Below, one piece after another: positions 1 through 64,000 of a DNA stretch of 64,000 nt (the stretch's first letter is position 1; every line of letters starts with the position of its first letter). The notes under the pieces were generated by a model, which was not told where the DNA came from, did no database searches, and saw only the letters and a program-made list of their open reading frames with translations. This stretch comes from Terripilifer ovatus (GTDB lineage: Bacteria; Pseudomonadota; Alphaproteobacteria; Rhizobiales; Beijerinckiaceae), in NCBI GenBank assembly GCA_029222685.1, contig JARHVB010000024.1, positions 1-64,000 of the forward strand, in the 5' to 3' direction. The position numbers and the translations under genes were made by a program.

Positions 1-1
1 C

Positions 2-70
2 GACGGCGAGTTCGACGAGGCCGATGCCGGCGACGGCCAGCATGGCGACTACGCGGTCGCCGCCGAATAG
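2..70 (+). CDS. C-terminal end of an unidentified acidic protein (partial)
   Basis: The first 69 bases read in one open frame to a TAG stop and encode 22 residues that are strikingly acidic and Gly/Ala-rich, ending VAAE. The 5' part lies outside the window, so the family cannot be told. An acidic tail just upstream of a run of conjugative-element genes would fit a partition or regulatory protein, but nothing visible proves it. Confidence 0.5.
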   Translation, partial: DGEFDEADAGDGQHGDYAVAAE

Positions 71-158
71 GCGCGCGTTCGAGCCACTTCAAACACTCCC
101 GCCGCCGGCGTCCAGCCGGCGGCGGTTTCGTTTCCACGCTCATCAACAGGAGGACATC

Positions 159-635
159 ATGTCCGCACGATCGATCTTCGACAGCGCGCCGATCGGCGCG
201 ATCATCCGCTATTCCGACGGCGCCCCGCGGCCACCTGCGCGATTCACGAAGAAGCTCGCCGGCTGGGAACACCGCAACAGCGGCGGCCGACTGATCCGCA
301 AGCAGGCCGAACGGCGCGTCGGCAACACGACATTGGCCGCGACCTTCACCCTGCACGAAGGCGACTACGGCGGCGGCGGTGTCGTCGTCCTTCGCGTGCA
401 TCGCACGTTTTCGGTCGACAGTGCGCTCACCTTCGTCGTCACCGAGCAGCCCGCTGCCGGCGCCGTTCGCGTGTTCGACCGCTGCGGAGACGATGCCCAG
501 CTCGTCCATCTCGCCGGCAGTCGTGCCGACGCCGAAACCTGGCTCAAGAGCCATGGCTATCCCGATGCCGTCCTCGACGAGGTGACGGCGGACACCCACT
601 CGAACGAGAGCGTTGAGGGGAGGGCCGTCGCATGA
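159..635 (+). CDS. Hypothetical protein of the conjugative element, 158 aa
   Basis: Not recognised. The start is set by an AACAGGAGG ribosome-binding site at 146-153, five bases before the ATG; an earlier in-frame ATG at 24 overlaps the preceding gene and lacks such a site. The protein is soluble, with no signal peptide or membrane segment. It has a basic N-terminal third (K and R around residues 25-55) and an acidic C-terminus. It overlaps the next gene by the four bases ATGA, so the two are probably translationally coupled and belong to one accessory operon running to about 2300. Confidence 0.7.
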   Translation: MSARSIFDSAPIGAIIRYSDGAPRPPARFTKKLAGWEHRNSGGRLIRKQAERRVGNTTLAATFTLHEGDYGGGGVVVLRVHRTFSVDSALTFVVTEQPAAGAVRVFDRCGDDAQLVHLAGSRADAETWLKSHGYPDAVLDEVTADTHSNESVEGRAVA

Positions 636-1510
636 CAACGCGCGCTTCCACCACGATCGACGACGAGTCCACCTCTGCAATGCCGCAGGTGGAATTCGGA
701 CGCAGCGCCGAGGGCTTTCTCGCCGCTCGCGTCGGCGACATCGCACTCGCGATGCTGCCGGCGCATGATGGACGTCACTATCTCGCGAGCGGCTGGCGCA
801 TCGGCCGACCGATCGCGGAGTGGATGCGCTCCGACTTCTACGGCCATTCCGGCGAGCTCGCAGATGAGGCCGCCTTCCGCGCCAAGGTCGATGCAAGCGC
901 CGAGCACCAGCGCGAGAAGCGCATGCTCCACCGCAGCGACATCGCCTCCACAGCGAATACGCCATGGGGCCGCTCGCAGGGCGCAACCGTCTATGCGGAG
1001 GGTGTCACCTGCCACGCGACGGCCGGTCACGGCGGCTTCCACCTCTCGGCCGAGCGCAACCGCAAGGTCCATTCCATGCTGCGCGCGAGCGGCGGCTGGT
1101 ACGAGGAAGACGCGGCTTGGGCGATCGTCGCGCTGACCTTCCCGCACCTCTTCACCAGCTATGAGCGGCGTTGCGCGGAGCGCACGGTCAAGGATAGCTG
1201 GCCCGATGCGTGGGAAGCCATCTTCGGGACCGTGCTGCAACCCGGAGAATCCCGCGAGAAGGATCGCCGCGCCTTCGAGCGCGACCATGCCGGCGACTGG
1301 ATCGTCGTCTCCGCGATCACCTCCGATCACGAAAAGGGCTTCGTCGAAGTTGTCGCAACCCTCGGCGGCAAGCGCGGCCCTGGCACCGAGGAGCGGCGCT
1401 TTCTCGTTCCCGCGGAGGAGTATCACGTCGGCCGGTTCGGCTTCGTCATCAATGAGGTTCGGCATCGCCTCTATGGCGGTCCGTCGAGCTTCATCGGCTG
1501 GCAGCGATAG
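632..1510 (+). CDS. DUF7007-like conserved protein, 292 aa
   Basis: A soluble 292-residue protein that looks like the DUF7007-type proteins of alphaproteobacterial plasmids and integrative elements. The middle holds the recognisable block around residues 110-170: a Trp-Gly turn, a CHATAGHGGFHLS stretch, and a Gly-Gly-Trp-Tyr-Glu-Glu-Asp run. The His/Cys/Gly-rich block could form a metal or catalytic site, but no activity is known to me. It starts inside the stop of the previous gene (ATGA overlap) and is followed after nine bases by another small gene, so it is mid-operon. The family call is from memory of the motif, not a search. Confidence 0.6.
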   Translation: MTTRASTTIDDESTSAMPQVEFGRSAEGFLAARVGDIALAMLPAHDGRHYLASGWRIGRPIAEWMRSDFYGHSGELADEAAFRAKVDASAEHQREKRMLHRSDIASTANTPWGRSQGATVYAEGVTCHATAGHGGFHLSAERNRKVHSMLRASGGWYEEDAAWAIVALTFPHLFTSYERRCAERTVKDSWPDAWEAIFGTVLQPGESREKDRRAFERDHAGDWIVVSAITSDHEKGFVEVVATLGGKRGPGTEERRFLVPAEEYHVGRFGFVINEVRHRLYGGPSSFIGWQR

Positions 1511-1519
1511 GAGGCGGCG

Positions 1520-1717
1520 ATGCCCTGGAAAATCATCGCCGCTGCCTTCGGCTGGAAGGCGGCGCATGACAACGATGAGGATGTGCTCGTCGTCTGGCAT
1601 CCGAAGCTGCATCGCCATTTCACGGGCGCCGACGCGTGGAAGCGGGCCGTGCTGCTGTCGGTGCGCGCGCCGACGGCTTCGAACTTTCCTCACACGCGAA
1701 AGGAGCCCTCGCGATGA
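1520..1717 (+). CDS. Small hypothetical protein, 65 aa
   Basis: Not recognised. A good ribosome-binding site (ATAGGAGGCGG) sits just before the ATG. The protein begins with a short hydrophobic patch, then an acidic turn (HDNDEDV), then a basic tail. Its last four bases overlap the next start codon, the same ATGA coupling seen across this operon. The regular overlaps and ribosome-binding sites are the main evidence that it is real. Confidence 0.55.
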   Translation: MPWKIIAAAFGWKAAHDNDEDVLVVWHPKLHRHFTGADAWKRAVLLSVRAPTASNFPHTRKEPSR

Positions 1718-1965
1718 CGACCTATCTCGTCGCGGTTCATCTCCTTGTCGAGGCGAACGGATCGCCGAAAGCCGAGGTCGCCGATGCGCTGCACGGCATC
1801 CTCACGCAGGACATGCGCAAATATGCCGGCGCGCACTCGTCCCTCATCGACTGGGCCGTCGCCGGCGACGACATCGCGGGCTCGATTGTCCCGGTCGCCA
1901 TCGCTGGCGACTACCTACCCGACGCGACGGCGTTTCCGGCCTGGCCGCGGAGACGACAGCCATGA
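1714..1965 (+). CDS. Small hypothetical protein, 83 aa
   Basis: Not recognised. An AAAGGAG ribosome-binding site precedes the ATG at 1714 within the 3' end of the upstream gene. The protein has an N-terminal beta-like stretch (TTYLVAVHLLVEA), a central acidic helix and a Pro/Trp/Arg tail. The N-terminal pattern would fit a small ferredoxin-like fold, but that is only an impression. It overlaps both neighbours by four bases, so it is translationally coupled in the 159-2300 operon. Confidence 0.55.
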   Translation: MTTYLVAVHLLVEANGSPKAEVADALHGILTQDMRKYAGAHSSLIDWAVAGDDIAGSIVPVAIAGDYLPDATAFPAWPRRRQP

Positions 1966-2300
1966 CGCGCCACACGGACATCGGCGCCTTGCTCGCCCGC
2001 ATGGACGCCGCGCGACGCGGCACCCAGCACCATCTCGCCGTGATCGAGCGGCAGGTCGCCAAACGCGCCGAGCGGATGACGATCACGGCGCGGGCGAAAC
2101 GGCGCCGTCGCCGATCTAGCGCTGGCGCCTGGACCGGTGCTGACCAGCGCGCCTATCAAGGCTATGTCGCCGACTTGATGCTCGCGCGCATGCCGGAAAT
2201 CGACGTGTTGATCCGCCACCTCGCCCGGCAGGACGACGCCCTCACCGCCTTGCGCGTTCGATACGGCATCGCGGCCAGCGCGGCCATTGTCGAGCGCTGA
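1962..2300 (+). CDS. Small basic helical protein, 112 aa
   Basis: Not recognised. It starts in an ATGA overlap with the previous gene and is the last gene of the 159-2300 operon. The sequence is predicted mostly helical with a very basic centre (KRRRRRSS around residue 48), suggesting nucleic-acid contact. No cysteines, signal peptide or membrane segments are seen. An upstream in-frame extension exists but would overlap two genes and is rejected. Confidence 0.55.
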   Translation: MTRHTDIGALLARMDAARRGTQHHLAVIERQVAKRAERMTITARAKRRRRRSSAGAWTGADQRAYQGYVADLMLARMPEIDVLIRHLARQDDALTALRVRYGIAASAAIVER

Positions 2301-2775
2301 TCGTCGGCAACCGTGGTCGCTCGCGCTGATCGCCCGGTGCATCGGCATCTCCTCCGGGAGAAGCTGAACCGACACGCGGGCGTGGCGTCGGAGACGTCGC
2401 GACCATTCGGGAGAGCCCCGGACGGCCAAGACGGCGCTGGATGTGGGGACCGCGCGGCCACGTCACGCCCTTCCCGGCATCGCCAACCCGGCCCGCACCC
2501 TGTCGGTCCTCCCCTCGGGTTTGCTGCGGTCTGCGCCGCCGGCGGTCCGCTTCAAGGCCAAGTCGCAAGCGACCGGAGCCCGCCGATCTCGGCAAGGCCC
2601 GGCCGCGGCCTGCGCAGGGCTTTCGCCCCGCTTGTCCGCAACCGGACCTCGCTCGCCTGGCGGCCCCCGGGCCTTGAAGCGGCCCTCAATCCGGCGGCGC
2701 CCGGCGACCGCACCCGAAGGGAGGTCCGGCAGGGGCCGGATCGAACCCGGCGGCGAAACCAGGAAAGGACTGCAC
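2301..2775 (+). other. Gene-free 475-bp stretch
   Basis: No convincing gene on either strand. The stretch is very GC-rich and its open frames are codon-bias shadows without ribosome-binding sites. It probably holds the promoter and a long leader for the gene at 2776, whose AGGAAAGGA ribosome-binding site is at 2761-2769. I could not place a promoter. Confidence 0.4.
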
Positions 2776-3363
2776 ATGACCAAGACCGCCCGCGCACCCC
2801 GCACCAGCGCCCGCGTCGTCCCGCTCCGTCGCGGCACCACCCTCGAAATGATCCGGCTCGTTTGCCCGGATGCCGCGCAAGCCACCCGCATCGCGGAGAG
2901 CTTCGGCCTCACCGTCCTCGACAGCGACGGCATCCGCGATCTACACCAGCGGCTCATCGTCGAAACCGCCGACGCGCTCAACGAAGGCCTCAGCGAACGC
3001 GCCATGCAGATCCACCTGCAGCGCATCGTCGGGTCGTATGTCGGCTCCGCGCACGGCGCCGGGCAGTTCTACAGTCGCGCCGTCACCGAAGCGCGCGAAG
3101 CCACGGCGCGACTCGCCAACGATGCGCGCGACGCGGACCTCGATGGTCCGGTCGGCTTCGACTCGGCGGCACAGCGCAAGCGCGAGTTCGCTGCTGAGGT
3201 CGCCCTTCAAGCCCACGCGCTGCGCATGGCGGCCGAGGGCGCCGTGGCGGCTTACGAACACGTCGTCGGCGAGAGCTGGAAGCCGTTCGAGCGTCAGTCC
3301 GAGCAGCCCGGCGAGACCGTCAGCCGCAAGGCGGCAGAGGTGCAGATGGCGGCGTTCGGCTGA
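2776..3363 (+). CDS. Conserved hypothetical protein of the conjugative element, 195 aa
   Basis: Not assigned to a family. The start at 2776 is chosen because AGGAAAGGA lies seven bases upstream; the frame stays open to 2443 but that part has no ribosome-binding site and atypical Pro/Arg-rich composition. The protein is Ala/Arg/Glu-rich and largely helical with a basic N-terminus, without membrane segments. It is a single-gene unit closed by two strong hairpin terminators (3371-3440). Confidence 0.6.
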   Translation: MTKTARAPRTSARVVPLRRGTTLEMIRLVCPDAAQATRIAESFGLTVLDSDGIRDLHQRLIVETADALNEGLSERAMQIHLQRIVGSYVGSAHGAGQFYSRAVTEAREATARLANDARDADLDGPVGFDSAAQRKREFAAEVALQAHALRMAAEGAVAAYEHVVGESWKPFERQSEQPGETVSRKAAEVQMAAFG

Positions 3364-3370
3364 CGCCGCT

Positions 3371-3395
3371 GGCGGGGCTTCGGCCCCGCCTTCTT
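3371..3395 (+). terminator. Rho-independent terminator
   Basis: A perfect 8-bp GC stem (GGCGGGGC / GCCCCGCC) closed by a TTCG tetraloop, followed by TTCTT, eight bases after the stop codon of the 2776-3363 gene. Confidence 0.8.
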
Positions 3396-3412
3396 CCACT
3401 ATCATCAATTCC

Positions 3413-3440
3413 GGCCGGCCCCTTCAGGGCCGGCCTTTTT
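3413..3440 (+). terminator. Second, tandem rho-independent terminator
   Basis: A 9-bp stem (GGCCGGCCC / GGGCCGGCC) with a CTTCA loop and a TTTTT tail. It follows the first terminator by 18 bases, so transcription from the 2776 gene is doubly insulated from the ardC region. Confidence 0.8.
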
Positions 3441-3719
3441 CATGTCGCGCGCCGGCGCCGCGCAAACGCTGCACGAGAATTGCGCAAATAGAAAATGAAT
3501 CGACGTGAAGCGCCCATCGCGGCCCGTCGCGGCTTTCGGTCCATGCTCCGGCCCGCGCGGCAGCGCAACGGCTGCGCCGTCCTCCACTGACGTTCCGGTC
3601 CGGCGTCTCCGTCGTCACGCGGCACATTTTCACGACCGGATGCGCGGCCCCGCGGACCTCCGCCGCGGACCGCCGTGACGGGCCGCGATGGGCGCGGCCT
3701 CCAAACGGAGGTTCGAATC

Positions 3720-4646
3720 ATGAGCCGGAAGGAAACCAAGCCCCGCGCCGATATCTATGCGCGGATCACCGATCGCATCGTCGCCGACCTCGAACGCGGC
3801 GTGCGACCCTGGGTCCAGCCTTGGAACGCGGCCAACACGGCCGGACGCATCACGCGCCCGCTGCGCCACAACGGCATGCCTTATCAGGGGATCAACGTCG
3901 TGCTGCTCTGGTCGGAGGCCGTTGCGCGCAGCTTCACGTCGCCGATCTGGATGACATTCAAGCAGGCGGTCGAGCTCGGCGGCCATGTCCGCAAGGGCGA
4001 GCACGGCACGATGGTCGTGTATGCCAATCGGATCACGAAAACGGAAACCAATGAGCATGGCGATGAGGTCGAGCGCGCGATTCCATTCCTGCGCGCCTAT
4101 GTCGTCTTTTGCGTCGACCAGATCGACAACCTGCCGGATCATTATTACGGGCGTCCGGCACCGACCGTTGCGCCGGCCCGGCGTATCGCACACGCCGACG
4201 CGTTTTTCGCCAATACCGGCGCGACCATCCGACACGGCGGCGACAAGGCGTTCTTTGCGCCGTCGCTCGACATCATTCAGATGCCGCCGTTCGAAAGCTT
4301 TCGCGACGCCGAGAGCTACACGGCGACGCTCGCGCATGAAAGCGTGCATTGGACCGCGCCAGCGCACCGCGTCGATCGCGACCTCAGCCGCTACGCGAAG
4401 GATCGCAGCGTGGCCGCGCGCGAGGAGCTGGTCGCTGAGCTCGGCGCATGTTTCCTTTGCGCCGATCTCGACATCGTGCCTGAACTCGAGCCGCGCCCCG
4501 ACCATGCGAGCTACCTCGCATCGTGGCTGGACGTGCTATCCAACGACAAGCGCTTCATCTTCTCGGCGGCGGCGCACGCGCAACGCGCGGTCGCCTATCT
4601 TCACGGCCTTCAGCCCGACTCTGGCATGGTGCGAGAGGCGGCATGA
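3720..4646 (+). CDS. ardC: ArdC-family anti-restriction / zincin-like protein, 308 aa
   Basis: ArdC proteins are carried by conjugative elements; the family binds single-stranded DNA and protects incoming DNA from restriction in the recipient. Residues about 8-125 form the N-terminal DNA-binding domain (RADIYARITDRIV, then the WVQPWN and Gly-rich NGMPYQGIN motifs). Residues 180-300 form a zincin-type domain with an intact HExxH zinc site, HESVH at about residue 206, and a downstream acidic helix (AREELVAELGA) that supplies the third ligand in this family. Length is normal. The ATG at 3720 has GGAGG about ten bases upstream. A minus-strand mini-ORF overlaps its 3' end. Confidence 0.85.
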   Translation: MSRKETKPRADIYARITDRIVADLERGVRPWVQPWNAANTAGRITRPLRHNGMPYQGINVVLLWSEAVARSFTSPIWMTFKQAVELGGHVRKGEHGTMVVYANRITKTETNEHGDEVERAIPFLRAYVVFCVDQIDNLPDHYYGRPAPTVAPARRIAHADAFFANTGATIRHGGDKAFFAPSLDIIQMPPFESFRDAESYTATLAHESVHWTAPAHRVDRDLSRYAKDRSVAAREELVAELGACFLCADLDIVPELEPRPDHASYLASWLDVLSNDKRFIFSAAAHAQRAVAYLHGLQPDSGMVREAA

Positions 4647-4699
4647 TGCCGTCCCGCTGCGTCGATTGCAGCGCAGGCAAGGCGCGCCGCCTTGCACAT
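4610..4699 (-). CDS. Possible 29-aa mini-ORF antisense to the ardC 3' end
   Basis: A minus-strand ATG at 4699 has a perfect AAGGAGAAC ribosome-binding site (4703-4711) and opens a 29-codon frame, MCKAARLACAAIDAAG and on. The palindrome, the ribosome-binding site and the first codons ATGTGCAAGG are an inverted copy of the start of the DUF4326 gene at 5711, so this may be only the duplicated 5' end of that gene joined to unrelated sequence. It overlaps the last 37 bases of ardC. Whether it is translated is unknown. Confidence 0.3.
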   Translation of the reverse strand: MCKAARLACAAIDAAGRHHAASRTMPESG

Positions 4700-4724
4700 G
4701 ATCGTTCTCCTTGTCTGGAAATAA

Positions 4725-4756
4725 ACGAAGGCCCCGCCGCGCGGCGGGGCCTTCGT
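4725..4756. repeat. Perfect 32-bp GC palindrome (copy 1), bidirectional terminator-like
   Basis: Two perfect 16-base arms (ACGAAGGCCCCGCCGC and its complement) with no loop bases between them. It stands 78 bases after the ardC stop and just upstream of the minus-strand mini-ORF. A near-identical palindrome lies at 5657-5684. Its position after ardC would suit a terminator, though there is no T-tract. Confidence 0.7.
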
Positions 4757-5329
4757 TGCGTGTTTCGTCATGCTGCGCCGGCGACCGGAGAGGAGCGGTC
4801 CTTCCGCCCTCCCGACCGAGCCGCGCCGAAGAGACGGGGCAGCGGCGGTTCGCGTGGCTGTCCGAGCCGTCGGCATTGCCCTGCCCGGACCCTCTGCCCG
4901 CGGCGATCGCCGGTTGCCTCGCAGATCGGCTGTCCGGTGTCTCGTGGTGGTCGGCGGCGCGAGACCTTGTGTGGTGTGCGGGTGGGTTTTTCGTCAGGTG
5001 CCCGGACATCGTTGTCGTTCGGGGTGGTGTGCCGGCCGCTCCGTCGTGTCCCCATCGTTCGGTCTGACGCGCCCACTGCGTCCTCGATTTGGCTTGTCTG
5101 ACCGAAGGCCGTCGTCGCTGCGCTCCGTCTCGATCTCAAGTCCGCAACGGCCGTTCTCAGCTTTCTTCCCCTGGTCGCTGCGCGCCCATTCCTCGCGAGA
5201 CAAGAAAGCCTCGCCCTGGCCGTCCTCCACTGCGTTGCGGCCCTTCGGGTGCGGCCCGATCGCCTCCGGTCAACGACAGCCATCGAGGTCGCGATGGTCG
5301 CGGCCCGAGAAACGAAAGAGGACACGAAC
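4757..5329 (+). other. Gene-free 573-bp stretch (probable leader of the DUF736 gene)
   Basis: No gene supported. Open frames here overlap each other in all frames, lack ribosome-binding sites and have Arg/Pro/Ser-biased composition typical of GC-rich non-coding DNA. The last 30 bases carry an AAAGAGGA ribosome-binding site for the gene at 5330. Confidence 0.4.
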
Positions 5330-5644
5330 ATGGCTACCATCGGCAACTTCACCGTGAACGGCAACGGCTTCGTGGGCACCGTCAAGACCCTCGCCCTCGG
5401 CACCGTCAAGGCGAAGATCGTCGCCGCCGAGCGCACCTCGGAGAAGGCCCCGGACTTCCGGATCTTCGCGGGCACCATCGAGTTCGGCGCCGCGTGGAAG
5501 AAGAAGTCCCAGGAGTCGAGCCGCGACTATCTCTCGGTCAAGCTCGACGACCCGAGCTTCGCAGCGCCCATCTACGCCACGCTGGTCGAGGTGGAAGGCG
5601 AGGAAGGCCACTCGCTCATCTGGTCCCGCCCGAACCGCGACTGA
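5330..5644 (+). CDS. DUF736 family protein, 104 aa
   Basis: A full-length DUF736 protein, a family found on rhizobial plasmids and integrative elements, often near conjugation genes; its function is not known. The N-terminus [21 protein letters not shown] and the C-terminal SVKLDDPSF...YATL...[10 protein letters not shown] block are characteristic. The predicted fold is all-beta. The ATG at 5330 has AAAGAGGA upstream. It is followed by the second copy of the GC palindrome, so it is probably transcribed alone. Confidence 0.85.
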
Positions 5645-5656
5645 GCGGTCACGCAA

Positions 5657-5684
5657 GAAGGCCCCGCCGCGCGGCGGGGCCTTC
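5657..5684. repeat. GC palindrome (copy 2), terminator-like
   Basis: Fourteen-base perfect arms (GAAGGCCCCGCCGC / GCGGCGGGGCCTTC). It lies 12 bases after the DUF736 stop and 26 bases before the DUF4326 start. It matches copy 1 at 4725-4756 except for the outermost bases. Confidence 0.7.
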
Positions 5685-5710
5685 GCTCGTGAGCGGAAAG
5701 GAGAACGATC

Positions 5711-5980
5711 ATGTGCAAGGTCTTGAACGCGCGACAGGTCGGCAAGCACGCGAGCGCGACGCGGGTCTACATCGGGCGCCCGAGCAAATGGGGCAACCCG
5801 TTCGTCATCGGGCGCGACGGCTCGCGCGCCGAGGTCATCGCGAAGTATCGCGCGTGGATCGTCGCGCAGCCCGCGCTGATGAACGCGCTCGACGAGCTGC
5901 GCGTCCGCGATCTCGTCTGCTGTTGCGCGCCGCTCGCATGCCACGGCGACGAGCTGATCGACCTCGCCAACAGGCGCTGA
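5711..5980 (+). CDS. DUF4326 domain protein, 89 aa
   Basis: The [11 protein letters not shown] motif at residues 21-31 and the [19 protein letters not shown] ending define DUF4326, a small domain of unknown biochemical role common on phages and plasmids. The conserved Cys/His cluster near the end suggests metal binding or catalysis, which is inference. GGAAAGGAGAACG gives a strong ribosome-binding site. Its stop codon directly abuts the stop codon of a convergent gene, so the two share a compact convergent end. Confidence 0.85.
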
Positions 5981-6169
5981 TCACGCGCCTGTTCGATCGA
6001 GCGTCGCCAAACGCTCGGGCATGTCGAGCAGCTTGCGCGCCGCGGCGGTGAGGGCTTCCGCGATCGTCGGATAGGTTTCCTGCGAACTGATCGAGACGCC
6101 GTCGGGGAATGTCACGGTCGCCTGATAGCCGTTGCCTTTGGGCGTGGCAGAAAGCTGAATCGTCGGCAT
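5981..6169 (-). CDS. Small conserved protein, HicB-like in character, 62 aa
   Basis: The pattern (beta strand, YQATVTFPDGVSISSQETYPTIAEALTAAARKLLDM) recalls the antitoxin-like HicB/DUF1902 fold, in which a short beta-sheet is followed by a helix after a Thr-hinged turn. No toxin partner is adjacent: the neighbours are DUF4326 and a WGR protein. The start at 6169 is chosen over an upstream ATG because GGAGACG lies close before it. Function is not assigned. Confidence 0.6.
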   Translation of the reverse strand: MPTIQLSATPKGNGYQATVTFPDGVSISSQETYPTIAEALTAAARKLLDMPERLATLDRTGA

Positions 6170-6315
6170 ATCGCAGCGTCTCCTTTGCCAGACCACATTG
6201 CTGAAAGGACGCTCACCGCGCGATTGATGTCAATCGCTGGCTGATGGGATTCTTCTGACCGACATCCATGCGGGACATGGAGACATGGCCTCTGAGCGCG
6301 AACCGACCACTCACG

Positions 6316-6561
6316 TCACCGATCGACGTAGCCGCGGCGGCGCTTGCGGCTTTCGATCCGATTGAATGCCGCTTCCGCTTCCTCTCTGCGCCCAAAGAGT
6401 TCGATCCGCCGCCGGCCGCGGGCGCCGATCCGGCCCCATTCCCGGACCAGCGCAGCGGCGCCGAACAGCGACGGCTCGATGCTGAGGGCATAGAACCGCG
6501 CCATGTTGCGCGAAGGATCAATCCGGCGAAGCAGCGTGGGTGTGGAGCGGTCCTCGATCAT
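6316..6561 (-). CDS. WGR domain-containing protein, 81 aa
   Basis: A stand-alone WGR domain, named for its central Trp-Gly-Arg (VREWGRIGARGR at about residues 39-50), followed by the usual beta strand and helix (ELFGRREEAEAAFNRIESRKRRRGY). In PARP enzymes this domain contacts nucleic acid; short single-domain versions are frequent on rhizobial plasmids. It is very basic, consistent with DNA or RNA binding. The ribosome-binding site is weak. Its 5' side carries one copy of an 88-bp repeat at 6674. Confidence 0.85.
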   Translation of the reverse strand: MIEDRSTPTLLRRIDPSRNMARFYALSIEPSLFGAAALVREWGRIGARGRRRIELFGRREEAEAAFNRIESRKRRRGYVDR

Positions 6562-6995
6562 CTGCCGAGTCTCGCTCCGTCACCATCATGATGTCCAATC
6601 AGGAGATCGAATCGATCGGCCGCCAGTGATTCAAAATCATGATGGAACCCCGATGCGCTTGGCATGAAGTATTGGGCGAGCCGCCTTCGGCGGACGGCTC
6701 TATTCGCTTCGCTCACGGAGCCCGCTGCGCGGTCTCCGCCCATTCGGGTGACGATCCTCTCGCGGCCCCGCTGCGAGCGCCGTGCCCTACCTCTTTCTCT
6801 CTCTGACTTTCTATTTTGCACCCGCCGCTGCGGCGTCAAGGACATCGCGGTCCCCCCAATTTTCAGCCGCCGCCCAAGCGGGCGTCGTCAGAAAATCGGC
6901 TCCCCCGCTCGCCGGCTCCGCCGGTCGCTCCGCGCTCCCTGACCCCTCGCGGCTACGGTGCGGCCTCCTTTCGTCAGATCGAAAGGAGATACATC
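6562..6995. other. 434-bp intergenic stretch between divergent genes
   Basis: Separates the minus-strand WGR gene from the plus-strand gene at 6996, so it must hold promoters for both. It contains copy 1 of the 88-bp repeat. No gene is supported. Confidence 0.4.
6674..6762. repeat. 88-bp hairpin-rich direct repeat, copy 1
   Basis: An 89-base segment starting GGGCGAGCCGCCTTCGGCGG and ending ACGATCCTCTCG. It recurs at 7813-7900 with only a few substitutions and one single-base gap. It contains short GC stems with TTC loops. It lies in the leader of the minus-strand WGR gene and upstream of the plus-strand gene at 6996. Confidence 0.75.
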
Positions 6996-7559
6996 ATGTC
7001 TGATCTCGACCATCTCACGCTGTTCACGCAGTTCTCGGGCTTCAAGGTCGTTGTCCTCGCCAATCGTCTCGGATGCGACAACGGCGTCGCCCGCACCGCC
7101 CACGATCGCCTCATCGCCAAGCTCGAAGATTTGATCGCACTGATGCGCGACGGCCTGGCGGCCGAGCGCAATCTGCTTCTCGATGAAAGCTCTGACCGCT
7201 ACCGGAATTCTGTCTTTGACCTCTACTGCATCACGGAGGAGTTCGCCCACCGCTGGCTGGCGGGCGAGCCGGGGCCGCTTCTCGACGACCTCTGGATCGA
7301 CTGGGCGACGCGCGAGGTCTTCGATGTGCGAGCCAAGCGCTGGTGCTTCTACGACGACGACGGCCCGTGGCTGCGCGACGTGAGCGACGCCGAGCTCTGC
7401 GGACTGCGCCGCATCATCGACGAGATCACCGCGGAGACCGGCGTCAGCTTCTCCGCCTCCCGCATCGTCTATGACGCACCGGACGACACGCCGCCGCGCG
7501 ACGAGGGCCATGTCGAAGATCCTGAGAGCAACCCGCTCTGGGGCGCCGACACGGACTGA
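6996..7559 (+). CDS. Acidic hypothetical protein, 187 aa
   Basis: Not recognised. GAAAGGAGAT gives a strong ribosome-binding site for the ATG at 6996; the frame is open upstream but without a site. The protein is acidic, soluble and mostly helical, with a Trp/Asp-rich middle (LLDDLWIDWATREVF, RWCFYDDDGPWLRD). It is closed by a strong terminator at 7565, so it is a single-gene unit. The acidic character could suit a DNA mimic, but that is speculation. Confidence 0.6.
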   Translation: MSDLDHLTLFTQFSGFKVVVLANRLGCDNGVARTAHDRLIAKLEDLIALMRDGLAAERNLLLDESSDRYRNSVFDLYCITEEFAHRWLAGEPGPLLDDLWIDWATREVFDVRAKRWCFYDDDGPWLRDVSDAELCGLRRIIDEITAETGVSFSASRIVYDAPDDTPPRDEGHVEDPESNPLWGADTD

Positions 7560-7564
7560 CATCC

Positions 7565-7599
7565 AGACCAGAGGCGGCTCAAGCCGCCTCTGGTCTTTG
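7565..7599 (+). terminator. Rho-independent terminator
   Basis: A perfect 15-bp stem (AGACCAGAGGCGGCT and its complement) with a two-base gap at the tip and a short T-rich tail (TTG), five bases after the stop of the 6996-7559 gene. Confidence 0.8.
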
Positions 7600-7945
7600 C
7601 CTTGTCCGGAAGCGGCGCCAGCCGGATCGACCGGCTGGCGCCGCTGACGATCAGCAACTCGCCGCGATCGCGTCGGCGGCAGGCGCTGGATGGCGAGTCT
7701 TCTTTCTCCGGATGCCGGGTCTCAACCGTGAGATCGAGCCGATGTTGCGTGACCGCTTCGTCCTCGTGATCTCTCAAGGCCGTGTGATGGTGCGCCATGA
7801 AGAAAGGGATTCGGGCGAGCCGCCTTCGGCGGACGGCTCTATTCGCTTCGCTCTCGGAGCCCGCTGCGCGGTCTCCGCCCTTTGGGTGACGATCCTCTCG
7901 GAAGACGAGCGCCGGCTCGGCCGGCATCCTCGCCGCGAGCCGCAA
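7600..7945. other. 346-bp intergenic stretch with repeat copy 2
   Basis: Lies between the terminator of a plus-strand gene and the 3' end of a minus-strand gene. The only structure seen is the 88-bp repeat. Confidence 0.4.
7813..7900. repeat. 88-bp hairpin-rich direct repeat, copy 2
   Basis: Same orientation as copy 1 at 6674-6762 and nearly identical. The bases just before each copy are also related (CATGAAG followed shortly by GGGCGAGCC). It ends 45 bases from the stop codon of the minus-strand gene at 7946. Confidence 0.75.
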
Positions 7946-8356
7946 CTATGGTGGTGGCGCTTCGTGGTAGTTGGCGCTTATAAAGGCGCTCGCCTCCTCC
8001 GTGGAGCGGAACGTGGCGAGCTGCTGCGGCTCTTCGTCCGGCCGCTGTGGCATCCGCACGACCATGACCTGACCCGCGTCGAGAGAGAGGGTCGGGCGGG
8101 CGCGGAGTCGCACCCATTCGGCTTGCTTGGCTTCGCCGAGCGCGCACGCTGCCTCGTAGCTTTCGGCAATGCCGAAATGTGTCGACCTGTCCCAAGCGCC
8201 GCCATTCAGGCACCGGACCTCGATGCGGCCATCCGGCAATGTAATGCCGAAGGGATGGTCCCACCACGCATCAAGCTGCGCCTTGCTGCGCGACTCGTTC
8301 GGAGTCGCGTCGAAGGCCTTCGGCAACACGGGGTCGAGCGGAATCTGGTTCGGCAT
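7946..8356 (-). CDS. Hypothetical protein, 136 aa
   Basis: Not recognised. AGAGGGCG precedes the ATG at 8356. The protein is soluble: a Trp-rich N-terminal part (LDAWWDHPFGI), then RIEVRCLNGGAWDRSTHFG and a helix with AEAxxxG-type alanines, ending in a Pro-rich tail. It sits 105 bases downstream of the nuclease gene on the same strand and may be co-transcribed with it and the traCDG operon. Confidence 0.55.
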   Translation of the reverse strand: MPNQIPLDPVLPKAFDATPNESRSKAQLDAWWDHPFGITLPDGRIEVRCLNGGAWDRSTHFGIAESYEAACALGEAKQAEWVRLRARPTLSLDAGQVMVVRMPQRPDEEPQQLATFRSTEEASAFISANYHEAPPP

Positions 8357-8461
8357 AGCGCCCTCTGATCAGGCCGAAAATGCCACAGCGCGGGTCAGAT
8401 TGGGATAGCGAAATTCTGGCCTGCGCCGCGCGGCCGCCAACGCAGATCGGGGATGCGTCCG

Positions 8462-8944
8462 TCACTGGCACCAGCTTCCGCGCGGACCGTTCCAGCGTCG
8501 GGCGAGCCCTTCCGCCACGAGCACGTCACCGAGGGAGCGGCCGCCGCGTGAGACCGTACGGAGCTTGCGACCATATTGATCCTGGTCGCGCGTGGCGGCG
8601 ACGAGCGTGAACGGGCCCGCATTCAGCAGCGCCTGCAACCGCCGCTGCGCCGCCTCGCCAAGCTCGGCCTCGCGCTGGCAGCGCGGCGGGCTCAGCTCGG
8701 GCGTATCGATGTCGGCGATCCGGATTTTCTCGCCGCGGAACCAGAACGTATCGCCGTCGACGACGCAATCGGTTCGCCGGCCGGCGCCGCAGATCGAGAA
8801 CGTGACGGCCACCGTCTGTTCGGACGTCGCGCCGCGCGTCACCGGCGCTTCCGACAGACTGCCGTCGCGAGAATGAAACATCCACGCCGTGATGCCGGCG
8901 ACCACCAACGCCGCAATCACAAGCCGCGTGCCGGCGTCATACAC
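8462..8944 (-). CDS. Thermonuclease-family (SNase-like) protein, membrane-anchored or secreted, 160 aa
   Basis: The SNase fold is visible from the core DGDTFWFRGEKIRIADIDTPEL, the QREAELGEAAQRRLQALL helix and the YGRKLRTV strand; these carry the Asp, Arg and Asp/Thr residues that bind calcium and phosphate in staphylococcal nuclease. A hydrophobic segment at about residues 6-22 would act as signal or anchor, placing the domain in the periplasm. The GTG start at 8944 is preferred because AGAGGA lies six bases upstream; another GTG at 8977 is possible. Such nucleases commonly sit beside traG in rhizobial transfer regions. The role in transfer is unproven. Confidence 0.85.
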   Translation of the reverse strand: MYDAGTRLVIAALVVAGITAWMFHSRDGSLSEAPVTRGATSEQTVAVTFSICGAGRRTDCVVDGDTFWFRGEKIRIADIDTPELSPPRCQREAELGEAAQRRLQALLNAGPFTLVAATRDQDQYGRKLRTVSRGGRSLGDVLVAEGLARRWNGPRGSWCQ

Positions 8945-9043
8945 TGTTGATCCTCTGCCAGGTCCGCCGATCCTCACCTGCGCTGTTCCTCCCGTCCCGT
9001 CACGTCCGCACCCTTCGCATCCGTTGATTCGCCTGATGTGCGA

Positions 9044-10972
9044 TTATGCCGATCGCCGCCCGCCCGTGGGCGCGAACCTGTTGCTGGCGACGCAGGCCGT
9101 CATGTCCTTGCGCCGGAAATAGATCGCTCGCCCGCACCGCAGCGGCGGGTTGCCGGCCGTGAACACGATCTGCTCGTCGCCGCGCATCTGCGTGATCTCG
9201 TGCGGCAGGATCAGCGGCCGCCGCGACAGCAGCCGCGAGCGTGTCCGCGACGAACCGGAGGCCTGCGAACTGCGGCTGATCTGGCTGACCTCGACCGTGG
9301 TGTCGCCGCAGCGGCGCGAGATGTATTCGGCGGTCTCGGGATCGTTGATCGCGCTGAACGACATCCAGGACGCCGACTCGAACCACTTCGATGCCGCGTC
9401 GCGGCCGCCATAGACCTCGCGCATCTGGCCGATCGACTGGAACAGCATCAACAGCGTGATGCCATATTTGCGTCCGGCGTCACGCGCGGTCTCGAGCACG
9501 CGCAGGAACCCGAGCCGCGCCACTTCATCGAGCAGGAACAGCGTGCGGCCGGCCACCTCGCCCGCGCGGTTATAGATCGCGTTCATCAACGAGCCGATGA
9601 TGAGGCGCGCCAACCCCGGATGGTTCTCCAGCGTCTTCAAGTCCAGATTGATGAACACGTCCATTGTGCCGGCCGCCAGCTCGTCGGTCGAGAAGCTCGC
9701 GCCGGACACCAGCGCCGCATAGTTCTCATACGAGAGCCAGTGCGTTTCTTTCACCGCATTCGCGTACACGCCGCTGAAGGTCTCGGGCGTCATGTTGACG
9801 AAGGATGCGACATTCTCCTTTACGAAGTCCGAGCCCGAATGATCGTAGATCGCCTGCAGCCGCTCGCGCAGCTTCGGCTCGGGCTCGGACAGGTTTGCTC
9901 GCACGCGGCGCAGGTGCTGATCCTTCTGTTCCGTATGACCTGACAGGCAGACATCGGCGATCAGCGCGGTCAGCAATTGCAGCGCCGACGCCCTGAAGAA
10001 GTCGTCGCGCACGGAGTGGGTGCGCGCCACGTCGGTCATGATCCACGACGCGACCGAGGCGATGTCCTCCTCTTTCGTCGCGCCGAACCGGCCGATCCAG
10101 TCGAGCGCGTTGAAGCCGGTCTCCGGCGTCTTTGGATCGAGCACGAAGACGGTGCGGCCGGCGCGCTTGCGATGGTCGATCACCATCGGCGCGACCTCGT
10201 TGGATGGATCGAGCGCGACCAGGCCGCCGCCCCATTTGAGCGCGGTCGGGATCGTCACCGACGTCGTCTTGAAGCCACCAGAGCCGGCGAACACGATGCC
10301 GTGGGTCGAGCCCCACGACGCATCGAAGCACAGGAGCGGCGCGCGGCCGCCCGCGCCCCAGCTTTCGGGCTCGCCGGCGCGGAACGCGCGATCGCCGACG
10401 GAATCCCTGTCGACACGATAGCGTTCGCCGATGACGATGCCGCCGCCTTCCGGAAACAGCCGCGCCGCCTCGGCAACGCTCATCCATTGCGCGTCGCCGT
10501 GAATCGCGCGCTGGCCTGACACCCGCCGCGGCGCTGCCGCCGCGAACGCGGCATTGCCGGCCAGCGCGACGCGCAATGCGAACAAACCGCATGCGAGCGC
10601 GGCGAACGACCCCATCAGCGTGGCGGGGTCCGCATAAGCAAGAACCGATCCGTCGCGCACGCGGCCGGCGAGGGCGAACAGCCGGCTCCCTTCTGACCAT
10701 GCGGCGAAGCCGACGACAGTCGTCGCGCCGGCGAGGACGCCCCAGCCGGCTGAGCGCACGGCGAGCGCGCCGGCGCAGGCGAACAGGGTGATGACGCCGA
10801 TTGCGGCCGCGCCGAGATAGGGCAGGGCGATACCGGTCCGCCCCAGCAACAGCGCCGCCTGCGGCGTCTTTGCGAAGCTCGCGAACCATTGCTCATGACC
10901 GCGCAGCGCGATCATCGCGCCGATCATCAGCGCGGCGGGCACGATCGTCAGCGCCACCTTATTCGCGTTCAT
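9044..10972 (-). CDS. traG: TraG, type IV coupling protein (VirD4 family), 642 aa
   Basis: TraG is the inner-membrane ATPase that connects the relaxosome to the mating-pair channel. Three or four hydrophobic segments fill residues 5-150. The cytoplasmic ATPase domain shows Walker A GSGGFKTT (about 230-237) and Walker [10 protein letters not shown] (about 477-485), with the long VirD4/TraG domain between. The length matches Ti-plasmid TraG (about 640). It starts inside the end of traD (14-bp overlap), so traC-traD-traG form one operon on the minus strand, divergent from traA across oriT. Confidence 0.93.
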
Positions 10973-11174
10973 CGCTGAAGGCCTTCGTGCCGATCGCCGC
11001 GAACCGCTCGCGCTCCGCTTCGCTCGCTCGCGCCCGCTCTGCGGCGTCGATCAGCATGCCGAGCAACAGCGCGCGCTTCTCGTAACGCAGTCCCGCCTTC
11101 ACGATCAGCCCGCCGAGCTGAATCTTCTCGCGCGTGTCCTTCTTCCTGTCGTCGCTGCGGCGGGTTCTGTCCAC
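10959..11174 (-). CDS. traD: TraD, small conjugal transfer protein, 71 aa
   Basis: The [23 protein letters not shown] block is the TraD hallmark of Ti/pSym plasmids, where TraD is a small relaxosome-associated protein of about 70 residues. The GTG at 11174 is preferred because it gives that length, follows the traC stop by four bases and has GAGG ten bases upstream; a GTG at 11204 would add ten residues. It overlaps traG by 14 bases. Confidence 0.88.
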
Positions 11175-11178
11175 GCGC

Positions 11179-11448
11179 TCAAGCCTCAGAAGACGCGCCC
11201 GCACCCGCGCCAGGCGGCTCGGGCGAACCCGACCCGCGCGCGGATCGCGGCGCGGCGCCGGCCTTGCGAAATCGCGCCTTCACCTCTTCGAAGGCGGTCA
11301 GCAGGTCCGCCTCGTCGATCTCCAGATCGCCGAGGCCGGCCTTCAGGGCCACCCGGCCGATCCGCTCCGCTTCGCGCGTCTCGGCGGCCTTGAGCTGGTC
11401 CTGCAGGCGGGCGATTTCCTCTCGAATCTGTCGGGACGGCTTTTTCAT
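11179..11448 (-). CDS. traC: TraC, conjugal transfer accessory protein, 89 aa
   Basis: The N-terminus [23 protein letters not shown] followed by an acidic middle ([22 protein letters not shown]) matches TraC of rhizobial plasmids, which assists DNA processing at oriT. The first 40 residues are likely a coiled coil. The C-terminal 25 residues are Gly/Pro/Ala/Ser-rich and probably disordered. It is the first gene of traCDG and starts about 150 bases from the oriT core. Confidence 0.88.
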
Positions 11449-11590
11449 TCCGGTTGGTCATCCTCCTGCTGGCGCGCGGTACGCGCGAGGGAGAATTGAC
11501 CGGGGATGCGCGAAGCGCACCCCGTCGGAAACGACAGGTCGGCGAAGCCGACACTTTGGGGGATCATCCCGCCGATCCGAAGGGTCGGCT

Positions 11591-11624
11591 CCAAGGGCGC
11601 AGTAATACGTCGCTGGCGCGACGT
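11591..11624 (+). other. oriT: Origin of transfer (oriT), Ti/RSF1010-like
   Basis: Between divergent traC and traA lies CCAAGGGCGCAGTAATACGT, the nick-region pattern of Ti and pSym plasmids related to RSF1010. It is followed directly by the inverted repeat ACGTCGC / GCGACGT with a TGGC loop (11607-11624). Nicking would be expected within AAGGGCGCAGTAATAC by analogy with that family. Further GAA-loop hairpins lie to the left (GTCGGC-GAA-GCCGAC and TGCGC-GAA-GCGCA at about 11500-11555). The exact nick base is not visible from sequence alone. Confidence 0.85.
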
Positions 11625-11698
11625 AGGTCTGCTCAGCCGGAAGGACGACGCCGATCCCTGCGGACGAGCCGTGTCGTCATTCTCGCAGGACCGCCGCC

Positions 11699-14600
11699 TT
11701 GGCCATCACGCACTTCACACCCCAGCTCATCAGCCGCGCCGATGGCCGCAGCGCTGTGCTGGCGGCCGCGTATCGCCACTGCGCGAAGATGACCTTCGAG
11801 GCCGAGGGCCGCACCGTCGATTACACGGCCAAGCGCAACATGGTGCATGAGGAATTCCTGCTGCCGGCGGACGCGCCGCAATGGGCGCGGGCGATGGTGG
11901 CGGACCGTTCCGTAGCGCAGGCATCGGAGGCGTTCTGGAACAAGATTGAGGGCTTCGAGAAGCGCTCGGATGCGCAGCTCTCCAAGGAGTACATCATCGC
12001 GCTGCCGATCGAGCTGACGACCGCGCAGAACATCGCGCTCATGCGCCAGTTCGTGGCCGAGCACATCCTGCCCGCAGGGATCGTGGCGGAATGGGCCTAT
12101 CACGACGATCCGGGCAATCCGCATGTCCATCTGATGACGAGTCTGCGCGCGCTCACCGAGGATGGATTCGGTCCGAAGCGCGTGGCCGTATTGGGCGCGG
12201 ACGGAGCGCCGCTGCGCAACCGGGCCGGCAAGATCGTCTACAAGCTCTGGGCCGGCGACAAGAATGAGTTTCTGGCGGTTCGCCAGGGATGGATCGATCT
12301 GCAGAACCATCATCTCGCGCTCGCGGGCCTCGACGTGCGCGTGGATGGCCGATCCTATGCCGAGCGTGGAATCGACATCGTGCCGACGACCCATGTCGGG
12401 GTCGCGGCAAAGGCGATCGAGCGCAAGGCGAAGCGGCAGGGACGCGGACCAAACCTCGATCGCCTGCGGTTGTTCGAGGAGCAGCGGCAGGTCTCGGCCG
12501 AGCGCGTGCTGCGTCGCCCGGAGATCATCCTCGACATCGTATCGCGCGAGAAGAGCGTGTTCGATGAGCGCGACGTCGCCAAGGTGCTGCATCGCTATGT
12601 CGACGACCCCGCCGCGTTCGGGGTACTGCTCGCGCGCATCCTGCAAAGCCCGGATGCTGTCCGCCTCGAGCACGAGGGGATCGACTTTGCGAGCGGCGCC
12701 AGAACGCCGGCACGCTACACGACATGCGAGCTGATCCGCATCGAATCCGAGATGGCCAGGCGCGCGATCGGGCTTGCCGGCGCGGACACGTTCGGCGTGC
12801 GCGATCAGATCCGCAACGCCGTTCTTGATCGTCACGCCATGCTCTCGGCCGAGCAGCGGTCGGCGATCGAGCATGTGACCGCTCCCGGCCGCGCGGCGGC
12901 CGTGGTCGGGCGCGCCGGCGCTGGCAAGACCACGATGATGCGGGCCGCGCGCGAGGTCTGGGAGGCCGCCGGCTATCGGGTTGTCGGTGGCACATTGGCG
13001 GGCAAGGCGGCCGAGGGTCTGGAGAAAGAAGCGGGGATCGCCTCGCGCACATTGGCGTCATGGGAGCTTGCCTGGGGAAAGGGCCGGTCGATCCTCGACA
13101 ACCGCACGGTCTTCGTTCTCGACGAGGCAGGTATGGTCGCATCACGCCAGATGGCGACCTTCGTCGAGGCGGTGTCGCGCGCCGGCGCCAAGCTGATCCT
13201 GGTCGGCGACGCCGAGCAGCTCCAGCCGATCGAGGCCGGCGCCGCCTACCGCGCCCTGGTCGAGCGCATCGGCTATGCCGAGCTCGAGACGATCTATCGC
13301 CAGAACACGCAATGGATGCGTGACGCCTCGCTCGATCTTGCCCGCGGCCGGGTCGGAAAAGCGCTCGCAGCGTATCGCCATCACGGCCACGTCATGGGCT
13401 CTGAGTTGAAGGCGCAGGCCGTGTCGGCGCTGATCGACGATTGGAGCCGCGACTACGATCCGGCGAAGTCGACCTTGATCTTGGCGCATCTGCGCCGTGA
13501 TGTGCGCGCGCTCAATGACCTGGCCCGCGACAGGCTCGTATCGCGGGGTCTCGTCGGCGCTGGGCACGCCTTCCGCACCGAGGACGGAGAGCGCCGGTTC
13601 GCGGCTGGGGATCAGATCGTGTTCCTGCGCAACGAGGGGTCGCTCGGCGTCAAGAACGGCATGATCGGACGCGTGGTCGAGGCGGCGGCGGGCCGGTTCA
13701 CGGCCGAAGTCGGGGAGGGCAGTCACCGCCGGCGCGTCGAGGTTGATCAGCGTTTCTACCGCAATGTCGACCACGGCTACGCCACCACGATTCACAAGGC
13801 GCAAGGCGCGACCGTCGACCGCGTGAAGGTGCTGGCGAGCTTGTCGCTCGACCGGCATCTCGCCTATGTGGCGTTGACCCGACACCGTGAGGATGTTGCG
13901 CTCTATTACGGCCGCCGATCGTTCGGCAAAGCCGGCGGCCTGATCCCCATCCTGTCCCAGCGCAACGCCAAGGAGACGACGCTCGACTACGAGCGTGGCG
14001 GCCTCTATCGCGACGCGCTTCGCTTCGCCGCCAACCGCGGCCTGCATGTGATGCGCGTCGCCCGAACCCTCGTGTCCGACCGCGTGCGCTGGGCGCGGCG
14101 TCAGAAGCAGCGGCTCGATGATGTGGCCGCGCGCCTGCGGGCCGTCGGCGCCCGTCTCGGCCTTTTCGACCCTCGTCATGTTCCGCCCACCAGCCGCAAG
14201 AAGGAGGCCGCGTCCATGCTGCCCGGTGTTACCACATGGCCGAAATCCGTCGCCGAGTCGGTCGAGGACAAGATCGTCGCCGATCCGGCCTGCAGGAAGC
14301 AGTGGCAGGAAATGTCGAGCCGTTTCGCGCTCGTGTTCGCGAAGCCGGAGACCGCCTTCAAGGCCATGAACTTCGATGCCGTGTTGCACGATTCCGCAAC
14401 ACGCAAGGCGACACTCGACCGCCTCGGGGCCGAGCCTGCCACCTTCGGCGATCTGCGCGGCGCGAAGGGCGTGCTCGCAGGGAAAGCCGCCACCAAGGAG
14501 CGGAAAGAGGCCGAAGCCAATGTCGCCACGCTCGGCCGCGAGATCGAGCGCTATGCGCGGCTGCGCGCGGAGGCGTTGCGCAAGTACGAAACCGAGGAGT

Positions 14601-15022
14601 GTGCGCTGCGGCTGCGTGTCACCGTCGACGTGCCGGCGCTCTCGCCCGCCGCAACGCTGGTTCTGGAGCGGGTTCGCGACGCCATCGACCGCAACGATCT
14701 GCCGAACGCGCTCGCGTTCGCTCTCTCCAACAAGATGGTGGCGGCGGAGATCGAAGGGTTCAACAAGGCCGTGGCGGAGCGCTTCGGGGACGGCGCGTTC
14801 CTGTCCAATCGCGCGAAAGAGCCGAAGGGCGCAGCCTTCGATGCTGCGGCCGCCGGCTTGCGGGAAAGCGAGCGACCCGCGCTCGCGGCTGCATGGCCGA
14901 TGCTGCGCGCAGGACAGCAACTCGCCGCGCAGCAGAAGCAAGCAGCTCAAGCGCCGAACAAGGTCGAGACCGAGCGCCAGGTTCAGCGCCAAGCCCAGAG
15001 CCGCGGGATGACCATGAAATGA
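11699..15022 (+). CDS. traA: TraA, MOBQ relaxase with helicase domain, 1107 aa
   Basis: TraA nicks oriT and unwinds the transferred strand. Residues 1-230 form the MobA/MobL relaxase, with the catalytic tyrosine expected at Tyr25 (as in RSF1010 MobA) and the metal-binding histidines in HDDPGNPHVHLM at about 135-146. Residues about 385-760 are a RecD/TraI-type helicase: Walker A GRAGAGKTT (about 402), Walker B VLDEAG (about 470) and the TTIHKAQGATVDRV motif (about 697). The C-terminal 300 residues are helical and charged, typical of TraA. The start is TTG at 11699 with GCAGGA upstream, aligned to the conserved MAITHF N-terminus. The length fits the family (about 1100). Confidence 0.95.
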   Translation: MAITHFTPQLISRADGRSAVLAAAYRHCAKMTFEAEGRTVDYTAKRNMVHEEFLLPADAPQWARAMVADRSVAQASEAFWNKIEGFEKRSDAQLSKEYIIALPIELTTAQNIALMRQFVAEHILPAGIVAEWAYHDDPGNPHVHLMTSLRALTEDGFGPKRVAVLGADGAPLRNRAGKIVYKLWAGDKNEFLAVRQGWIDLQNHHLALAGLDVRVDGRSYAERGIDIVPTTHVGVAAKAIERKAKRQGRGPNLDRLRLFEEQRQVSAERVLRRPEIILDIVSREKSVFDERDVAKVLHRYVDDPAAFGVLLARILQSPDAVRLEHEGIDFASGARTPARYTTCELIRIESEMARRAIGLAGADTFGVRDQIRNAVLDRHAMLSAEQRSAIEHVTAPGRAAAVVGRAGAGKTTMMRAAREVWEAAGYRVVGGTLAGKAAEGLEKEAGIASRTLASWELAWGKGRSILDNRTVFVLDEAGMVASRQMATFVEAVSRAGAKLILVGDAEQLQPIEAGAAYRALVERIGYAELETIYRQNTQWMRDASLDLARGRVGKALAAYRHHGHVMGSELKAQAVSALIDDWSRDYDPAKSTLILAHLRRDVRALNDLARDRLVSRGLVGAGHAFRTEDGERRFAAGDQIVFLRNEGSLGVKNGMIGRVVEAAAGRFTAEVGEGSHRRRVEVDQRFYRNVDHGYATTIHKAQGATVDRVKVLASLSLDRHLAYVALTRHREDVALYYGRRSFGKAGGLIPILSQRNAKETTLDYERGGLYRDALRFAANRGLHVMRVARTLVSDRVRWARRQKQRLDDVAARLRAVGARLGLFDPRHVPPTSRKKEAASMLPGVTTWPKSVAESVEDKIVADPACRKQWQEMSSRFALVFAKPETAFKAMNFDAVLHDSATRKATLDRLGAEPATFGDLRGAKGVLAGKAATKERKEAEANVATLGREIERYARLRAEALRKYETEECALRLRVTVDVPALSPAATLVLERVRDAIDRNDLPNALAFALSNKMVAAEIEGFNKAVAERFGDGAFLSNRAKEPKGAAFDAAAAGLRESERPALAAAWPMLRAGQQLAAQQKQAAQAPNKVETERQVQRQAQSRGMTMK

Positions 15023-15549
15023 GACCGCGGCCTGTCATCTCAGTGCTGGGACTTGGCGCAGCCGCCGTCGCCGGCATCGCGGTCCTCGGCTGGGCGGGCG
15101 GCTTCCGCTTGAATGCGACCCCGAGCTATCCGCTTGGTCTCTGGCGCATCGAGCGGGCCGTCGCGCCGATCAAGGTTGGCGACCTCATCTTTATCTGCAT
15201 GCCGGCGGGGCCCGGACTGACGCTTGGGCTCAAACGCGGCTACCTGCGCGCTGGTCTCTGCCCGGGCGGCGCCGGACCACTCATCAAGACGGTCGCCGCC
15301 ATGGCCGGCGCGCATGTCGCGGTCGGTCGATCGGTCACGATCGACGGTCGCACGCTCGCCCATTCCCGCATCCGCCTGGTCGACGCCGAGGGCAGGGCGC
15401 TTGCCGCCTATGCGGGCGGCGTTGTTCCGCCGGGACGCCTCTATCTCCACTCCGACTACGCAGGCTCATATGACTCACGCTACTTCGGGCCACTCCCCGA
15501 CGCAGGGCTTCTCGGGCTCGCCCGGCCGGTCGCCACGTTCGATCCGTGA
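15019..15549 (+). CDS. traF: TraF, conjugal S26-type signal peptidase, 176 aa
   Basis: TraF-type peptidases mature and cyclise the conjugative pilin in RP4 and are conserved in Ti plasmids. An N-terminal membrane segment (residues 8-26) is followed by the serine box NATPSYPLGLW (catalytic Ser in box B) and GPLIKTVAAMAG with the general-base lysine. The C-terminal GSYDSRYFGPL is the conserved box E. It begins in an ATGA overlap with traA, so translation is coupled, and traB begins within its last 80 bases. Confidence 0.92.
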   Translation: MRPRPVISVLGLGAAAVAGIAVLGWAGGFRLNATPSYPLGLWRIERAVAPIKVGDLIFICMPAGPGLTLGLKRGYLRAGLCPGGAGPLIKTVAAMAGAHVAVGRSVTIDGRTLAHSRIRLVDAEGRALAAYAGGVVPPGRLYLHSDYAGSYDSRYFGPLPDAGLLGLARPVATFDP

Positions 15550-16705
15550 TGGGCTGCACGAGGCGGCATTGATCGCCGGAGCGGCCGCGGCCGGAGCGAT
15601 CGGCTGGAGCGGCGTCGCCTTGGCGCTGCCTCTCGCGTTGGCCTTCCCCGCGCTCTGGGCGGCCGCGCCGACGCGCATGATCGCGACCGCGGTCTCGGCG
15701 GCGTATTTCCTGGCCGCCTCGCGGGGCCTGCCTCAAGGCGTGATGACCTTCTATGGGCCAGGAATCGCCTTGGGCGGGGCGCTCTGGATCGGGGCCTGCC
15801 TTGCCTTCGTCGCCGTCCACGGCCTTCTATGGTCCGTTCGGCCGGGATGGGGCCGGGCCGGGCGGTTTGCGCTGGCGAGCCTCCTGATGGCGGTGCTGCC
15901 GCTCGGGATCGTCGGCTGGGCGCATCCGCTGACCGCGGCCGGCGTGCTGTTTCCGGGATGGGGGTGGTTGGGCCTGGGGGCGACCGCGATGGTCATGCTC
16001 GCGCTCACGACCAGGCTGTGGCCGGTTGCGGCGGTCGCGGTCATAGGCGCGTGGCTGTGGTCCGCCGCAGGATGGGCGCCGCCGTCCGGACCGGAGGGCT
16101 GGCGCGGTGTCGACACCACGATGGGCGCATCGCTCGGCCGCGCAACCGACCTCGAGCAGCATCGCGCCTTGCTGGCGCATGTGCAGCGCGCACACGAGGC
16201 GGGCGCCCGCGTCGTCGTCTTGCCGGAGAGCGCGCTGGGCTTATGGACCCCGACTGTCTCGCAAGTCTGGATGGACGCGTTGCGCACGACGCGCGTTGTC
16301 GTGATCGCCGGCGCCGCCGTGGTTGATCGGCACGGTTACGACAATGTCCTGGTCGAGATTGCCGCAGGGCAGGCGCGCGTCCTCTATCGAGAACGAATGC
16401 CCGTGCCGGTGTCGATGTGGCAGCCGTGGCTGTCGTGGATCGGCGAGGGCGACAGCGCGCGAGCGCATTTCCTCGCCAATCCGATCGTGACGTCGCAAGG
16501 CCGGCGGATCGCGCCGCTGATTTGCTACGAGCAACTTCTGGTCTGGCCGGTGCTGCAGTCGATGCTGCATGCGCCCGACATGATCGTCGCGACCGGCAAC
16601 GGATGGTGGACCGCCGGCACATCCATCGTCGGGATTCAACGCGCAAGCGCCGAAGCCTGGGCGCGGCTGTTCGGCGTGCCGCTCGTGATGGCGTTCAATC
16701 TGTGA
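15470..16705 (+). CDS. traB: TraB, membrane-bound CN-hydrolase-like conjugal protein, 411 aa
   Basis: Residues about 30-200 contain five or more hydrophobic segments. Residues about 215-411 form a nitrilase-superfamily domain with the Glu in VVLPESALGLW and the Cys in PLICYEQLL; the lysine position of the E-K-C triad is not obvious (ERMPVP region). The overall layout is that of apolipoprotein N-acyltransferase, of which TraB is a conjugal relative. The ATG at 15470 inside traF gives a family-typical length. Its role in conjugation is not settled in the literature I know. Confidence 0.85.
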   Translation: MTHATSGHSPTQGFSGSPGRSPRSIRDGLHEAALIAGAAAAGAIGWSGVALALPLALAFPALWAAAPTRMIATAVSAAYFLAASRGLPQGVMTFYGPGIALGGALWIGACLAFVAVHGLLWSVRPGWGRAGRFALASLLMAVLPLGIVGWAHPLTAAGVLFPGWGWLGLGATAMVMLALTTRLWPVAAVAVIGAWLWSAAGWAPPSGPEGWRGVDTTMGASLGRATDLEQHRALLAHVQRAHEAGARVVVLPESALGLWTPTVSQVWMDALRTTRVVVIAGAAVVDRHGYDNVLVEIAAGQARVLYRERMPVPVSMWQPWLSWIGEGDSARAHFLANPIVTSQGRRIAPLICYEQLLVWPVLQSMLHAPDMIVATGNGWWTAGTSIVGIQRASAEAWARLFGVPLVMAFNL

Positions 16706-16715
16706 GGAGACAGTG

Positions 16716-17339
16716 ATGGTCGATGCAGCCTTGATCCAGCAATGCGCCGATCCCGGGCTCAAGCCTGCGATCGTCGAGAAGTTCATCGCCACGGCGGGGT
16801 CGGCCGATCGTTTTGCTATGACGGTACGCGCCGGAGGGCGCGTGGTGCTCGTACCGCCGCCGAAATCGCCGGACGAAGCGCTCGAGCTCGTGCGCCGCTA
16901 TGTCGGCCAGGCCGTCGTGCGCGTCGGCATCACGCAATATCCGGCCGGCGTCGGCGTGACGGACGCCTCGCAGCTCACAGCCGACCTGGTCGATCCTTGC
17001 AAGAACATCCGCATGGGCACGGCGCTGTTCGCGAAGGTCTATCGCATCGTCGTGAAATGGTATGGCGTCGAAAACGACAACGCATTCGAGGACGCCATCA
17101 TCGCGTGGCGGACCGGGACGTTCGAGGACGTTGCCGTGTTCTCGGCGCCCGATCCCGGTTCGACGGCGGCCGCGCCGCGGCGGGCTGACGACGGCGCTCC
17201 GCGCGGACCGACTGCAAAGCCTGCTACCGAGCAGCCGGCGCCGGAGATCGATCCGAACCGCGCGGGAATTCGCATCGACCTGTCGGGAATCGGTGGTGCG
17301 AAGTTGAATAATAAGCAAAGAAGCAAAGTGGATGACTGA
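16716..17339 (+). CDS. traH: TraH, conjugal transfer protein, 207 aa
   Basis: The order traA-traF-traB-traH and the VDAALIQQCADPGLKPAIVEKFI start identify TraH. The middle (YVGQAVVRVGITQYPAGVGV, residues 65-85, and DPCKNIRMGTALFAKVYRIVVKWY) resembles a lytic-transglycosylase-like fold as seen in VirB1-type proteins, which would suit local opening of peptidoglycan; this is inference. The C-terminal 60 residues are Pro/Ala-rich. ATG at 16716 follows GAGGAGA; a GTG three bases earlier is less likely. Last gene of the traAFBH operon. Confidence 0.85.
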   Translation: MVDAALIQQCADPGLKPAIVEKFIATAGSADRFAMTVRAGGRVVLVPPPKSPDEALELVRRYVGQAVVRVGITQYPAGVGVTDASQLTADLVDPCKNIRMGTALFAKVYRIVVKWYGVENDNAFEDAIIAWRTGTFEDVAVFSAPDPGSTAAAPRRADDGAPRGPTAKPATEQPAPEIDPNRAGIRIDLSGIGGAKLNNKQRSKVDD

Positions 17340-17830
17340 GACGCCGCCTAGAGCGGGGGCTTAAGGTCGTCGCAAGGCAGCGCCGAAGGGTTCGCCACGA
17401 ATCTATCTTGCGCTGTCAATGTGACGGCGACCAATTTAGCCCCATCATCTCTTGCCTGAAGAATTTCGCGCACCGACGCAAAATGCAACCCCGCAGAGCG
17501 TTGCGCCAGCGCTGCACCCGTTGGGCAAATTCTACTGCTGAAAAGTCGGCGTGCGTGCGCGCCTCAGCTAGCGTCACTCGCCTTGCCCGCTTATAACCCC
17601 TCCAGACAGTACGCGCTGTCTGGGGCATAGAAACCCCGCACTCAACGGTTGGTGCCGACCGCTACGGCACCGGGATCCTCTGGCCAACGGCCGGGGGCCT
17701 GCGACGTATGTCCAGGTGCCTCGGCACTAAAGGTCACAGGGACCGTTTGAGTGCGGTTTTCTAACCCCCGGCTTGGGCTTACGGGATTGACGTCAGCGGG
17801 GGCGCACCGCGGACCTACCGACTGAAGGTT
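17340..17830. other. 491-bp intergenic stretch upstream of traM
   Basis: No gene supported; a 70-codon minus-strand frame (17416-17628) has no ribosome-binding site. The stretch carries the dyad at 17602-17623 and presumably the traM promoter. Confidence 0.4.
17602..17623. promoter_or_regulatory. 22-bp dyad, candidate tra-box-like operator
   Basis: CCAGACAG-TACGCG-CTGTCTGG: perfect 8-base arms about a 6-base centre, 207 bases before traM. TraR in Ti plasmids binds an 18-bp dyad near traM and near the traA/traC promoters. This dyad differs from the classic tra box and I see no second copy in the traC-traA interval, so the link to the TraR-like protein here is only positional. Confidence 0.35.
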
Positions 17831-18148
17831 ATGGTGACGACAGAGGACGACGGCGGCCAGCACAACAACGTCGACGTGGCGACGACAATGGCGAATCTAA
17901 TCGCGCCACTTTCATCAACCCAAATTGAGAGCCTGACAATCGACGCGATTCTTGAGCATCGTGAGTCGCTTGCAAAAGCCGAAGCAGCTTTCGATTCTTG
18001 GAAGAGCGCACAAGCTGCTAACTTAGAGACGGTAGCCGAACTTTATAGTGACTACACGAGGCTGATGCTTGCAGCGCGAGCACGACAGATGGTGCTTGCA
18101 ACCCTGATTGAACGGCTCGGTTTCATTCCGAGTGTGCCGTCCACTTAA
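17831..18148 (+). CDS. traM: TraM-like antiactivator of TraR, 105 aa
   Basis: TraM binds TraR and blocks its DNA binding, setting the threshold for quorum-induced conjugation. The match is in the ESLTIDAILEHRESLAKAEAAFDSWK segment (residues 36-61), which parallels the TIDAI..HR helix of Agrobacterium TraM, and in the C-terminal ATLIERLGFIPSVP, which parallels its LISILGFIP end. The length (105) fits TraM (about 102). The first 25 residues differ. It is convergent with traR, with only 19 bases between the two stop codons. Confidence 0.8.
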   Translation: MVTTEDDGGQHNNVDVATTMANLIAPLSSTQIESLTIDAILEHRESLAKAEAAFDSWKSAQAANLETVAELYSDYTRLMLAARARQMVLATLIERLGFIPSVPST

Positions 18149-18167
18149 GCGCAGGCTCGGTTGGCAG

Positions 18168-18881
18168 TTAGATCAGACCCTGTTCGACGGCGAGTCGGAC
18201 AGCGTGTGTAGTATTGGTTGCGTTGAGCCTGTCGCGCGCGCCTTTGACATAGAAGCGCACCGCACGCTCGGAGATGCCGAGCAACTCGGCAATCTCGTCC
18301 ATGGTCTTTCCCATGGACGCCCAAGACAGGCAAAGCGACTGACGAGGTGTCAGCACGACCATCGTGCTATGTGGCGCACGGACAAGCCGATTGAGGTGAA
18401 CATGCACAAACGCCACCGCCGTGATCGCATGGATCGAGTTGCGGACCTCGGCGTCAGCGCTCGGCCTGTCGGTTGCAAGCGTCAACAACGCCGTCCGGCC
18501 GAAGCCGCCGCGCACCGGGATCGAAACGCCGCTACGGATGCCAAAGTCGGCGGCTTCGCCAAAGAAGCGCACCGTTTCCGGCACGTTGCCTGCGTTTTCT
18601 TCGCGTGACCAAACGAATGGCTGCATCGTCCGTTTGGCGATGGTGACGACCGGATCGATGGCGGCGTAGTTGTTGTCAAGATACGTGTGCTGCCAATCGG
18701 CGGGATAGTTGGAGAGAGCGCGGGCGTCGCCCGCACGGACATTGAGGTAGGCAAAGCGATCAAATCCGACCGCGGCCGTGAAGTTGCGGAGCGCTTGATT
18801 GATGGCTCGCTCGTCTTGTGCGAGACCACTCGCTTCCATGAGGTCGTTGAACGCCCCATCAAGAGTCTGGACGCGCTTCAT
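18168..18881 (-). CDS. traR: TraR-like LuxR-family quorum-sensing regulator, 237 aa
   Basis: Residues 1-165 form the autoinducer-binding domain. The expected ligand residues are present: Trp and Tyr in DWQHTYLDNNY, the Asp-Pro-Val motif (IDPVV), and the Trp in PFVW. Residues 172-237 form the GerE-type HTH (LTPRQSLCLSWASMGKTMDEIAELLGISERAVRFYV). It would activate the tra operons when acyl-homoserine lactone builds up, countered by TraM alongside. No luxI/traI synthase gene lies in the window; in Ti plasmids traI heads the trb operon, also absent here. Confidence 0.88.
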   Translation of the reverse strand: MKRVQTLDGAFNDLMEASGLAQDERAINQALRNFTAAVGFDRFAYLNVRAGDARALSNYPADWQHTYLDNNYAAIDPVVTIAKRTMQPFVWSREENAGNVPETVRFFGEAADFGIRSGVSIPVRGGFGRTALLTLATDRPSADAEVRNSIHAITAVAFVHVHLNRLVRAPHSTMVVLTPRQSLCLSWASMGKTMDEIAELLGISERAVRFYVKGARDRLNATNTTHAVRLAVEQGLI

Positions 18882-19169
18882 TCCTCTGCGATCTCCCTCT
18901 CTTGTTGGTTGATCTGACGTCGCTCTCCTGCGTCGCTGATAGCCCTGACCGGTCCTCGGCCTTTCTTATTCAGCCGCCTTTTCGAGGCTCAGCTGATATC
19001 CATGTTATTCATGTCAAGCCGAACCTCGAGCACAGCGCACCGCGAATAAAGGGCTCCTCAAGCATTTCCCCAGCGAGCGAGTTTACTATCAGCGCTTTAC
19101 CGCCGGTTCCGGCCAAAAACCTGCGATCAACGTCATCGGCACGATCTCCCCGTTCCAAAATCATTCCGA

Positions 19170-22100
19170 TCACCTCATGCCGGGGCTCGCCTGGCCGACA
19201 TCATCAGCGCTCTCACCATGAGAAGTCGGCAAAGAATCTTTCCGAAAGAGTACATAAAGCGCTGGTAGAACAAGAAGCGTCAGTATTGTCGAGGAGATGA
19301 TTCCACCGATAACGACCGTTGCAAGGGGACGCTGAACTTCAGCTCCCGCCCCCGTTGCGATCGCCATCGGCACGAATCCGAGAGATGCGACAAGCGCCGT
19401 CATGAGCACTGGGCGCAGCCGCGTCACGGCACCTTCGCGCACCGCGTCTAGGACAGGCTTGCCCTCCTCGCGCAAACGTTCGATGAAGGCGATAATGACG
19501 AGTCCATTGAGCACCGCAACACCGGACAGTGCGATGAAACCAACACCGGCGCTGATCGAGAGGGGAATGCCCCGCAGTAGTAGGGCTGCTATCCCGCCGG
19601 TCAGGGCTAAAGGCACTCCGCTGAAGACCAGCAGGGCATCGGCGACCGAACCGAGACTCATCAACAACAGCAGGAAGACCAACAGCAAGGCGACCGGAAC
19701 AACGATGGTCAGTCGCTGGGTGGCGGAAACCAGTTGCTCAAACTGTCCCCCCCACGTTATCCAATATCCGGGGGGCAGTTTGACCTTCTCATTGACCAGG
19801 CGTTGCGCGTCCTCGACGAACGATCCCAAATCCCTTTCGCGAACGTTGGCGGTCACAACAATCCGACGCTTACCATTTTCGCGACTGATCTGATTGGGGC
19901 CCGGGGCAGCTTCGACTTTCGCGACGGATGACAAGGGAATATATCGCATTCGCGCGAGTGGTGAGGCGGTCCACGAGGTCCTCGTCGCTGTCTGCGTATC
20001 ATCGAGCGGCGGCAGAGGTATAGGAAGTGTTCGAATCGTATTGATGTCTCCGCGCATTTGTTCTGGCAGGCGGACAACGATGTCGAACCTTCGGTCTCCC
20101 TCGTACACCTTCCCGACTGCCTTGCCGCCGACAGCGATCTCAACCAGGCTTTGGACATCATTCGCGCTGAGACCGTACCGAGACAGCGCTTCGTAATCGA
20201 GTGTTACAGTCAACACGGGAAGGCCCGAAACTTGCTCGGTCTTGAGATCCGCAATCCCTCTCATCGGCTCGATCGCCGACTGAACATCCCGTGCGAGCTT
20301 TAAAAGGGTATCGAGATCATCCCCGAATATCTTTATGCCGATGTCGCTGCGTACACCCGAAAGCAACTCATTGAAGCGAAGCTGAATTGGCTGCAAAATT
20401 TCGTATTGGCTGCCGGCAATCTCCTCAGCGGCCTTCTGGATCTCTTCGACCACGGTCGCCTTGGATTTTTTTGGATCAGGCCATTCCTCACGCGGTTTCA
20501 ACATGACATAGCCATCCGAGATGGACGGTGGCATCGGATCGGTCGCAACTTCAGCAGTGCCAGTACGTGCGAAAAAGTCTTTCACTTCTGCAACCTGCTT
20601 GATCCGGTCTTCAAGAGTCCTTTGCATCTCGATCGATTGCGTAAGACTCGTGCCAGGAATCCGGATGGCTGCGAGCGCCACGTCGCCTTCATCCAAGCTT
20701 GGAATGAACTCTCCGCCCATCCGCGTTGTGGCGAACGCACTGACCGCAATGATAGCGACGGCTCCAACCGCGACACTCTTGCGAAAGCGAATGGACAGCG
20801 TAAGGAGAGGAACGTAAACGCGCTTCGCCCCCCGCATAAGAATATTCTCTTTTTCCGAGACTTTGCCGGTGACGAGCAAAGCCACCGCCGCCGGAACGAA
20901 CGTCATGGAGAAAAGGGCTGCACCAAGGAGCGCCATCAGCACGGTGAGCGCCATTGGCGTGAACATCTTTCCCTCCACACCGGTCAGCGTGAGGACAGGA
21001 AGATACACCACGGCAATGATCATGGTGCCGAATAAGCTTGGCTTGATGACCTCGCGCGATGCGCTGAGGATCGTCTCAAAACGCTCGCCCGCCGTCAGCA
21101 ATCGCCCATGTCTGTGTTGCTCCTCCGCAAGAACGCGCAGGCAGTTCTCGACGATGATCACAGCGCCATCAATAATAATACCGAAGTCAATTGCGCCAAG
21201 ACTCATCAGGTTGGCGCTGACTTTGTTCTCTACCATCCCTGTGATGGTGAACAACATCGCCAGCGGAATAACGCAGGCCGTGACGATCGCAGCTTTGATA
21301 TTTCCCAATAGGAGAAACAATATGATGATGACAAGCAGCGCACCCTCCATCAGGTTGCGCTGAACGGTTTCGATCGTTGCATCAACAAGCCGCGTGCGGT
21401 CGTAGACGGTTTTGGTAACCACCCCTTCCGGTAAGGACTTGCCTATCTCGCTGAGCTTCTTCGAAACGCTCTGCGCAACGGTTCGGCTGTTCTCCCCGAT
21501 TAATAGCATTGTGGTACCGACGACCGTCTCTTTGCCATTGATGGTGGCGGCACCGGTTCGTAGGTCTGTTCCTTCTCGGACCTCGGCGACGTCGCGCACG
21601 CGTATCGGATTGCCACTACGAGCTCCGATGATGATGTTGCGAATCTGACCGAGGTTTGCCACCTGAGCAGGCGTTCGAACGAGGTATTGTTCGCCATTGC
21701 GTTCGATATAGCCGGCGCCAACGTTGTTGTTGTTGTTGGCGAGCGCCGTCATGATGTCTCGGAAGCTGAGCTTGTAGGCCATCAGTCGGGCAGGATCTGG
21801 AAGCACGTGAAACTGCTTTTCAAATCCGCCGATTGTATTGACCTCGACAACACCCGGCGTCAGCCGAAGTTGCGGCTTGATGATCCAATCCTGGATCGTT
21901 CTCAAATCACTCGGGCTGTATTGCTCGCCATCCGTACGTTTTGCTCCCGGCCGAGCCTCCACCGTGTACATATAAATCTCGCCAAGACCGGTCGAAATCG
22001 GTCCCATCGCCATTTCAACGCCCGCGGGAAGTTGGTCCTTAACCTGTTGGATGCGTTCATTGACCAATTGCCTGGCGAAGTAGATGTCGGTGCCGTCCTT

Positions 22101-22391
22101 GAAGATGACCGTGACTTGGCTCAGTCCATACCGCGACAGCGAACGGGTATAGTCGAGCTTGGGTAGACCACCCATCGCTGTTTCGATCGGATAGGTGATG
22201 CGCTGCTCTGTTTCCAGTGGCGAATAGCCGGGCGCCTGAGTATTGATCTGAACTTGGACGTTCGTGATGTCAGGCACGGCATCGATGGGTAGTCTGGTGA
22301 AATTCCAGCCGCCAAACGCCGCGACCCCAATCACCGCGATCAGGACCAGCCATCGTTGCTTGATGGAGAAGCTGAGGATTGCATCGATCAT
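19170..22391 (-). CDS. czcA: CzcA-type heavy-metal RND efflux pump, 1073 aa
   Basis: The inner-membrane proton/metal antiporter of a tripartite efflux system. The full-length HME-RND layout is visible: one N-terminal membrane helix, a large periplasmic loop, then a helix bundle, repeated twice. The membrane-embedded DFGIIIDGAVIIVEN near residue 400 has the Asp-Phe-Gly and Asp pattern of the Zn/Co/Cd (CzcA, HME1) class and not that of Cu/Ag CusA. The start at 22391 overlaps the PII-like gene by ATGA, with GGAGGA upstream; a longer frame is rejected. Last gene of czcC-czcB-PII-czcA. The metal range is inferred from the motif only. Confidence 0.93.
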   Translation of the reverse strand: MIDAILSFSIKQRWLVLIAVIGVAAFGGWNFTRLPIDAVPDITNVQVQINTQAPGYSPLETEQRITYPIETAMGGLPKLDYTRSLSRYGLSQVTVIFKDGTDIYFARQLVNERIQQVKDQLPAGVEMAMGPISTGLGEIYMYTVEARPGAKRTDGEQYSPSDLRTIQDWIIKPQLRLTPGVVEVNTIGGFEKQFHVLPDPARLMAYKLSFRDIMTALANNNNNVGAGYIERNGEQYLVRTPAQVANLGQIRNIIIGARSGNPIRVRDVAEVREGTDLRTGAATINGKETVVGTTMLLIGENSRTVAQSVSKKLSEIGKSLPEGVVTKTVYDRTRLVDATIETVQRNLMEGALLVIIILFLLLGNIKAAIVTACVIPLAMLFTITGMVENKVSANLMSLGAIDFGIIIDGAVIIVENCLRVLAEEQHRHGRLLTAGERFETILSASREVIKPSLFGTMIIAVVYLPVLTLTGVEGKMFTPMALTVLMALLGAALFSMTFVPAAVALLVTGKVSEKENILMRGAKRVYVPLLTLSIRFRKSVAVGAVAIIAVSAFATTRMGGEFIPSLDEGDVALAAIRIPGTSLTQSIEMQRTLEDRIKQVAEVKDFFARTGTAEVATDPMPPSISDGYVMLKPREEWPDPKKSKATVVEEIQKAAEEIAGSQYEILQPIQLRFNELLSGVRSDIGIKIFGDDLDTLLKLARDVQSAIEPMRGIADLKTEQVSGLPVLTVTLDYEALSRYGLSANDVQSLVEIAVGGKAVGKVYEGDRRFDIVVRLPEQMRGDINTIRTLPIPLPPLDDTQTATRTSWTASPLARMRYIPLSSVAKVEAAPGPNQISRENGKRRIVVTANVRERDLGSFVEDAQRLVNEKVKLPPGYWITWGGQFEQLVSATQRLTIVVPVALLLVFLLLLMSLGSVADALLVFSGVPLALTGGIAALLLRGIPLSISAGVGFIALSGVAVLNGLVIIAFIERLREEGKPVLDAVREGAVTRLRPVLMTALVASLGFVPMAIATGAGAEVQRPLATVVIGGIISSTILTLLVLPALYVLFRKDSLPTSHGESADDVGQASPGMR

Positions 22392-22747
22392 TCCGGTGCT
22401 CCTCCTTGCTTTCCATCTGTCCGGATGCGCAAGAAATTCTTGACGACCTGCGTAAAGATGATGCCGTCGCCCTTGCTGCCAGTCCATGCAGCTCGCGCAA
22501 TCCGGCTGCAAATCTCGCCGGAAATCGCCTCTCGGCAGACAATCTGCATTTGCAGGTGCTCCTGATAGGAGAAGTTGTATTCGGTCGCATGGAATTGACC
22601 GCCGGCACCGCGTCCGCGGCCCTGTCCTCGAATGCGATCGATCGTGAACCCGGGAAATTCCGGCAGATCATGCAGGGCTTTCACGACATGACCTTCCATG
22701 TTCGGCTTGATGAAAGCGGTGATGAGCACATTCGGTTCTTCATTCAT
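22388..22747 (-). CDS. PII-like protein within the metal efflux operon, 119 aa
   Basis: The first and last parts show the PII ferredoxin-like pattern: VLITAFIKPNMEGHVVKALHDLP, then FTIDRIRGQGRG, and at the end GDGIIFTQVVKNFLRIRTDGKQGG, which parallels GDGKIFV..VE..IRIRTGE of GlnB. The T-loop region (GAGGQFHATEYNFSYQ) is different and lacks the GlnB uridylylation Tyr context. PII-like genes next to metal RND pumps form a separate subgroup, thought to be metal- or pump-linked and not nitrogen-linked. Overlaps czcB upstream and czcA downstream, so it is firmly in the operon. Confidence 0.82.
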   Translation of the reverse strand: MNEEPNVLITAFIKPNMEGHVVKALHDLPEFPGFTIDRIRGQGRGRGAGGQFHATEYNFSYQEHLQMQIVCREAISGEICSRIARAAWTGSKGDGIIFTQVVKNFLRIRTDGKQGGAPE

Positions 22748-23714
22748 GTTCAGCCTCGGATTTGCCAATCTCTGCCTTCACCACAAAGCTGTTTTCGGCG
22801 GCATAGACTTCTCCGACGGACAGCCCCTTGGTGATCTCAACATAGTCTCTGTCTTGCTCTCCCACCTCGACCGGGCGAGCCTCCAACTTGTTGCCCTCTC
22901 GAACGAAAACAACGGTCTTGTTTTCCATTGTCTGCAGGGCATTGGCTTTGATGGCAGCCGACACTCGCCGGCTGCTGAGAATGACGCTTCCACGAACGAA
23001 GAGTCCTGGCCGCAAACGTCCATCGGGATTGGCAACGACAGCACGAGCGATCGCACTTTGAGTATCGCTGCTTCCTACGGGGGATACATAGGAAATACGT
23101 GAACTGACCGGAGCGCCTCCGTCGCCGAGGTCGATAGTCAGTTCGTCTCCTACGCGCACCCGATTGAGATCCTGTACGTAAACGGACAGGTCAACCCATA
23201 CCGCAGACAAATCCGCCAATATGAACGCAGGCTTCTGTTCTGATGCGTATTCGCCAAGCGAAACCTGTCGATCGATGACTGTTCCGTCGATCGGCGCTTT
23301 GAGCTCGTAGGACGTCAGACTCTGATTGCTTTCGATTGTCGCCATCAGGTCGTCCTTTCGCGCTTGATCGCCGATTCGTTTTTGAAGCTTGCGAACGACG
23401 CCAGGAAACCGGGGCGTCACCTGCACCAGCGTCTCCTGATTGGCGCGAATGACGCCGTTAAGCAGCAGCGTATTGCTCAACGTCGCAGGCTGCACTTTCA
23501 AGAGCACAATTTTTGCGGCGGCGACCCGTTCATCGCTCATGATGACTCTATCAGCGGCATGTTCGTCCTTTTCGACTTGTGTGTCGTTTGCTTCTCCCTT
23601 CTTTTCCGCTTGGCCGGCCGGAGGCCGCGGACCGTCTGTCGCCATCATGCGATAGCCGACGGCGGCCACTGCGACGAGGCCGGCAACTACCGCGAAAATG
23701 CCGAGTTTCCTCAT
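22740..23714 (-). CDS. czcB: CzcB-type periplasmic adaptor protein, 324 aa
   Basis: The membrane-fusion subunit that links CzcA to the outer-membrane channel. It has an N-terminal signal or anchor helix (residues 5-22), a charged linker, the barrel/lipoyl domain split by a short hairpin (QVTPRFPGVVRKLQKRIGDQ and LKAPIDGTVIDRQVSLGE), and a C-terminal beta-barrel with membrane-proximal domain. It is on the short side for CzcB and lacks the His-rich N-terminal extension of some CzcB proteins. ATG at 23714 has GGGGAG upstream and overlaps czcC by four bases. Confidence 0.9.
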   Translation of the reverse strand: MRKLGIFAVVAGLVAVAAVGYRMMATDGPRPPAGQAEKKGEANDTQVEKDEHAADRVIMSDERVAAAKIVLLKVQPATLSNTLLLNGVIRANQETLVQVTPRFPGVVRKLQKRIGDQARKDDLMATIESNQSLTSYELKAPIDGTVIDRQVSLGEYASEQKPAFILADLSAVWVDLSVYVQDLNRVRVGDELTIDLGDGGAPVSSRISYVSPVGSSDTQSAIARAVVANPDGRLRPGLFVRGSVILSSRRVSAAIKANALQTMENKTVVFVREGNKLEARPVEVGEQDRDYVEITKGLSVGEVYAAENSFVVKAEIGKSEAEHE

Positions 23715-24982
23715 GGTGCGCTCCCCCGTGAGAGTGAGAATGGGTTGCCAACCAATCCCTCGATGGTTGCGATCGCGACGTGGAAGTTCTGCAATGCTTC
23801 CTGCTCTCGCAACTTCGCCTGCGTGAAGCTCGCCTGTGCATCAAGCACCTCCAGAAGCGAAAAGCGGCCTTGGCCATATCCGTCCAAAATTACGTCTGAT
23901 GCTTGACGCGACTTTGGAATTGCGATCGAGCGCAAAATTGACAGCTCGCGCAGCGAGCCCTGAAGGGAGTCGTAAGCGCGCCCGGCAATGGTGATCAGCG
24001 TGTTGCGGTTGGCTTCCCGCTCGGCTCGCGCCTTCGCGAGGTTCTCTTGTGCGGAAAGAATATTGCCTTGGTTCTGGTCGAAGAGCGGGATCGGCACGGA
24101 AAGGGTAAGGCGGACGGCGTTATCGTTCGTATCGTTATAGTGGCGCCATCCGGCGGCTACTCGCACATCCGGATAGGGTTTCAGCCGAGCTATGAGGAGT
24201 TCCGCATTGCGCTGCGCGTAAACGGCCGTCCACCGGACCAACTGCGGATTGGCGTCGATGGCTTTGACGACTGTCTGGAAACTGGGCGGCCGCCCCGTCG
24301 CCTCCAGCCGGCCCGATACAGCCCTGAATTTCGGGAAGGTATCGCCCATCAGCACAGCCAACTCGCGCCGCGCACTGTCGAGCAATGCGGCAGCCCGCTC
24401 GCGCTCGACCTTCACAAGGGCTGCCGCGACTTCGGCGCGCCCAGTCTCGGCCGGCGATGAGGCCCCTGCATCAAGCCGACGTTGCAAAAGGGGGGTCAGC
24501 CGATTGAGTGCTACCACCTGTTCGTCGAGGATCGCGATCCGATGCTGCAGTCCAAGGATGGTTAGGAAAGCGATGGCAGTCTCTGAGAGCACCTCCAGCC
24601 GGACAGCCTGTCTTTGGATCGCAGCATTTTCGACGCCCGCCCGGCCCGCAGCAATCCGTGCTGCGCGCTTACCGAACAGCTCGAAAAGCTGACTGATCTG
24701 CAAGGTGCTCTCGGCGGATTTCGTCCCACGGTAAGGCCCTGATCCAAAAGAATTGTCCTGCTCGTATGACACTTCAGGATTAATCAGCACGCCCGCTTGG
24801 ATGCGCTGGCCAGTTGCTATGCCAACATCGCGTTCAGCGGCCGTCAGACGAGGACTTGCCAAAAGCGCTCGGGAAAGCGCGGTCCGCAACGTGAGCGGTT
24901 GCGAATGCGACAGACTCACCAGCGCGGGGCTCGCGAGCAACGCAATCGCGCATGCAAGGCGCATGCCGATCTTCAAGAACAT
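23711..24982 (-). CDS. czcC: CzcC-type outer-membrane channel (TolC family), 423 aa
   Basis: The outer-membrane factor of the efflux complex. A signal peptide ends near residue 28 (LVSLSHSQP). Two outer-membrane efflux repeats follow: long coiled-coil helices (RAGVENAAIQRQAVRLEVLSETAIAFL; ENLAKARAEREANRNTLI) around beta strands (PEVSYEQDN, PDVRVAAGWRHYNDTNDNAVRLTLSVPIPLFDQNQG). The conserved FGKR near residue 90 and LDAQASFTQAKL near the end are typical. First structural gene of the operon. The ATG at 24982 could be replaced by one six codons later. Confidence 0.9.
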   Translation of the reverse strand: MFLKIGMRLACAIALLASPALVSLSHSQPLTLRTALSRALLASPRLTAAERDVGIATGQRIQAGVLINPEVSYEQDNSFGSGPYRGTKSAESTLQISQLFELFGKRAARIAAGRAGVENAAIQRQAVRLEVLSETAIAFLTILGLQHRIAILDEQVVALNRLTPLLQRRLDAGASSPAETGRAEVAAALVKVERERAAALLDSARRELAVLMGDTFPKFRAVSGRLEATGRPPSFQTVVKAIDANPQLVRWTAVYAQRNAELLIARLKPYPDVRVAAGWRHYNDTNDNAVRLTLSVPIPLFDQNQGNILSAQENLAKARAEREANRNTLITIAGRAYDSLQGSLRELSILRSIAIPKSRQASDVILDGYGQGRFSLLEVLDAQASFTQAKLREQEALQNFHVAIATIEGLVGNPFSLSRGSAP

Positions 24983-25037
24983 GAGAACCTACCTGACGAA
25001 TGACGGAATTTGGGCGCAAGTGCGCCGGCCGGTCAAT

Positions 25038-25415
25038 TCAGGATAGAGATTTTGGCGGCGGTAGGTCGACGCCCCGGAACAGCCCCGACGTAAGGATTGT
25101 CCAATACGGCCAATTCGCTGGCATCGGCCGGGTGAACATGGAGGCTGCTAAAAGGGGATTCGGGATCGATGCAGAGAAGCAGCCATGACAATGCCGACTG
25201 ACGATAACGGTCTTGCCGGACTGCCCGGAGTCCTCATCAAAAGAACCCACTGTCACGAAGCCAGAGCCAGGCGAATTGACCACATCGTCATCATAAAACG
25301 TATGCAGGGGACCTGACAAAAGGTAAGCTGCGATCAAGAATACGACAACAAACGCACGTCGAATGCGCGGGCAGCACGTCTCGAAAATTGTGCCTCGATT
25401 TCGCAAAATAAGCAC
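25038..25415 (-). CDS. Small membrane/periplasmic protein at the head of the czc operon, 125 aa
   Basis: Position and layout recall the small CzcI-like proteins that precede czcC: one hydrophobic segment (FVVVFLIAAYLL, residues 23-36), then a periplasmic part with a HCHGC cluster that could bind metal, and a Pro/Trp-rich C-terminus. It ends 55 bases before czcC on the same strand. The start is uncertain: GTG at 25415 has no clear ribosome-binding site. The CzcI-like reading is inference from context. Confidence 0.55.
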   Translation of the reverse strand: MLILRNRGTIFETCCPRIRRAFVVVFLIAAYLLSGPLHTFYDDDVVNSPGSGFVTVGSFDEDSGQSGKTVIVSRHCHGCFSASIPNPLLAASMFTRPMPANWPYWTILTSGLFRGVDLPPPKSLS

Positions 25416-25661
25416 TTCATCAGTTTCAAAGCTACCATTACACGACAGAGTATCGGACGTCGATCAGGAACATTGTAACATCTGCCAACTACTTTGGCAT
25501 GCCGTCGTGAGCTATAGCGGTTCCGCTCGATGCCAGGAACATCGCGCAGTGTCGAGGAGCATTCTCCAAGCGCGAATTGTGGTGCAGAGATCACGGACCG
25601 CTGCCATTGATGATGCGGCCTTGAGTTGGGGCAACTTCTGGAGTTCCACAAGGACGCGCAG

Positions 25662-25855
25662 GGACTGAAAACTTCGTCTGGACATACCGATCCTGCTGCC
25701 TGGTGTGCCGGACGCCGATGACGCCTGCATCGCGCGGCTCAAGTCGGAGGTTGGTGGTCGCCGATCGTCTACGTGCGCTGCCGGGCGTACTGGTAGCGGA
25801 AGCGAGCGCGGGCATGCTTGTGCGCGTCGAGTTCGACCATACCCACGCGAGAGGA
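25662..25855 (+). pseudogene. Relic of a P1B metal ATPase 5' end
   Basis: From about 25664 the DNA follows the start of the intact ATPase gene at 41849 very closely (both read KLRLDIPILLP...VPDADDAC.ARL.SE). It then jumps over roughly 195 bases and resumes at the segment equivalent to PGVLEAQASAGGVVRVEFD. It ends in stop codons near 25855. The start codon is lost. It is an internally deleted, 3'-truncated copy of a close homologue, evidence of recombination around an ancestral metal-resistance locus. Confidence 0.8.
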
Positions 25856-26109
25856 TGATAGCGCCGTTCTGCGTCGGCGCGCCACGTCTTCCTGCATGAC
25901 GGCGCCGTCACATACCACCGGCAAGGATGCTTCCGACAGGATGCGAATGACGCTCCCTTCGGCCAATCGCCAACGCTGTCGCCAGCCGCTATGCGCCCCG
26001 CGACCAGAAAAGTCCGCGGGCCCGAGCCCTGCATATCCGAGAGCCGGAATTCCCAGTGGTGTTGATCGTGATTCATTGCCTCTGATTTGGGAGGCAATGG
26101 GACCTCTGA

Positions 26110-26440
26110 TTGTTCTGGCTTTCGGATCCGAAATGGGCTCGGGTCGAGCTGTTGTTGCCGACAGATGTCCTTGGGATGAAGCATGTTGATGCGACAGGTG
26201 TTGAGCGGAATCGTACACGCCTTGCGCTGTGGCGCGCGCTGAGCGGATTGCGCGGATGTCTCCGGGCCGAAGAAGACGCTCTACAACCGTGTCGTCCGGT
26301 TGGCGAAGTGAGGCTGGCCGCGTTCGCTGGAGACGGCACGCAGCGGGACTCCGGCAATCGCTCTTGCATAGAACCGCACTGCGCAGCGGCGACGACGGGC
26401 CTCCAACTCCGCCACGCTGCTTTTCGCCATGAACCCCTTC
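26110..26440 (+). pseudogene. Frameshifted relic of an IS5-family transposase
   Basis: The frame from 26110 reads FWLSDPKWARVELLLPTDV, the typical N-terminus of IS5-type DDE transposases (IS1031 subgroup). A frameshift follows, after which another frame reads RQVLSGIVHALRCGAR, a stop, then SGPKKTLYNRVVRLAK and a further stop, in the right order for the same family. The catalytic region is not recognisable. No terminal inverted repeats could be assigned, so this is a decayed fragment. Confidence 0.7.
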
Positions 26441-26472
26441 TTAAATCTGAGAGAGTGTTGTTTTCCGAGAAA

Positions 26473-26517
26473 GGCGGCAGCACCACGCATGTAGCTTCTC
26501 TAATTTTTGTATCGGCC
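26473..26517. repeat. 45-bp direct repeat, copy 1 (left of usp)
   Basis: GGCGGCAGCACCACGCATGT and the following 25 bases recur at 27690-27735 with two substitutions and one extra base. This copy follows the transposase relic directly. Confidence 0.8.
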
Positions 26518-26872
26518 GCGACGGCCCAGTCCTGTCGAGCAAATCCGAACACCGGGCTGATACTCAAGATCTGAGCAGATGCGTGATACGAAATCGACTA
26601 CCGAAAGGTACGAGCTATTGGCGCCGATCGGCTAAGCAGACTTGACGCAGATCAATGCATCTAACGTCCAGGATAGCAAAAAAATTATCGTCTGTTGATT
26701 CAGTCAGAGAGGAATGTCACGTGATCACGAACGTCGCACCGGCAAGGCTGCGATATCGACGATGAAATAAAGGCTATCGTCGGCTCGGGCTTTTGCAGCT
26801 ACGCTTGGAAGCCATGACCAATCTGAGCGGCTACGGGCGTAGACTGGAGCCGACACTGAAGGAGTGCTGAAT
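26518..26872 (+). promoter_or_regulatory. 355-bp upstream region of the usp gene
   Basis: No gene seen. It contains the FNR/FixK-like box at 26642-26655. The usp ribosome-binding site GAAGGAG is at about 26858-26864. Confidence 0.45.
26642..26655. promoter_or_regulatory. FNR/FixK-like box
   Basis: TTGACGCAGATCAA fits the TTGAY-N4-RTCAA consensus of FNR/FixK regulators. It lies 217 bases before the usp start codon, far for direct activation unless the leader is long. Confidence 0.45.
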
Positions 26873-27676
26873 ATGACTAATTATCGTGACATAGTCGTTG
26901 ATGCTAGTCCGCGGGCCGACCTGCATCGAACGTTAGAATTTGCCCGTGACATGACTAAGATGTTTAGCGCCAAGTTGTCAGCAGCATCTTATGCTTGGCC
27001 GCGAACCTCGATCGGAGATGTTTTGGTTCATAATACATTCCGAGATCAAGAGCAGACCATACTGATGGAACGTGCGCTTAAAGCGAGCCGAAGCGTGTTT
27101 GATGAGGTGTTTGCAAAGAATGAGGAAACGGGCTGGCAATCCGGGATAGGCGAGCCGACCCTTGCGATGCAAGCGCGCCTCTTGACCGCAGACCTGCTGA
27201 TCACCGATTCGGCTGAGGAAGAAGCTTGTGTATTGGCGAACCCGGCTCACGTCGCCCTTGGCTCCGGGGCTCCGGTTCTTCGCTTGGGACGAGCGCCGCG
27301 AAACCCTGGCTTCTCAAACGTTGTGGTGGCGTGGAAAGACTCACCACACGCCTGCCGCGCTGTCCATGACGCCCTACCCATACTTAAGCGCGCGGACAGT
27401 GTCGCAGTCATCGGAGTTGGTGATGAGCTTGCAGCAGAACGGCTCGAGGCGGTTACGGCGCATCTGCAACTGCATGCGGTCAAGGCGCGTCCTTGGCATA
27501 TATCGGACACGACGGGGGACGTGTGTTTGAGTCTGCTTAAGGAAGCGCAGCACGAAGGCGCACAACTCATCGTTACAGGCGCCTATAGCCGTGGCCCATT
27601 GACTGAGCGCGTTCTTGGCGGGGTGACCGCAAGTATGCTCAAGAATGCAGAGATATCCTGGTTTATGTCCCATTGA
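26873..27676 (+). CDS. Universal stress protein (tandem UspA-type), 267 aa
   Basis: Usp proteins help cells survive starvation, hypoxia and oxidative stress. At 267 residues it has room for two Usp-like folds. The C-terminal half is the better match: NVVVAWKDSPHACRAVHDALPIL, then VIGVG, and near the end EGAQLIVTGAYSRGPLTERVLGGVTASML, the G-x(2)-G-x(9)-G-type nucleotide motif of UspA. The N-terminal half is more diverged. ATG at 26873 follows GAAGGAG. The gene is somewhat lower in GC than its neighbours and flanked by a 45-bp direct repeat, suggesting separate acquisition. Confidence 0.85.
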   Translation: MTNYRDIVVDASPRADLHRTLEFARDMTKMFSAKLSAASYAWPRTSIGDVLVHNTFRDQEQTILMERALKASRSVFDEVFAKNEETGWQSGIGEPTLAMQARLLTADLLITDSAEEEACVLANPAHVALGSGAPVLRLGRAPRNPGFSNVVVAWKDSPHACRAVHDALPILKRADSVAVIGVGDELAAERLEAVTAHLQLHAVKARPWHISDTTGDVCLSLLKEAQHEGAQLIVTGAYSRGPLTERVLGGVTASMLKNAEISWFMSH

Positions 27677-27689
27677 GGTCTATTAGGGC

Positions 27690-27735
27690 GGCGGCAGCAC
27701 CACGCATGTAGCTTATCTAATTCTTGTATCCGGCC
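27690..27735. repeat. 45-bp direct repeat, copy 2 (right of usp)
   Basis: Partner of 26473-26517, in the same orientation, starting 13 bases after the usp stop codon. Confidence 0.8.
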
Positions 27736-27903
27736 CATGCTTCCACGGATGCGTAACGGTTGCAGAGATCAGACTATGGCGCCACCCGGGAGAGCCTGCG
27801 TCTTAAAGCAAGAGCGGCGGTAATCAACACACGTGCTCCGCACGTGCGTGCGGCGGCAATGTCAGGCCGCCGTAGAGATGGTCGCTCACAGTGTGGATTG
27901 ACA

Positions 27904-29106
27904 ATGAATTCGTCAGCGATTGGGCCAGCGGGCACGCATCTTTCCCTGAGACGCTCGCTTACGCTTTTAACGTTGCTCTTCTATGGACTCGCGGTTATCG
28001 TCGGGGCTGGAATCTATGTCGCAATTGCGTCGGTTATCGACCGGGCTGGCGATGCGACGCCACTCTCTTTTTTGCTTGCAGGAATAGTTGCCGGACTAAC
28101 CGGCCTTTGCTACGCGGAACTCGCAAGCCGGTTCCCCGAGGCGTCGGGCGCGGCAGCCTACGTCATGCACGGCTTCGGCTCCAACCGACTGGCGCAGTTG
28201 ACGGCGCTGGCGTTGACGGTCGCGATTGCAATTGCAGCGGCCTCAATCGCAAGCGGCTCCGTTTCCTATCTTTCCAAGCTCATCGGGTTGTCTGCCACGG
28301 CGTTGACCACGCTGCTGGTGGTAGGCTTCACGATGCTCGCGATGCTCGGTGTGCGGGAAAGCGCCAGCCTGTCCGCTGCGATCGGCGTGCTCGAAATTCT
28401 GGGCATCGCCGTAGCCACGTGGGTGGGATTTCTGACCGCGCCCGACTTGAATGTCGAAGGTATGCTGCCATCCAGCGTTGCCGGATGGCAGGGTGTCGTC
28501 GGGGGCTCTTTCATCGCGTTCTTTGCCTTCATCGGATTCGAAAGCCTGGTCAACATGGCCGAAGAGGCCAAAGAACCGCGCCGCACGATTCCATATGCGA
28601 TCGTCGGTGCGATTGTCGTCAGTACGCTGCTCTATATCGCTGTGTCTGCAGCACTTGTCCTCGCAGATCGCGGTGGTGAAAGTCCATTGATCGGCCTGTT
28701 CCAGGGATCGCACGCATCGCTTTTTGCAGCGGTTGGGTCGCTCGCCATAGCCAACGGCGTCCTGGTCGAGATTATGATGCTGGCCCGCCTATTCTATGGT
28801 ATGGCGCGTCGGCGCCAGCTTCCTGCGTTTCTTGAGCAGGTCAATCCGCGAACCCGCACGCCGATCGTGGCCACCGCGCTGGCCGGCGCCATCGTGCTGG
28901 CTGCATCTGTGTTGATCCCGTTCAAACAGCTAGTCGGCTTTGCCAACACGCTGACGCTTGGCATTTTCGTGCTCGTCGATCTGGCGCTTTGGCGCATTCA
29001 GAACACTCGACCTACTGGCGAACGCGCTTTTGCCGTTGCTCGCTGGGTTCCGCCAGTCGCGGCAGCTTCGGCTGTAGCCCTGATCTTCGCAAACCTTTTT
29101 GCATAA
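27904..29106 (+). CDS. APC-family amino-acid permease, 400 aa
   Basis: A hydrophobic protein with about twelve predicted membrane segments. The first carries the APC-superfamily motif VIVGAGIYVAIA (unwound TM1 with the Gly-x-Gly-type binding stretch), and TM6 carries SFIAFFAFIGFESLVNMAEEAKEPRRTIP, the classic APC signature with the GFE and following acidic-basic loop. The length of 400 is slightly short. The start at 27904 is chosen because the upstream extension is Arg-rich and lies over the direct repeat. The substrate cannot be told; the gene stands alone. Confidence 0.85.
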   Translation: MNSSAIGPAGTHLSLRRSLTLLTLLFYGLAVIVGAGIYVAIASVIDRAGDATPLSFLLAGIVAGLTGLCYAELASRFPEASGAAAYVMHGFGSNRLAQLTALALTVAIAIAAASIASGSVSYLSKLIGLSATALTTLLVVGFTMLAMLGVRESASLSAAIGVLEILGIAVATWVGFLTAPDLNVEGMLPSSVAGWQGVVGGSFIAFFAFIGFESLVNMAEEAKEPRRTIPYAIVGAIVVSTLLYIAVSAALVLADRGGESPLIGLFQGSHASLFAAVGSLAIANGVLVEIMMLARLFYGMARRRQLPAFLEQVNPRTRTPIVATALAGAIVLAASVLIPFKQLVGFANTLTLGIFVLVDLALWRIQNTRPTGERAFAVARWVPPVAAASAVALIFANLFA

Positions 29107-29149
29107 AGAGAAGCGGACAGGTCGATAACGAGGGAGCTCAAAATACCAA

Positions 29150-29431
29150 AATGGAGGCTGCCATTTTTGGTTCAGCCGTTGCATGATCTCAGCAAGCACC
29201 GCGTCTTCGCCGCAGTGCAGATGCGTCGTGCCCGATCCATCGATGACAATGCCCACGTGCGGATCTGCTGCGGTGATCGACGCATATCGCAGGTCCCAAA
29301 GCGCAAGGCGATTGAGCGCGTCCGCTTCGGGTTCTGCATTGTGGATGATCAACTCCTTTACCAGCGCCGCCACCGGCGCGGCGGTATCGGTCGCCAACAC
29401 TGCACGGCATTGGCCATTGCGGTCGACCACG
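29150..29431 (-). pseudogene. Relic of an ImuB-like Y-family polymerase gene
   Basis: On the minus strand the frame reads VVDRNGQCRAVLATDTA, then KELIIHNAEPEADALNRLALWDLRYASITAADP and VGIVIDGSGTTHLHCGEDAVLAEIMQRL. This follows the N-terminal part of ImuB (DNA polymerase Y family), including the AADP..GI.ID..G..HLHGGE block. About 20 residues seem deleted between DTA and KEL, and the gene breaks off after QRL near the APC 3' end. No start codon or catalytic remainder is seen. Confidence 0.6.
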
Positions 29432-29968
29432 ATGAGCGATCACTCACGCGGTGGCGCCTATGTGCGACCGGCCGTCCGGCGCGAGTCTGGTACGAAGCCG
29501 GCGCTCGATCCGAATCATTTCGCGACGACCGACCTTGCGTAGCGGACGACGTGGAGAATCTCGCCCTTGCCGGCGTCACAACGATCTGCCGAAAGCACCC
29601 TTTGGGACAAGGTCGTCATCGCGCACGGCCTGCGCCGAGGTTTGAACGTCGCGGTGAACGGCGGCAAGAGGGTCAGCGCGTGTCATTGGTAATCCTAGCA
29701 AGTCTTCCCGGCTTTCATTCTGGACTGCAAGCGTCGATGGATCATTACTGATGCGACGCGCGTTCCGTAATTCGCCTGGAGAAGCGGGAATACCGCAATG
29801 GATAAAAGAGAGTGACGGTCTGCCGGCCGAGATCGAGCGCCCGGAGAACTCGGTCGCAAACGAGTGTCAAAACCGCTATACGATTGACGGGCGATGTGCC
29901 AATCGCGAACGGCGAATCTTGTCCGATTTGCCGGTGCTGAGTTTAGGACGAACTACTGCGGCATCTTG
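29432..29968. other. 537-bp gene-free stretch
   Basis: Open frames exist but none has a ribosome-binding site or a recognisable protein. It probably belongs to the decayed zone with the ImuB relic. Confidence 0.4.
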
Positions 29969-30292
29969 TCAACCGGATCTTTCGACGCCGGTGGGTTTTG
30001 ACATGACCTCGGCGCAGCAAGATCGCCACTCATCCCAGGCCGCCTTCGTGTCGGCAAAGGCCGCCGTGCGTTTTTGTACAAAATCATCAAAGAGGCCCGA
30101 AACCGTCTCGCTCTTTAGCGTTGGTATTGTGCCGGGTGTCAGGCCCTTAAATTGATCGGCAAACGCGCTCGTGAACCGGCCGCCCATCCGGACGTGCTCT
30201 TCCCAATTAGAGTAGCCTATATCAGCAAGCTTCCGCACCAACTGTGTGTTGGCATGCGAAATGCCGATCATCTGCTCCAACGGATAAGTCAT
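29969..30292 (-). CDS. Phasin-family-like protein, 107 aa
   Basis: Phasins coat polyhydroxyalkanoate granules. This protein is all-helical and amphipathic (YPLEQMIGISHANTQLVRKLADIGYSNWEEHVRMGGRFTSAFADQFK, then DFVQKRTAAFADTKAAWDEW), with the alternating pattern of the phasin fold. It is short for a phasin but divergently placed next to PHA synthase, which strengthens the call. ATG at 30292 follows GAGGAGG. An FNR/FixK-like box sits 75 bases upstream. A general TIGR01841/Phasin_2-type helical protein is the alternative. Confidence 0.65.
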   Translation of the reverse strand: MTYPLEQMIGISHANTQLVRKLADIGYSNWEEHVRMGGRFTSAFADQFKGLTPGTIPTLKSETVSGLFDDFVQKRTAAFADTKAAWDEWRSCCAEVMSKPTGVERSG

Positions 30293-30622
30293 TGGCAGCC
30301 TCCTCTTCTGAGACACATGTCAAACCAGCGTCTATTACTCTGTTAATCCAAAATGGACCAGTCGACATTGAGCGAGATCAAGCCAACCCGCTTATCGTGC
30401 TCTTGTTGTGTTGTCCTCGAGCGGCAGGCTAACCGCATTCGGAAGGTGCACGAACCAGAATGATTCGTAGGACAGATTCTAGATGGTATTATGACAAATC
30501 GTCTTTTGTCTCTGCGCTAATGCCAAGGTCGAGGCACGCTGCTCTCGGTTGCCGCTGCCCCCGATTTGCGTCGATCTCTATATTCTCTGGCTCAGCTTGT
30601 AGAATTGTAAGGAAGAACACGA
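30293..30622. promoter_or_regulatory. 330-bp divergent promoter region, phasin / phaC
   Basis: Holds promoters for both directions and the dyad at 30368-30381. phaC has GGAAG at about 30611-30615 as ribosome-binding site. Confidence 0.5.
30368..30381. promoter_or_regulatory. FNR/FixK-like box
   Basis: TTGAGCGAGATCAA; read on the minus strand it is TTGATCTCGCTCAA, identical to the box at 41516-41529. Its centre is about 82 bases from the phasin start codon, so a start of transcription about 41 bases downstream would leave a 40-base leader, the usual geometry for FNR-type activation. Confidence 0.55.
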
Positions 30623-32380
30623 ATGCCGGAGATCAACCCACAGACGCGGCCCGATCCGTTGGACGGATTGTCAGAGATGCTGGATCGGGCGGCGGCAGCG
30701 GTCCTCGCGCAAACGACCTTCGGGCTTTCTCCCGCGACATTGGCGCAGGCTTTCTCCGACTGGGGCCTGCATCTCGCCGCTTCGCCGGGCAAGCAGTTGC
30801 AGCTCGGCGCGAAAGCAATGCGCAAATGCCTCCGTTTGGCCGACTACGCCGCGCGGAGCGCGACGAAGAAGGACGCCGAGCGTGCGATCGAGCCGCTGCC
30901 GCAAGACCGCCGCTTTGCCGACGCGGCCTGGACCGCACCGCCGTTCAATCTCATCTCGCAAGCCTTCTTGCTGAACCAGCAATTCTGGCACGCGGCGACG
31001 ACCGGTGTCGCGGGCGTTACCAAACATCATGAGGACATGGTGGCGTTCACCGTGCGGCAATGGCTGGACATGGCGGCGCCCACAAACTTTCTCGCCACCA
31101 ATCCGGTCCTCCAGCGGCGCATCCTGGAGACAGGCGGGCAATGCTTGATCGACGGGATGCGTAACTTCATGGAGGACATGGGGCGGCTGGTCCGCGATCA
31201 GCCGCCGATTGGAACGGAAGCATTTCGGGTCGGAGAAACCGTCGCAACGGCCAAGGGCAAAGTCGTCTACCGCAACCGTCTGATGGAACTGATCCAGTAT
31301 GGGCCGACGACCGATACGGTCCGGCCTGAGCCGGTGCTGATCGTCCCGGCCTGGATCATGAAATACTACATCCTCGACCTTTCGCCCGCGAACTCGCTGG
31401 TCAACTGGCTAACCGCACAGGGTTTCACGGTCTTCATGATCTCGTGGCGCAATCCGGGCAGCGCCGACCGCGACCTCGACATGGAGGACTATCGCCGGCT
31501 CGGGCCGATGGCCGCGCTCGACGCCATCGGCGCGATCACCGGTACCGCGTCCATCCATTCGGTGGGCTATTGCCTGGGTGGGACGCTGCTATCGATCGCC
31601 GCCGCGGCGATGGCGCGCGATGGTGACGATCGGCTCGCCAGCGTGACCCTGCTCGCCGCCCAGACCGAATTCTGTGAACCCGGCGAGTTGGGCCTGTTCA
31701 TCGATCAGGGACAATTGAACCTCCTGGAAAGCATGATGTGGAGCCGGGGCTATCTGGACAGCAACCAGATGGGCGGCGCGTTCCAGATCCTGCGCTCCAA
31801 CGATCTCGTCTGGTCGCGCGTGCTCACCACCTATCTGATGGGCGAGCGGGAGCCGATGACCGACCTGATGGCCTGGAACGCCGACGGCACGCGGATGCCC
31901 TATGCGATGCACAGCCAGTATCTGCGGCAACTGTTCCTCGAGGACGATCTGGCTGAGGGCCGCTACAAGGTCGACGGGCGCGTGATAAGCCTCTCCGCGA
32001 TGCGCAAGCCGATGTTCGTCGTTGGCACGGAACGCGATCACGTCGCGCCCTGGCGATCGGTCCACAAGATCCATCGCCTGACCTGTGGCGAAATCGAGTT
32101 CGTGTTGACCAGCGGCGGCCACAACGCCGGCATCGTGTCGGAGCCGGGCCGGCCGCGGCGTTCCTACCGCCTGCTTCGCCGCGAAGCGGACGGGCCGGCG
32201 CTCGATCCCGATGAATGGCTCGTCAGGGCGCAACGCTTCGAAGGAAGCTGGTGGCCGGCCTGGGGCGACTGGCTCAAGCGTCATTCCGGCGCCGCCGTAG
32301 CGCCGCCGCCGATGGGCGCGCCCGACAAGAACCATCCGATCATCGCCGACGCGCCCGGCCTCTATGTGCTGGAGCGTTGA
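30623..32380 (+). CDS. phaC: Poly(3-hydroxyalkanoate) synthase, class I-like, 585 aa
   Basis: Polymerises (R)-3-hydroxyacyl-CoA on the granule surface. The lipase-like box GYCLGG carries the nucleophile Cys317. The rest of the triad is Asp472 in GTERDHVAPW and His500 in SGGHNAGI. The N-terminal domain (PhaC_N) spans about residues 95-270 with FNLISQAFLLNQQFW. The length matches class I synthases (about 590), and no phaE partner is present. It is first in a tight phaC-Pta-ackA run (3-bp gap to the next gene). Confidence 0.93.
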   Translation: MPEINPQTRPDPLDGLSEMLDRAAAAVLAQTTFGLSPATLAQAFSDWGLHLAASPGKQLQLGAKAMRKCLRLADYAARSATKKDAERAIEPLPQDRRFADAAWTAPPFNLISQAFLLNQQFWHAATTGVAGVTKHHEDMVAFTVRQWLDMAAPTNFLATNPVLQRRILETGGQCLIDGMRNFMEDMGRLVRDQPPIGTEAFRVGETVATAKGKVVYRNRLMELIQYGPTTDTVRPEPVLIVPAWIMKYYILDLSPANSLVNWLTAQGFTVFMISWRNPGSADRDLDMEDYRRLGPMAALDAIGAITGTASIHSVGYCLGGTLLSIAAAAMARDGDDRLASVTLLAAQTEFCEPGELGLFIDQGQLNLLESMMWSRGYLDSNQMGGAFQILRSNDLVWSRVLTTYLMGEREPMTDLMAWNADGTRMPYAMHSQYLRQLFLEDDLAEGRYKVDGRVISLSAMRKPMFVVGTERDHVAPWRSVHKIHRLTCGEIEFVLTSGGHNAGIVSEPGRPRRSYRLLRREADGPALDPDEWLVRAQRFEGSWWPAWGDWLKRHSGAAVAPPPMGAPDKNHPIIADAPGLYVLER

Positions 32381-32383
32381 GCG

Positions 32384-33802
32384 ATGGCCGATGATGGGAT
32401 GATCGAGAACCGGACATTCGATGAAATCCGGGTCGGCGACACAGCCAGCATGACCCGGACGCTCCGCGAGGAGGATATCAAGCTGTTCGCGCTCGTCTCC
32501 GGCGATGTCAATCCGGCCCATCTCGACGCCGACTTCGCGGCGACTGACATATTCCGCCGCGTGATCGCCCATGGCATGTGGGGCGGCGGCCTGATATCCG
32601 CGGTGCTCGGCACCGAACTGCCGGGGGCTGGCGCTGTCTATCTCAGCCAGTCGCTGCGCTTCATCCGGCCGGTGGGCTTGGGAGACGCGATCACCGCGAG
32701 CGTGACCGTGGCCGAGAAACGGGCCGAGCAAAGCGTCATCGTGTTGGACTGCCGCTGCGTCAACCAGAACGGCGACGAAGTGATCTCCGGGCGCGCGGAG
32801 GTGAGGGCGCCGAAGGACAAGGTGCGTCGTCCCCGCATCGTGCTGCCGGATGTCCATCTGGCCGAGCATCGTGGCTATCGCCTTCTGATGGAGAAGACGA
32901 CGGGGGGCGAAGCGGTGGTGACCGCCGTCGCGCACCCGTGCAGCGCCGCGGCCATCACGGCTGCGGTGGAGGCGGCGGAGGCCGGCCTGATCACGCCGAT
33001 CCTGGTCGGGCCTGACGCGAAGATCAGGAAGGCTGCGGAAGAGGCCGGCAAAGACATCGCTGCGCTGCGCATCGTGCTGGCAGCCCACAGCCACGACGCG
33101 GCGGAGAAGGCGGTCGCGCTGGTGCGCGCCGGCGAAGCACGGCTGCTGATGAAGGGATCGCTTCATACCGATGAGCTGATGGGCGCGGTGATCGCTACCG
33201 CCACCGGTCTTCGCACCGAACGCAGGATCAGTCATGCCTATGTGATGGACGTGCCGGACCATCCGGTATCGCTTATCATCACCGACGCCGCGATCAACAT
33301 CGCTCCGACGCTGGAGGAAAAGGCCGACATCATTCGAAACGCCATCGACCTTGCCCATGTGCTCGGCGTGGAGGAGCCGAAAGTGGCCATTCTCTCCGCC
33401 GTCGAGACCATCAATCCAGCGATGGAGTCGACCCTGGACGCAGCCGCGCTCTGCAAGATGGCGGATCGCGGGCAGATCACCGGTGGCATTCTCGATGGCC
33501 CGCTCGCCTTCGACAACGCGATCAGCGCGGCAGCCGCAAAGGAGAAGGGTATCGTCTCTCCCGTCGCCGGCCGGGCCGACATTCTTGTCGTGCCTAATCT
33601 CGAGGCTGGGAACATGCTCGCGAAGCAGCTGACCTTTCTCGGCGATGCGGATGCTGCCGGCATTGTGCTGGGGGCGCGGGTCCCCATCATCCTCACCAGC
33701 CGCGCCGACAGCCTGCGTACGCGTCTGGCCTCCTGCGCGGTCGCCGTGCTGATGGCGCGCACGGCGACCAAGGCGGCCCCAGGATTGCCGGCCAGCGCAT
33801 GA
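32384..33802 (+). CDS. MaoC-like hydratase / phosphate acyltransferase fusion, 472 aa
   Basis: Two domains. Residues 5-150 are a MaoC/hot-dog enoyl-CoA hydratase (FDEIRVGDTASMTRTL; DVNPAHLDADFAATDIFRRVIAHGMW, holding the Asp/His pair of (R)-hydratases). Residues 165-472 are a phosphate acetyl/butyryltransferase (GDA-type LLMKGSLHTDELMGAV, then SHAYVMDVP, and the C-terminal VPNLEAGNMLAKQL). The family is annotated as bifunctional enoyl-CoA hydratase/phosphate acetyltransferase. The hydratase would make (R)-3-hydroxyacyl-CoA for PhaC; the transferase swaps CoA and phosphate with acyl-P for AckA. Overlaps ackA by ATGA. Confidence 0.9.
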   Translation: MADDGMIENRTFDEIRVGDTASMTRTLREEDIKLFALVSGDVNPAHLDADFAATDIFRRVIAHGMWGGGLISAVLGTELPGAGAVYLSQSLRFIRPVGLGDAITASVTVAEKRAEQSVIVLDCRCVNQNGDEVISGRAEVRAPKDKVRRPRIVLPDVHLAEHRGYRLLMEKTTGGEAVVTAVAHPCSAAAITAAVEAAEAGLITPILVGPDAKIRKAAEEAGKDIAALRIVLAAHSHDAAEKAVALVRAGEARLLMKGSLHTDELMGAVIATATGLRTERRISHAYVMDVPDHPVSLIITDAAINIAPTLEEKADIIRNAIDLAHVLGVEEPKVAILSAVETINPAMESTLDAAALCKMADRGQITGGILDGPLAFDNAISAAAAKEKGIVSPVAGRADILVVPNLEAGNMLAKQLTFLGDADAAGIVLGARVPIILTSRADSLRTRLASCAVAVLMARTATKAAPGLPASA

Positions 33803-34989
33803 AAGCCATCATCAGTCTCAATTCCGGCTCATCGAGCATCAAGTTTGCACTGTTCACGCTCGACGGAGCCAACAACCCCGCGCTGTCGGCCGGCGGCAAG
33901 GTCGAGCGAATCGGCATCGCGCCCAGCCTCCGGGTTCGCTCGGCCGACGGCGATATCCTGCTGGAGCGTGTCTGGCCGGACGGCGCATCGCTGACCCACG
34001 CCGAACTGCTCAAGGACATCTCCGCCTGGGCGGCGGAACATCTGGGCGACCGCGAGGTGATCGCGATTGGCCACCGTGTCGTGCACGGCGGGACCGAGTT
34101 CGCCGCACCGCGTCTCGTCGACGACGCAGTCCTTGATGCACTGGAAAAGCTCAACCCGCTCGCGCCGCTGCACCAGCCGCACAATCTCGCCGCCATCCGG
34201 GCGATCGCACAGCTCCGGCCGAAATTGCTGCAGGTGGCGTGCTTCGATACAGCGTTCCACCACGACAAGCCGGCGGTCGCCGCGCGCTTGCCCCTCCCGC
34301 GCGCTTTCCATGAGCAGGGCGTCCGGCGGTACGGATTCCATGGTCTGTCCTACGAGTATATCGCCCGGCGTCTGAGTGAGATCGATCCCGTGCTTGCTGC
34401 CGGCCGGGTGATCGCGGCGCATCTCGGCAATGGCGCCAGCCTGTGCGCCATGCACGCCGGCAAAAGCATCGACTCCACCATGGGCTTCACCGCGCTCGAC
34501 GGACTGATGATGGGAACACGCTGTGGCGCCATCGATCCCGGCGTTGTGCTTCATTTGCAGACGCAGCTCGGAATGTCTCCGGCGGATATCGAGGATCTCC
34601 TCTACCGGAAGTCGGGGCTGCTGGGCGTGTCTGGAATCTCCAGTGACATGCGCACATTATCGGCTAGTGGCGGCCCCGAGGCCGAGGAAGCGATCGAACT
34701 TTTCTGCTGGAGGGCAGCGCGTGAGGCGGGCGGCCTCATCGCCTCGCTCAGCGGACTCGACGCCTTCGTGTTCACCGCCGGCATCGGCGAGAACCACGCC
34801 GATGTGCGCCACCGGATCTGCGGCCGGCTCGCTTGGGCTGGCCTTCGGATCGACGAGGCGACCAATCGCGACAGCGCTCTGCGGATATCGACGCCCGACA
34901 GCCCCGTAGCAATCCTCGTCATACCCACCGATGAAGAGCGCATGATCGCCCTTCACACACTCCAGGTCATTAGGAAAGATCCTTCATGA
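33799..34989 (+). CDS. ackA: Acetate kinase, 396 aa
   Basis: Converts acetyl phosphate and ADP to acetate and ATP. N-terminal SLNSGSSSIKFALF is the ASKHA phosphate-1 motif. IGHRVVHGG, CFDTAFH and RYGFHGLSYEYIA carry the substrate Arg and His residues. HLGNGASLCAM is the phosphate-2 motif, MGTRCGAIDPG is present, and FTAGIGENHADVR is the adenosine motif. All catalytic segments are intact and the length is normal. The preceding fused transferase and the later phosphoketolase supply likely sources of its acyl-phosphate substrate. Butyrate kinase is less likely by motif. Confidence 0.95.
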   Translation: MKAIISLNSGSSSIKFALFTLDGANNPALSAGGKVERIGIAPSLRVRSADGDILLERVWPDGASLTHAELLKDISAWAAEHLGDREVIAIGHRVVHGGTEFAAPRLVDDAVLDALEKLNPLAPLHQPHNLAAIRAIAQLRPKLLQVACFDTAFHHDKPAVAARLPLPRAFHEQGVRRYGFHGLSYEYIARRLSEIDPVLAAGRVIAAHLGNGASLCAMHAGKSIDSTMGFTALDGLMMGTRCGAIDPGVVLHLQTQLGMSPADIEDLLYRKSGLLGVSGISSDMRTLSASGGPEAEEAIELFCWRAAREAGGLIASLSGLDAFVFTAGIGENHADVRHRICGRLAWAGLRIDEATNRDSALRISTPDSPVAILVIPTDEERMIALHTLQVIRKDPS

Positions 34990-35017
34990 GGCCGTTCACC
35001 GATCAGGCCAGGAAGAA

Positions 35018-36103
35018 ATGGCCGGAATGAGCAAGATGTTCACAGGAAAGCCGTGGCTCTGGATTGCCATCGCCGTCGCAGCAGGCGTCGGCGGTTGGTA
35101 TCTGACGCAGCAGCTGACCAAGAGCGAATTGCCGGCCGGAATTGCGAGCGGGAACGGTCGCATGGAGGCGGTCGCGATCGACATCGCGGCCCGTTCGTCG
35201 GGGAGGATCAGGGAAATCCTCGTTCAGGAAGGCGATGTCGTCACTTCCGGACAGATACTCGTTCACATGGATACGCTTCCGCTCCAGGCCCAGTTGCGGG
35301 AGGCACGCGCCCTTCTGCAGCGAAGCCAGATTGCCAAGCAGGCGGCGCAGAGCGGAGTTTCACAGCGCGAAGCCGAGCGCTCCGCGGCGCAGGCGGTTCT
35401 CGCACAGCGGGCGACCGAGCTCGACGCCGCGCAACGCCGGCTGGAGCGGTCGGAGCAGTTGGCGGAACGCAATGCCGTGTCGCTTCAGACGCTCGATGAC
35501 GACCGAGCCCGGAGGGAAGGAGCGACGGCCGCACGTGACGCCGCGCGTGCGCAAGTCGCTGCAGCCGAGGCGAGCATCGCTTCGGCGCGGGCTAAGATCG
35601 TCGATGCCGAAGCCAACATCGAAGCGGCCGAAGCCACGATCGAGCGTATTCAGGTCGACGTCAACGACAGTGCCCTTCGGTCTCCACGCGATGGACGGGT
35701 GCAATACCGCGTGGCGCAGCCGGGCGAAGTGATCGCCGCTGGCGGCCGGGTGCTCAACCTGATCGACCTCAACGACGTCTACATGACCTTCTTCCTGCCG
35801 ACCGCCCAGGCCGGCCGCCTCTCGCTCGGTGCGGAGGCTCGCATCGTGCTTGATACGGCGCCGGACGTGGCGATACCCGCGACGGTGTCCTTCCTGTCCG
35901 ACATCGCGCAGTTCACGCCGAAGACGGTCGAGACAGCGGAACAACGGCAAGGCCTGATGTTCCGTGTCCGCGTGCGGATCGCACGCGACTTGCTCAAGAA
36001 ATATTCCGAGTACGTCAAGCCGGGCTTGCCGGGAGTGGCGTATGTGAAGCTCAATCCGGCGGCGCAATGGCCGGAGACCCTTCCGCAAAGAGTGTTGGAA
36101 TGA
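35018..36103 (+). CDS. HlyD-family membrane-fusion protein, 361 aa
   Basis: The periplasmic adaptor of an ABC exporter. A single N-terminal membrane helix (residues 12-30) is followed by a split biotinyl-lipoyl domain ([29 protein letters not shown] and [23 protein letters not shown]) around a long coiled coil (residues 90-215, Ala/Arg/Glu-rich), then a beta-barrel. The layout matches YhiI/YbhG-type adaptors that accompany RbbA-like ABC proteins. AGGAAGAA precedes the ATG at 35018. It overlaps the ABC gene by ATGA. Confidence 0.9.
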
Positions 36104-38874
36104 TCTCGCATGAGCAGGAACAGCGCACGTTAGAGCCGGCTGTGCTTGCTGCTCGGCTGCGAGGAGTCAGCCATGTCTTCAAAAAGAAGCGCGCGCTCGA
36201 CGATATCACGCTCGACTTTCCGACCGGGCGCATGCTTGGCCTGATTGGGCCTGACGGCGTCGGCAAATCGACATTGCTGTCGCTGATCGCCGGCGCCCGC
36301 AAGGTGCAGCAGGGTTATGTCGAGGCGCTCGGCGCGAATATGTCCAGCGCGCGCGAGCGCAACGGGGTTGGTCCTCGCATCGCCTATATGCCGCAGGGAC
36401 TCGGCAAGAACCTTTATCCGACGCTTTCAGTGTTCGAGAACATTGACTTCTTCGGGCGACTGTTCGGGCACGCCAAGGCGGAGCGCGAGCGGCGCATCCA
36501 TGACCTGCTCGTCAGCACCGGCCTCGGTCCGTTTCGGGACAGAGCCGTCGGCAAGCTCTCCGGCGGCATGAAGCAGAAGCTGGGCCTCTGCTGCGCGCTG
36601 ATCCACGATCCCGACCTTCTGATCCTCGACGAGCCGACCACCGGCGTCGATCCGCTGGCGCGTCGCCAGTTCTGGGATCTGATCGCCGGCATCAGGGCCG
36701 AGCGGCTGGAAATGAGCGTGATCGTCGCGACGGCTTATATGGCGGAGGCGGCCGGGTTCGACTGGCTGGTGGCCATGGATGCCGGGCGCGTGCTCGCCGC
36801 CGGCAGCCCCGCCGAGCTTCAGGCCCAGACCCGGACGTCGTCGCTGGACGCCGCCTTCATCGCGTTGATGCCGGACGAGAGGCGTAAGCAGCATCGCGCG
36901 GTGGTGATTCCGCCGCGGCCAGAGGACAACGGCAAGGAGCCGGCGATTGAGGCCGAGGGTCTCACCGCCCGGTTCGGAGACTTCACCGCTGTCGACCATG
37001 TCAGTTTTCGCATTCCGCGCGGGGAGATTTTCGGGTTTCTCGGCTCGAACGGTTGCGGCAAGACTACCACCATGAAGATGCTGGCCGGCCTGCTGCCCGC
37101 GAGCGGCGGCACGGCCCGGTTGTTCGGTCGTGAACTCGATCCGCAAGATCTCGGGACGCGCCGGCGCGTCGGCTACATGTCGCAGTTCTTCTCGCTCTAT
37201 TCCGAACTCACCGTGCGGCAAAATCTGGAACTGCACGCCCAGCTATTCGAATTGCCTGCTGCCGACATCCCGTCCCGCGTCGACGCGATGGCGACGCGTT
37301 TCGACTTAACCGAGATCATGGACGGCCTGCCGGATGCCTTGCCGCTCGGCGTCACGCAGCGGCTCTCGCTGGCCGTGGCGACGATCCATGCCCCGGAAAT
37401 ATTGATCCTCGACGAGCCGACCTCGGGCGTCGATCCGGTCGCGCGCGATGCGCTGTGGCAGAGCTTCGTCGATCTGTCGCGCCAGGACGGCGTCACCATC
37501 TTCATCTCCACACATTTCATGAACGAGGCGGAACGCTGCGATCGCATCTCCCTGATGCATGCGGGCAAGGTGCTCGTCAGCGATACGCCTGCCGCGATCG
37601 TGGAAGCGCGTGGCGCGGCAAATCTCGAAGAAGCCGTCATCGGCCACTTGCAGGAAGCGGGCGGCGGCCAGGCTGTCACCGCACCGGCGACGTCCGACGC
37701 TGCTCGGTCGCATGCCGGCGCGAATCCCAATGCGAGCACGCGGCGTTTCTTCGACGTCCGGCGCATGATGAGCTACGCCCGACGCGAGACTCTTGAACTG
37801 CGTCGTGATCCGATCCGCGCCTCCTTCGCCTTCATCGGCAGCCTTCTTCTGCTTTTCGTGATCGGGTACGGGTTCAGCATGGACGTCGAGAACCTGCCTT
37901 ATGCGGTTCTTGACCACGATCAGACCACGATCAGCCGGAGCTATGATCTCGATATCGCGGGCTCGCGCTATTTCACGGAACGTCCGCCCATCGCCGATTA
38001 CGCGGACCTGGATCGCCGCATGCGCAGCGGCGAGCTCAGCCTTGCCATCGAGATTCCGCCGGGCTTTGCGCGCGACGCGGAGCGTGGCCGTCCGGTGCAG
38101 ATCGGCGCGTGGATCGACGGCGCCATGCCGTCGCGCGCCGAGACCGCGCGCGCCTATGTCGAAGGCGTCCATGCCAACTGGATGGCGCAGGCGATGCGCG
38201 AGAAGCTCGGTCCCCGGGCGCTGGCGGGCGACTTCCAGCTTGAAACCCGCTTCCGCTACAATCCGAACGTGGAGAGCCGCAAGGCCATTGTGCCGGCGGT
38301 CATCGCCATGCTTCTCCTGCTCATTCCCGCGATGCTCGCGACGCTCAGCATCGTCCGGGAGAAAGACCTCGGCTCGATCGTCAATTTCTACGTCACGCCC
38401 GTCTCCCGGCTGGAATTTCTGCTCGGCAAGCAATTGCCCTATGTCGGCCTGGCGATGATGAATCTCGTCACGCTGACGGCGTTCGGCATCTTCGTGCAAG
38501 GCGTTCCCTTCACCGGAAACCTTGCCGCCTTCATCGCCGGCGGGCTGTTCTATGTCATCGCGACGACCGCGCTCGGACTGTTCATCTCGAGTTTTATGAA
38601 CAGCCAGATCGCGGCGATCTTCCTCACCACGCTCGCGACCATGCTGCTGGCGGTCAAGTATTCCGGCATGATCGATCCGGTCGCCTCCATGGAAGGTTCG
38701 GCCGTCCTCATCGGCGCGGTCAACCCGGCGACCCACTTCGTCACCATCGCGCGCGGCGCCTTCTCCAAGGCGCTGGGGTTTGCCGAACTCCGGTCATCCC
38801 TGGTGCCGCTTTTGGCCGCGGGTCCGGTCCTGATCGGCCTGAGCGTGCTTTTTCTCAAGAAGCAGGCGCGCTGA
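36100..38874 (+). CDS. RbbA/YhiH-like double-ABC ATPase fused to ABC-2 permease, 924 aa
   Basis: Residues 10-250 are ABC domain 1: Walker [10 protein letters not shown] (about 50), signature [11 protein letters not shown], Walker [14 protein letters not shown]. Residues 285-520 are ABC domain 2: Walker [10 protein letters not shown] (about 315), Walker [14 protein letters not shown], but with a degenerate signature ([11 protein letters not shown] in place of LSGG). Residues 565-924 are an ABC-2 permease with one N-terminal and five C-terminal membrane helices. This is the fusion seen in E. coli RbbA. With HlyD before and a second permease after, it forms a complete exporter of unknown substrate. 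The start 36100 is preferred to an ATG at 36067. Confidence 0.9.
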
Positions 38875-38877
38875 GCC

Positions 38878-40002
38878 ATGCGTGCCTCGAACATCTGGCG
38901 GCTGGGCGTCAAGGAGTTATGGAGCCTCGTTCGCAATCCCGCTCTGCTGGCACTGATTGCCTACGCCTTCTCCTTGCAGATCTACGTCGCGGCGACGGCG
39001 GTTCCGCTCTATCTCAACAACGCGCCGATCTCGATCGTCGACGAGGACGTCTCGTCGCTGTCGGCGCGGATCGCGTCGGCCTTTTATCGTCCCTATTTCA
39101 GCGCCCCCAAGGTCATTTCGCTCCCCGAAATGAACCAGCGCATGGATGCAGGCATCGACACTTTCGCGCTCGTGATCCCGCCCAATTTCGAACGCGACGT
39201 TTTGGCCGGCAGCGAGCCGGCGATCCAGTTCAACGTCGACGCGACCCGCATGACTCAGGCGTTCACCGGCGCCGGCTATGTGCGGGCGATCGTTTCGGCC
39301 GAGGTCACCGAATTCGCACGGCACTATCGTGCGGCAGAAGCGGCGCCGGTCGATTTGGTGTTGCGCGCGCGTTTCAACCCCGAGCTCAATGCCGGCTGGT
39401 TCAGCGCGATGATGGAAGTCATCAACAACGTCTCGCTCCTGTCGGTCATTCTGGCCGGCGCGGCGCTCATTCGCGAGCGTGAGCGCGGCACGATCGAGCA
39501 TCTCCTGGTCATGCCGGTGACGCCGATCGAGATCATGCTGGCAAAGATCTGGCCGGTGGCGCTCGCGGTGTTCTTGGCAGCTCTGTTCGCGCTCACCGTC
39601 GTGGTACAGACTTGGCTTGCGATTCCGGTTGCCGGCTCGCTGTGGCTGCTCATGCTGGGCCTGGTCTTCCAGCTATTTGCGACCGCGTCGCTGGGCATCC
39701 TCCTTGCGACGATCGCGGGATCCATGCCCCAGTTTGGCCTGCTGCTGCTGATGGTGCTGTTTCCGCTGCAGGTCCTCGCCGGCGGATTGACGCCCGCGGA
39801 GAGCATGCCAAGTGCTGTCCGCGCGGTCATGATGGCCGCGCCCGACACGCATTTCGTGTCCCTGTCGCAGTCGATCCTGTTCCGGGGCGCGGGACTCGGT
39901 GCGGTCTGGCCTCAATTGCTAAACCTATTCGCGATCGGCCTTGCCTTCTTCCTGCTGTCGCTGTGGCGGTTCCGGAAGTCCTTGCGATCCCGTGGACGAT
40001 AA
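38878..40002 (+). CDS. ABC-2 type permease (YhhJ-like), 374 aa
   Basis: The second membrane half of the exporter. It has a membrane helix near the N-terminus (ALLALIAYAFSLQIYVAATAV), a large periplasmic domain (residues 45-175), and five C-terminal helices, including SLLSVILAGAALIRERERGTIEHLLVMPVTPIEIMLAK, the conserved ABC-2 cytoplasmic loop. The gap to the fused ATPase is three bases. The order adaptor, ATPase-permease, permease is that of yhiI-rbbA-yhhJ. Confidence 0.9.
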   Translation: MRASNIWRLGVKELWSLVRNPALLALIAYAFSLQIYVAATAVPLYLNNAPISIVDEDVSSLSARIASAFYRPYFSAPKVISLPEMNQRMDAGIDTFALVIPPNFERDVLAGSEPAIQFNVDATRMTQAFTGAGYVRAIVSAEVTEFARHYRAAEAAPVDLVLRARFNPELNAGWFSAMMEVINNVSLLSVILAGAALIRERERGTIEHLLVMPVTPIEIMLAKIWPVALAVFLAALFALTVVVQTWLAIPVAGSLWLLMLGLVFQLFATASLGILLATIAGSMPQFGLLLLMVLFPLQVLAGGLTPAESMPSAVRAVMMAAPDTHFVSLSQSILFRGAGLGAVWPQLLNLFAIGLAFFLLSLWRFRKSLRSRGR

Positions 40003-40072
40003 AAAAGCAGAGCAAACACCATCCAAGGCCCAGCCGACGCACGAACGCAAAAAGCGGCGGATCGCCTTTGCG

Positions 40073-40567
40073 CTACGCCTTGGCGGCCCCAGAGCCCCGC
40101 GAACGCAGCAAGTCCCGTAGCTTCGGAAATTCGGTGCGCACGTGCTCGTCCAGCGCATCCGCGAATTCGGGCGTGAACCAAAAGCGCAAGACCGCATCGA
40201 ATATGCGGCCCGGACCGCGAAATCCGGCCTCGACCACGTGAGAGATCGCCACGCCGTCCGCTTCGTCTTCGAGGCCCAGGATGAGTCTTCCGGGGAGCCG
40301 CACGCCCCTGACGAACTGCCAGGTGATCTCCTTGCCTGGAATCGAGGCGGTCACAACCGCATGGAATTTCAGGCGGAAACGACCGACATATTCATCCATG
40401 TAAATCAGGTTGCCGACATCGCCTGCGACCTTGCGCACAGTGTGAAATCGCAAGTGAACCCCGGGCCACCAGGCTTGATAGCTGGCGTCGTCGCAGTTCA
40501 GCATGAAGTCGGTCACTTCACGGCTGTTCAAGCCGGGCACTTGTATGTCGGTTTGCAGGCGTATCAT
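40073..40567 (-). CDS. SRPBCC-family protein (CoxG/START-like), 164 aa
   Basis: A helix-grip fold protein that would bind a hydrophobic ligand. The N-terminal strand TDIQVPGLNSREVTDFMLN, the Trp-rich YQAWWPGVHLRFHTV, and the long C-terminal helix (FTPEFADALDEHVRTEFPKLRDLL) give the typical SRPBCC shape. It runs opposite to the exporter and is 34 bases downstream of the usp gene on the same strand, so usp and this gene probably share a transcript. The ligand is unknown. The start at 40567 is chosen as the first residue of the conserved fold. Confidence 0.78.
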   Translation of the reverse strand: MIRLQTDIQVPGLNSREVTDFMLNCDDASYQAWWPGVHLRFHTVRKVAGDVGNLIYMDEYVGRFRLKFHAVVTASIPGKEITWQFVRGVRLPGRLILGLEDEADGVAISHVVEAGFRGPGRIFDAVLRFWFTPEFADALDEHVRTEFPKLRDLLRSRGSGAAKA

Positions 40568-40601
40568 CGCGCAGCCCTGAGAAAGCCGTTCGTGCTCGCA
40601 A

Positions 40602-41453
40602 TCAATGCGACAGAAAGATCGGAAGCGGCGGCCGCGCGAGCATGCTTTTTGTTGCCCCGCCGAGGATGAAATCTCGAATGCGAGAGTGTCCGTATGCTCC
40701 CATAACGAGAAGGTCGGCCTCGCGTGAGGCAACATACGAATCGAGTGTGTCGCCGATGCTTCGACCGGCGGCATTGGTCGTATCCAATGTGACCTCGACA
40801 CCATGAATCGCCAGATGCTTTGCGAGTTCTGCGCCAGAACGCCTGGTATTGATTGCCTTGTCGCCGGTGACCGTCACGACGTACACCCGTTTGGCCATTG
40901 CCAGTATCGGAATTGCGTCGGCAATCGCCCTCGCTGCAGGTCGGCTGAAATCCCAAGCCACCACCGCAGTGTTCAATGTGAGCGCACCGCGATGACTGGC
41001 TGGTTTCGGGGTGATAAGTGTAGGGCGTCCCGATCCGAATACGATCTGTTCAACGTACCAATCGCCGACATCGACATAATCACCCTCTCCTACGGGGACG
41101 ATCGTCAAATCGCGAAGGCGTGCGTGTTCGACCAATACGTCCGCAACTTCTGAGATCAGGCAAGTCTCCGATCGCCGCTCGTGAAATACCTCCCGCTTCT
41201 CAGCGGCCTGCTGGAATGTGGTTAAGAGCGCTAGCGCATTCGTCGAACTCTTCCTGCTCTCAGCGGCGGCCAATGCGGGAACATTCAATAGGTTACCGAC
41301 AACGCTTCCTGGAATTCGAAATTCAACTTCGCAGGCAACGGCCGAAATCTTGGCGCCGATGGCTGCGGCGAAGTCGACGCCTTGGGCAAGCTCCGCGACC
41401 GGCGTTGGATCCGGGTAGGTCGTCAGGACCATCAGCAAGTCTTTGAAGGCCAT
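40602..41453 (-). CDS. Universal stress protein, 283 aa
   Basis: A tandem Usp protein. The N-terminal half begins KDLLMVLTTYPDP and the C-terminal half carries TAVVAWDFSRPAARAIADAIPIL and, near the end, READLLVMGAYGHSRIRDFILGGATKSML, the G-x2-G-x9-G nucleotide-binding motif. GGAGAAC precedes the ATG. An FNR/FixK-like box 62 bases upstream suggests induction when oxygen is low. Two usp genes in one window point to a stress-survival island. Confidence 0.9.
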   Translation of the reverse strand: MAFKDLLMVLTTYPDPTPVAELAQGVDFAAAIGAKISAVACEVEFRIPGSVVGNLLNVPALAAAESRKSSTNALALLTTFQQAAEKREVFHERRSETCLISEVADVLVEHARLRDLTIVPVGEGDYVDVGDWYVEQIVFGSGRPTLITPKPASHRGALTLNTAVVAWDFSRPAARAIADAIPILAMAKRVYVVTVTGDKAINTRRSGAELAKHLAIHGVEVTLDTTNAAGRSIGDTLDSYVASREADLLVMGAYGHSRIRDFILGGATKSMLARPPLPIFLSH

Positions 41454-41848
41454 CTGTTCTCCGTTTTCTCCGCGTTGGCTCAGCCAATTGTTATCGCATC
41501 TTGCGCTTGCAGGGGTTGATCTCGCTCAACAATCTGGCCGAGAGAACAAACATTAATCTAGCTATTCATTGCACCAAGGATCGCCCGATCCGACCGATTG
41601 CCGGTCCGCTCAACCGGAAGAGGAGCGGCGAACATTGCGGTGATCTTGGCATGCGCTGCGGGCGTCAGAACGAAAAGCGTTTCTACCATTGAGGCTATAC
41701 GAAGATTGGACTATCGCGGCATTTATGCAATCGTGAGAACAGTCCGGTCAGCCCCGTCTCCATCTCGGAGAAATGATGAGGAAGCGGCCAGCACAGGCTG
41801 GCAGCGCTCTCCCATCGTCGTCAGTGGCTTGAGGCAAAGAGGTGTGAG
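41454..41848. promoter_or_regulatory. 395-bp divergent region, usp / P-type ATPase
   Basis: No gene supported. Contains the box at 41516-41529. No metal-responsive operator (MerR-type spaced dyad) could be recognised upstream of the ATPase. Confidence 0.4.
41516..41529. promoter_or_regulatory. FNR/FixK-like box
   Basis: TTGATCTCGCTCAA, 62 bases before the usp start on the minus strand. It is the same 14-mer as at 30368-30381 in opposite orientation. One half-site is perfect, the other has one mismatch to the consensus. Confidence 0.55.
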
Positions 41849-44401
41849 ATGACCGAAAAACTTCGTCTGGATATTCCGATCCTGCTGCCTGACGTGCCGG
41901 ACGCCGACGATGCCTGCGTCGCGCGGCTCACCTCGGAGATCGGCGGGCGCGCGGGCGTCGAGGAGGTGCACGTGCGGGGCACCGGCCCGGGCGAGCCGGC
42001 CCAGCTTTGCGTGCACTACGACCCGGAGATCATACCACTACCGCGGATCCGCGAGCTCGCGGCGAGCGCCGGTGCCACGATCAGCGAACGGTTCGGCCAT
42101 CTGCTGTGGCAGGTCGAAGGGATCGCCCACCAGCGCCGGGCACGCACGGTTGCCGATGGTCTGCGTACAGTGCCGGGCGTACTGGAGGCGCAAGCGAGCG
42201 CCGGCGGGGTGGTGCGTGTTGAATTTGACCGGAGCCAGGGGTCTGAGAAGGCCGTCCGCGATGCGCTCGCCAAAATGGGTGTCACGGTGCGTGAGCAGGT
42301 CGTCGCCCGGGCGCCTGCGCCGGAGCCGCGGCGTTCCGGGAAGGACGAGGCGGCTGACGAGCATGGGGGCCATAATCATGCCGGTCCCGATCATGCCGGC
42401 CACGATCACGGCGAAGACAAGGGCGGCAGGGGCGAAAAAGATCACGATCATGCGCATGGGGGCCTTCTCGGGCCCAACACCGAACTGATCTTCTCGCTCA
42501 CCTGTGGCGCTCTACTTGGCGTTGGCGTCGCGATCGAGAAGCTCCTGCCAACGGCTCCCTCCTGGCTGCCGACCGCCTGCTATATCGCCGCCTATTTCTT
42601 CGGCGGGTTCTATACGCTGCGCGAAGCGATCGACAATCTGCGCCTCAGGAAGTTCGAGATCGACACGCTGATGCTGGTCGCGGCGGCGGGCGCCGCGGCG
42701 CTTGGCGCCTTTGCGGAAGGCGCGTTGCTGTTGTTCTTGTTCAGCCTCGGCCACGCGCTCGAGCACTATGCGATGGGGCGGGCCAAGCAGGCGATTGAAG
42801 CGCTCGCCGAATTGGCTCCTCGGACGGCCACGGTGCGCCGCGACGGCGAGACGCGCGAGGTCCCCGTAGAGGACCTCGTGGTCGGTGACGTGGTTGTCGT
42901 GCGTCCAAATGAGCGGCTGCCCGCCGATGGATTTTTGGTCAAGGGCGAGTCGAGCGTCAACCAGGCGCCGGTGACCGGCGAGAGCATCCCGGTCGATAAG
43001 CGGCCGGTCGAGGACGTTACGAGGGCGCGTGCCAAGCCCAACGCCGTGGAGGCGTCGTCGCGCGTGTTTGCCGGGACCATTAACGGCGCGGGTGCGATCG
43101 AGATCGAGGTGACGCGTCTTTCGACGGAAACCGCGCTCGCCAAGGTCGTGCAGATGGTGAGCGAGGCCGAGACTCAGAAATCACCGACCCAGCGTTTCAC
43201 CGATAAGTTCGAGCGCATTTTTGTGCCGGCGGTGCTGGCGCTCGCCGTCATTCTGCTGTTCGCCTGGATGGTGATCGATGAGCCGTTCAGCGCCAGCTTT
43301 TATCGCGCCATGGCGGTGCTGGTGGCGGCCAGTCCCTGCGCACTGGCGATCGCCACGCCGAGCGCAGTGCTGTCGGGCGTGGCGCGAGCGGCGCGGGGCG
43401 GCGTTCTCGTAAAAGGCGGTGCCCCACTGGAAAATCTCGGCTCGCTGAGCGCGATCGCGTTCGACAAGACCGGCACGCTGACGGAGGGCCGTCCGCGCAT
43501 CACCGACATCGTCCCGGCCGAGGGTGTTTCGGAAGACGAACTGCTTAGGGTCGCCGTGGCCGTCGAGCAACTCAGCGACCATCCGCTTGCGGAGGCGATC
43601 GCGCGCGACGGCCGTGAGCGGTTGGGTGGACGCGACGTCGCGGAGGCGCAGGATCTCAAGAGCCTCACCGGACGCGGGGTGACCGCAACGCTGGAGGGCA
43701 AACCGGTCTGGATCGGCAAGGCCGAGATGTTCGGCGCCGACGGCATCGCGCCGCTGGGCGAGGCCATGGTAGCCGCCATTGCGAAACTGCGCGACGGCGG
43801 CCGCACCACGATGGTCGTGCGCTACGGCGACAAGGAACTAGGTGCGATAGGCTTGATGGATACGCCACGCGCCGCCGCGCGCAAGGCGCTGGCCGAGCTG
43901 CACACGCTCGGCATCAAGCGGATGATCATGATCTCCGGCGACCACCAGAAGGTCGCCGACGCTATCGCCAAGGATGTCGGGCTCGACGAGGCCTGGGGCG
44001 ATCTGATGCCGGAGGACAAGGTTGAGGCGATCAAGAAGCTGAGCGCCGAGCAGAAGGTCGCCATGGTCGGCGACGGCGTGAATGACGCGCCGGCAATGGC
44101 GAGCGCCACGGTTGGCATCGCGATGGGCGCGGCCGGCTCCGACGTCGCTCTGGAGACCGCGGACGTCGCGCTGATGGCCGACGATCTCAGTCACCTGCCC
44201 TTTGCTGTGGGCCTCAGCCGCCATACCCGCGGGATCATCTTGCAGAACGTGTTCATCAGCCTCGGCGTAGTCGTGCTCCTGGTGCCCGCGACGATCCTGG
44301 GGCTCAGCATCGGTGCGGCAGTCGCGGTGCATGAGGGTTCGACGCTCGTGGTCGTCGTCAACGCGCTGCGGCTACTCGCGTATCGCGACAGGAGACAATA
44401 G
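41849..44401 (+). CDS. P1B-4-type heavy-metal ATPase with His-rich N-terminus, 850 aa
   Basis: Exports divalent metals using ATP. Class P1B-4 (Co/Zn/Fe group) is shown by SPC at residue 495 in place of CPC, and by HEGST at about 828 in the last helices. The core is complete: TGES, DKTGT with phosphorylated Asp539, the SDHPLAEA HP motif, and GDGVNDAPAMA. Unusually for P1B-4, residues 1-150 hold two ferredoxin-like HMA-type folds without CxxC, and residues 165-210 a His/Asp/Gly-rich linker (HGGHNHAG...HDHAHGG) likely to bind metal. The gene stands alone; a truncated relic of the same gene is at 25662. Confidence 0.93.
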   Translation: MTEKLRLDIPILLPDVPDADDACVARLTSEIGGRAGVEEVHVRGTGPGEPAQLCVHYDPEIIPLPRIRELAASAGATISERFGHLLWQVEGIAHQRRARTVADGLRTVPGVLEAQASAGGVVRVEFDRSQGSEKAVRDALAKMGVTVREQVVARAPAPEPRRSGKDEAADEHGGHNHAGPDHAGHDHGEDKGGRGEKDHDHAHGGLLGPNTELIFSLTCGALLGVGVAIEKLLPTAPSWLPTACYIAAYFFGGFYTLREAIDNLRLRKFEIDTLMLVAAAGAAALGAFAEGALLLFLFSLGHALEHYAMGRAKQAIEALAELAPRTATVRRDGETREVPVEDLVVGDVVVVRPNERLPADGFLVKGESSVNQAPVTGESIPVDKRPVEDVTRARAKPNAVEASSRVFAGTINGAGAIEIEVTRLSTETALAKVVQMVSEAETQKSPTQRFTDKFERIFVPAVLALAVILLFAWMVIDEPFSASFYRAMAVLVAASPCALAIATPSAVLSGVARAARGGVLVKGGAPLENLGSLSAIAFDKTGTLTEGRPRITDIVPAEGVSEDELLRVAVAVEQLSDHPLAEAIARDGRERLGGRDVAEAQDLKSLTGRGVTATLEGKPVWIGKAEMFGADGIAPLGEAMVAAIAKLRDGGRTTMVVRYGDKELGAIGLMDTPRAAARKALAELHTLGIKRMIMISGDHQKVADAIAKDVGLDEAWGDLMPEDKVEAIKKLSAEQKVAMVGDGVNDAPAMASATVGIAMGAAGSDVALETADVALMADDLSHLPFAVGLSRHTRGIILQNVFISLGVVVLLVPATILGLSIGAAVAVHEGSTLVVVVNALRLLAYRDRRQ

Positions 44402-44516
44402 CAGCTCGGCGTATTCCCCACCGGAGGAGCCGCCCGGGCAATATGGGCGGATACGGGAGTCGGCGAAAGATACGAAGGCTATTCCAGCCGTGATGGAACG
44501 ACTGAGCCTTGGATCT

Positions 44517-44553
44517 TGTCAGGACATCCCTTACAGTCAGGGATGTCCTGACA
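44517..44553. promoter_or_regulatory. Perfect 14-bp inverted repeat before the zinc-finger gene
   Basis: TGTCAGGACATCCC and its exact complement are separated by nine bases (TTACAGTCA). The repeat ends at the AGGAGGG ribosome-binding site and 12 bases before the GTG start. It could be an operator or an RNA hairpin that controls access to the ribosome-binding site. It is not followed by a T-tract, so it is unlikely to be a terminator. Confidence 0.7.
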
Positions 44554-44565
44554 GGAGGGCTCATC

Positions 44566-44889
44566 GTGCGGCGCAAGCTATGCTGTTCATTCTGCGGGAA
44601 ATCGGAACGCGAGGTCGCTAAGCTGGCCGCGGGGCCGGGCGGCGTCCATATTTGCGACGCTTGCGTCGAAGCGGGCCGACTTTTCATGTCCGGCACTGCT
44701 GCACTGCCGCGGGATTTTGATCCGGCGACGTGGCCGACTGATCGTTTCGTCGCGGCCCTTGGACCCCTCCACGCCACAGCAGAGGCGCATCGCGAGCATC
44801 TCGCGAAGATCGTCGACACGCTCCGCCATCGAGAGGTAAGCTCGGCAAAGATTGCAGAGCCCCTCGGCGTGTCCTGCCAAACTGCGTAG
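44566..44889 (+). CDS. ClpX-type C4 zinc-finger protein, 107 aa
   Basis: The N-terminus [29 protein letters not shown] is the ClpX zinc-binding domain (four cysteines). The remainder ([62 protein letters not shown]) looks like a helix-turn-helix-like tail. No AAA domain is present. GTG at 44566 has ACAGGAGGG. The gene stops at an amber codon just where a homologous relic at 55888 continues with RERFGGS; here the bases after the stop still read ERFGGQ, so the protein seems recently shortened by seven residues. A regulator is plausible. Confidence 0.8.
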
Positions 44890-45215
44890 GAACGGTTCGG
44901 CGGGCAATAGTCGGCTTAGGGAGATTCCGCGAGGGGCGGCGATCAAGGCTCCGCGCGGTACTTGCCCGGATTTCCCGGCCGCCCTCAGCCTTCGGCTGAG
45001 CGAACTGTTGGGGATCCACGCATAATTGTGGTTGGAACCCAATGCGAAGATTGCCGTTTTCCTTACTGCCGTGGCTCGTTTCGTTTGTGGTCGGAGGCGG
45101 CATGAAAAAAGCTTATTTGCTGTCTCTGACGTCGGGCATAAGCCGCGATGTCAAGCGTCGTACCTTCGGAGCTGCGCAAGAGTCTTTGATTGTACGATAC
45201 CTAAAGGAGGTGATG
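44890..45215 (+). other. 326-bp stretch without a supported gene
   Basis: Starts with the stranded former 3' end of the zinc-finger gene (to about 44910). It contains a short TTC-loop hairpin (CTCAGCC/GGCTGAG) near 44987-45003. No other gene; the end carries AAAGGAGG for the next gene. Confidence 0.4.
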
Positions 45216-45575
45216 ATGCGGAAACTTCTCATAATCGGGATCAGCGCGGCCTCGGCGTGCCTCTTGTATTCCAATGCGGCGAGCGCTTTGCCCGGCGCCG
45301 CTCCTAAATCTCTGGCGCCGAGTGCGTCCATCGGAGGGGACCTATTCCAACAAGTTCATTCCCGCAAACACCGCCACCGACATCGGCATTACGCATATCG
45401 TGGCTACAGGGGATACCCGATCGGCTCTTATCCGTACGCCGCGTACTCCTATCCCGTCTATGTGCCGCTCTATTATGGTCACCATTTAGGTGGCTATTAC
45501 GGTCACCATTTAGGTGGGCACCTTTCCAGTGGACATAATTTCGGGGGTCATTTGCAGCACCACGGGCATCATTAG
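45216..45575 (+). CDS. Secreted His/Tyr/Gly-rich protein, 119 aa
   Basis: A signal peptide (MRKLLIIGISAASACLLYSNAASA, cut near residue 24) precedes a low-complexity mature protein: HRHRHRHYAYRGYRG, then Tyr/Pro-rich, then tandem YYGHHLGG units (two near-identical 24-base repeats at about 45474-45521) and a His-rich tail. The mature part has some 20 histidines, suggesting periplasmic metal binding, in keeping with the metal genes around it. AAAGGAGG at 45203-45210 sets the start at 45216 rather than the ATG three bases earlier. No known family is recognised. Confidence 0.7.
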   Translation: MRKLLIIGISAASACLLYSNAASALPGAAPKSLAPSASIGGDLFQQVHSRKHRHRHRHYAYRGYRGYPIGSYPYAAYSYPVYVPLYYGHHLGGYYGHHLGGHLSSGHNFGGHLQHHGHH

Positions 45576-45940
45576 CTTTGCCGGCTCGTGCCTTGAGAAG
45601 GCGAATCGTCAGACATCGAAAGTCTGGTCGAGCTGATCACCCTCTAATCGTAGTGGCGCTGCGCGCGAACTTGGACAATCCGCAAATCCGCAGGCTCTAC
45701 TTTTGGCTCGGACGGGCGTGGAAATGTAACGCTGAAAATAATAATAAGCAGGCGCAATCAGCGATTACTGCAAAAAAAGCTGCCCTGTTAGCTGTACCTC
45801 TCTCGATCAAAGCGTTTCTGGCAAACTCGCGCGATTCATGGGGTGTCTCTCGCACATCTTTGTAACCGGGCTTATTTCGAAAGGAACCCAAATAACACCG
45901 CAGCGTTGTCTATGCCGAATAACGCACATTGGGCGGGTAA
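45576..45940 (+). other. 365-bp intergenic stretch
   Basis: No gene or clear regulatory motif seen. It probably holds the promoter of the ferritin-like gene. Confidence 0.4.
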
Positions 45941-46399
45941 ATGGCAGACAACAGACCTTCGATTACACGCGAGAAGCTGGCGGCGCTGCTGAACGAAGAC
46001 TTGGCTCGCGAATACCAAGCGATCATCGCGTACGTTGTCTATTCGCAAGTGCTCAAGGGTGCTGAGTATATGAGCATTGCGGATCAGCTACAAAAGCACG
46101 CCGCGGAAGAGCTTAGACACGCGCTGACGATATCTCGGCAAATTGATTATCTCGGCGCTACACCAACGACGATTCCAAAACCCATCGAAGTATCCGATAG
46201 CGCGGAGAAGATATTGCGGGCAGATCTTCAGAACGAGATCGACACAATCAAGAACTATCGCGAGCGGATCCGTCAGTGTGAAACATTGGGCGAATTCGCT
46301 ATCGCCGAGCACATCCGCGAGATCTTGCTCGATGAGCAAGACCATTTGATTGATCTTGCCACCGCTCTGGGCGAAGACGCGCCAGATTTGACCAACTAG
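45941..46399 (+). CDS. Ferritin-like / bacterioferritin-type diiron protein, 152 aa
   Basis: A four-helix protein with the diiron ligands in order: Glu in LNEDLAREYQAIIAY (helix A), E-x-x-H in AAEELRHALTI (helix B), Glu in NEIDTIKNYRERI (helix C), and D-E-Q-D-H in LLDEQDHLIDLA (helix D). It may store or oxidise iron, or act as a Dps/bacterioferritin relative; no haem-ligand Met is obvious. The length is typical. It fits the metal and stress theme. The ATG is clear but the ribosome-binding site is weak (GGGCGGG). Confidence 0.85.
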   Translation: MADNRPSITREKLAALLNEDLAREYQAIIAYVVYSQVLKGAEYMSIADQLQKHAAEELRHALTISRQIDYLGATPTTIPKPIEVSDSAEKILRADLQNEIDTIKNYRERIRQCETLGEFAIAEHIREILLDEQDHLIDLATALGEDAPDLTN

Positions 46400-46516
46400 C
46401 ATCGCGTGCGAGGTGCACGCACGCCGAAGGATTTAAGTGCGAGGTCTGTCCGCCGCCCAATGTGTTGATTATTTTGTCGAAATGACGATTTCTGGCGTGG
46501 ACGCGCGCCTCAAATA

Positions 46517-46984
46517 TTAGCTTTTGCCATCGTTGGGTGTTGAGGGCTGGATCATGCTTTTCAGAGGGGCAAGAGAGCGGAGAGTTGCGAAGGTCACAAT
46601 GCTGAGGATCAGGGCAATATCATAGAGACCGTAGCCAACAGCTCCCCCGAGCGCCCCTGTTGCCCACAAGCTGGCCGCTGTGGCTGTGCCGGACGTATGG
46701 TCTCCGCGCTTCAGGATGGCACCTCCGCCAATGAATCCTATTCCCGTAATCAGACCTTCGAGAATCCGAGCTTGACCCATCGAGGTCTCGCCCAAGACGC
46801 GGATCGCGACGAGCACAAAACCGCATGCGGCAATCGCGACGAGCGGAAAGGTTCGTAGACCAGCGCTGCGCTCCTGACTTTCGCGCTCCCATCCAATCGG
46901 CAATGCCAAAATGTAGGCGATAGCCAAATCGACCAAGTGGGAGCCCATTTCCACCCAATTCAAGGCTGCAAATCTCATCGTCAT
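46517..46984 (-). CDS. MgtC/SapB-family membrane protein, 155 aa
   Basis: MgtC proteins aid survival at low magnesium and under stress; the homologous fold has four to five membrane helices. Conserved motifs are present: LPIGWERESQERSAGLRTFPLVAIAAC (first cytoplasmic loop), then GLITGIGFIGGGAILKRGDHTSGTATAASLWATGALGGAVGYGLY. The ACT-like C-terminal domain of the longer MgtC forms is missing, which is common in SapB-type proteins. ATG at 46984 follows GTGGGAG; two earlier starts in frame (47005, 47014) are possible. Confidence 0.88.
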   Translation of the reverse strand: MTMRFAALNWVEMGSHLVDLAIAYILALPIGWERESQERSAGLRTFPLVAIAACGFVLVAIRVLGETSMGQARILEGLITGIGFIGGGAILKRGDHTSGTATAASLWATGALGGAVGYGLYDIALILSIVTFATLRSLAPLKSMIQPSTPNDGKS

Positions 46985-47312
46985 CTCCCACTCGCCAACG
47001 GACATCCAGAACAATAGTGCTCGTGCAGGGGTTCCTGTTACTCTGTTACACGACGAAGAGATTTTCCGTGCCCAGCCTCTTCCGCCCCAGTCGATGATTG
47101 GCTACCGCTCGGCCAGAAAGTCTCCATTCGTTCAGAGCGAGCGGAATGTTACAAAATTAATGCGAGATTCTAGCTAAAAAATCCCGGGGTTTGCAATTGA
47201 CTTTCAATTGCGGAGCCCGAACACATGGCGGCGGGACCGGTTCTCGGCGGTTGTCAAGATTGGACAGGCGCCTTATTTCATGTTGGCAGACTTTTACTCG
47301 TAGGAGGTTGCT

Positions 47313-47675
47313 GTGGGTTCGCATTTTCTCGACCGTCTGTTTGGCCGGAGGTATGGCGGCGGCCATGGAGGCGGTCATCATGGAGGCGGCCACGGAGACC
47401 GGTACGGCCGAGGGCCCGATCGTGGTGCGCCTTGGGGCAATCAGCAGAATCCGGACTGGGATCAATCGCCGCCGCCCGCGCAACAGCGGGTGCTTGTGTG
47501 TCCCAGCTGTCGCTCTGACAACGCGCCGGACAGCCGTTTTTGCGCCAATTGTGGCCAGCGCTTCGGATCGTCCGAGGCGGCGTGTTCGAAGTGCAATGCG
47601 TCAATTCCAGCCAACTCTAAATTTTGCCGCTCTTGCGGTACGGCGGTGGCCGGAGCAAATCCTGAGGGAAAGTGA
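47313..47675 (+). CDS. Double zinc-ribbon protein with His/Gly-rich head, 120 aa
   Basis: Residues 14-30 are rich in Gly and His (YGGGHGGGHHGGGHGDRYG). Residues 60-112 hold two zinc ribbons, CPSCRSDNAPDSRFCANC and CSKCNASIPANSKFCRSC. The GTG start at 47313 has TAGGAGG. There is no signal peptide or membrane segment. The head could bind divalent metal and the ribbons zinc. No specific partner is evident and the role is unknown. Confidence 0.75.
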   Translation: MGSHFLDRLFGRRYGGGHGGGHHGGGHGDRYGRGPDRGAPWGNQQNPDWDQSPPPAQQRVLVCPSCRSDNAPDSRFCANCGQRFGSSEAACSKCNASIPANSKFCRSCGTAVAGANPEGK

Positions 47676-47878
47676 ATCCTGTCTTCGCGCCGACGTCCGA
47701 TCGGTGAACATGTTAGGCTGACGGCTTCGTGCGTTCTCAGGAGAGCGGCGTTATGCCCCGGTTGGGATGAGAGTGATCGTAGAAAAGAATCTGCATCCGT
47801 GCCCGAGGCTGTACAAGCAAGAGCTGATGCTTGAGGCGCGCCGTCCCAACGACTGAATGCTAGGCGCAAGAGGGTTAT

Positions 47879-48796
47879 ATGGCCGCAGGGGTTTCAGCGA
47901 GCGACCCAGTATCTACCGCGACAGCAGCGGGGCGTCATAAGCGCAGGCTGTACATTGCGCTGACCCTCACCACCACTTTTATGGTTGTCGAGGTCATTGG
48001 CGGCTTGTGGACCGGCAGCCTCGCTCTCCTCGCTGACGCAGCCCACATGCTCACGGATGCTGGCGGCCTGGCATTGGCTTTGATCGCGATCCGGTTCGCC
48101 GAACGGCCGCGGACACCACAGAATACCTTTGGATATGTCCGCATGGAGGTGTTATCGGCGCTCACCAACGCCGTGGTTCTCCTCCTTCTGACTGTATATA
48201 TCCTCTACGAGGCCTATCAGCGATTTCTCAGTCCGCCGGAGATCATCGGCGGTCCGATGCTGGTTGTCGCGGTCGCCGGTCTTATCGTCAACCTGATCAG
48301 CATGAAAATGCTCTCCGCCGGCTCGGCGGAGAGCCTCAACGTCAAAGGCGCCTACTTCGAGGTGCTGGCGGACATGCTCGGTTCGCTCGGCGTCATTGTG
48401 GCTGCAATCGTGGTGGTTCTGACCGGCTGGCAACTAGTCGATCCGATCATCGGCGCCGGCATCGGGCTGTTCATTGTCCCGCGCACGTGGATCCTGCTCA
48501 AGCAAGCGATCCATATTCTCATGGAGGGCACGCCGCCGGAAATCGACATAGCCTTGCTTGAAAGGAGGCTTCTCGAGATTCCGGGCGTCCTTGCCGTTCG
48601 TGATCTCCATGTCTGGACCATCACGTCCGGCGCCGATGCGATGAGCGGCCACCTTGTCGTGACTGATACCGCCTCAGCGCGGACGATACTGGCCGCAGCC
48701 CAGAAGGCGCTGAAGACTGGCTTTGGCCTGACACATGTGACGATCCAGATCGAGGACGAAGCGCTTCAGGGAGCCGAAGCGAAGCAGCCGTTTTGA
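47879..48796 (+). CDS. czcD: Cation diffusion facilitator (CzcD/ZitB-like), 305 aa
   Basis: A proton-coupled exporter of zinc, cobalt or cadmium. Six membrane helices lie in residues 20-215. The metal site is visible as the H-x3-D pair in LLADAAHMLTDAG (helix II) and the corresponding residues in VLADMLGSLGVIVAA (helix V, with Asp in place of His in the usual HVxxD: here VLADMLGS). The C-terminal cytoplasmic domain (PEIDIALLERRLLEIPGVLAVRDLHVWTITSG) is complete. With CzcCBA and the P-type ATPase this is the third metal exporter in the window. GGCGCAAGAGGG precedes the ATG. Confidence 0.92.
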   Translation: MAAGVSASDPVSTATAAGRHKRRLYIALTLTTTFMVVEVIGGLWTGSLALLADAAHMLTDAGGLALALIAIRFAERPRTPQNTFGYVRMEVLSALTNAVVLLLLTVYILYEAYQRFLSPPEIIGGPMLVVAVAGLIVNLISMKMLSAGSAESLNVKGAYFEVLADMLGSLGVIVAAIVVVLTGWQLVDPIIGAGIGLFIVPRTWILLKQAIHILMEGTPPEIDIALLERRLLEIPGVLAVRDLHVWTITSGADAMSGHLVVTDTASARTILAAAQKALKTGFGLTHVTIQIEDEALQGAEAKQPF

Positions 48797-48836
48797 TTCG
48801 TCGAGAAGTTTGCCGCAGTGAACGAGTGAGGACGAC

Positions 48837-49286
48837 GTGGGCAACGACCATTGGAATGAGCGTGTTTTCCGAAAGGGTCCTGGGTCAAATCGATACCCGG
48901 CGCCCAGGTCCGGTTACTCGAATGATACTCCGCCGCGAGCGCCGATCTCGTGGGCTGTCGTCATCTTCGGCCTCCTTGCATGGACGGTCGTTGTCTATGT
49001 TGGATATGTCGCACTCGATATCATCCTGTCGTGGCTTGCGACCAGCGGCAGCGCCGTGTTGCAAGCGGGCAAGGACGCCGGAAGTGCGATAGGCGTCGGC
49101 AAAGAGGTCGGCGTCGCGATCGACAGCCTGAAATCCAGCGGTCTGGTCGAGCAAGCCGTCGCTTTGCTCAGGATCATCCTGAAACCGGCGGCCGTGGTGA
49201 TTTGGTTGCTGGGAGCGCTGTTGATCGTCCTCTTGCCAAGGATGCTTGGGCGTCTGGCTGGAGCATTCGGCAGACGCCGACATTAA
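48837..49286 (+). CDS. Small membrane protein, 149 aa
   Basis: Not recognised. The first 35 residues are polar and probably cytoplasmic. Two hydrophobic segments follow (about residues 38-68, ISWAVVIFGLLAWTVVVYVGYVAL..., and 113-135, LKPAAVVIWLLGALLIVLL), ending in a basic tail. Between them lies a Gly/Ala/Lys amphipathic helix. GTG at 48837 has GAGGACG. It lies 40 bases after the CDF gene and may be co-transcribed with it. Confidence 0.65.
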   Translation: MGNDHWNERVFRKGPGSNRYPAPRSGYSNDTPPRAPISWAVVIFGLLAWTVVVYVGYVALDIILSWLATSGSAVLQAGKDAGSAIGVGKEVGVAIDSLKSSGLVEQAVALLRIILKPAAVVIWLLGALLIVLLPRMLGRLAGAFGRRRH

Positions 49287-49433
49287 GTATTATCGCTCTG
49301 GCCGCGCTCTGGATGATCCCGGTCAAATCTTGAACCATTGTCTTGTGGTAATTCCCCTGTCGGAAATGAGCGACCGGCGGCATCATTGGGGTAGCCATCA
49401 CCCAGTTTCGGCAAATTCTAGAGTCGAGGAAGG

Positions 49434-50465
49434 ATGACAGAAAAACAAGACAATCCGGGATCTGCTCCTCGACTGATCCTTTCCCTGCCGGGCAACGAAG
49501 CCTTTGGGCAGCATCTGGCAGCAGCCGGGCATTGGGAGCTCGGCCCCATAGAAACCCGGCAATTTCCGGATGGCGAGTCCTACGTCCGTATCCTGTCTGA
49601 CGTTTCAGGTCAGGCGGTCGATCTGGTCTGCACCCTCGCAAGGCCCGATGATGGCTTCTTGCGCCTTATCTTCGCGGCAGATGCCGCGCGGGCGCTTGGC
49701 GCGCGAGAGGTCACTCTGATCGCGCCTTATCTCGCGTATATGCGGCAGGACCGCCGTTTTCAGTCGGGTGAGGCGGTGACGTCGAAGAGCTTCGCGCGGC
49801 TCGTCTCGTCGAGCTTCGACCGGCTGGTCACCGTCGATCCGCATCTGCACCGATATTCGACTCTTTCGGCGCTCTACACGATCCCGACGGATACGATGCA
49901 TGCGGCGCCACTTCTGGCGGATTGGATTGCCGCGGAAGTCAACAATCCTCTTCTCGTCGGTCCCGACGAAGAGAGCGGGCAATGGGTATCGGCTATCGCC
50001 GCACGCATTGGCGCCCCACACGCGGTGCTGCGCAAGATCCGGCATGGCGATCGCAATGTCGACGTCGAATTGCCCGATCTGTCCAGATGGCGCGGCCGGC
50101 AGCCGGTGCTGGTCGACGACATCGCCTCGTCCGGCCGCACGCTGATCGAAGCCGCTCGCAAACTTCCGCTTCAAGGCTTTGCGCGACCCGTGGTGGTCGT
50201 TGTGCATGGCATTTTTGCCGAAGATTCTTTCCAGCGCCTTGCGCCGCTTTGCAGCCGGATCGTTTCGACAGATTCTGTTCCTCATGAGAGCAATGCCATC
50301 GGCCTTGCGCCGCTGGTTGCGAACGCGCTCGGATCGAGCGCTCCATCGTCGGCAGACCTCGTCCGGCACCGGCGTCCGCCCGAGCCTCTGGATGAGGTGG
50401 AGCGGGCCGGTCTCGATTCCTTTCCCGCGAGCGACCCGCCATCCTGGACAAGCGGGGCGCGGTGA
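49434..50465 (+). CDS. Ribose-phosphate pyrophosphokinase-like protein, 343 aa
   Basis: PRPP synthetases make PRPP from ribose 5-phosphate and ATP. The catalytic flexible loop (YMRQDRRFQSGEAVTSKSFARL, about residues 105-125), the VDPHLH metal/ATP segment, and the PRPP-binding loop VLVDDIASSGRTL (about 222-234) are all present. The C-terminal 35 residues are extra: after an Arg/Pro linker they end DEVERAGLDSFPASDPPSW, a motif also met in small stand-alone proteins. It heads a four-gene operon with phosphoketolase, nuclease and AMP-phosphorylase-like genes, so its job may be special to that pathway. Confidence 0.88.
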   Translation: MTEKQDNPGSAPRLILSLPGNEAFGQHLAAAGHWELGPIETRQFPDGESYVRILSDVSGQAVDLVCTLARPDDGFLRLIFAADAARALGAREVTLIAPYLAYMRQDRRFQSGEAVTSKSFARLVSSSFDRLVTVDPHLHRYSTLSALYTIPTDTMHAAPLLADWIAAEVNNPLLVGPDEESGQWVSAIAARIGAPHAVLRKIRHGDRNVDVELPDLSRWRGRQPVLVDDIASSGRTLIEAARKLPLQGFARPVVVVVHGIFAEDSFQRLAPLCSRIVSTDSVPHESNAIGLAPLVANALGSSAPSSADLVRHRRPPEPLDEVERAGLDSFPASDPPSWTSGAR

Positions 50466-50510
50466 AAGTGCCGCCTCCCGAAACCAGATCCAAAAAGGCG
50501 GTGAAGTAGC

Positions 50511-52880
50511 ATGAGCGGCACAGATTCCGAGATGTTCAATATTTGGCGCAAGGGGCATGGACCGATTGTCCATCGCGAAGAGACGGTCGAGCGCGTACGG
50601 GCGCTGGCTGCGTCAGGCCGCATCGACCCGCAAATGCTCTATCGGCTGCTGGCGGCCGCCGACCGCCTTGCCTCCGCCGCCATGTGGACCGTGGTCCACA
50701 TGACCTACGCCAAGCGCGTCGATCTCTCGGGCGCGCCTCTGCCGGCGGACGCGTTCAAGGCCACGCCGGAAGGACATACGGGCGGCTCCCTCAACATGGT
50801 TCCGGCTTTTGTCGGCTATCTGACGGCCAACGCGATTTCAGCGACGACGCGTTCCTGGCTGATGGGCCAAGGCCATTGTGTTGCCGCGATCGAGGCCGTC
50901 AACGCCCTTACCGGCGATGTCTCGCCAGCGCAGGCGGGTCGCTATGATCGTAGCGAGAAGGGATTGTCGCAGCTCGCCGTTGACTTCTACTCATACAAGA
51001 TCGGCCCCGACGGCGCTCCTGCTGTGCCGCTGGGCAGCCACGCCGGACCGAATACCGCCGGCGCGATCTCAGAGGGCGGTTATCTCGGCTTCGCCGAAGT
51101 ACAGTACGTGCACATGCCGCTCCCCGGCGAAAGCCTCGTGGCGTTCCTGAGCGACGGCGCCTTCGAGGAACAGCGCGGTTCGGACTGGACGCCTCGCTGG
51201 TGGCGCGCGGAAGATTCGGGCCATGTTATCCCGGTCATGGTTCTCAACGGGCGGCGTATCGAAGAGCGTGTCCAGATCGTGCAGCAGGGCGGCGCCACAT
51301 GGCTCGCCGATCATCTCAAGCTCAACGGCTTTGATCCCTTCATCGTCGACGGCCGCGATCCAGCCGCCTTCGCATGGGCCATCCTGGAAGCCGAGCGCCG
51401 ACTCCAGAGTTTCGCCGCGGATGCGGCGCATTCCTATCCGGCGCCTGTTCCTTATGTGATCGCCGAAACCGTCAAAGGGTTCGGCTTTCCAGGCGCGGGC
51501 ACGAATGCCGCGCACAATCTGCCGCTTGGCGGCAATCCCGCACAGGACAAAGCAGCAAGGACTGCCTTCAACGATGCGGCCCGCGCGCTGTTCGTGCCGC
51601 CGGACGAGATTGAGCAAGCCGCCGCAGCGATCGCCGTCCATGGCAAGCAGGGCCGCGCGCCCGAAAGCCGGCACCCCCTCGCGCTGCGGCGACCTGCGGC
51701 CCCAGTGCTCCCCGAACCTGATTGGACCGCGGCCGGCAGTCCGCCCGACTGCGCGATGCACGCTATCGACCGCTGGTTCGTCCGCCTCATCGATGCGAAC
51801 CCCGGCCTACGGCCCCGTGTCGGCAACCCCGACGAGCTGCGCTCAAACCATATGGGTGCAACCCTCGACAGGCTGCGCCACCGGGTGAACGTTTCAGAGC
51901 CCAACGTCGCCGATGCCGTGGATGGGGCGGTCATCACCGCGCTCAACGAGGAAGCGGTTGCAGGCGCAGCGCTTGCCAACAAAGGAGGCGTCAACCTGAT
52001 CGTCAGCTATGAGGCTTTCGCCATGAAGATGCTGGGCGGGCTGCGTCAGGAGATCGTCTTCGCTCGTCGCCAGCGTGAGGTCGGCCAGGAGCCGGGCTGG
52101 ATATCCGTCCCGCTCGTCGTCACGTCCCACACCTGGGAGAATTCCAAGAACGAGCAGTCGCATCAGGATCCGACCATTGGCGAGGCGCTGCTCGGTGAGA
52201 TGTCCGACACGGCGCGCGTGCTGTTTCCCGTAGACACCAATAGCGCTATGGCCGCCCTGCGAGCCGTCTATCAAGGCCGCGGACAGGTGGCTTGCCTTAT
52301 CGTGTCGAAGCGCGACATGCCGCATCGCCTCGGTGGCGAGGCTGCGCTCAAGTTCATTGCCGACGGAGCCGCTCACATCGAAGGCAAGCGCGACGGCGCC
52401 GAGTTGCAACTCGTCGCCATCGGCGCCTACCAGCTCGAGGAGGTGCTCAAGGCAGCACATCGCCTCAAGGCGCGCGGCCGCCGCGTTCTCGTAACCGCTC
52501 TCTCGGAGCCAGGCCGATTCCGAATCCCCCGCGATTCCATCGAAGCCGCCTTCACAGCCAGCGAGGAGGATATTGCAGCGCTGTTCCCGGCCGGGCTGCT
52601 GCGAGTCATCGCGTCTCACACGAGACCGGAACCAATGCTCGGCCTGTTGCGGCGGATCGACTCCGGCCCCCAAAGGACTGTCGCGCGCGGCTATATCAGC
52701 CGGGGTGGTACGTTGGACGTTGCCAGCATGCTGTTCGCCAACCGCTGCAGCTGGGCGCATCTGGTGGACGCTGCGGGCACTCTCGGCGGCTGGAAGCGTG
52801 ACGAGATTCTCTCCTCGACCGAGCAAGGCGCGCTCGACGGACGCGGCGATCCGGCGGATTTGGCCGCCTTCACATTCTGA
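50511..52880 (+). CDS. Phosphoketolase-like thiamine-diphosphate enzyme, 789 aa
   Basis: Phosphoketolases cleave xylulose 5-phosphate or fructose 6-phosphate with phosphate to acetyl phosphate. The N-terminal ThDP half has KATPEGHTGGSLNMVPAFVGYL and GQGHCVAAIEA, with GSHAGPNTAGAISEGGYLG and LSDGAFEEQRGSDWTPRWW as the ThDP/metal segment. The Pyr half has EPNVADAVDGAVI with the catalytic Glu, and the late TSHTWENSKNEQSHQDP is very typical of phosphoketolases. Length (789) fits. The N-terminal phosphate-site motifs are diverged from characterised Xfp proteins, so another ketose substrate is possible. AckA at 33799 could use the product. Confidence 0.85.
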   Translation: MSGTDSEMFNIWRKGHGPIVHREETVERVRALAASGRIDPQMLYRLLAAADRLASAAMWTVVHMTYAKRVDLSGAPLPADAFKATPEGHTGGSLNMVPAFVGYLTANAISATTRSWLMGQGHCVAAIEAVNALTGDVSPAQAGRYDRSEKGLSQLAVDFYSYKIGPDGAPAVPLGSHAGPNTAGAISEGGYLGFAEVQYVHMPLPGESLVAFLSDGAFEEQRGSDWTPRWWRAEDSGHVIPVMVLNGRRIEERVQIVQQGGATWLADHLKLNGFDPFIVDGRDPAAFAWAILEAERRLQSFAADAAHSYPAPVPYVIAETVKGFGFPGAGTNAAHNLPLGGNPAQDKAARTAFNDAARALFVPPDEIEQAAAAIAVHGKQGRAPESRHPLALRRPAAPVLPEPDWTAAGSPPDCAMHAIDRWFVRLIDANPGLRPRVGNPDELRSNHMGATLDRLRHRVNVSEPNVADAVDGAVITALNEEAVAGAALANKGGVNLIVSYEAFAMKMLGGLRQEIVFARRQREVGQEPGWISVPLVVTSHTWENSKNEQSHQDPTIGEALLGEMSDTARVLFPVDTNSAMAALRAVYQGRGQVACLIVSKRDMPHRLGGEAALKFIADGAAHIEGKRDGAELQLVAIGAYQLEEVLKAAHRLKARGRRVLVTALSEPGRFRIPRDSIEAAFTASEEDIAALFPAGLLRVIASHTRPEPMLGLLRRIDSGPQRTVARGYISRGGTLDVASMLFANRCSWAHLVDAAGTLGGWKRDEILSSTEQGALDGRGDPADLAAFTF

Positions 52881-52889
52881 AAGTTCGCA

Positions 52890-54248
52890 ATGTTGACTCT
52901 GACCTCTCTCGGCGGCGCCGGCACTGTCACCGGCTCCAAACATCTCCTCACCAACGGCGGCAAGCGCATCTTGATTGATTGCGGTCTATTTCAAGGCCTC
53001 AAGAACCTTCGCGAGCTGAACTGGGAACCGTTGCCGGTCGCGCCGTCGAGCATCGATGCCGTCGTCTTGACCCATGCTCATCTCGATCACTCGGGCGACT
53101 TACCCAAGCTCGTGCGTGACGGCTTTCGTGGCCGCATCTACGCGACCGCGGCGACACGCGATGTCGCAGAGCTCATCCTCAAGGACAGCGGCTACCTCAA
53201 CGAGAAGGACGCTGAGTACGCCAATCGGAAAGGGTTCTCCAAACACAAGCCGGCGCTGCCGCTGTACGGCGCGCGTGATGCCGAACGCGCCATGGAATTC
53301 TTTTCGCTTGTTCCTTTCAACACGGTCACGACGCTCCCAGGTGGTGCGACCGTGAGGTTTCGCTACGCCGGCCACATCCTCGGAGCCGCCAGCGCCGAGA
53401 TCGAATGGGGCGGCCGCCGCATTGCTTTTTCAGGGGACCTCGGTCGCTACGGCGATCCAATCTTTCCAGACCCAGCCGCTATCGCCGAAGCAGATTACGT
53501 CGTCGTTGAATCGACCTACGGAAATCGTACCCACGATGTGACGGATCCCACCGAAGCGCTTGGCAATGTCATCGAGCGCACCATCAAGCGCGGTGGCACA
53601 GTGGTCATCCCGGCCTTCGCGGTCGGACGGGCACAGTCGCTACTCTATCATCTGTGGCGCCTGCAAACCGCCGGCCGCCTTCCGAGCGTCCCGATCTATC
53701 TGGACAGCCCGATGGCGATCGAAGCGACTGGCCTGCTCCACGCCCACCACGACGATCACCAACTGTCTTCGAGTGAATGCGACGCGATCTGCCGCATCGC
53801 CACCTACACGCGCGATGTGGAAAGCTCCAAGGCGATTTCGACCAGCCCCTGGCCCAAGGTGGTGGTATCGGCGAGCGGGATGGCGACGGGAGGTCGCGTC
53901 CTCCATCATCTCAAAGCCTTCGCGACCGATCCCAAGCACACGATCCTGTTCTCGGGGTTCCAGGCTGCTGGAACGCGAGGACGGGCTATGCTTCAGGGCG
54001 CGCGCGACATCAGGATCCATGGCCAATGGATCCCGGTTCGGGCGGAAGTCGATGACCTGTCGATGCTGTCGGCACATGCCGATGCCGACGAGCTGATGCG
54101 CTGGCTCTCCGGCTTCCGCCGCGCTCCGTCTCGCGTCTTCATCGTCCATGGCGAGGCCGACGCCGCCGAAGCGCTGCGGGTGCGGATTGATCGCGAACTT
54201 GGGTGGGATGCCGCTGTGCCACGTCAGAACCAGATCTTCGATCTATGA
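52890..54248 (+). CDS. Metallo-beta-lactamase/beta-CASP nuclease (RNA-processing type), 452 aa
   Basis: The MBL zinc motif HAHLDHSGD is at about residues 62-70, with later metal ligands in GHILGAASAEIEW and FSGDLGRYGDPI. The beta-CASP insert (residues about 200-390) shows the typical GRAQSLLYHLWRLQ helix. The C-terminal RMMBL region has VDDLSMLSAHADADELMRWL and VFIVHGE with the conserved His. Such proteins act as RNA endo- or exonucleases (YsxF/CPSF-73-like). Its place between phosphoketolase and AMP phosphorylase suggests RNA turnover feeding nucleotide salvage, which is inference. Overlaps the next gene by ATGA. Confidence 0.9.
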   Translation: MLTLTSLGGAGTVTGSKHLLTNGGKRILIDCGLFQGLKNLRELNWEPLPVAPSSIDAVVLTHAHLDHSGDLPKLVRDGFRGRIYATAATRDVAELILKDSGYLNEKDAEYANRKGFSKHKPALPLYGARDAERAMEFFSLVPFNTVTTLPGGATVRFRYAGHILGAASAEIEWGGRRIAFSGDLGRYGDPIFPDPAAIAEADYVVVESTYGNRTHDVTDPTEALGNVIERTIKRGGTVVIPAFAVGRAQSLLYHLWRLQTAGRLPSVPIYLDSPMAIEATGLLHAHHDDHQLSSSECDAICRIATYTRDVESSKAISTSPWPKVVVSASGMATGGRVLHHLKAFATDPKHTILFSGFQAAGTRGRAMLQGARDIRIHGQWIPVRAEVDDLSMLSAHADADELMRWLSGFRRAPSRVFIVHGEADAAEALRVRIDRELGWDAAVPRQNQIFDL

Positions 54249-55774
54249 CGACGACAGATAGCACTGCTCGTGCCGATCAACCAAGGCACCGTGTACGCCG
54301 CCTCCGGCTGCATAGCCAGCACCAGGCGATCGTAGTCATGCGTGCCGACTGTCACGTCTGCCGGGCCGAGGGATTTGCTTCGCGCTCTCAGGTTCTCGTG
54401 GCCAATGGCAGGCGCCAGGTCCAGGCGACTCTTTTTCAGATCGAAGGCGAATCTATGTTGGCTCTCGATGAGATCGGGCTGTCGGAAACTGCCTGGGACC
54501 TTCTTGGCGTCGCGGAAGGCGACGAGGTCAGGGTCTCCCATCCACCCGCAATGGATTCGCTCGCTGATGTGCGGCGGCGTATCTATGGCAATCGTCTGGA
54601 TACGACCGCCTTCTCGGAGATCGTGAGGGATGTTGTCGCCGGCCGCTACACCGACGTGCACCTCGCCGCCTTCCTGACCGCGAGCGCCGCGCTGCCGCTG
54701 GACGAAGAGGAAACGGTTAGTCTGACGAGGGCAATGGTGAATGTCGGCGACCGCCTGCGCTGGGATGCCGCGATCGTGGTCGATAAACACTGCATCGGCG
54801 GGCTTCCCGGCAACCGCACCACGCCGATTGTCGTGGCGATCGTGGCCGCGAACGGCCTAGTCATGCCCAAGACCTCCTCGCGCGCGATCACCTCGCCGGC
54901 CGGTACGGCCGATATGATGGAAACCTTGGCGCCTGTCGATCTCGACATCGCGACTCTCCGGCGCGTGGTGGAGGCGGAAGGGGGCTGCATTGCCTGGGGC
55001 GGTGCGGTCCACCTCAGCCCGGCCGACGATATCTTCGTGCGGGTGGAGCGCGAACTGGATATCGATACTGAAGGTCAGTTGATTGCGTCCGTCCTCTCGA
55101 AGAAGATCGCTGCAGGCTCGACACACGTGGTCATCGATATCCCGGTCGGCGCAACCGCGAAGGTGCGCGGTAAAGACGTCGCTGACCGCCTTGCCGAGCG
55201 CATGACCGCAGTGGCTGCGCGCTTTAACCTTGCCGCCAGATGCCTTCAAACCGATGGCTCGCAGCCCGTCGGCCGTGGCATCGGTCCGGCGCTCGAAGCC
55301 TTCGATGTGCTCTCCGTTTTGCATAACAAATCCGACGCGCCCGATGACCTGCGCCAGCGGGCTGTCACGCTGGCGGGCGCGGCGCTGGAAATTGGCGGCA
55401 AGGCCAGCCAGGGAAGCGGCGCAGCGCTGGCGCTCTCGACGCTTGCCGGCGGCGCAGCGTGGAAGAAGTTCGAAGCCATCTGTGAGGCGCAGGGCGGACT
55501 GCGCACTCCGCCGCAGGCGCGCCACGTCTATCCATTGGTTGCGCCGCGCGCAGGCCGAATCGTTCATATCGACAATCGCAAACTAGCGCGGCTTGCCAAG
55601 CTCGCTGGCGCGCCCGGCGCCAAGGCTGCCGGCGTCTTCATGGAGGTGCGGCTTGGCGACGACGTCGACCGCGGACAGCCGCTCTTTCATGTCCACGCCG
55701 AGACACCCGGCGAGCTCGCCTACGCGCTCGACTATGCGGCACGTGCTGGCGATATTATGATAGTCGGGTCTTAA
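54245..55774 (+). CDS. AMP phosphorylase / thymidine phosphorylase family enzyme, 509 aa
   Basis: Residues 95-509 carry the nucleoside phosphorylase fold. The key block VVDKHCIGGLPGNRTTPIVVAIVAANGL and SRAITSPAGTADMMETLAPV matches the archaeal AMP-phosphorylase subgroup and not E. coli DeoA (which has STGG and RGLGHTGGTLDKLE). The 85-residue N-terminal extension and length near 505 are also those of AMP phosphorylase. It would turn AMP or other NMPs and phosphate into base and ribose 1,5-bisphosphate. No ribose-1,5-bisphosphate isomerase or RuBisCO is seen here; the PRPP-synthetase homologue upstream may be relevant. Last gene of the 49.4-55.8 kb operon. Confidence 0.88.
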   Translation: MTTTDSTARADQPRHRVRRLRLHSQHQAIVVMRADCHVCRAEGFASRSQVLVANGRRQVQATLFQIEGESMLALDEIGLSETAWDLLGVAEGDEVRVSHPPAMDSLADVRRRIYGNRLDTTAFSEIVRDVVAGRYTDVHLAAFLTASAALPLDEEETVSLTRAMVNVGDRLRWDAAIVVDKHCIGGLPGNRTTPIVVAIVAANGLVMPKTSSRAITSPAGTADMMETLAPVDLDIATLRRVVEAEGGCIAWGGAVHLSPADDIFVRVERELDIDTEGQLIASVLSKKIAAGSTHVVIDIPVGATAKVRGKDVADRLAERMTAVAARFNLAARCLQTDGSQPVGRGIGPALEAFDVLSVLHNKSDAPDDLRQRAVTLAGAALEIGGKASQGSGAALALSTLAGGAAWKKFEAICEAQGGLRTPPQARHVYPLVAPRAGRIVHIDNRKLARLAKLAGAPGAKAAGVFMEVRLGDDVDRGQPLFHVHAETPGELAYALDYAARAGDIMIVGS

Positions 55775-55887
55775 AGGCTCCCTGCTGGCGGTTGAGTCGG
55801 ATCGTCTGGGCTTACCTGGGACCGCGCTCAAAGCAATAACTCCGTTTCCAATTTACAGGATATTTTGCAGCATACACAGGGTTTTAC

Positions 55888-56135
55888 GATGTGGAGGCCT
55901 GCCAACTTTTCATGTGGGGCCAAGCGACATTGCCAAAGGATTTCGACACTGCGATATGGCCTACTCACCGTCTGCTCGCTGCTCCTGGATCGCTCAACGC
56001 CACGGCCGAGGCGCACCGCGACCACCTTGCGAAATAGTCGACACCCTCCGCCATCGAAAGGTCAGTTGGGCAAAGATCACAGATAAGCTTGACGTGTTGC
56101 GTCAGACTGCAAGGGAACGGTTCGGCGGATCTTAG
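55888..56135 (+). pseudogene. Relic of a ClpX-type zinc-finger protein gene
   Basis: The reading DVEACQLFMWGQATLPKDFDTAIWPTHRLLAAPGSLNATAEAHRDHLAK follows the gene at 44566 residue for residue. A one-base deletion after AHRDHLAK shifts the frame, and the next frame continues VDTLRHRKVSWAKITDKLDVLRQTARERFGGS to a TAG. The zinc-finger part is missing at the 5' side. The relic shows the full-length ending that the intact copy has lost. Confidence 0.85.
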
Positions 56136-57049
56136 TTGCGCCGGAGCCGGCTTATCTTCGTTGTCTAACAGCGCTGGAATGGCAGGGCTCGACGGGCCAT
56201 CTGGTGCGCTGCCGCTCACCCTCGCCCTGCCGACTTGTCCTTGCTTGTCGAAGATCATACAGAACATGATCGAACTTGTTTGCTAAGCTCTTCCCCATCA
56301 AGCCTACCGCGTGCTCGCCACACATTTGCTAGCCATGCCTGATGAGGTAGGCGACGACGCAGCCATCGTCTTCAGCATGAGACAATGGTGCCAAACCCGT
56401 TCTGCTCCGATGGCTTGAAGATTCTCTACGTGATGATGTCGTCGATGGCCGCCCACCGAAGGTGGTCAAGTTGGGCACCGTCCGTCATTGGCGATTCGCT
56501 CTTGTCCGTCATTCGCAACTTTGTACGGCGGCAATCCCGAACCCGTCTCGTCACCGGGCGGGAATCTAGTCTAGGCTGGCGAATAGCCCAGCTGCTATAC
56601 AGGGGCATCGTAAGACATCGAGCCCGTGAGACGCCGGATTAATTCCTCGATCAACGCTACCTTGGCCGCTTCGCCTGGGCATCAGTGCGTCATGGTGGCA
56701 TCACCGCAGCCCTGCGGGATGAAGTCGAAGCGCGCCACCGTCACGACGGTGACTGGCGACTACCCGGGCAGTGCGCATCATCCATCGCCATACGAGCGAG
56801 ACCCCTCCGTGAAGCTCTACCAATCTCTTTGGTAAGCGCGAGACAAGTTTGAGGACAACTTGGTGTGGTAAATTCGTTGGATTATGTTCGAAACATTCTG
56901 CTGCGAGGACTATTAACTGGCGACAGAGATTACGTTACACGGGTCGGTCCCAAAACGCGGTGTGCATGAAATTTCCGGCGGGCGCCCTTGAGGCCAAGCT
57001 TATCGCGGTGACGCAGGTCAAGTCGTGAACCCATAACGGATAGGTGGCA
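56136..57049. other. 914-bp gene-free stretch
   Basis: No open frame has both a ribosome-binding site and recognisable protein. Composition and lack of long frames suggest decayed DNA after the zinc-finger relic, plus the promoter of the gene at 57050. I see no repeats or RNA genes here. Confidence 0.4.
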
Positions 57050-57916
57050 ATGACTATCAGTGTCCAGACCTTTTACGATCAGCGCAGTGGCACCGCAACG
57101 CATGTTGTCACATGCGCTGCGTCCGGTTCTTGTGTTGTCATCGATCCAGTGTTCGATCTAGATCCAAAGTCGGGACGTACCAGCCGCGCTCCCGTTGACC
57201 GTATCGTGGATTTCATAAGGGCCGAGAAGTTGTCACTGGAATGGCTTCTGGAGACCCATGTTCATCACGATCACATCTCCGGCGCCCTGGCCTTGCGTGA
57301 AACGCTCGGCGGCCGACTGGCAATCGGCAAGCGCGTTGTGGAGGTCGCCGAAGTTATTCGCCAAGTCTATGCCCTGCCGCAAACGCATGCACGTCCGTTC
57401 GACCGTCTGTTGGATGAAGGCGACAGCCTGGGGTTTGGCGAAGAGACGATCGAGGTTTGGGCGACGCCGGGGCACACGATCGACCATTTGAGCTATCGCA
57501 TCGCCGACACGATTTTTCTGGGCGACACGCTCTTCATGCCCGATAGCGGAACGGCGCGCTGCGACTTCCATCGCGGCGACGCCCGCATGCTCCATTCTTC
57601 GATCCGTCGTATCCTCGATCAGCCCGAAGAGACACGCTTGTTCGTTTGCCATGATTACGGCGCGGAGGGCAGCCGCCCGCCCGCCTGGGCAACCACAGTG
57701 GGCGCGCAGCGGGCCGAAAATATTCATGTCGGCAAGGGGCGGACCGAAGCGGAGTTCATCGCTCTGCGGCAGGAGCGCGATGCCGGGCTCGAAATGCCAG
57801 CGCTCCTGCTCGCATCCTTGCCGCTCAACATCGCGGCTGGGCGCTTCCCGGAGCCCGCAAGTAACGGGCGGGTCATTCTGCCGATGCCGCTTGATGTTCC
57901 GGTCAGTGCTCTCTAG
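57050..57916 (+). CDS. Persulfide-dioxygenase-like MBL-fold protein (ETHE1/Blh type), 288 aa
   Basis: ETHE1-type enzymes oxidise glutathione persulfide to sulfite. The metal motif [10 protein letters not shown] (about residues 68-77) and the later [11 protein letters not shown] (His), [18 protein letters not shown] (bridging Asp and family-typical GTARCDF) and [10 protein letters not shown] (His) give a full iron site in the persulfide dioxygenase pattern. The length of 288 fits the Blh subgroup found with sulfide-linked genes. The ATG at 57050 is preferred over GTG at 57044. The next gene, 52 bases on, is a flavin disulfide reductase-like protein. Confidence 0.85.
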
Positions 57917-57968
57917 CCGCCACCGCCCGAGCGTGGCTTCCACCGCCCCAAATACACGGGACACCGTG

Positions 57969-58904
57969 ATGGATGAAATCCTGTCAACTGGCCGTCCGCT
58001 CGATTGCCTCGTTGTTGGAGGGGGCCCTGCGGGCCTGACTGCTGCGATCTATCTGGCGCGGTACCGGCGACGCGTCACCGTAGTGGACGACGGCGACAGC
58101 CGCGCACTCTGGATACCCCGTTCACACAACCATGCCGGCTTTCCCGACGGAATTAGCGGCAAGGAGCTGTTGAGTCGTATGCGCGCTCAGGCGGAGCTCT
58201 ACGGTGCCGGATTGCTGCGGGGCCGTATCGAGACGATCGAGGAGCGGGACGGCAGCTTTCTGGCGTGTGGTAACAACATCGCGCTCGAAGCGCGAACCAT
58301 TCTTTTGGCAACCGGCACCAACAACCGGCGCCCGGACCTCGATCCCGCTATGCATCGGTCTGCGCTGGAGCGCGGTCTGCTGCGCTATTGTCCGGTCTGC
58401 GACGGCTTCGAGGCCGGGGACAAGGCTATCGGTGTTATCGGCGCCGATGCGAGGGGCGTCGCTGAAGCCTTGTTCCTGCGAACATATTCCGAAGACATTA
58501 CCATACTCTCGGCGGGTGCAGTCGATATCAGCTCCGACGACCGCGCCCTTCTCGAACGCCACGGTATCCGCGTGGAAGAACGACCGCCCTTGCGCCTCGA
58601 TTGCACCGGTAGTCGCGCGATAGTTCACTTTCGCGACGGCTCGCAGCTCAGCTTCGACACCATCTATCCGGCGCTTGGTTCCGAAGCGAACGACCATCTT
58701 GCCCAGGCGCTCTGTCTCGACATGGCGGATGGGTGCTGTATCGCGGTCGATCAAAAGCAACGCACTAGCCGAGGCGGCATCTACGCCGCAGGCGACATCG
58801 TCTTCGCGCTCGATCAGATCAGCGTCGCGATGGGCCACGCGGCAATCGCCGCCACGACGCTGCACAACGATCTGCGCAATCTAGACGGCTTAACGCGCCA
58901 GTAG
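57969..58904 (+). CDS. Thioredoxin-reductase-like FAD/NAD(P) oxidoreductase, 311 aa
   Basis: An N-terminal FAD motif [18 protein letters not shown] (about residues 15-32), then the redox pair Cys141-x-x-Cys144 in [11 protein letters not shown] (as CATC in TrxB), an NAD(P) motif [16 protein letters not shown], and the C-terminal [24 protein letters not shown], which binds FAD. The size matches low-molecular-weight TrxR. It could reduce a thioredoxin or act with the persulfide dioxygenase. No thioredoxin gene lies nearby. The ribosome-binding site is weak (CACGGGAC). Confidence 0.9.
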
Positions 58905-59541
58905 TAAATCGGGCTGTGAAGTCGAGAATGGCAGCAGAGACAAAACCTTCGAAGCGCTTGAGCTGCCTGTCCAGAGCCGCAGTGCATCGCACCTCATCTC
59001 TTTGTCGTATTCAATCTGGACTGATGGCGGTTCTCGTGCGTTTCATGACGGAAGTGAAACAGCCGCGCTGTGTGGGTCTTCCATCAGCGCAAAGCAGGGC
59101 ATTGGGACTGTGCCGATACGGAGGACATTAACTCGCTGGCAAAGTCAGTTGTAAATGTGTCGGACCGCGCGACGGTGCAGGCAGTTTGGCCAGGCTTGCG
59201 CTGTTGTGTGGGCAATGGATGAGGTGATATTGTGCACCGGTGATGGTCACATTCTCCCGTCACCGGGGGTGGGCGATCAAAGGAGTGATACAGCGTGAAA
59301 TGGCGGTTCACGAGCGTGCTGTGCAAAGGCAACGCCCGATCGCCCTTAAAAAGGTAGCGTTCCTTGATACCGAGGCCGAAGATGAGCGCAACATCAGAGA
59401 ATTGCCCAGCGGGGCTCTGATCGCATCTTCCCAGCAGGTCGACTGCGACCATGGGGTGCCAGCATGTCCTTAACGTGAGCATTTGGCGCCTAAGTGTGCT
59501 AATATTTGGACATCTCGCTATATTTAGGGGCAGTCGCTTTT
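58905..59541. other. 637-bp gene-free stretch
   Basis: Short frames in both directions without ribosome-binding sites or known motifs. It includes the promoter region of the TPR gene. Nothing else recognised. Confidence 0.4.
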
Positions 59542-60822
59542 ATGCTCAGGGCGCTTTCCAAACAATCGGCCCCACCGTTGGTGTTCGGACTTTTCGTGAC
59601 GCTCATTACTTTGTCTGTAATACCTTTGGCGAAGGCAGACGCACTCGATTTGGCACAGGCTGGTTTTGCGGCGAAGCAGCGTCGCGATTGCGTGCAAGCC
59701 ATTCAGCTTTTTAGCGAGGCAATTCGTCAGGGTAATTTCGATAGTGAGCGCCGCGGCTTCCTCGTCTACAGCCGAGGTGTATGTTACGAGGGCATGGGAA
59801 TTCGCGACAAAGCGTTATCCGATTTCGACACTGCAATAGCGCTTTTGCCGAACTTTCCCAATTCCTACATCTACCGGGGCCTGATTTGGACATTCGAGCG
59901 CGAATACGATCGCGCCATCGACGACTTTCTTAGCGCGCGCCGACTAAGTCCCAGGGATCCGATGATTTTCAACAACCTTGCGGGCGCTTACGAAAGAAAA
60001 GGCGATCTGGATCGAGCGATCGAAAACTATGATGAGGCTGTTCGCCTTCAGCCGAGTTATGCAGAAGCTTATTACAACCGCGCTGCCGCCTTTCTGACGA
60101 AAGGCGATCTACAAAGAGCACTTTCCGATTACGACCAGGCAATCTCACTGCAGCCGACGTTTGCGGATGCAATCGGCAACAGAGGCGCGGTGCATCTGAT
60201 GCTGGGAAACTTTGAGAAGGCGATCGCAGATTTCGGCGCGGCGATCCGCCTGAGGCCGGGGGACGCGAGCTTTTGGGCAAATCGGGCCAATGCAAATTTG
60301 ACAGTAAGAAATCTTACTGCGGCGCTCGCCGATTTCGATCAGGCGCTCCAACTTGCTCCCGGAGACCCAGCCTATTATCTCGGTCGAGGACGCGCCCGAT
60401 TGTTTGCCGGGGATAATACGGCGAGTGTCGAGGATTTCAAAACCGCGGTGCGTCTGCGGCCGTCCAATCCATATGCGATGATCTGGCTCCACATCGCTCG
60501 CGTGCACGGTGGAGAAAATGACCGCGCCGAGCTGACCGAGAACGCTGCAAAAGTCAGGCGAGACATGTGGCCGGCGCCGATGCTCGAGTATTATCTGGAT
60601 GCGGTCGATTCGGGGCAAGTTCAGGCGGCATCCCGTATCGGGTCTGGCCAGGATCAAGCCAAGCGCGCGTGCGAAGCTGAGTTCTTCTTGAGCGAGTCCA
60701 TTGTTCATGCCGGACAAGTCGATCAAGCGCGCGAACGTCTCAAAAGCGTAGTGGCAGGGTGCAAACTGTATGACGTCGTTTACAGCGCAGCATTGGCCGA
60801 GCTTAATTTACTTTCTAAATGA
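59542..60822 (+). CDS. Secreted or periplasmic TPR-repeat protein, 426 aa
   Basis: A signal peptide (about residues 1-33, ending LAKA) precedes at least seven tetratricopeptide repeats, clearly seen as NNLAGAYERKGDLDRAIENYDEAVRLQPSYAEAYYNRAAAFLTKGDLQRALSDYDQAISLQP and similar 34-residue units from about 50 to 330. The C-terminal 90 residues are a different helical region. TPR proteins act as scaffolds; the partner is unknown. The ATG at 59542 is preferred to a TTG at 59506 because it starts directly at the signal peptide. Transcription is probably monocistronic. Confidence 0.85.
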   Translation: MLRALSKQSAPPLVFGLFVTLITLSVIPLAKADALDLAQAGFAAKQRRDCVQAIQLFSEAIRQGNFDSERRGFLVYSRGVCYEGMGIRDKALSDFDTAIALLPNFPNSYIYRGLIWTFEREYDRAIDDFLSARRLSPRDPMIFNNLAGAYERKGDLDRAIENYDEAVRLQPSYAEAYYNRAAAFLTKGDLQRALSDYDQAISLQPTFADAIGNRGAVHLMLGNFEKAIADFGAAIRLRPGDASFWANRANANLTVRNLTAALADFDQALQLAPGDPAYYLGRGRARLFAGDNTASVEDFKTAVRLRPSNPYAMIWLHIARVHGGENDRAELTENAAKVRRDMWPAPMLEYYLDAVDSGQVQAASRIGSGQDQAKRACEAEFFLSESIVHAGQVDQARERLKSVVAGCKLYDVVYSAALAELNLLSK

Positions 60823-60966
60823 TGGGCGACTCAGCTGTGCTCCAATCATTGACAGGGCGCGCAGAGCAGACGCGCGCCGACAATTTTGCGCATAATTGAT
60901 TAGGCCCCTTAGCCTTGATCGGCAGGCTCCAAGCGTGAATGCGAAAGTCGGTTCCGGGACAAGGGC

Positions 60967-62583
60967 ATGAGCAAAAACATCGTCATTTATTCTGATGGTA
61001 CTGGGCAGGACGGTGGCGCCCGTCCGGAGCAACGCATCAGCAACATCTACAAGATGTACAGGGTCTCACGTAACCACGCGGATACGGCTGTCGACTCGGC
61101 CAAGCAGGTCGTCTTCTATGATGCCGGCTTGGGAACCGATATCGGTGCCACCGCTTTCATCGCTCCCTTGCGATTTGTCCAGAAGATGCTGGGATCTGTT
61201 GCTGGCGATGGGATCAAACGCAATATCGCTGATTGCTACGAATTCATCCTCAACCACTATGAGGACGGCGACCGGATATTTCTGTTTGGCTTCAGCCGTG
61301 GAGCCTACACGGTCCGCAGCGTCGCCAACTTGCTGATGCTGTGCGGCGTCCCGACGACGACGCCCGCAGGTCCTCTGCTACGCTTTCGGAAGGTTGTGAG
61401 GGACGTCGCCTGGGAAGCGGTCGATACGGTCCTCGAACACGGCGCAGGCCACCCGCGCGAGCAGTTTGAGGCGGAGAGACTGGAACTGGCGCGGCGATTT
61501 CAACTCAAATACGGGTCTGGCGATGGAGCAAACTCGAATGCCGCCGCCTATTTCATCGGGGTGTTCGACACCGTCGCAGCACTTGGAGCAAGCGGCCCCA
61601 GGCGTCGCATGATCCAACTGGGCTTGACCCTCGGCGTTGCGGTTGCTGCGTTTATAGCTTCCCTTGTCCCTGCCGCGGTTGTCGGTGTAGTAGCAGCCAT
61701 TGTCTCGGGAGCAGGCCTGCTTTGGGGATTTATCGTCCCGGCGTGGTTCGTCACCCATCTGGCGATGTTGGGTGCCGTCCTATGGTTCTTGAATAAGCAG
61801 CGCACGACTAATCGTAAGACGATTTACGATTTCCCAAACAAGGGAGACCCGCCTCGTTCGCACATTGCGGAATGGACGGGAAAGAACTTCGACCGCCTCC
61901 TCAGCAAGCACGTTCGGTTTGCGCGATCGGCGAATGCGATCGATGAAGCGCGTAAGGACTTCGCCCGGGTCGGCTGGGGCGGCACCGAACCGGGGGCGCA
62001 CCCTGCCACGCCTGGTTTTGATCGCATTATCCAGCTTTGGTTTGCGGGCAACCACTCCGACATCGGCGGGTCTTATCCGGAACCGGAATCGCGGCTGTCG
62101 GATATCGCGCTCTCCTGGATGTGCGAACAAGCGATTTCCGTCCCCGACGGCCTCATCACCGGCCCGATCTACGTCGACGGCGTCAAAATGCCGAACACCG
62201 GGGATTCTGGCCCCGCGCTAAACCTGTTTCCTCGGGCCGACGGTGTGCAGCATTGCGAGATTGCCAGCATGCGCGACACCCTGGATAGTTACGCTGCCAG
62301 CTTGCCAAAATGGCCGTGGCTGCAGACTCTCGTCGGCGCCAAGAACTGGGACTTTGAAATCCGGGAGATCAATCCCAAAGCACCGGTGCACGCGACTGTC
62401 CGGGCGCGGTTTGACTTGCCGGAGGTTAGGCAGTGTGCGGGCGTTGGCGCGTACCGCCCGGACGCGCTGAAAAATCATGAAAGCTTTAAGCAGTATTACC
62501 AGCCGCTGACGAGCGCGGAATCCCCGGCTCATCTGCACCGAAGTCCTGCCGCATCTCTCGATCGCTCCGACTCGAAGGCCTGA
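60967..62583 (+). CDS. DUF2235 alpha/beta-hydrolase-like protein, 538 aa
   Basis: The N-terminal KNIVIYSDGTGQDGG and the nucleophile elbow GFSRGAYTVR (Ser110) define DUF2235, a family that includes type VI secretion phospholipase effectors (Tle1-like). A further conserved segment is QLWFAGNHSDIGGSYPE, with the catalytic Asp/His region. Residues about 215-275 contain two hydrophobic stretches inside the hydrolase fold (LGLTLGVAVAAFIASLVPAAVV...; IVPAWFVTHLAMLGAVLWFL), so it may be membrane-attached. No type VI genes or immunity gene are seen in the window. Phospholipase activity is not shown. Confidence 0.85.
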   Translation: MSKNIVIYSDGTGQDGGARPEQRISNIYKMYRVSRNHADTAVDSAKQVVFYDAGLGTDIGATAFIAPLRFVQKMLGSVAGDGIKRNIADCYEFILNHYEDGDRIFLFGFSRGAYTVRSVANLLMLCGVPTTTPAGPLLRFRKVVRDVAWEAVDTVLEHGAGHPREQFEAERLELARRFQLKYGSGDGANSNAAAYFIGVFDTVAALGASGPRRRMIQLGLTLGVAVAAFIASLVPAAVVGVVAAIVSGAGLLWGFIVPAWFVTHLAMLGAVLWFLNKQRTTNRKTIYDFPNKGDPPRSHIAEWTGKNFDRLLSKHVRFARSANAIDEARKDFARVGWGGTEPGAHPATPGFDRIIQLWFAGNHSDIGGSYPEPESRLSDIALSWMCEQAISVPDGLITGPIYVDGVKMPNTGDSGPALNLFPRADGVQHCEIASMRDTLDSYAASLPKWPWLQTLVGAKNWDFEIREINPKAPVHATVRARFDLPEVRQCAGVGAYRPDALKNHESFKQYYQPLTSAESPAHLHRSPAASLDRSDSKA

Positions 62584-62743
62584 TGTTCGCGGGACGCTCT
62601 CGAATGCGTTTTTCCGACGCGAAATCCATTGGTCGGAGTTTTCACACCCTTCGTGACGCTGACGTGACACCTGCAAAAACTTAGCTGTTGCCAACACCCA
62701 AATGTCGTGCCGAATACCGGTCAAATGGGCGGGCGTAGGTGCG

Positions 62744-64000
62744 ATGAGAAAGGCTTTTCTGGCGATGGTCCTGGCGGCAAGCTCGGCCGTCGAGGGGCAG
62801 TCGGCTGACCTTGGCAAGGTCAGCGCAAATACTCCTGTCGATTGGACCGGGCCTTTCGTTGGCAGTCATTTCGCCTACGCGAGCGGACATTCAAACTTTT
62901 CCTTGGTCGGGCCCGGGATGCCGCCATCCTCGGGCGCGATCGACTTGACCAATCCAATCGATGCTTTCAAGGGGACGGGATCGTATGCGTTAGGGTTGGG
63001 TGGCGGATACAACTACATGCTGCCTTCGCGCATGGTCGTCGGCCTTGAGGCCGACATTTCCTTTCCAAATACGGTTTCCGGAATTGCCACAACGACGGGC
63101 GTTCAGGGTTCGCAAACGCTTACGCAAACCGTGCTGACATCTGGAACGCTGCGGGCACGTGTGGGATATGCGCCGGGCTCCTGGCTGTTCTATGCGACGG
63201 GCGGCCTCGCATGGAGCTATGATGAGGCGCAGCTCGGGCCGGTCGATGCTCCAGAAGACACAACCAAGACCACGCGACTTGGAACGGTGTGGGGCGTGGG
63301 CGCCGAACTCGCGCTATCGAACAACTGGTCCGCCCGGTTTGAATATCTCTCCACAAACTTCGGAGGGAAAGAGATTGGGTTCGGTGGAACCGCGCAGCGC
63401 CTGTCATCGGACCTCGCGGTTCAGACCGCCCGCCTCGGCGTCAATTACCGCTTTGGCAAGGAGGGACAGCGGGGTCTACAGGATGGCTTGACACCGTTCG
63501 AAACTGATCGGTTCGCTCTGCACGGACAGACTACCTACCTCCAACAATACGCAGCACCGTTTCGGTCGCCCTATATCGGCACAAACAGTCTCATCCCCAA
63601 CCAGACCCGACAGACTTGGGATGTGACGCTGTATGCTGGATTTCGCCCCTGGTCAGGCGGAGAGGTCTGGATCAACCCCGAGATCGATCAGGGGTTTGGC
63701 TTGAGTTCGACCGTCGGTGTGGCCGGCTTTCCAAGTGGCGAGGCCTACAAGGTCGGAGCGGCGGTTCCCTACGCGCGCATCCCGCGCGCGTTCTTCCGTC
63801 AGACCTTCGATCTGGGAGGAGAGACGAAAAAGATCGACGCCGACATCAACCAGTTCGCGGGGAGCCAGACGTCGGATCGACTGATCCTGACCCTTGGGAA
63901 ATTTGCGGTCACCGACGTGTTCGACACCAACAAATATGCTCATGATCCGCGCAAGGATTTCATGAATTGGTCGGTCGTTGACACCGGCACCTTCGATTAC
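62744..64000 (+). CDS. Outer-membrane beta-barrel protein fused to an OprB-like carbohydrate porin (partial)
   Basis: Open to the window edge (419 codons). A signal peptide (MRKAFLAMVLAASSAVEGQSA) is followed by an Omp25/31-type eight-stranded barrel in residues 30-235 (WTGPFVGSHFAYASG, SYALGLGGGYNYML, RARVGYAPGSWLFYATGGLAWSY, ARFEYLST, ARLGVNYRFG). The second part begins QTTYLQQYAAPFRSPYIGTNSLIPNQTRQTWDVTLYAGFRPW, the OprB/carbohydrate-selective porin pattern. The 3' end is outside the window. The start ATG has only a weak GTAGG site. Such two-barrel chains are known in Bradyrhizobium-type genomes. Confidence 0.8.
   Translation, partial: MRKAFLAMVLAASSAVEGQSADLGKVSANTPVDWTGPFVGSHFAYASGHSNFSLVGPGMPPSSGAIDLTNPIDAFKGTGSYALGLGGGYNYMLPSRMVVGLEADISFPNTVSGIATTTGVQGSQTLTQTVLTSGTLRARVGYAPGSWLFYATGGLAWSYDEAQLGPVDAPEDTTKTTRLGTVWGVGAELALSNNWSARFEYLSTNFGGKEIGFGGTAQRLSSDLAVQTARLGVNYRFGKEGQRGLQDGLTPFETDRFALHGQTTYLQQYAAPFRSPYIGTNSLIPNQTRQTWDVTLYAGFRPWSGGEVWINPEIDQGFGLSSTVGVAGFPSGEAYKVGAAVPYARIPRAFFRQTFDLGGETKKIDADINQFAGSQTSDRLILTLGKFAVTDVFDTNKYAHDPRKDFMNWSVVDTGTFDY

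Follow-up and report, generated by a model that had tools for sequence, protein, structure and literature searches.

What becomes of ribose 1,5-bisphosphate (R15P) in bacteria that lack both R15P isomerase and RuBisCO is the question raised by four genes in the window, the 64-kb stretch of DNA analysed here. The initial annotation had described a module of PRPP-synthetase-like, phosphoketolase-like, beta-CASP nuclease and AMP-phosphorylase-like genes spaced by 45, 9 and −4 bases, and the ORF coordinates bear this out: all four lie on the + strand, at 49434–50465, 50511–52880, 52890–54248 and 54245–55774 (genes 1 to 4; 343, 789, 452 and 509 aa). The start of gene 4 is taken as the ATG at 54245, in a 4-base overlap with gene 3; the mechanical ORF list begins instead at GTG 54203. 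A second copy of the whole module, with 79–81% protein identity, lies on contig C77 of the same assembly, which also encodes a canonical phosphoketolase (XFP; contig C67) and a canonical PRPP synthetase (PRS; contig C56). The absence of R15P isomerase and RuBisCO, previously noted for the window, holds for the whole assembly, where the best TIGR00511 score is 149 bits (cut-off 314) and PF00016 has no match at E ≤ 1e-10. The nearly inseparable gene pair described below supplies a candidate enzyme for the fate of R15P in such bacteria.

The four genes are not a chance cluster. The families of the gene 4 and gene 1 products, PRK04350 and PRK07199, share their genomes and their position. Among 199 Pseudomonadota genomes, with presence defined as passing the family cut-off, both occur in the same 26 genomes, from 18 genera, and in each of the 28 copies the two genes adjoin on one strand. 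Conserved synteny outside the window, on which the initial annotation had made its reading depend, is clearly present. Between lineages the gene order is reshuffled and the linkage kept: prs, casp and phos occur in four relative orders, with more when the XFP-like gene is counted, and the phos-prs distance correlation is 0.949 over 87 loci. The linkage reaches Alpha-, Beta- and Gammaproteobacteria, one Acidobacteriota (Pyrinomonadaceae) and one Dependentiae MAG, a Chlamydiota plasmid and a plasmid labelled Bacteroidota. PRK07199 is absent from four phosphorylase loci with enough flank (L052, L070, L083 and Azospirillum L150). A beta-CASP gene (E ≤ 1e-70) lies within 1 kb of 14 of the 28 pair copies, and of the 11 XFP-like copies in the survey just 5 adjoin the pair.

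On balance, we regard the locus as a conserved, laterally moving operon by which cells short of oxygen would split nucleotides with phosphate to recover ribose and energy. The best reading of the module is a route from nucleoside monophosphates (NMPs) through R15P to acetyl phosphate and ATP, favoured because of the linkage, the joining of XFP and acetate kinase (AckA) to it, and the FixK2 dependence of the Bradyrhizobium diazoefficiens homologues; for this route we infer each reaction, the use of RNA as source and the direction of flux. In the model, the beta-CASP RNase would help to free NMPs from RNA, and the PRK04350 phosphorylase would convert NMP and inorganic phosphate into free base and R15P. 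The PRK07199 enzyme would act next, most likely converting R15P into ribose 5-phosphate (R5P) and capturing the C1 phosphate on a nucleotide, either as R15P + ADP → R5P + ATP or as R15P + AMP → R5P + ADP. Housekeeping isomerase and epimerase would then give xylulose 5-phosphate, phosphoketolase or the XFP-like enzyme would use phosphate to form acetyl phosphate and glyceraldehyde 3-phosphate, and acetate kinase would yield ATP.

The computation itself shows that the genes exist, that their linkage is conserved, that they bear the family signatures and that they repeatedly co-occur with XFP and AckA. The AckA gene that the initial annotation had placed in the same window is indeed there (33799–34989, + strand), adjoining a MaoC-PTA fusion gene (phosphate acetyl/butyryl transferase; 32384–33802, +) in an island that also holds the PHB synthase gene phaC (30623–32380, +) and two universal stress protein genes (40602–41453, −; 26864–27676, +). 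In other lineages, canonical phosphoketolase and/or acetate kinase genes join the gene run independently. The L. fallonii plasmid has the order MBL-phos-prs-XFP and the Criblamydia plasmid (Chlamydiota) XFP-glgP-ATPcone-MBL-phos-prs-ackA, in both of which the XFP is canonical by identity; one genome (G076) has a canonical XFP downstream of the pair, and the Thiobacillus MAG locus L070 has the run phos-ackA-XFP. The proposed energy logic, pentose phosphates to acetyl phosphate to ATP, gains from these runs and from the FixK2 dependence of both the homologous operon and XFP-AckA in B. diazoefficiens.

Since nucleotide phosphorolysis is not strongly favourable, the biosynthetic direction is possible. 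PRK07199 would then make R15P from R5P, spending one phosphate and not pyrophosphate, and the phosphorylase would join R15P to free bases, a cheap salvage of NMPs that spares ATP under energy limitation. The same linkage and signatures fit this scheme, and so does the frequency of loci that hold the pair with neither RNase nor phosphoketolase: of the 98 loci typed, 16 have this arrangement, and only one other is commoner. Nevertheless, it leaves unexplained why RNase, phosphoketolase, glycogen phosphorylase and acetate kinase have joined the pair repeatedly, and we consider it unlikely.

The gene 4 product passes PRK04350 (673 bits, cut-off 434) and falls below the AMP-phosphorylase equivalog TIGR03327 (474 bits, cut-off 535), as do four other bacterial relatives (494–507 bits). 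Aligned to 4ga5, it carries AMP-phosphorylase-type motifs, including KTSSRAITS (54869–54895, + strand), which is common to archaeal AMP phosphorylase. Across the family, KTSSRAITS is found in 98 and GGxPGN[RK]T in 95 of 99 rows, and the PyNP motif in none; pyrimidine nucleoside phosphorylase has a GRGLGHTGGT-type sequence at the KTSSRAITS position. Phosphorolysis of NMPs to R15P is the predicted activity.

The gene 1 product passes both PRK07199 (429 bits, cut-off 322) and the PRPP synthetase model TIGR01251 (198 bits, cut-off 113), so that the earlier label, PRPP-synthetase-like, stands as to family but requires a correction at the active-site loop. The K-x-R flexible-loop pair, the metal-ligand His and the R5P-binding Asp-Asp and Thr are all present, and in the PRK07199 rows K201, R203, D228, D229 and T236 are retained in 90/90 and H137 in 89/90, with nucleotide, metal and R5P roles assigned from literature seen in part on the canonical enzymes. 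In the H-L-H-R segment (residues 137–140; 49842–49853, + strand) the metal-ligand His is followed by a family-specific His-Arg (H139 in 90/90, R140 in 89/90), where canonical PRS has G/E/D and Q (9/9). The loop D178-E-E-S-G-Q-W184 (49965–49985, +) has been rebuilt: the canonical D-x-G-G is absent from the gene 1 product and the PRK07199 columns, which have D-x-E-S (E180 in 89/90, S181 in 87/90, W184 in 89/90), whereas all nine canonical rows have D-x-G-G-x-x-R. Pyrophosphate binding is the role expected of this loop. Because the nucleotide, metal and ribose ligands are kept and the pyrophosphate loop is rebuilt, PRK07199 may process R15P. No R15P isomerase is over cut-off in any of the 26 pair genomes, 14 of which have RuBisCO; PhnN is over cut-off in five of them. 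In the window's own assembly, where PhnN is over cut-off, it is a possible R15P consumer.

The alternative that the two enzymes are ordinary ones, a pyrimidine nucleoside/nucleotide phosphorylase and a stress isoform of PRPP synthetase serving general nucleotide turnover, agrees with the product names of homologues in database records and with the retained K-x-R pair, metal-ligand His and R5P ligands. It is made improbable by the phosphorylase motif counts, by the family-wide change in the loop, by the strict pairing and by the canonical PRS found beside PRK07199 in 26/26 pair genomes, which makes PRK07199 a second PRPP-synthetase homologue. Very improbable is a pyrophosphate-driven variant, in which the phosphorylase-like enzyme would turn NMP into PRPP and PRK07199 would run as a PRPP synthetase in reverse (PRPP + AMP → R5P + ATP): the PRS ligands are retained and gene 4 has a relative in anthranilate phosphoribosyltransferase, an enzyme that acts on PRPP, but the loop changed in PRK07199 is the presumed pyrophosphate-binding one. 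Moreover, the characterised archaeal relative uses inorganic phosphate, according to the available part of PMC8376864.

The remaining partners were partly relabelled. Gene 3, with MBL, beta-CASP and RMMBL domains, RNase TTHA0252 as nearest solved relative and the catalytic motifs of that type of RNase, is the beta-CASP nuclease it had been called. Gene 2 is related to phosphoketolase, as proposed, exceeding the Pfam gathering scores of XFP (133.4 bits, cut-off 22) and XFP_N (48.8, cut-off 23.7), but is a divergent ThDP enzyme of an XFP-like subfamily: it is 22–26% identical to canonical XFP and falls below all six NCBIfam phosphoketolase cut-offs (PRK05261 set, 777–1518 bits), with a best score of 134 bits where that model's cut-off is 962. 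Active-site residues H89, H122, H177, N246, H335, S445, E480, N547 and K600 are kept in 46/46 XFP-like sequences, with a canonical His replaced by K546 (46/46) and a canonical Gln by N336 (45/46). Two plasmid records label gene 2 homologues 'xylulose 5-phosphate 3-epimerase'.

The locus is probably mobile: the phosphorylase occurs in 105 plasmid records, of which 46 are conjugative, genes for copper or heavy-metal efflux are its neighbours in many of 14 regions examined, and the window DNA is 95.3–96.8% identical to Camelimonas and Rhodopseudomonas over 11.6–19.8 kb. That the genes are together only through travel on stress/copper islands and plasmids is nonetheless hardly credible, since their adjacency survives reshuffled gene orders and several pair loci sit, as judged by eye, among apparent housekeeping genes.

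The low-oxygen part of the proposal draws on data of others for homologues, which show microoxic induction and FixK2 dependence. In the parts of PMC6515984 available, B. diazoefficiens bll3115, bll3116, bll3117 and the phosphoketolase gene bll2518 are up in microoxia as protein and transcript, in a relaxed list outside the top 66 proteins, and are marked as unchanged in soybean bacteroids and outside the earlier direct FixK2 regulon. In those of PMC9104804, deletion of fixK2 lowers bll3117, bll3115, bll2518 and the AckA gene bll2517 6.6- to 30.6-fold, with putative FixK2 boxes upstream of bll3117 and bll2518. The FixK/FNR-like box ATGATCCCGGTCAA of the window (49313–49326, + strand), 108 bases upstream of gene 1, is a weak candidate, having one mismatch where 14 such matches are expected by chance in the window; the nearest relatives carry the degenerate ATGATCCCAGTCAT in its place. 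A genome with the bll3117-bll3116-bll3115 order (G149, locus L098) has the 14-base box of that B. diazoefficiens operon at −74, and candidate FixK boxes with at least 7/8 matches occur in 28 of 91 upstream regions of loci versus 462 of 3391 control stretches.

A further-reaching version can be offered only tentatively: PRK07199 might have arisen from PRPP synthetase as a new enzyme class, that of a ribose-1,5-bisphosphate:ADP (or AMP) phosphotransferase coupled to a bacterial NMP phosphorylase so that the glycosyl-phosphate bond is kept as a nucleotide anhydride. RNA might then be a store of energy for anaerobic conditions, drawn on through phosphoketolase and acetate kinase, with the genes on a mobile low-oxygen island spread across several phyla. 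The gene pair predicts a PRPP-synthetase fold doing single-phosphoryl chemistry. If true, 'thymidine phosphorylase' and 'ribose-phosphate pyrophosphokinase' annotations would be corrected in many genomes and plasmids, and whether bacteria burn their own RNA to survive anoxia would become testable.

Among the closest known systems is the pentose bisphosphate pathway (NMP shunt) of Thermococcus kodakarensis, composed of NMP phosphorylase, R15P isomerase and RuBisCO; AMP phosphorylase with RuBisCO is noted in CPR bacteria (both from parts of PMC9700705, PMC8376864 and PMC7304191). The bacterial loci share with the archaeal pathway a homologous phosphorylase, its hallmark motifs and R15P as presumed intermediate, but they differ in having the PRS-like enzyme as the phosphorylase's constant neighbour and in showing no R15P isomerase over cut-off in the 26 pair genomes and, in the window's own genome, no RuBisCO. 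Compared with canonical PRPP synthetases (E. coli, human PRPS, archaeal class III), PRK07199 keeps the nucleotide, metal and R5P ligands and differs by its D-x-E-S-x-x-W loop, its HLHR segment and its presence in addition to the canonical gene. Adps of phage NARP1, as described in the portion of PMC12774641 available, serves just as a precedent for a PRPS-like enzyme with changed substrate; its partner is Namat and not a phosphorylase. The low-oxygen-activated (lxa) locus of Burkholderia cenocepacia is an island that likewise combines an MBL protein with universal stress proteins and with genes of PHB and PTA type; in this comparison by text, the available part of PMC6127331 does not mention pyrophosphokinase, thymidine phosphorylase, ribose or phosphoribosyl. 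The bll3117-bll3116-bll3115 operon of B. diazoefficiens, predicted to join phosphorylase, PRS-like and MBL genes behind a putative FixK2 box, differs by the lack of an XFP-like gene, with XFP-AckA forming a separate FixK2-dependent operon (PMC9104804, in part), and the proteins of such loci (L097–L099) are 37–44% identical to those of the window. These genes are tabulated, with no pathway proposed, in the parts of PMC9104804 and PMC6515984 available. The parts of the route proposed here are known; their combination is apparently new.

The module is best read as an RNA-to-energy pathway, a reading to which we assign a slightly better than even chance. RNA would be converted through NMP, ribose 1,5-bisphosphate (R15P), ribose 5-phosphate and xylulose 5-phosphate into acetyl phosphate, from which acetate kinase would yield ATP. 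The third step, in which a PRPP-synthetase homologue of subfamily PRK07199 would act on R15P via single-phosphoryl transfer, is the novel part of the reading and its least secure. Among the titles listed by searches of open-licence literature, no paper proposing such a bacterial pathway was found, and an earlier description may exist elsewhere.

The four open reading frames lie, as initially annotated, on the + strand with intergenic gaps of 45, 9 and −4 bases. Gene 1 (49434-50465) was placed in PRK07199 by family search and is referred to as PRS-like (prs). Gene 2 (50511-52880), described initially as phosphoketolase-like, passes the Pfam phosphoketolase thresholds but falls far below six NCBIfam phosphoketolase cut-offs, and is here termed XFP-like. 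The beta-CASP nuclease assignment was borne out for gene 3 (52890-54248), an MBL/beta-CASP/RMMBL gene whose product has intact beta-CASP motifs and is nearest to RNase TTHA0252. Gene 4 (54245-55774), taken for an AMP-phosphorylase-like gene, passes the PRK04350 cut-off but misses the AMP-phosphorylase equivalog (474 versus 535 bits). A second full copy of the module, with 79-81% protein identity, is present in the same genome (contig C77, locus L003, 11260-17556), and a canonical phosphoketolase (XFP) is encoded on a third contig of the assembly.

Conserved synteny elsewhere, the check proposed in the initial annotation, was analyzed with two curated models (PRK04350 and PRK07199) in 199 evenly drawn Pseudomonadota genomes of at least 90% completeness. 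Each model gave 28 copies over cut-off in 26 genomes, the identical 26 in both cases, and phosphorylase and PRS-like genes (the pair) adjoin on one strand in 28/28 copies. Between the two model matches lie 5-97 bases in 25 copies; in the other three, one from genome G145 and the two from the window's own genome, the XFP-like and beta-CASP genes intervene and the distance is 3.8-3.9 kb. At least 14 of the 28 copies have a beta-CASP homologue (E<=1e-70) no more than 1 kb from the pair, a minimum given this threshold. XFP-like genes (at least 52% identity) amount to 11 copies in 9 genomes; five accompany the pair, and four of the six located away from it are divergent beside a beta-CASP gene. The pair-bearing genomes span 18 genera, while neither model is over cut-off in nine further sampled genomes of the window's own family; hence its distribution is patchy, and lateral acquisition of the pair is probable.

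The stronger of the alternatives, that the pair runs in the biosynthetic direction, is in our view unlikely. As to outlets for R15P, R15P isomerase (TIGR00511) is over cut-off in none of the 26 pair-bearing genomes. Matches in 16 reach only 139-180 bits, with a cut-off of 314, and a hidden isomerase outlet was accordingly rejected; these matches probably represent other e2b2-family isomerases such as MtnA. PhnN was likewise discarded as a general outlet, being over cut-off in just five genomes, the window's included; weaker matches of 45-72 bits (cut-off 156) were disregarded. RuBisCO is present in 14, the window's genome not among them, so that the absence of R15P isomerase and RuBisCO noted initially holds for that genome. 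None of the three can be the common R15P outlet. The RNA-to-energy reading would assign this role to PRK07199, the candidate by context as the constant neighbour of the phosphorylase; its occurrence in 26/26 genomes follows from how these were chosen.

That the pair consists of ordinary enzymes is less likely again, and has to be set beside both the retained and the rebuilt parts of the PRS-like active site. Ninety rows (the window protein with its relatives, and a single outlying row, L109_407, at 27% identity) were aligned with nine canonical sequences, the ligand residues of E. coli and human PRPS being taken from PMC9232217 and PMC4363470. Ligands F44, D46, R104, H137, D178, K201, R203, D228, D229 and T236 are each kept in 88-90 of the 90 rows, and H139-R140 follow the metal-ligand His in 90/90 and 89/90. 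In the segment which we presume to be, in name and role, the pyrophosphate loop, the canonical G-G is replaced by E180 (89/90) and S181 (87/90), and the canonical R by W184 (89/90). PDxESxxW is found in 87/90 rows, and PDxESx[QP]W and HLHR both occur in 13/13 plasmid copies; aligned columns were used instead of a bare PDxES pattern count, which was discarded since an N-terminal FPDGES motif matches too. According to PMC4363470, mutation H130A makes human PRS1 yield ADP instead of AMP, which argues that the PRS scaffold is able to switch the transferred group. Moreover, one canonical PRS besides PRK07199 is encoded in 26/26 pair-bearing genomes, and PRK07199 should therefore be dispensable for PRPP supply. 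Chance clustering of the module genes is ruled out by the 28/28 adjacency and by reshuffled gene orders.

The contig scan with the phosphorylase gave 114 relatives, the best 80 loci of which were kept; together with further survey loci, 98 were typed for gene order. The prevailing orders were prs-xfp-casp-phos (36), phos-prs (16) and casp-phos-prs (14), followed by prs-casp-phos (7), phos-prs-casp (6), casp-prs-phos (3) and five more pair-containing arrangements with one locus each. The remaining 11 loci have no called prs: seven (L014, L020, L030, L051, L056, L060, L065) end at a contig edge near the module, L058 has a tblastn prs match with no long open frame, and in L052, L070 and L083 the flanks are present and prs is absent. 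PRK07199 is not over cut-off in the genomes behind L070 and L083. After removal of identical proteins, which reduced the 94 loci with both genes to 87, phosphorylase distances correlated with those of PRS-like (0.949; 87 loci), beta-CASP (0.945; 70 loci) and XFP-like proteins (0.971; 40 loci). Two MAGs likewise have the pair, one from Dependentiae (L072) and one from Pyrinomonadaceae (L077), the latter with a nearby ORF (4050-4925) that by eye resembles an ATP-cone protein. A type II (archaeal-type) GAPDH lies in the Pseudorhizobium island (L142, 19633-20673), and a similar GAPDH-type protein, assigned by eye, in 12 loci. Extra F1F0 ATPase genes adjoin or neighbour the pair in Legionella anisa (L141, 2548-6032) and in G076 (L090, 1397-2866).

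Among 72,556 plasmid records, 105 carry phosphorylase relatives (E<=1e-80), 46 of them typed conjugative, and 97 carry PRS-like relatives (E<=1e-40). In 14 plasmid regions picked for spread, whose gene tables are incomplete, the PRS-like gene shares the phosphorylase gene run in 13, the exception being Azospirillum (tblastn-checked); the MBL gene does so in 11, the upstream side in L. anisa lying past the record start, and a phosphoketolase or XFP-like gene is present in four. On the Criblamydia sequanensis plasmid (Chlamydiota), a single strand bears the genes for phosphoketolase, glycogen phosphorylase, the ATP-cone protein at L140 3771-4613, MBL, phosphorylase, PRS-like and acetate kinase. 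The Legionella fallonii plasmid encodes MBL, phosphorylase, PRS-like and phosphoketolase. Plasmid copies often lie beside copper/heavy-metal P-type ATPases, RND efflux and DUF2933 genes (L145, L146, L147, L148, L152 and others). The island carrying the module appears mobile: window positions 44248-64000 share 96.7-96.8% DNA identity over 19.8 kb with Rhodopseudomonas loci L005 and L007, and Camelimonas L006 has 95.3% identity to the window over 11.6 kb. A TraG/VirD4-type conjugative coupling protein gene (9044-10972) may belong to an integrative element that carries the island. Among phage records, 283 match the PRS-like protein (E<=1e-10), 282 of them below 60% identity; the other, in MT836048.1 (680-1528; 75% identical), comes from an unannotated record labelled phage that may be a mislabelled bacterial contig.

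The island also encodes universal stress proteins, PHB synthase, PTA, metal efflux and acetate kinase, in agreement with the AckA annotated initially. In Bradyrhizobium diazoefficiens under microoxia, PMC6515984 gives protein (log2)/transcript changes of 2.9/15.4 for bll3115 (MBL), 4.4/7.7 for bll3116 (PRS-like), 2.1/5.1 for bll3117 (phosphorylase) and 4.3/8.2 for bll2518 (phosphoketolase), all four being unchanged in soybean bacteroids and outside the earlier-defined direct FixK2 regulon. According to PMC9104804, bll3117, bll3115, bll2518 and bll2517 (acetate kinase) are lowered in two fixK2 mutants, putative FixK2 boxes precede bll3117 and bll2518, and bll3116 appears solely as a predicted operon member. 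Locus L098 (genome G149) has the same gene order and box, at −74, as the bll3117 operon. The box upstream of the window copy is too weak for firm proof. Over the loci, 28/91 upstream regions had at least 7 of 8 box matches versus 462/3391 control stretches (Fisher p 2.6e-5), which is indicative only; the loci are related to each other and the control stretches include coding DNA. No Rfam element reached gathering score in 44000-60000, and sigma-70-type promoters and terminators in 48700-57100 showed no excess over shuffles. Identity of the island with the lxa locus was not established in the portions of the lxa literature searched. A further MBL-fold gene (57044-57916), with a FixK-like site just upstream (57008-57021), probably has a separate function.

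XFP-like proteins keep the cofactor and most active-site positions, one canonical His being changed to Lys in 46/46 rows and one Gln to Asn in 45/46, relative to 12 canonical rows in which one gene is counted twice (L085, L124); the catalytic roles of these positions are assumed after Bifidobacterium structures. The best argument for gene 2, predicted to carry out a phosphoketolase-type reaction, is that true XFP replaces the XFP-like slot in other lineages. Phosphorylase, acetate kinase and canonical XFP stand in a row in a Thiobacillus MAG, a canonical XFP follows the pair in G076 at a distance of some 730 bases, and the phosphoketolases of the Criblamydia and L. fallonii plasmids both class with canonical XFP, sharing 47-72% identity with two canonical references and about 24% with the window protein. 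In plasmid records L139 (8989-11376) and L142 (10250-12637), the XFP-like protein is annotated as 'xylulose 5-phosphate 3-epimerase'. In the phosphorylase family, the pyrimidine-nucleoside-phosphorylase motif occurs in 0/99 rows, whereas KTSSRAITS is found in 98/99 and GGxPGN[RK]T in 95/99, the same two motifs as in archaeal AMP phosphorylase.
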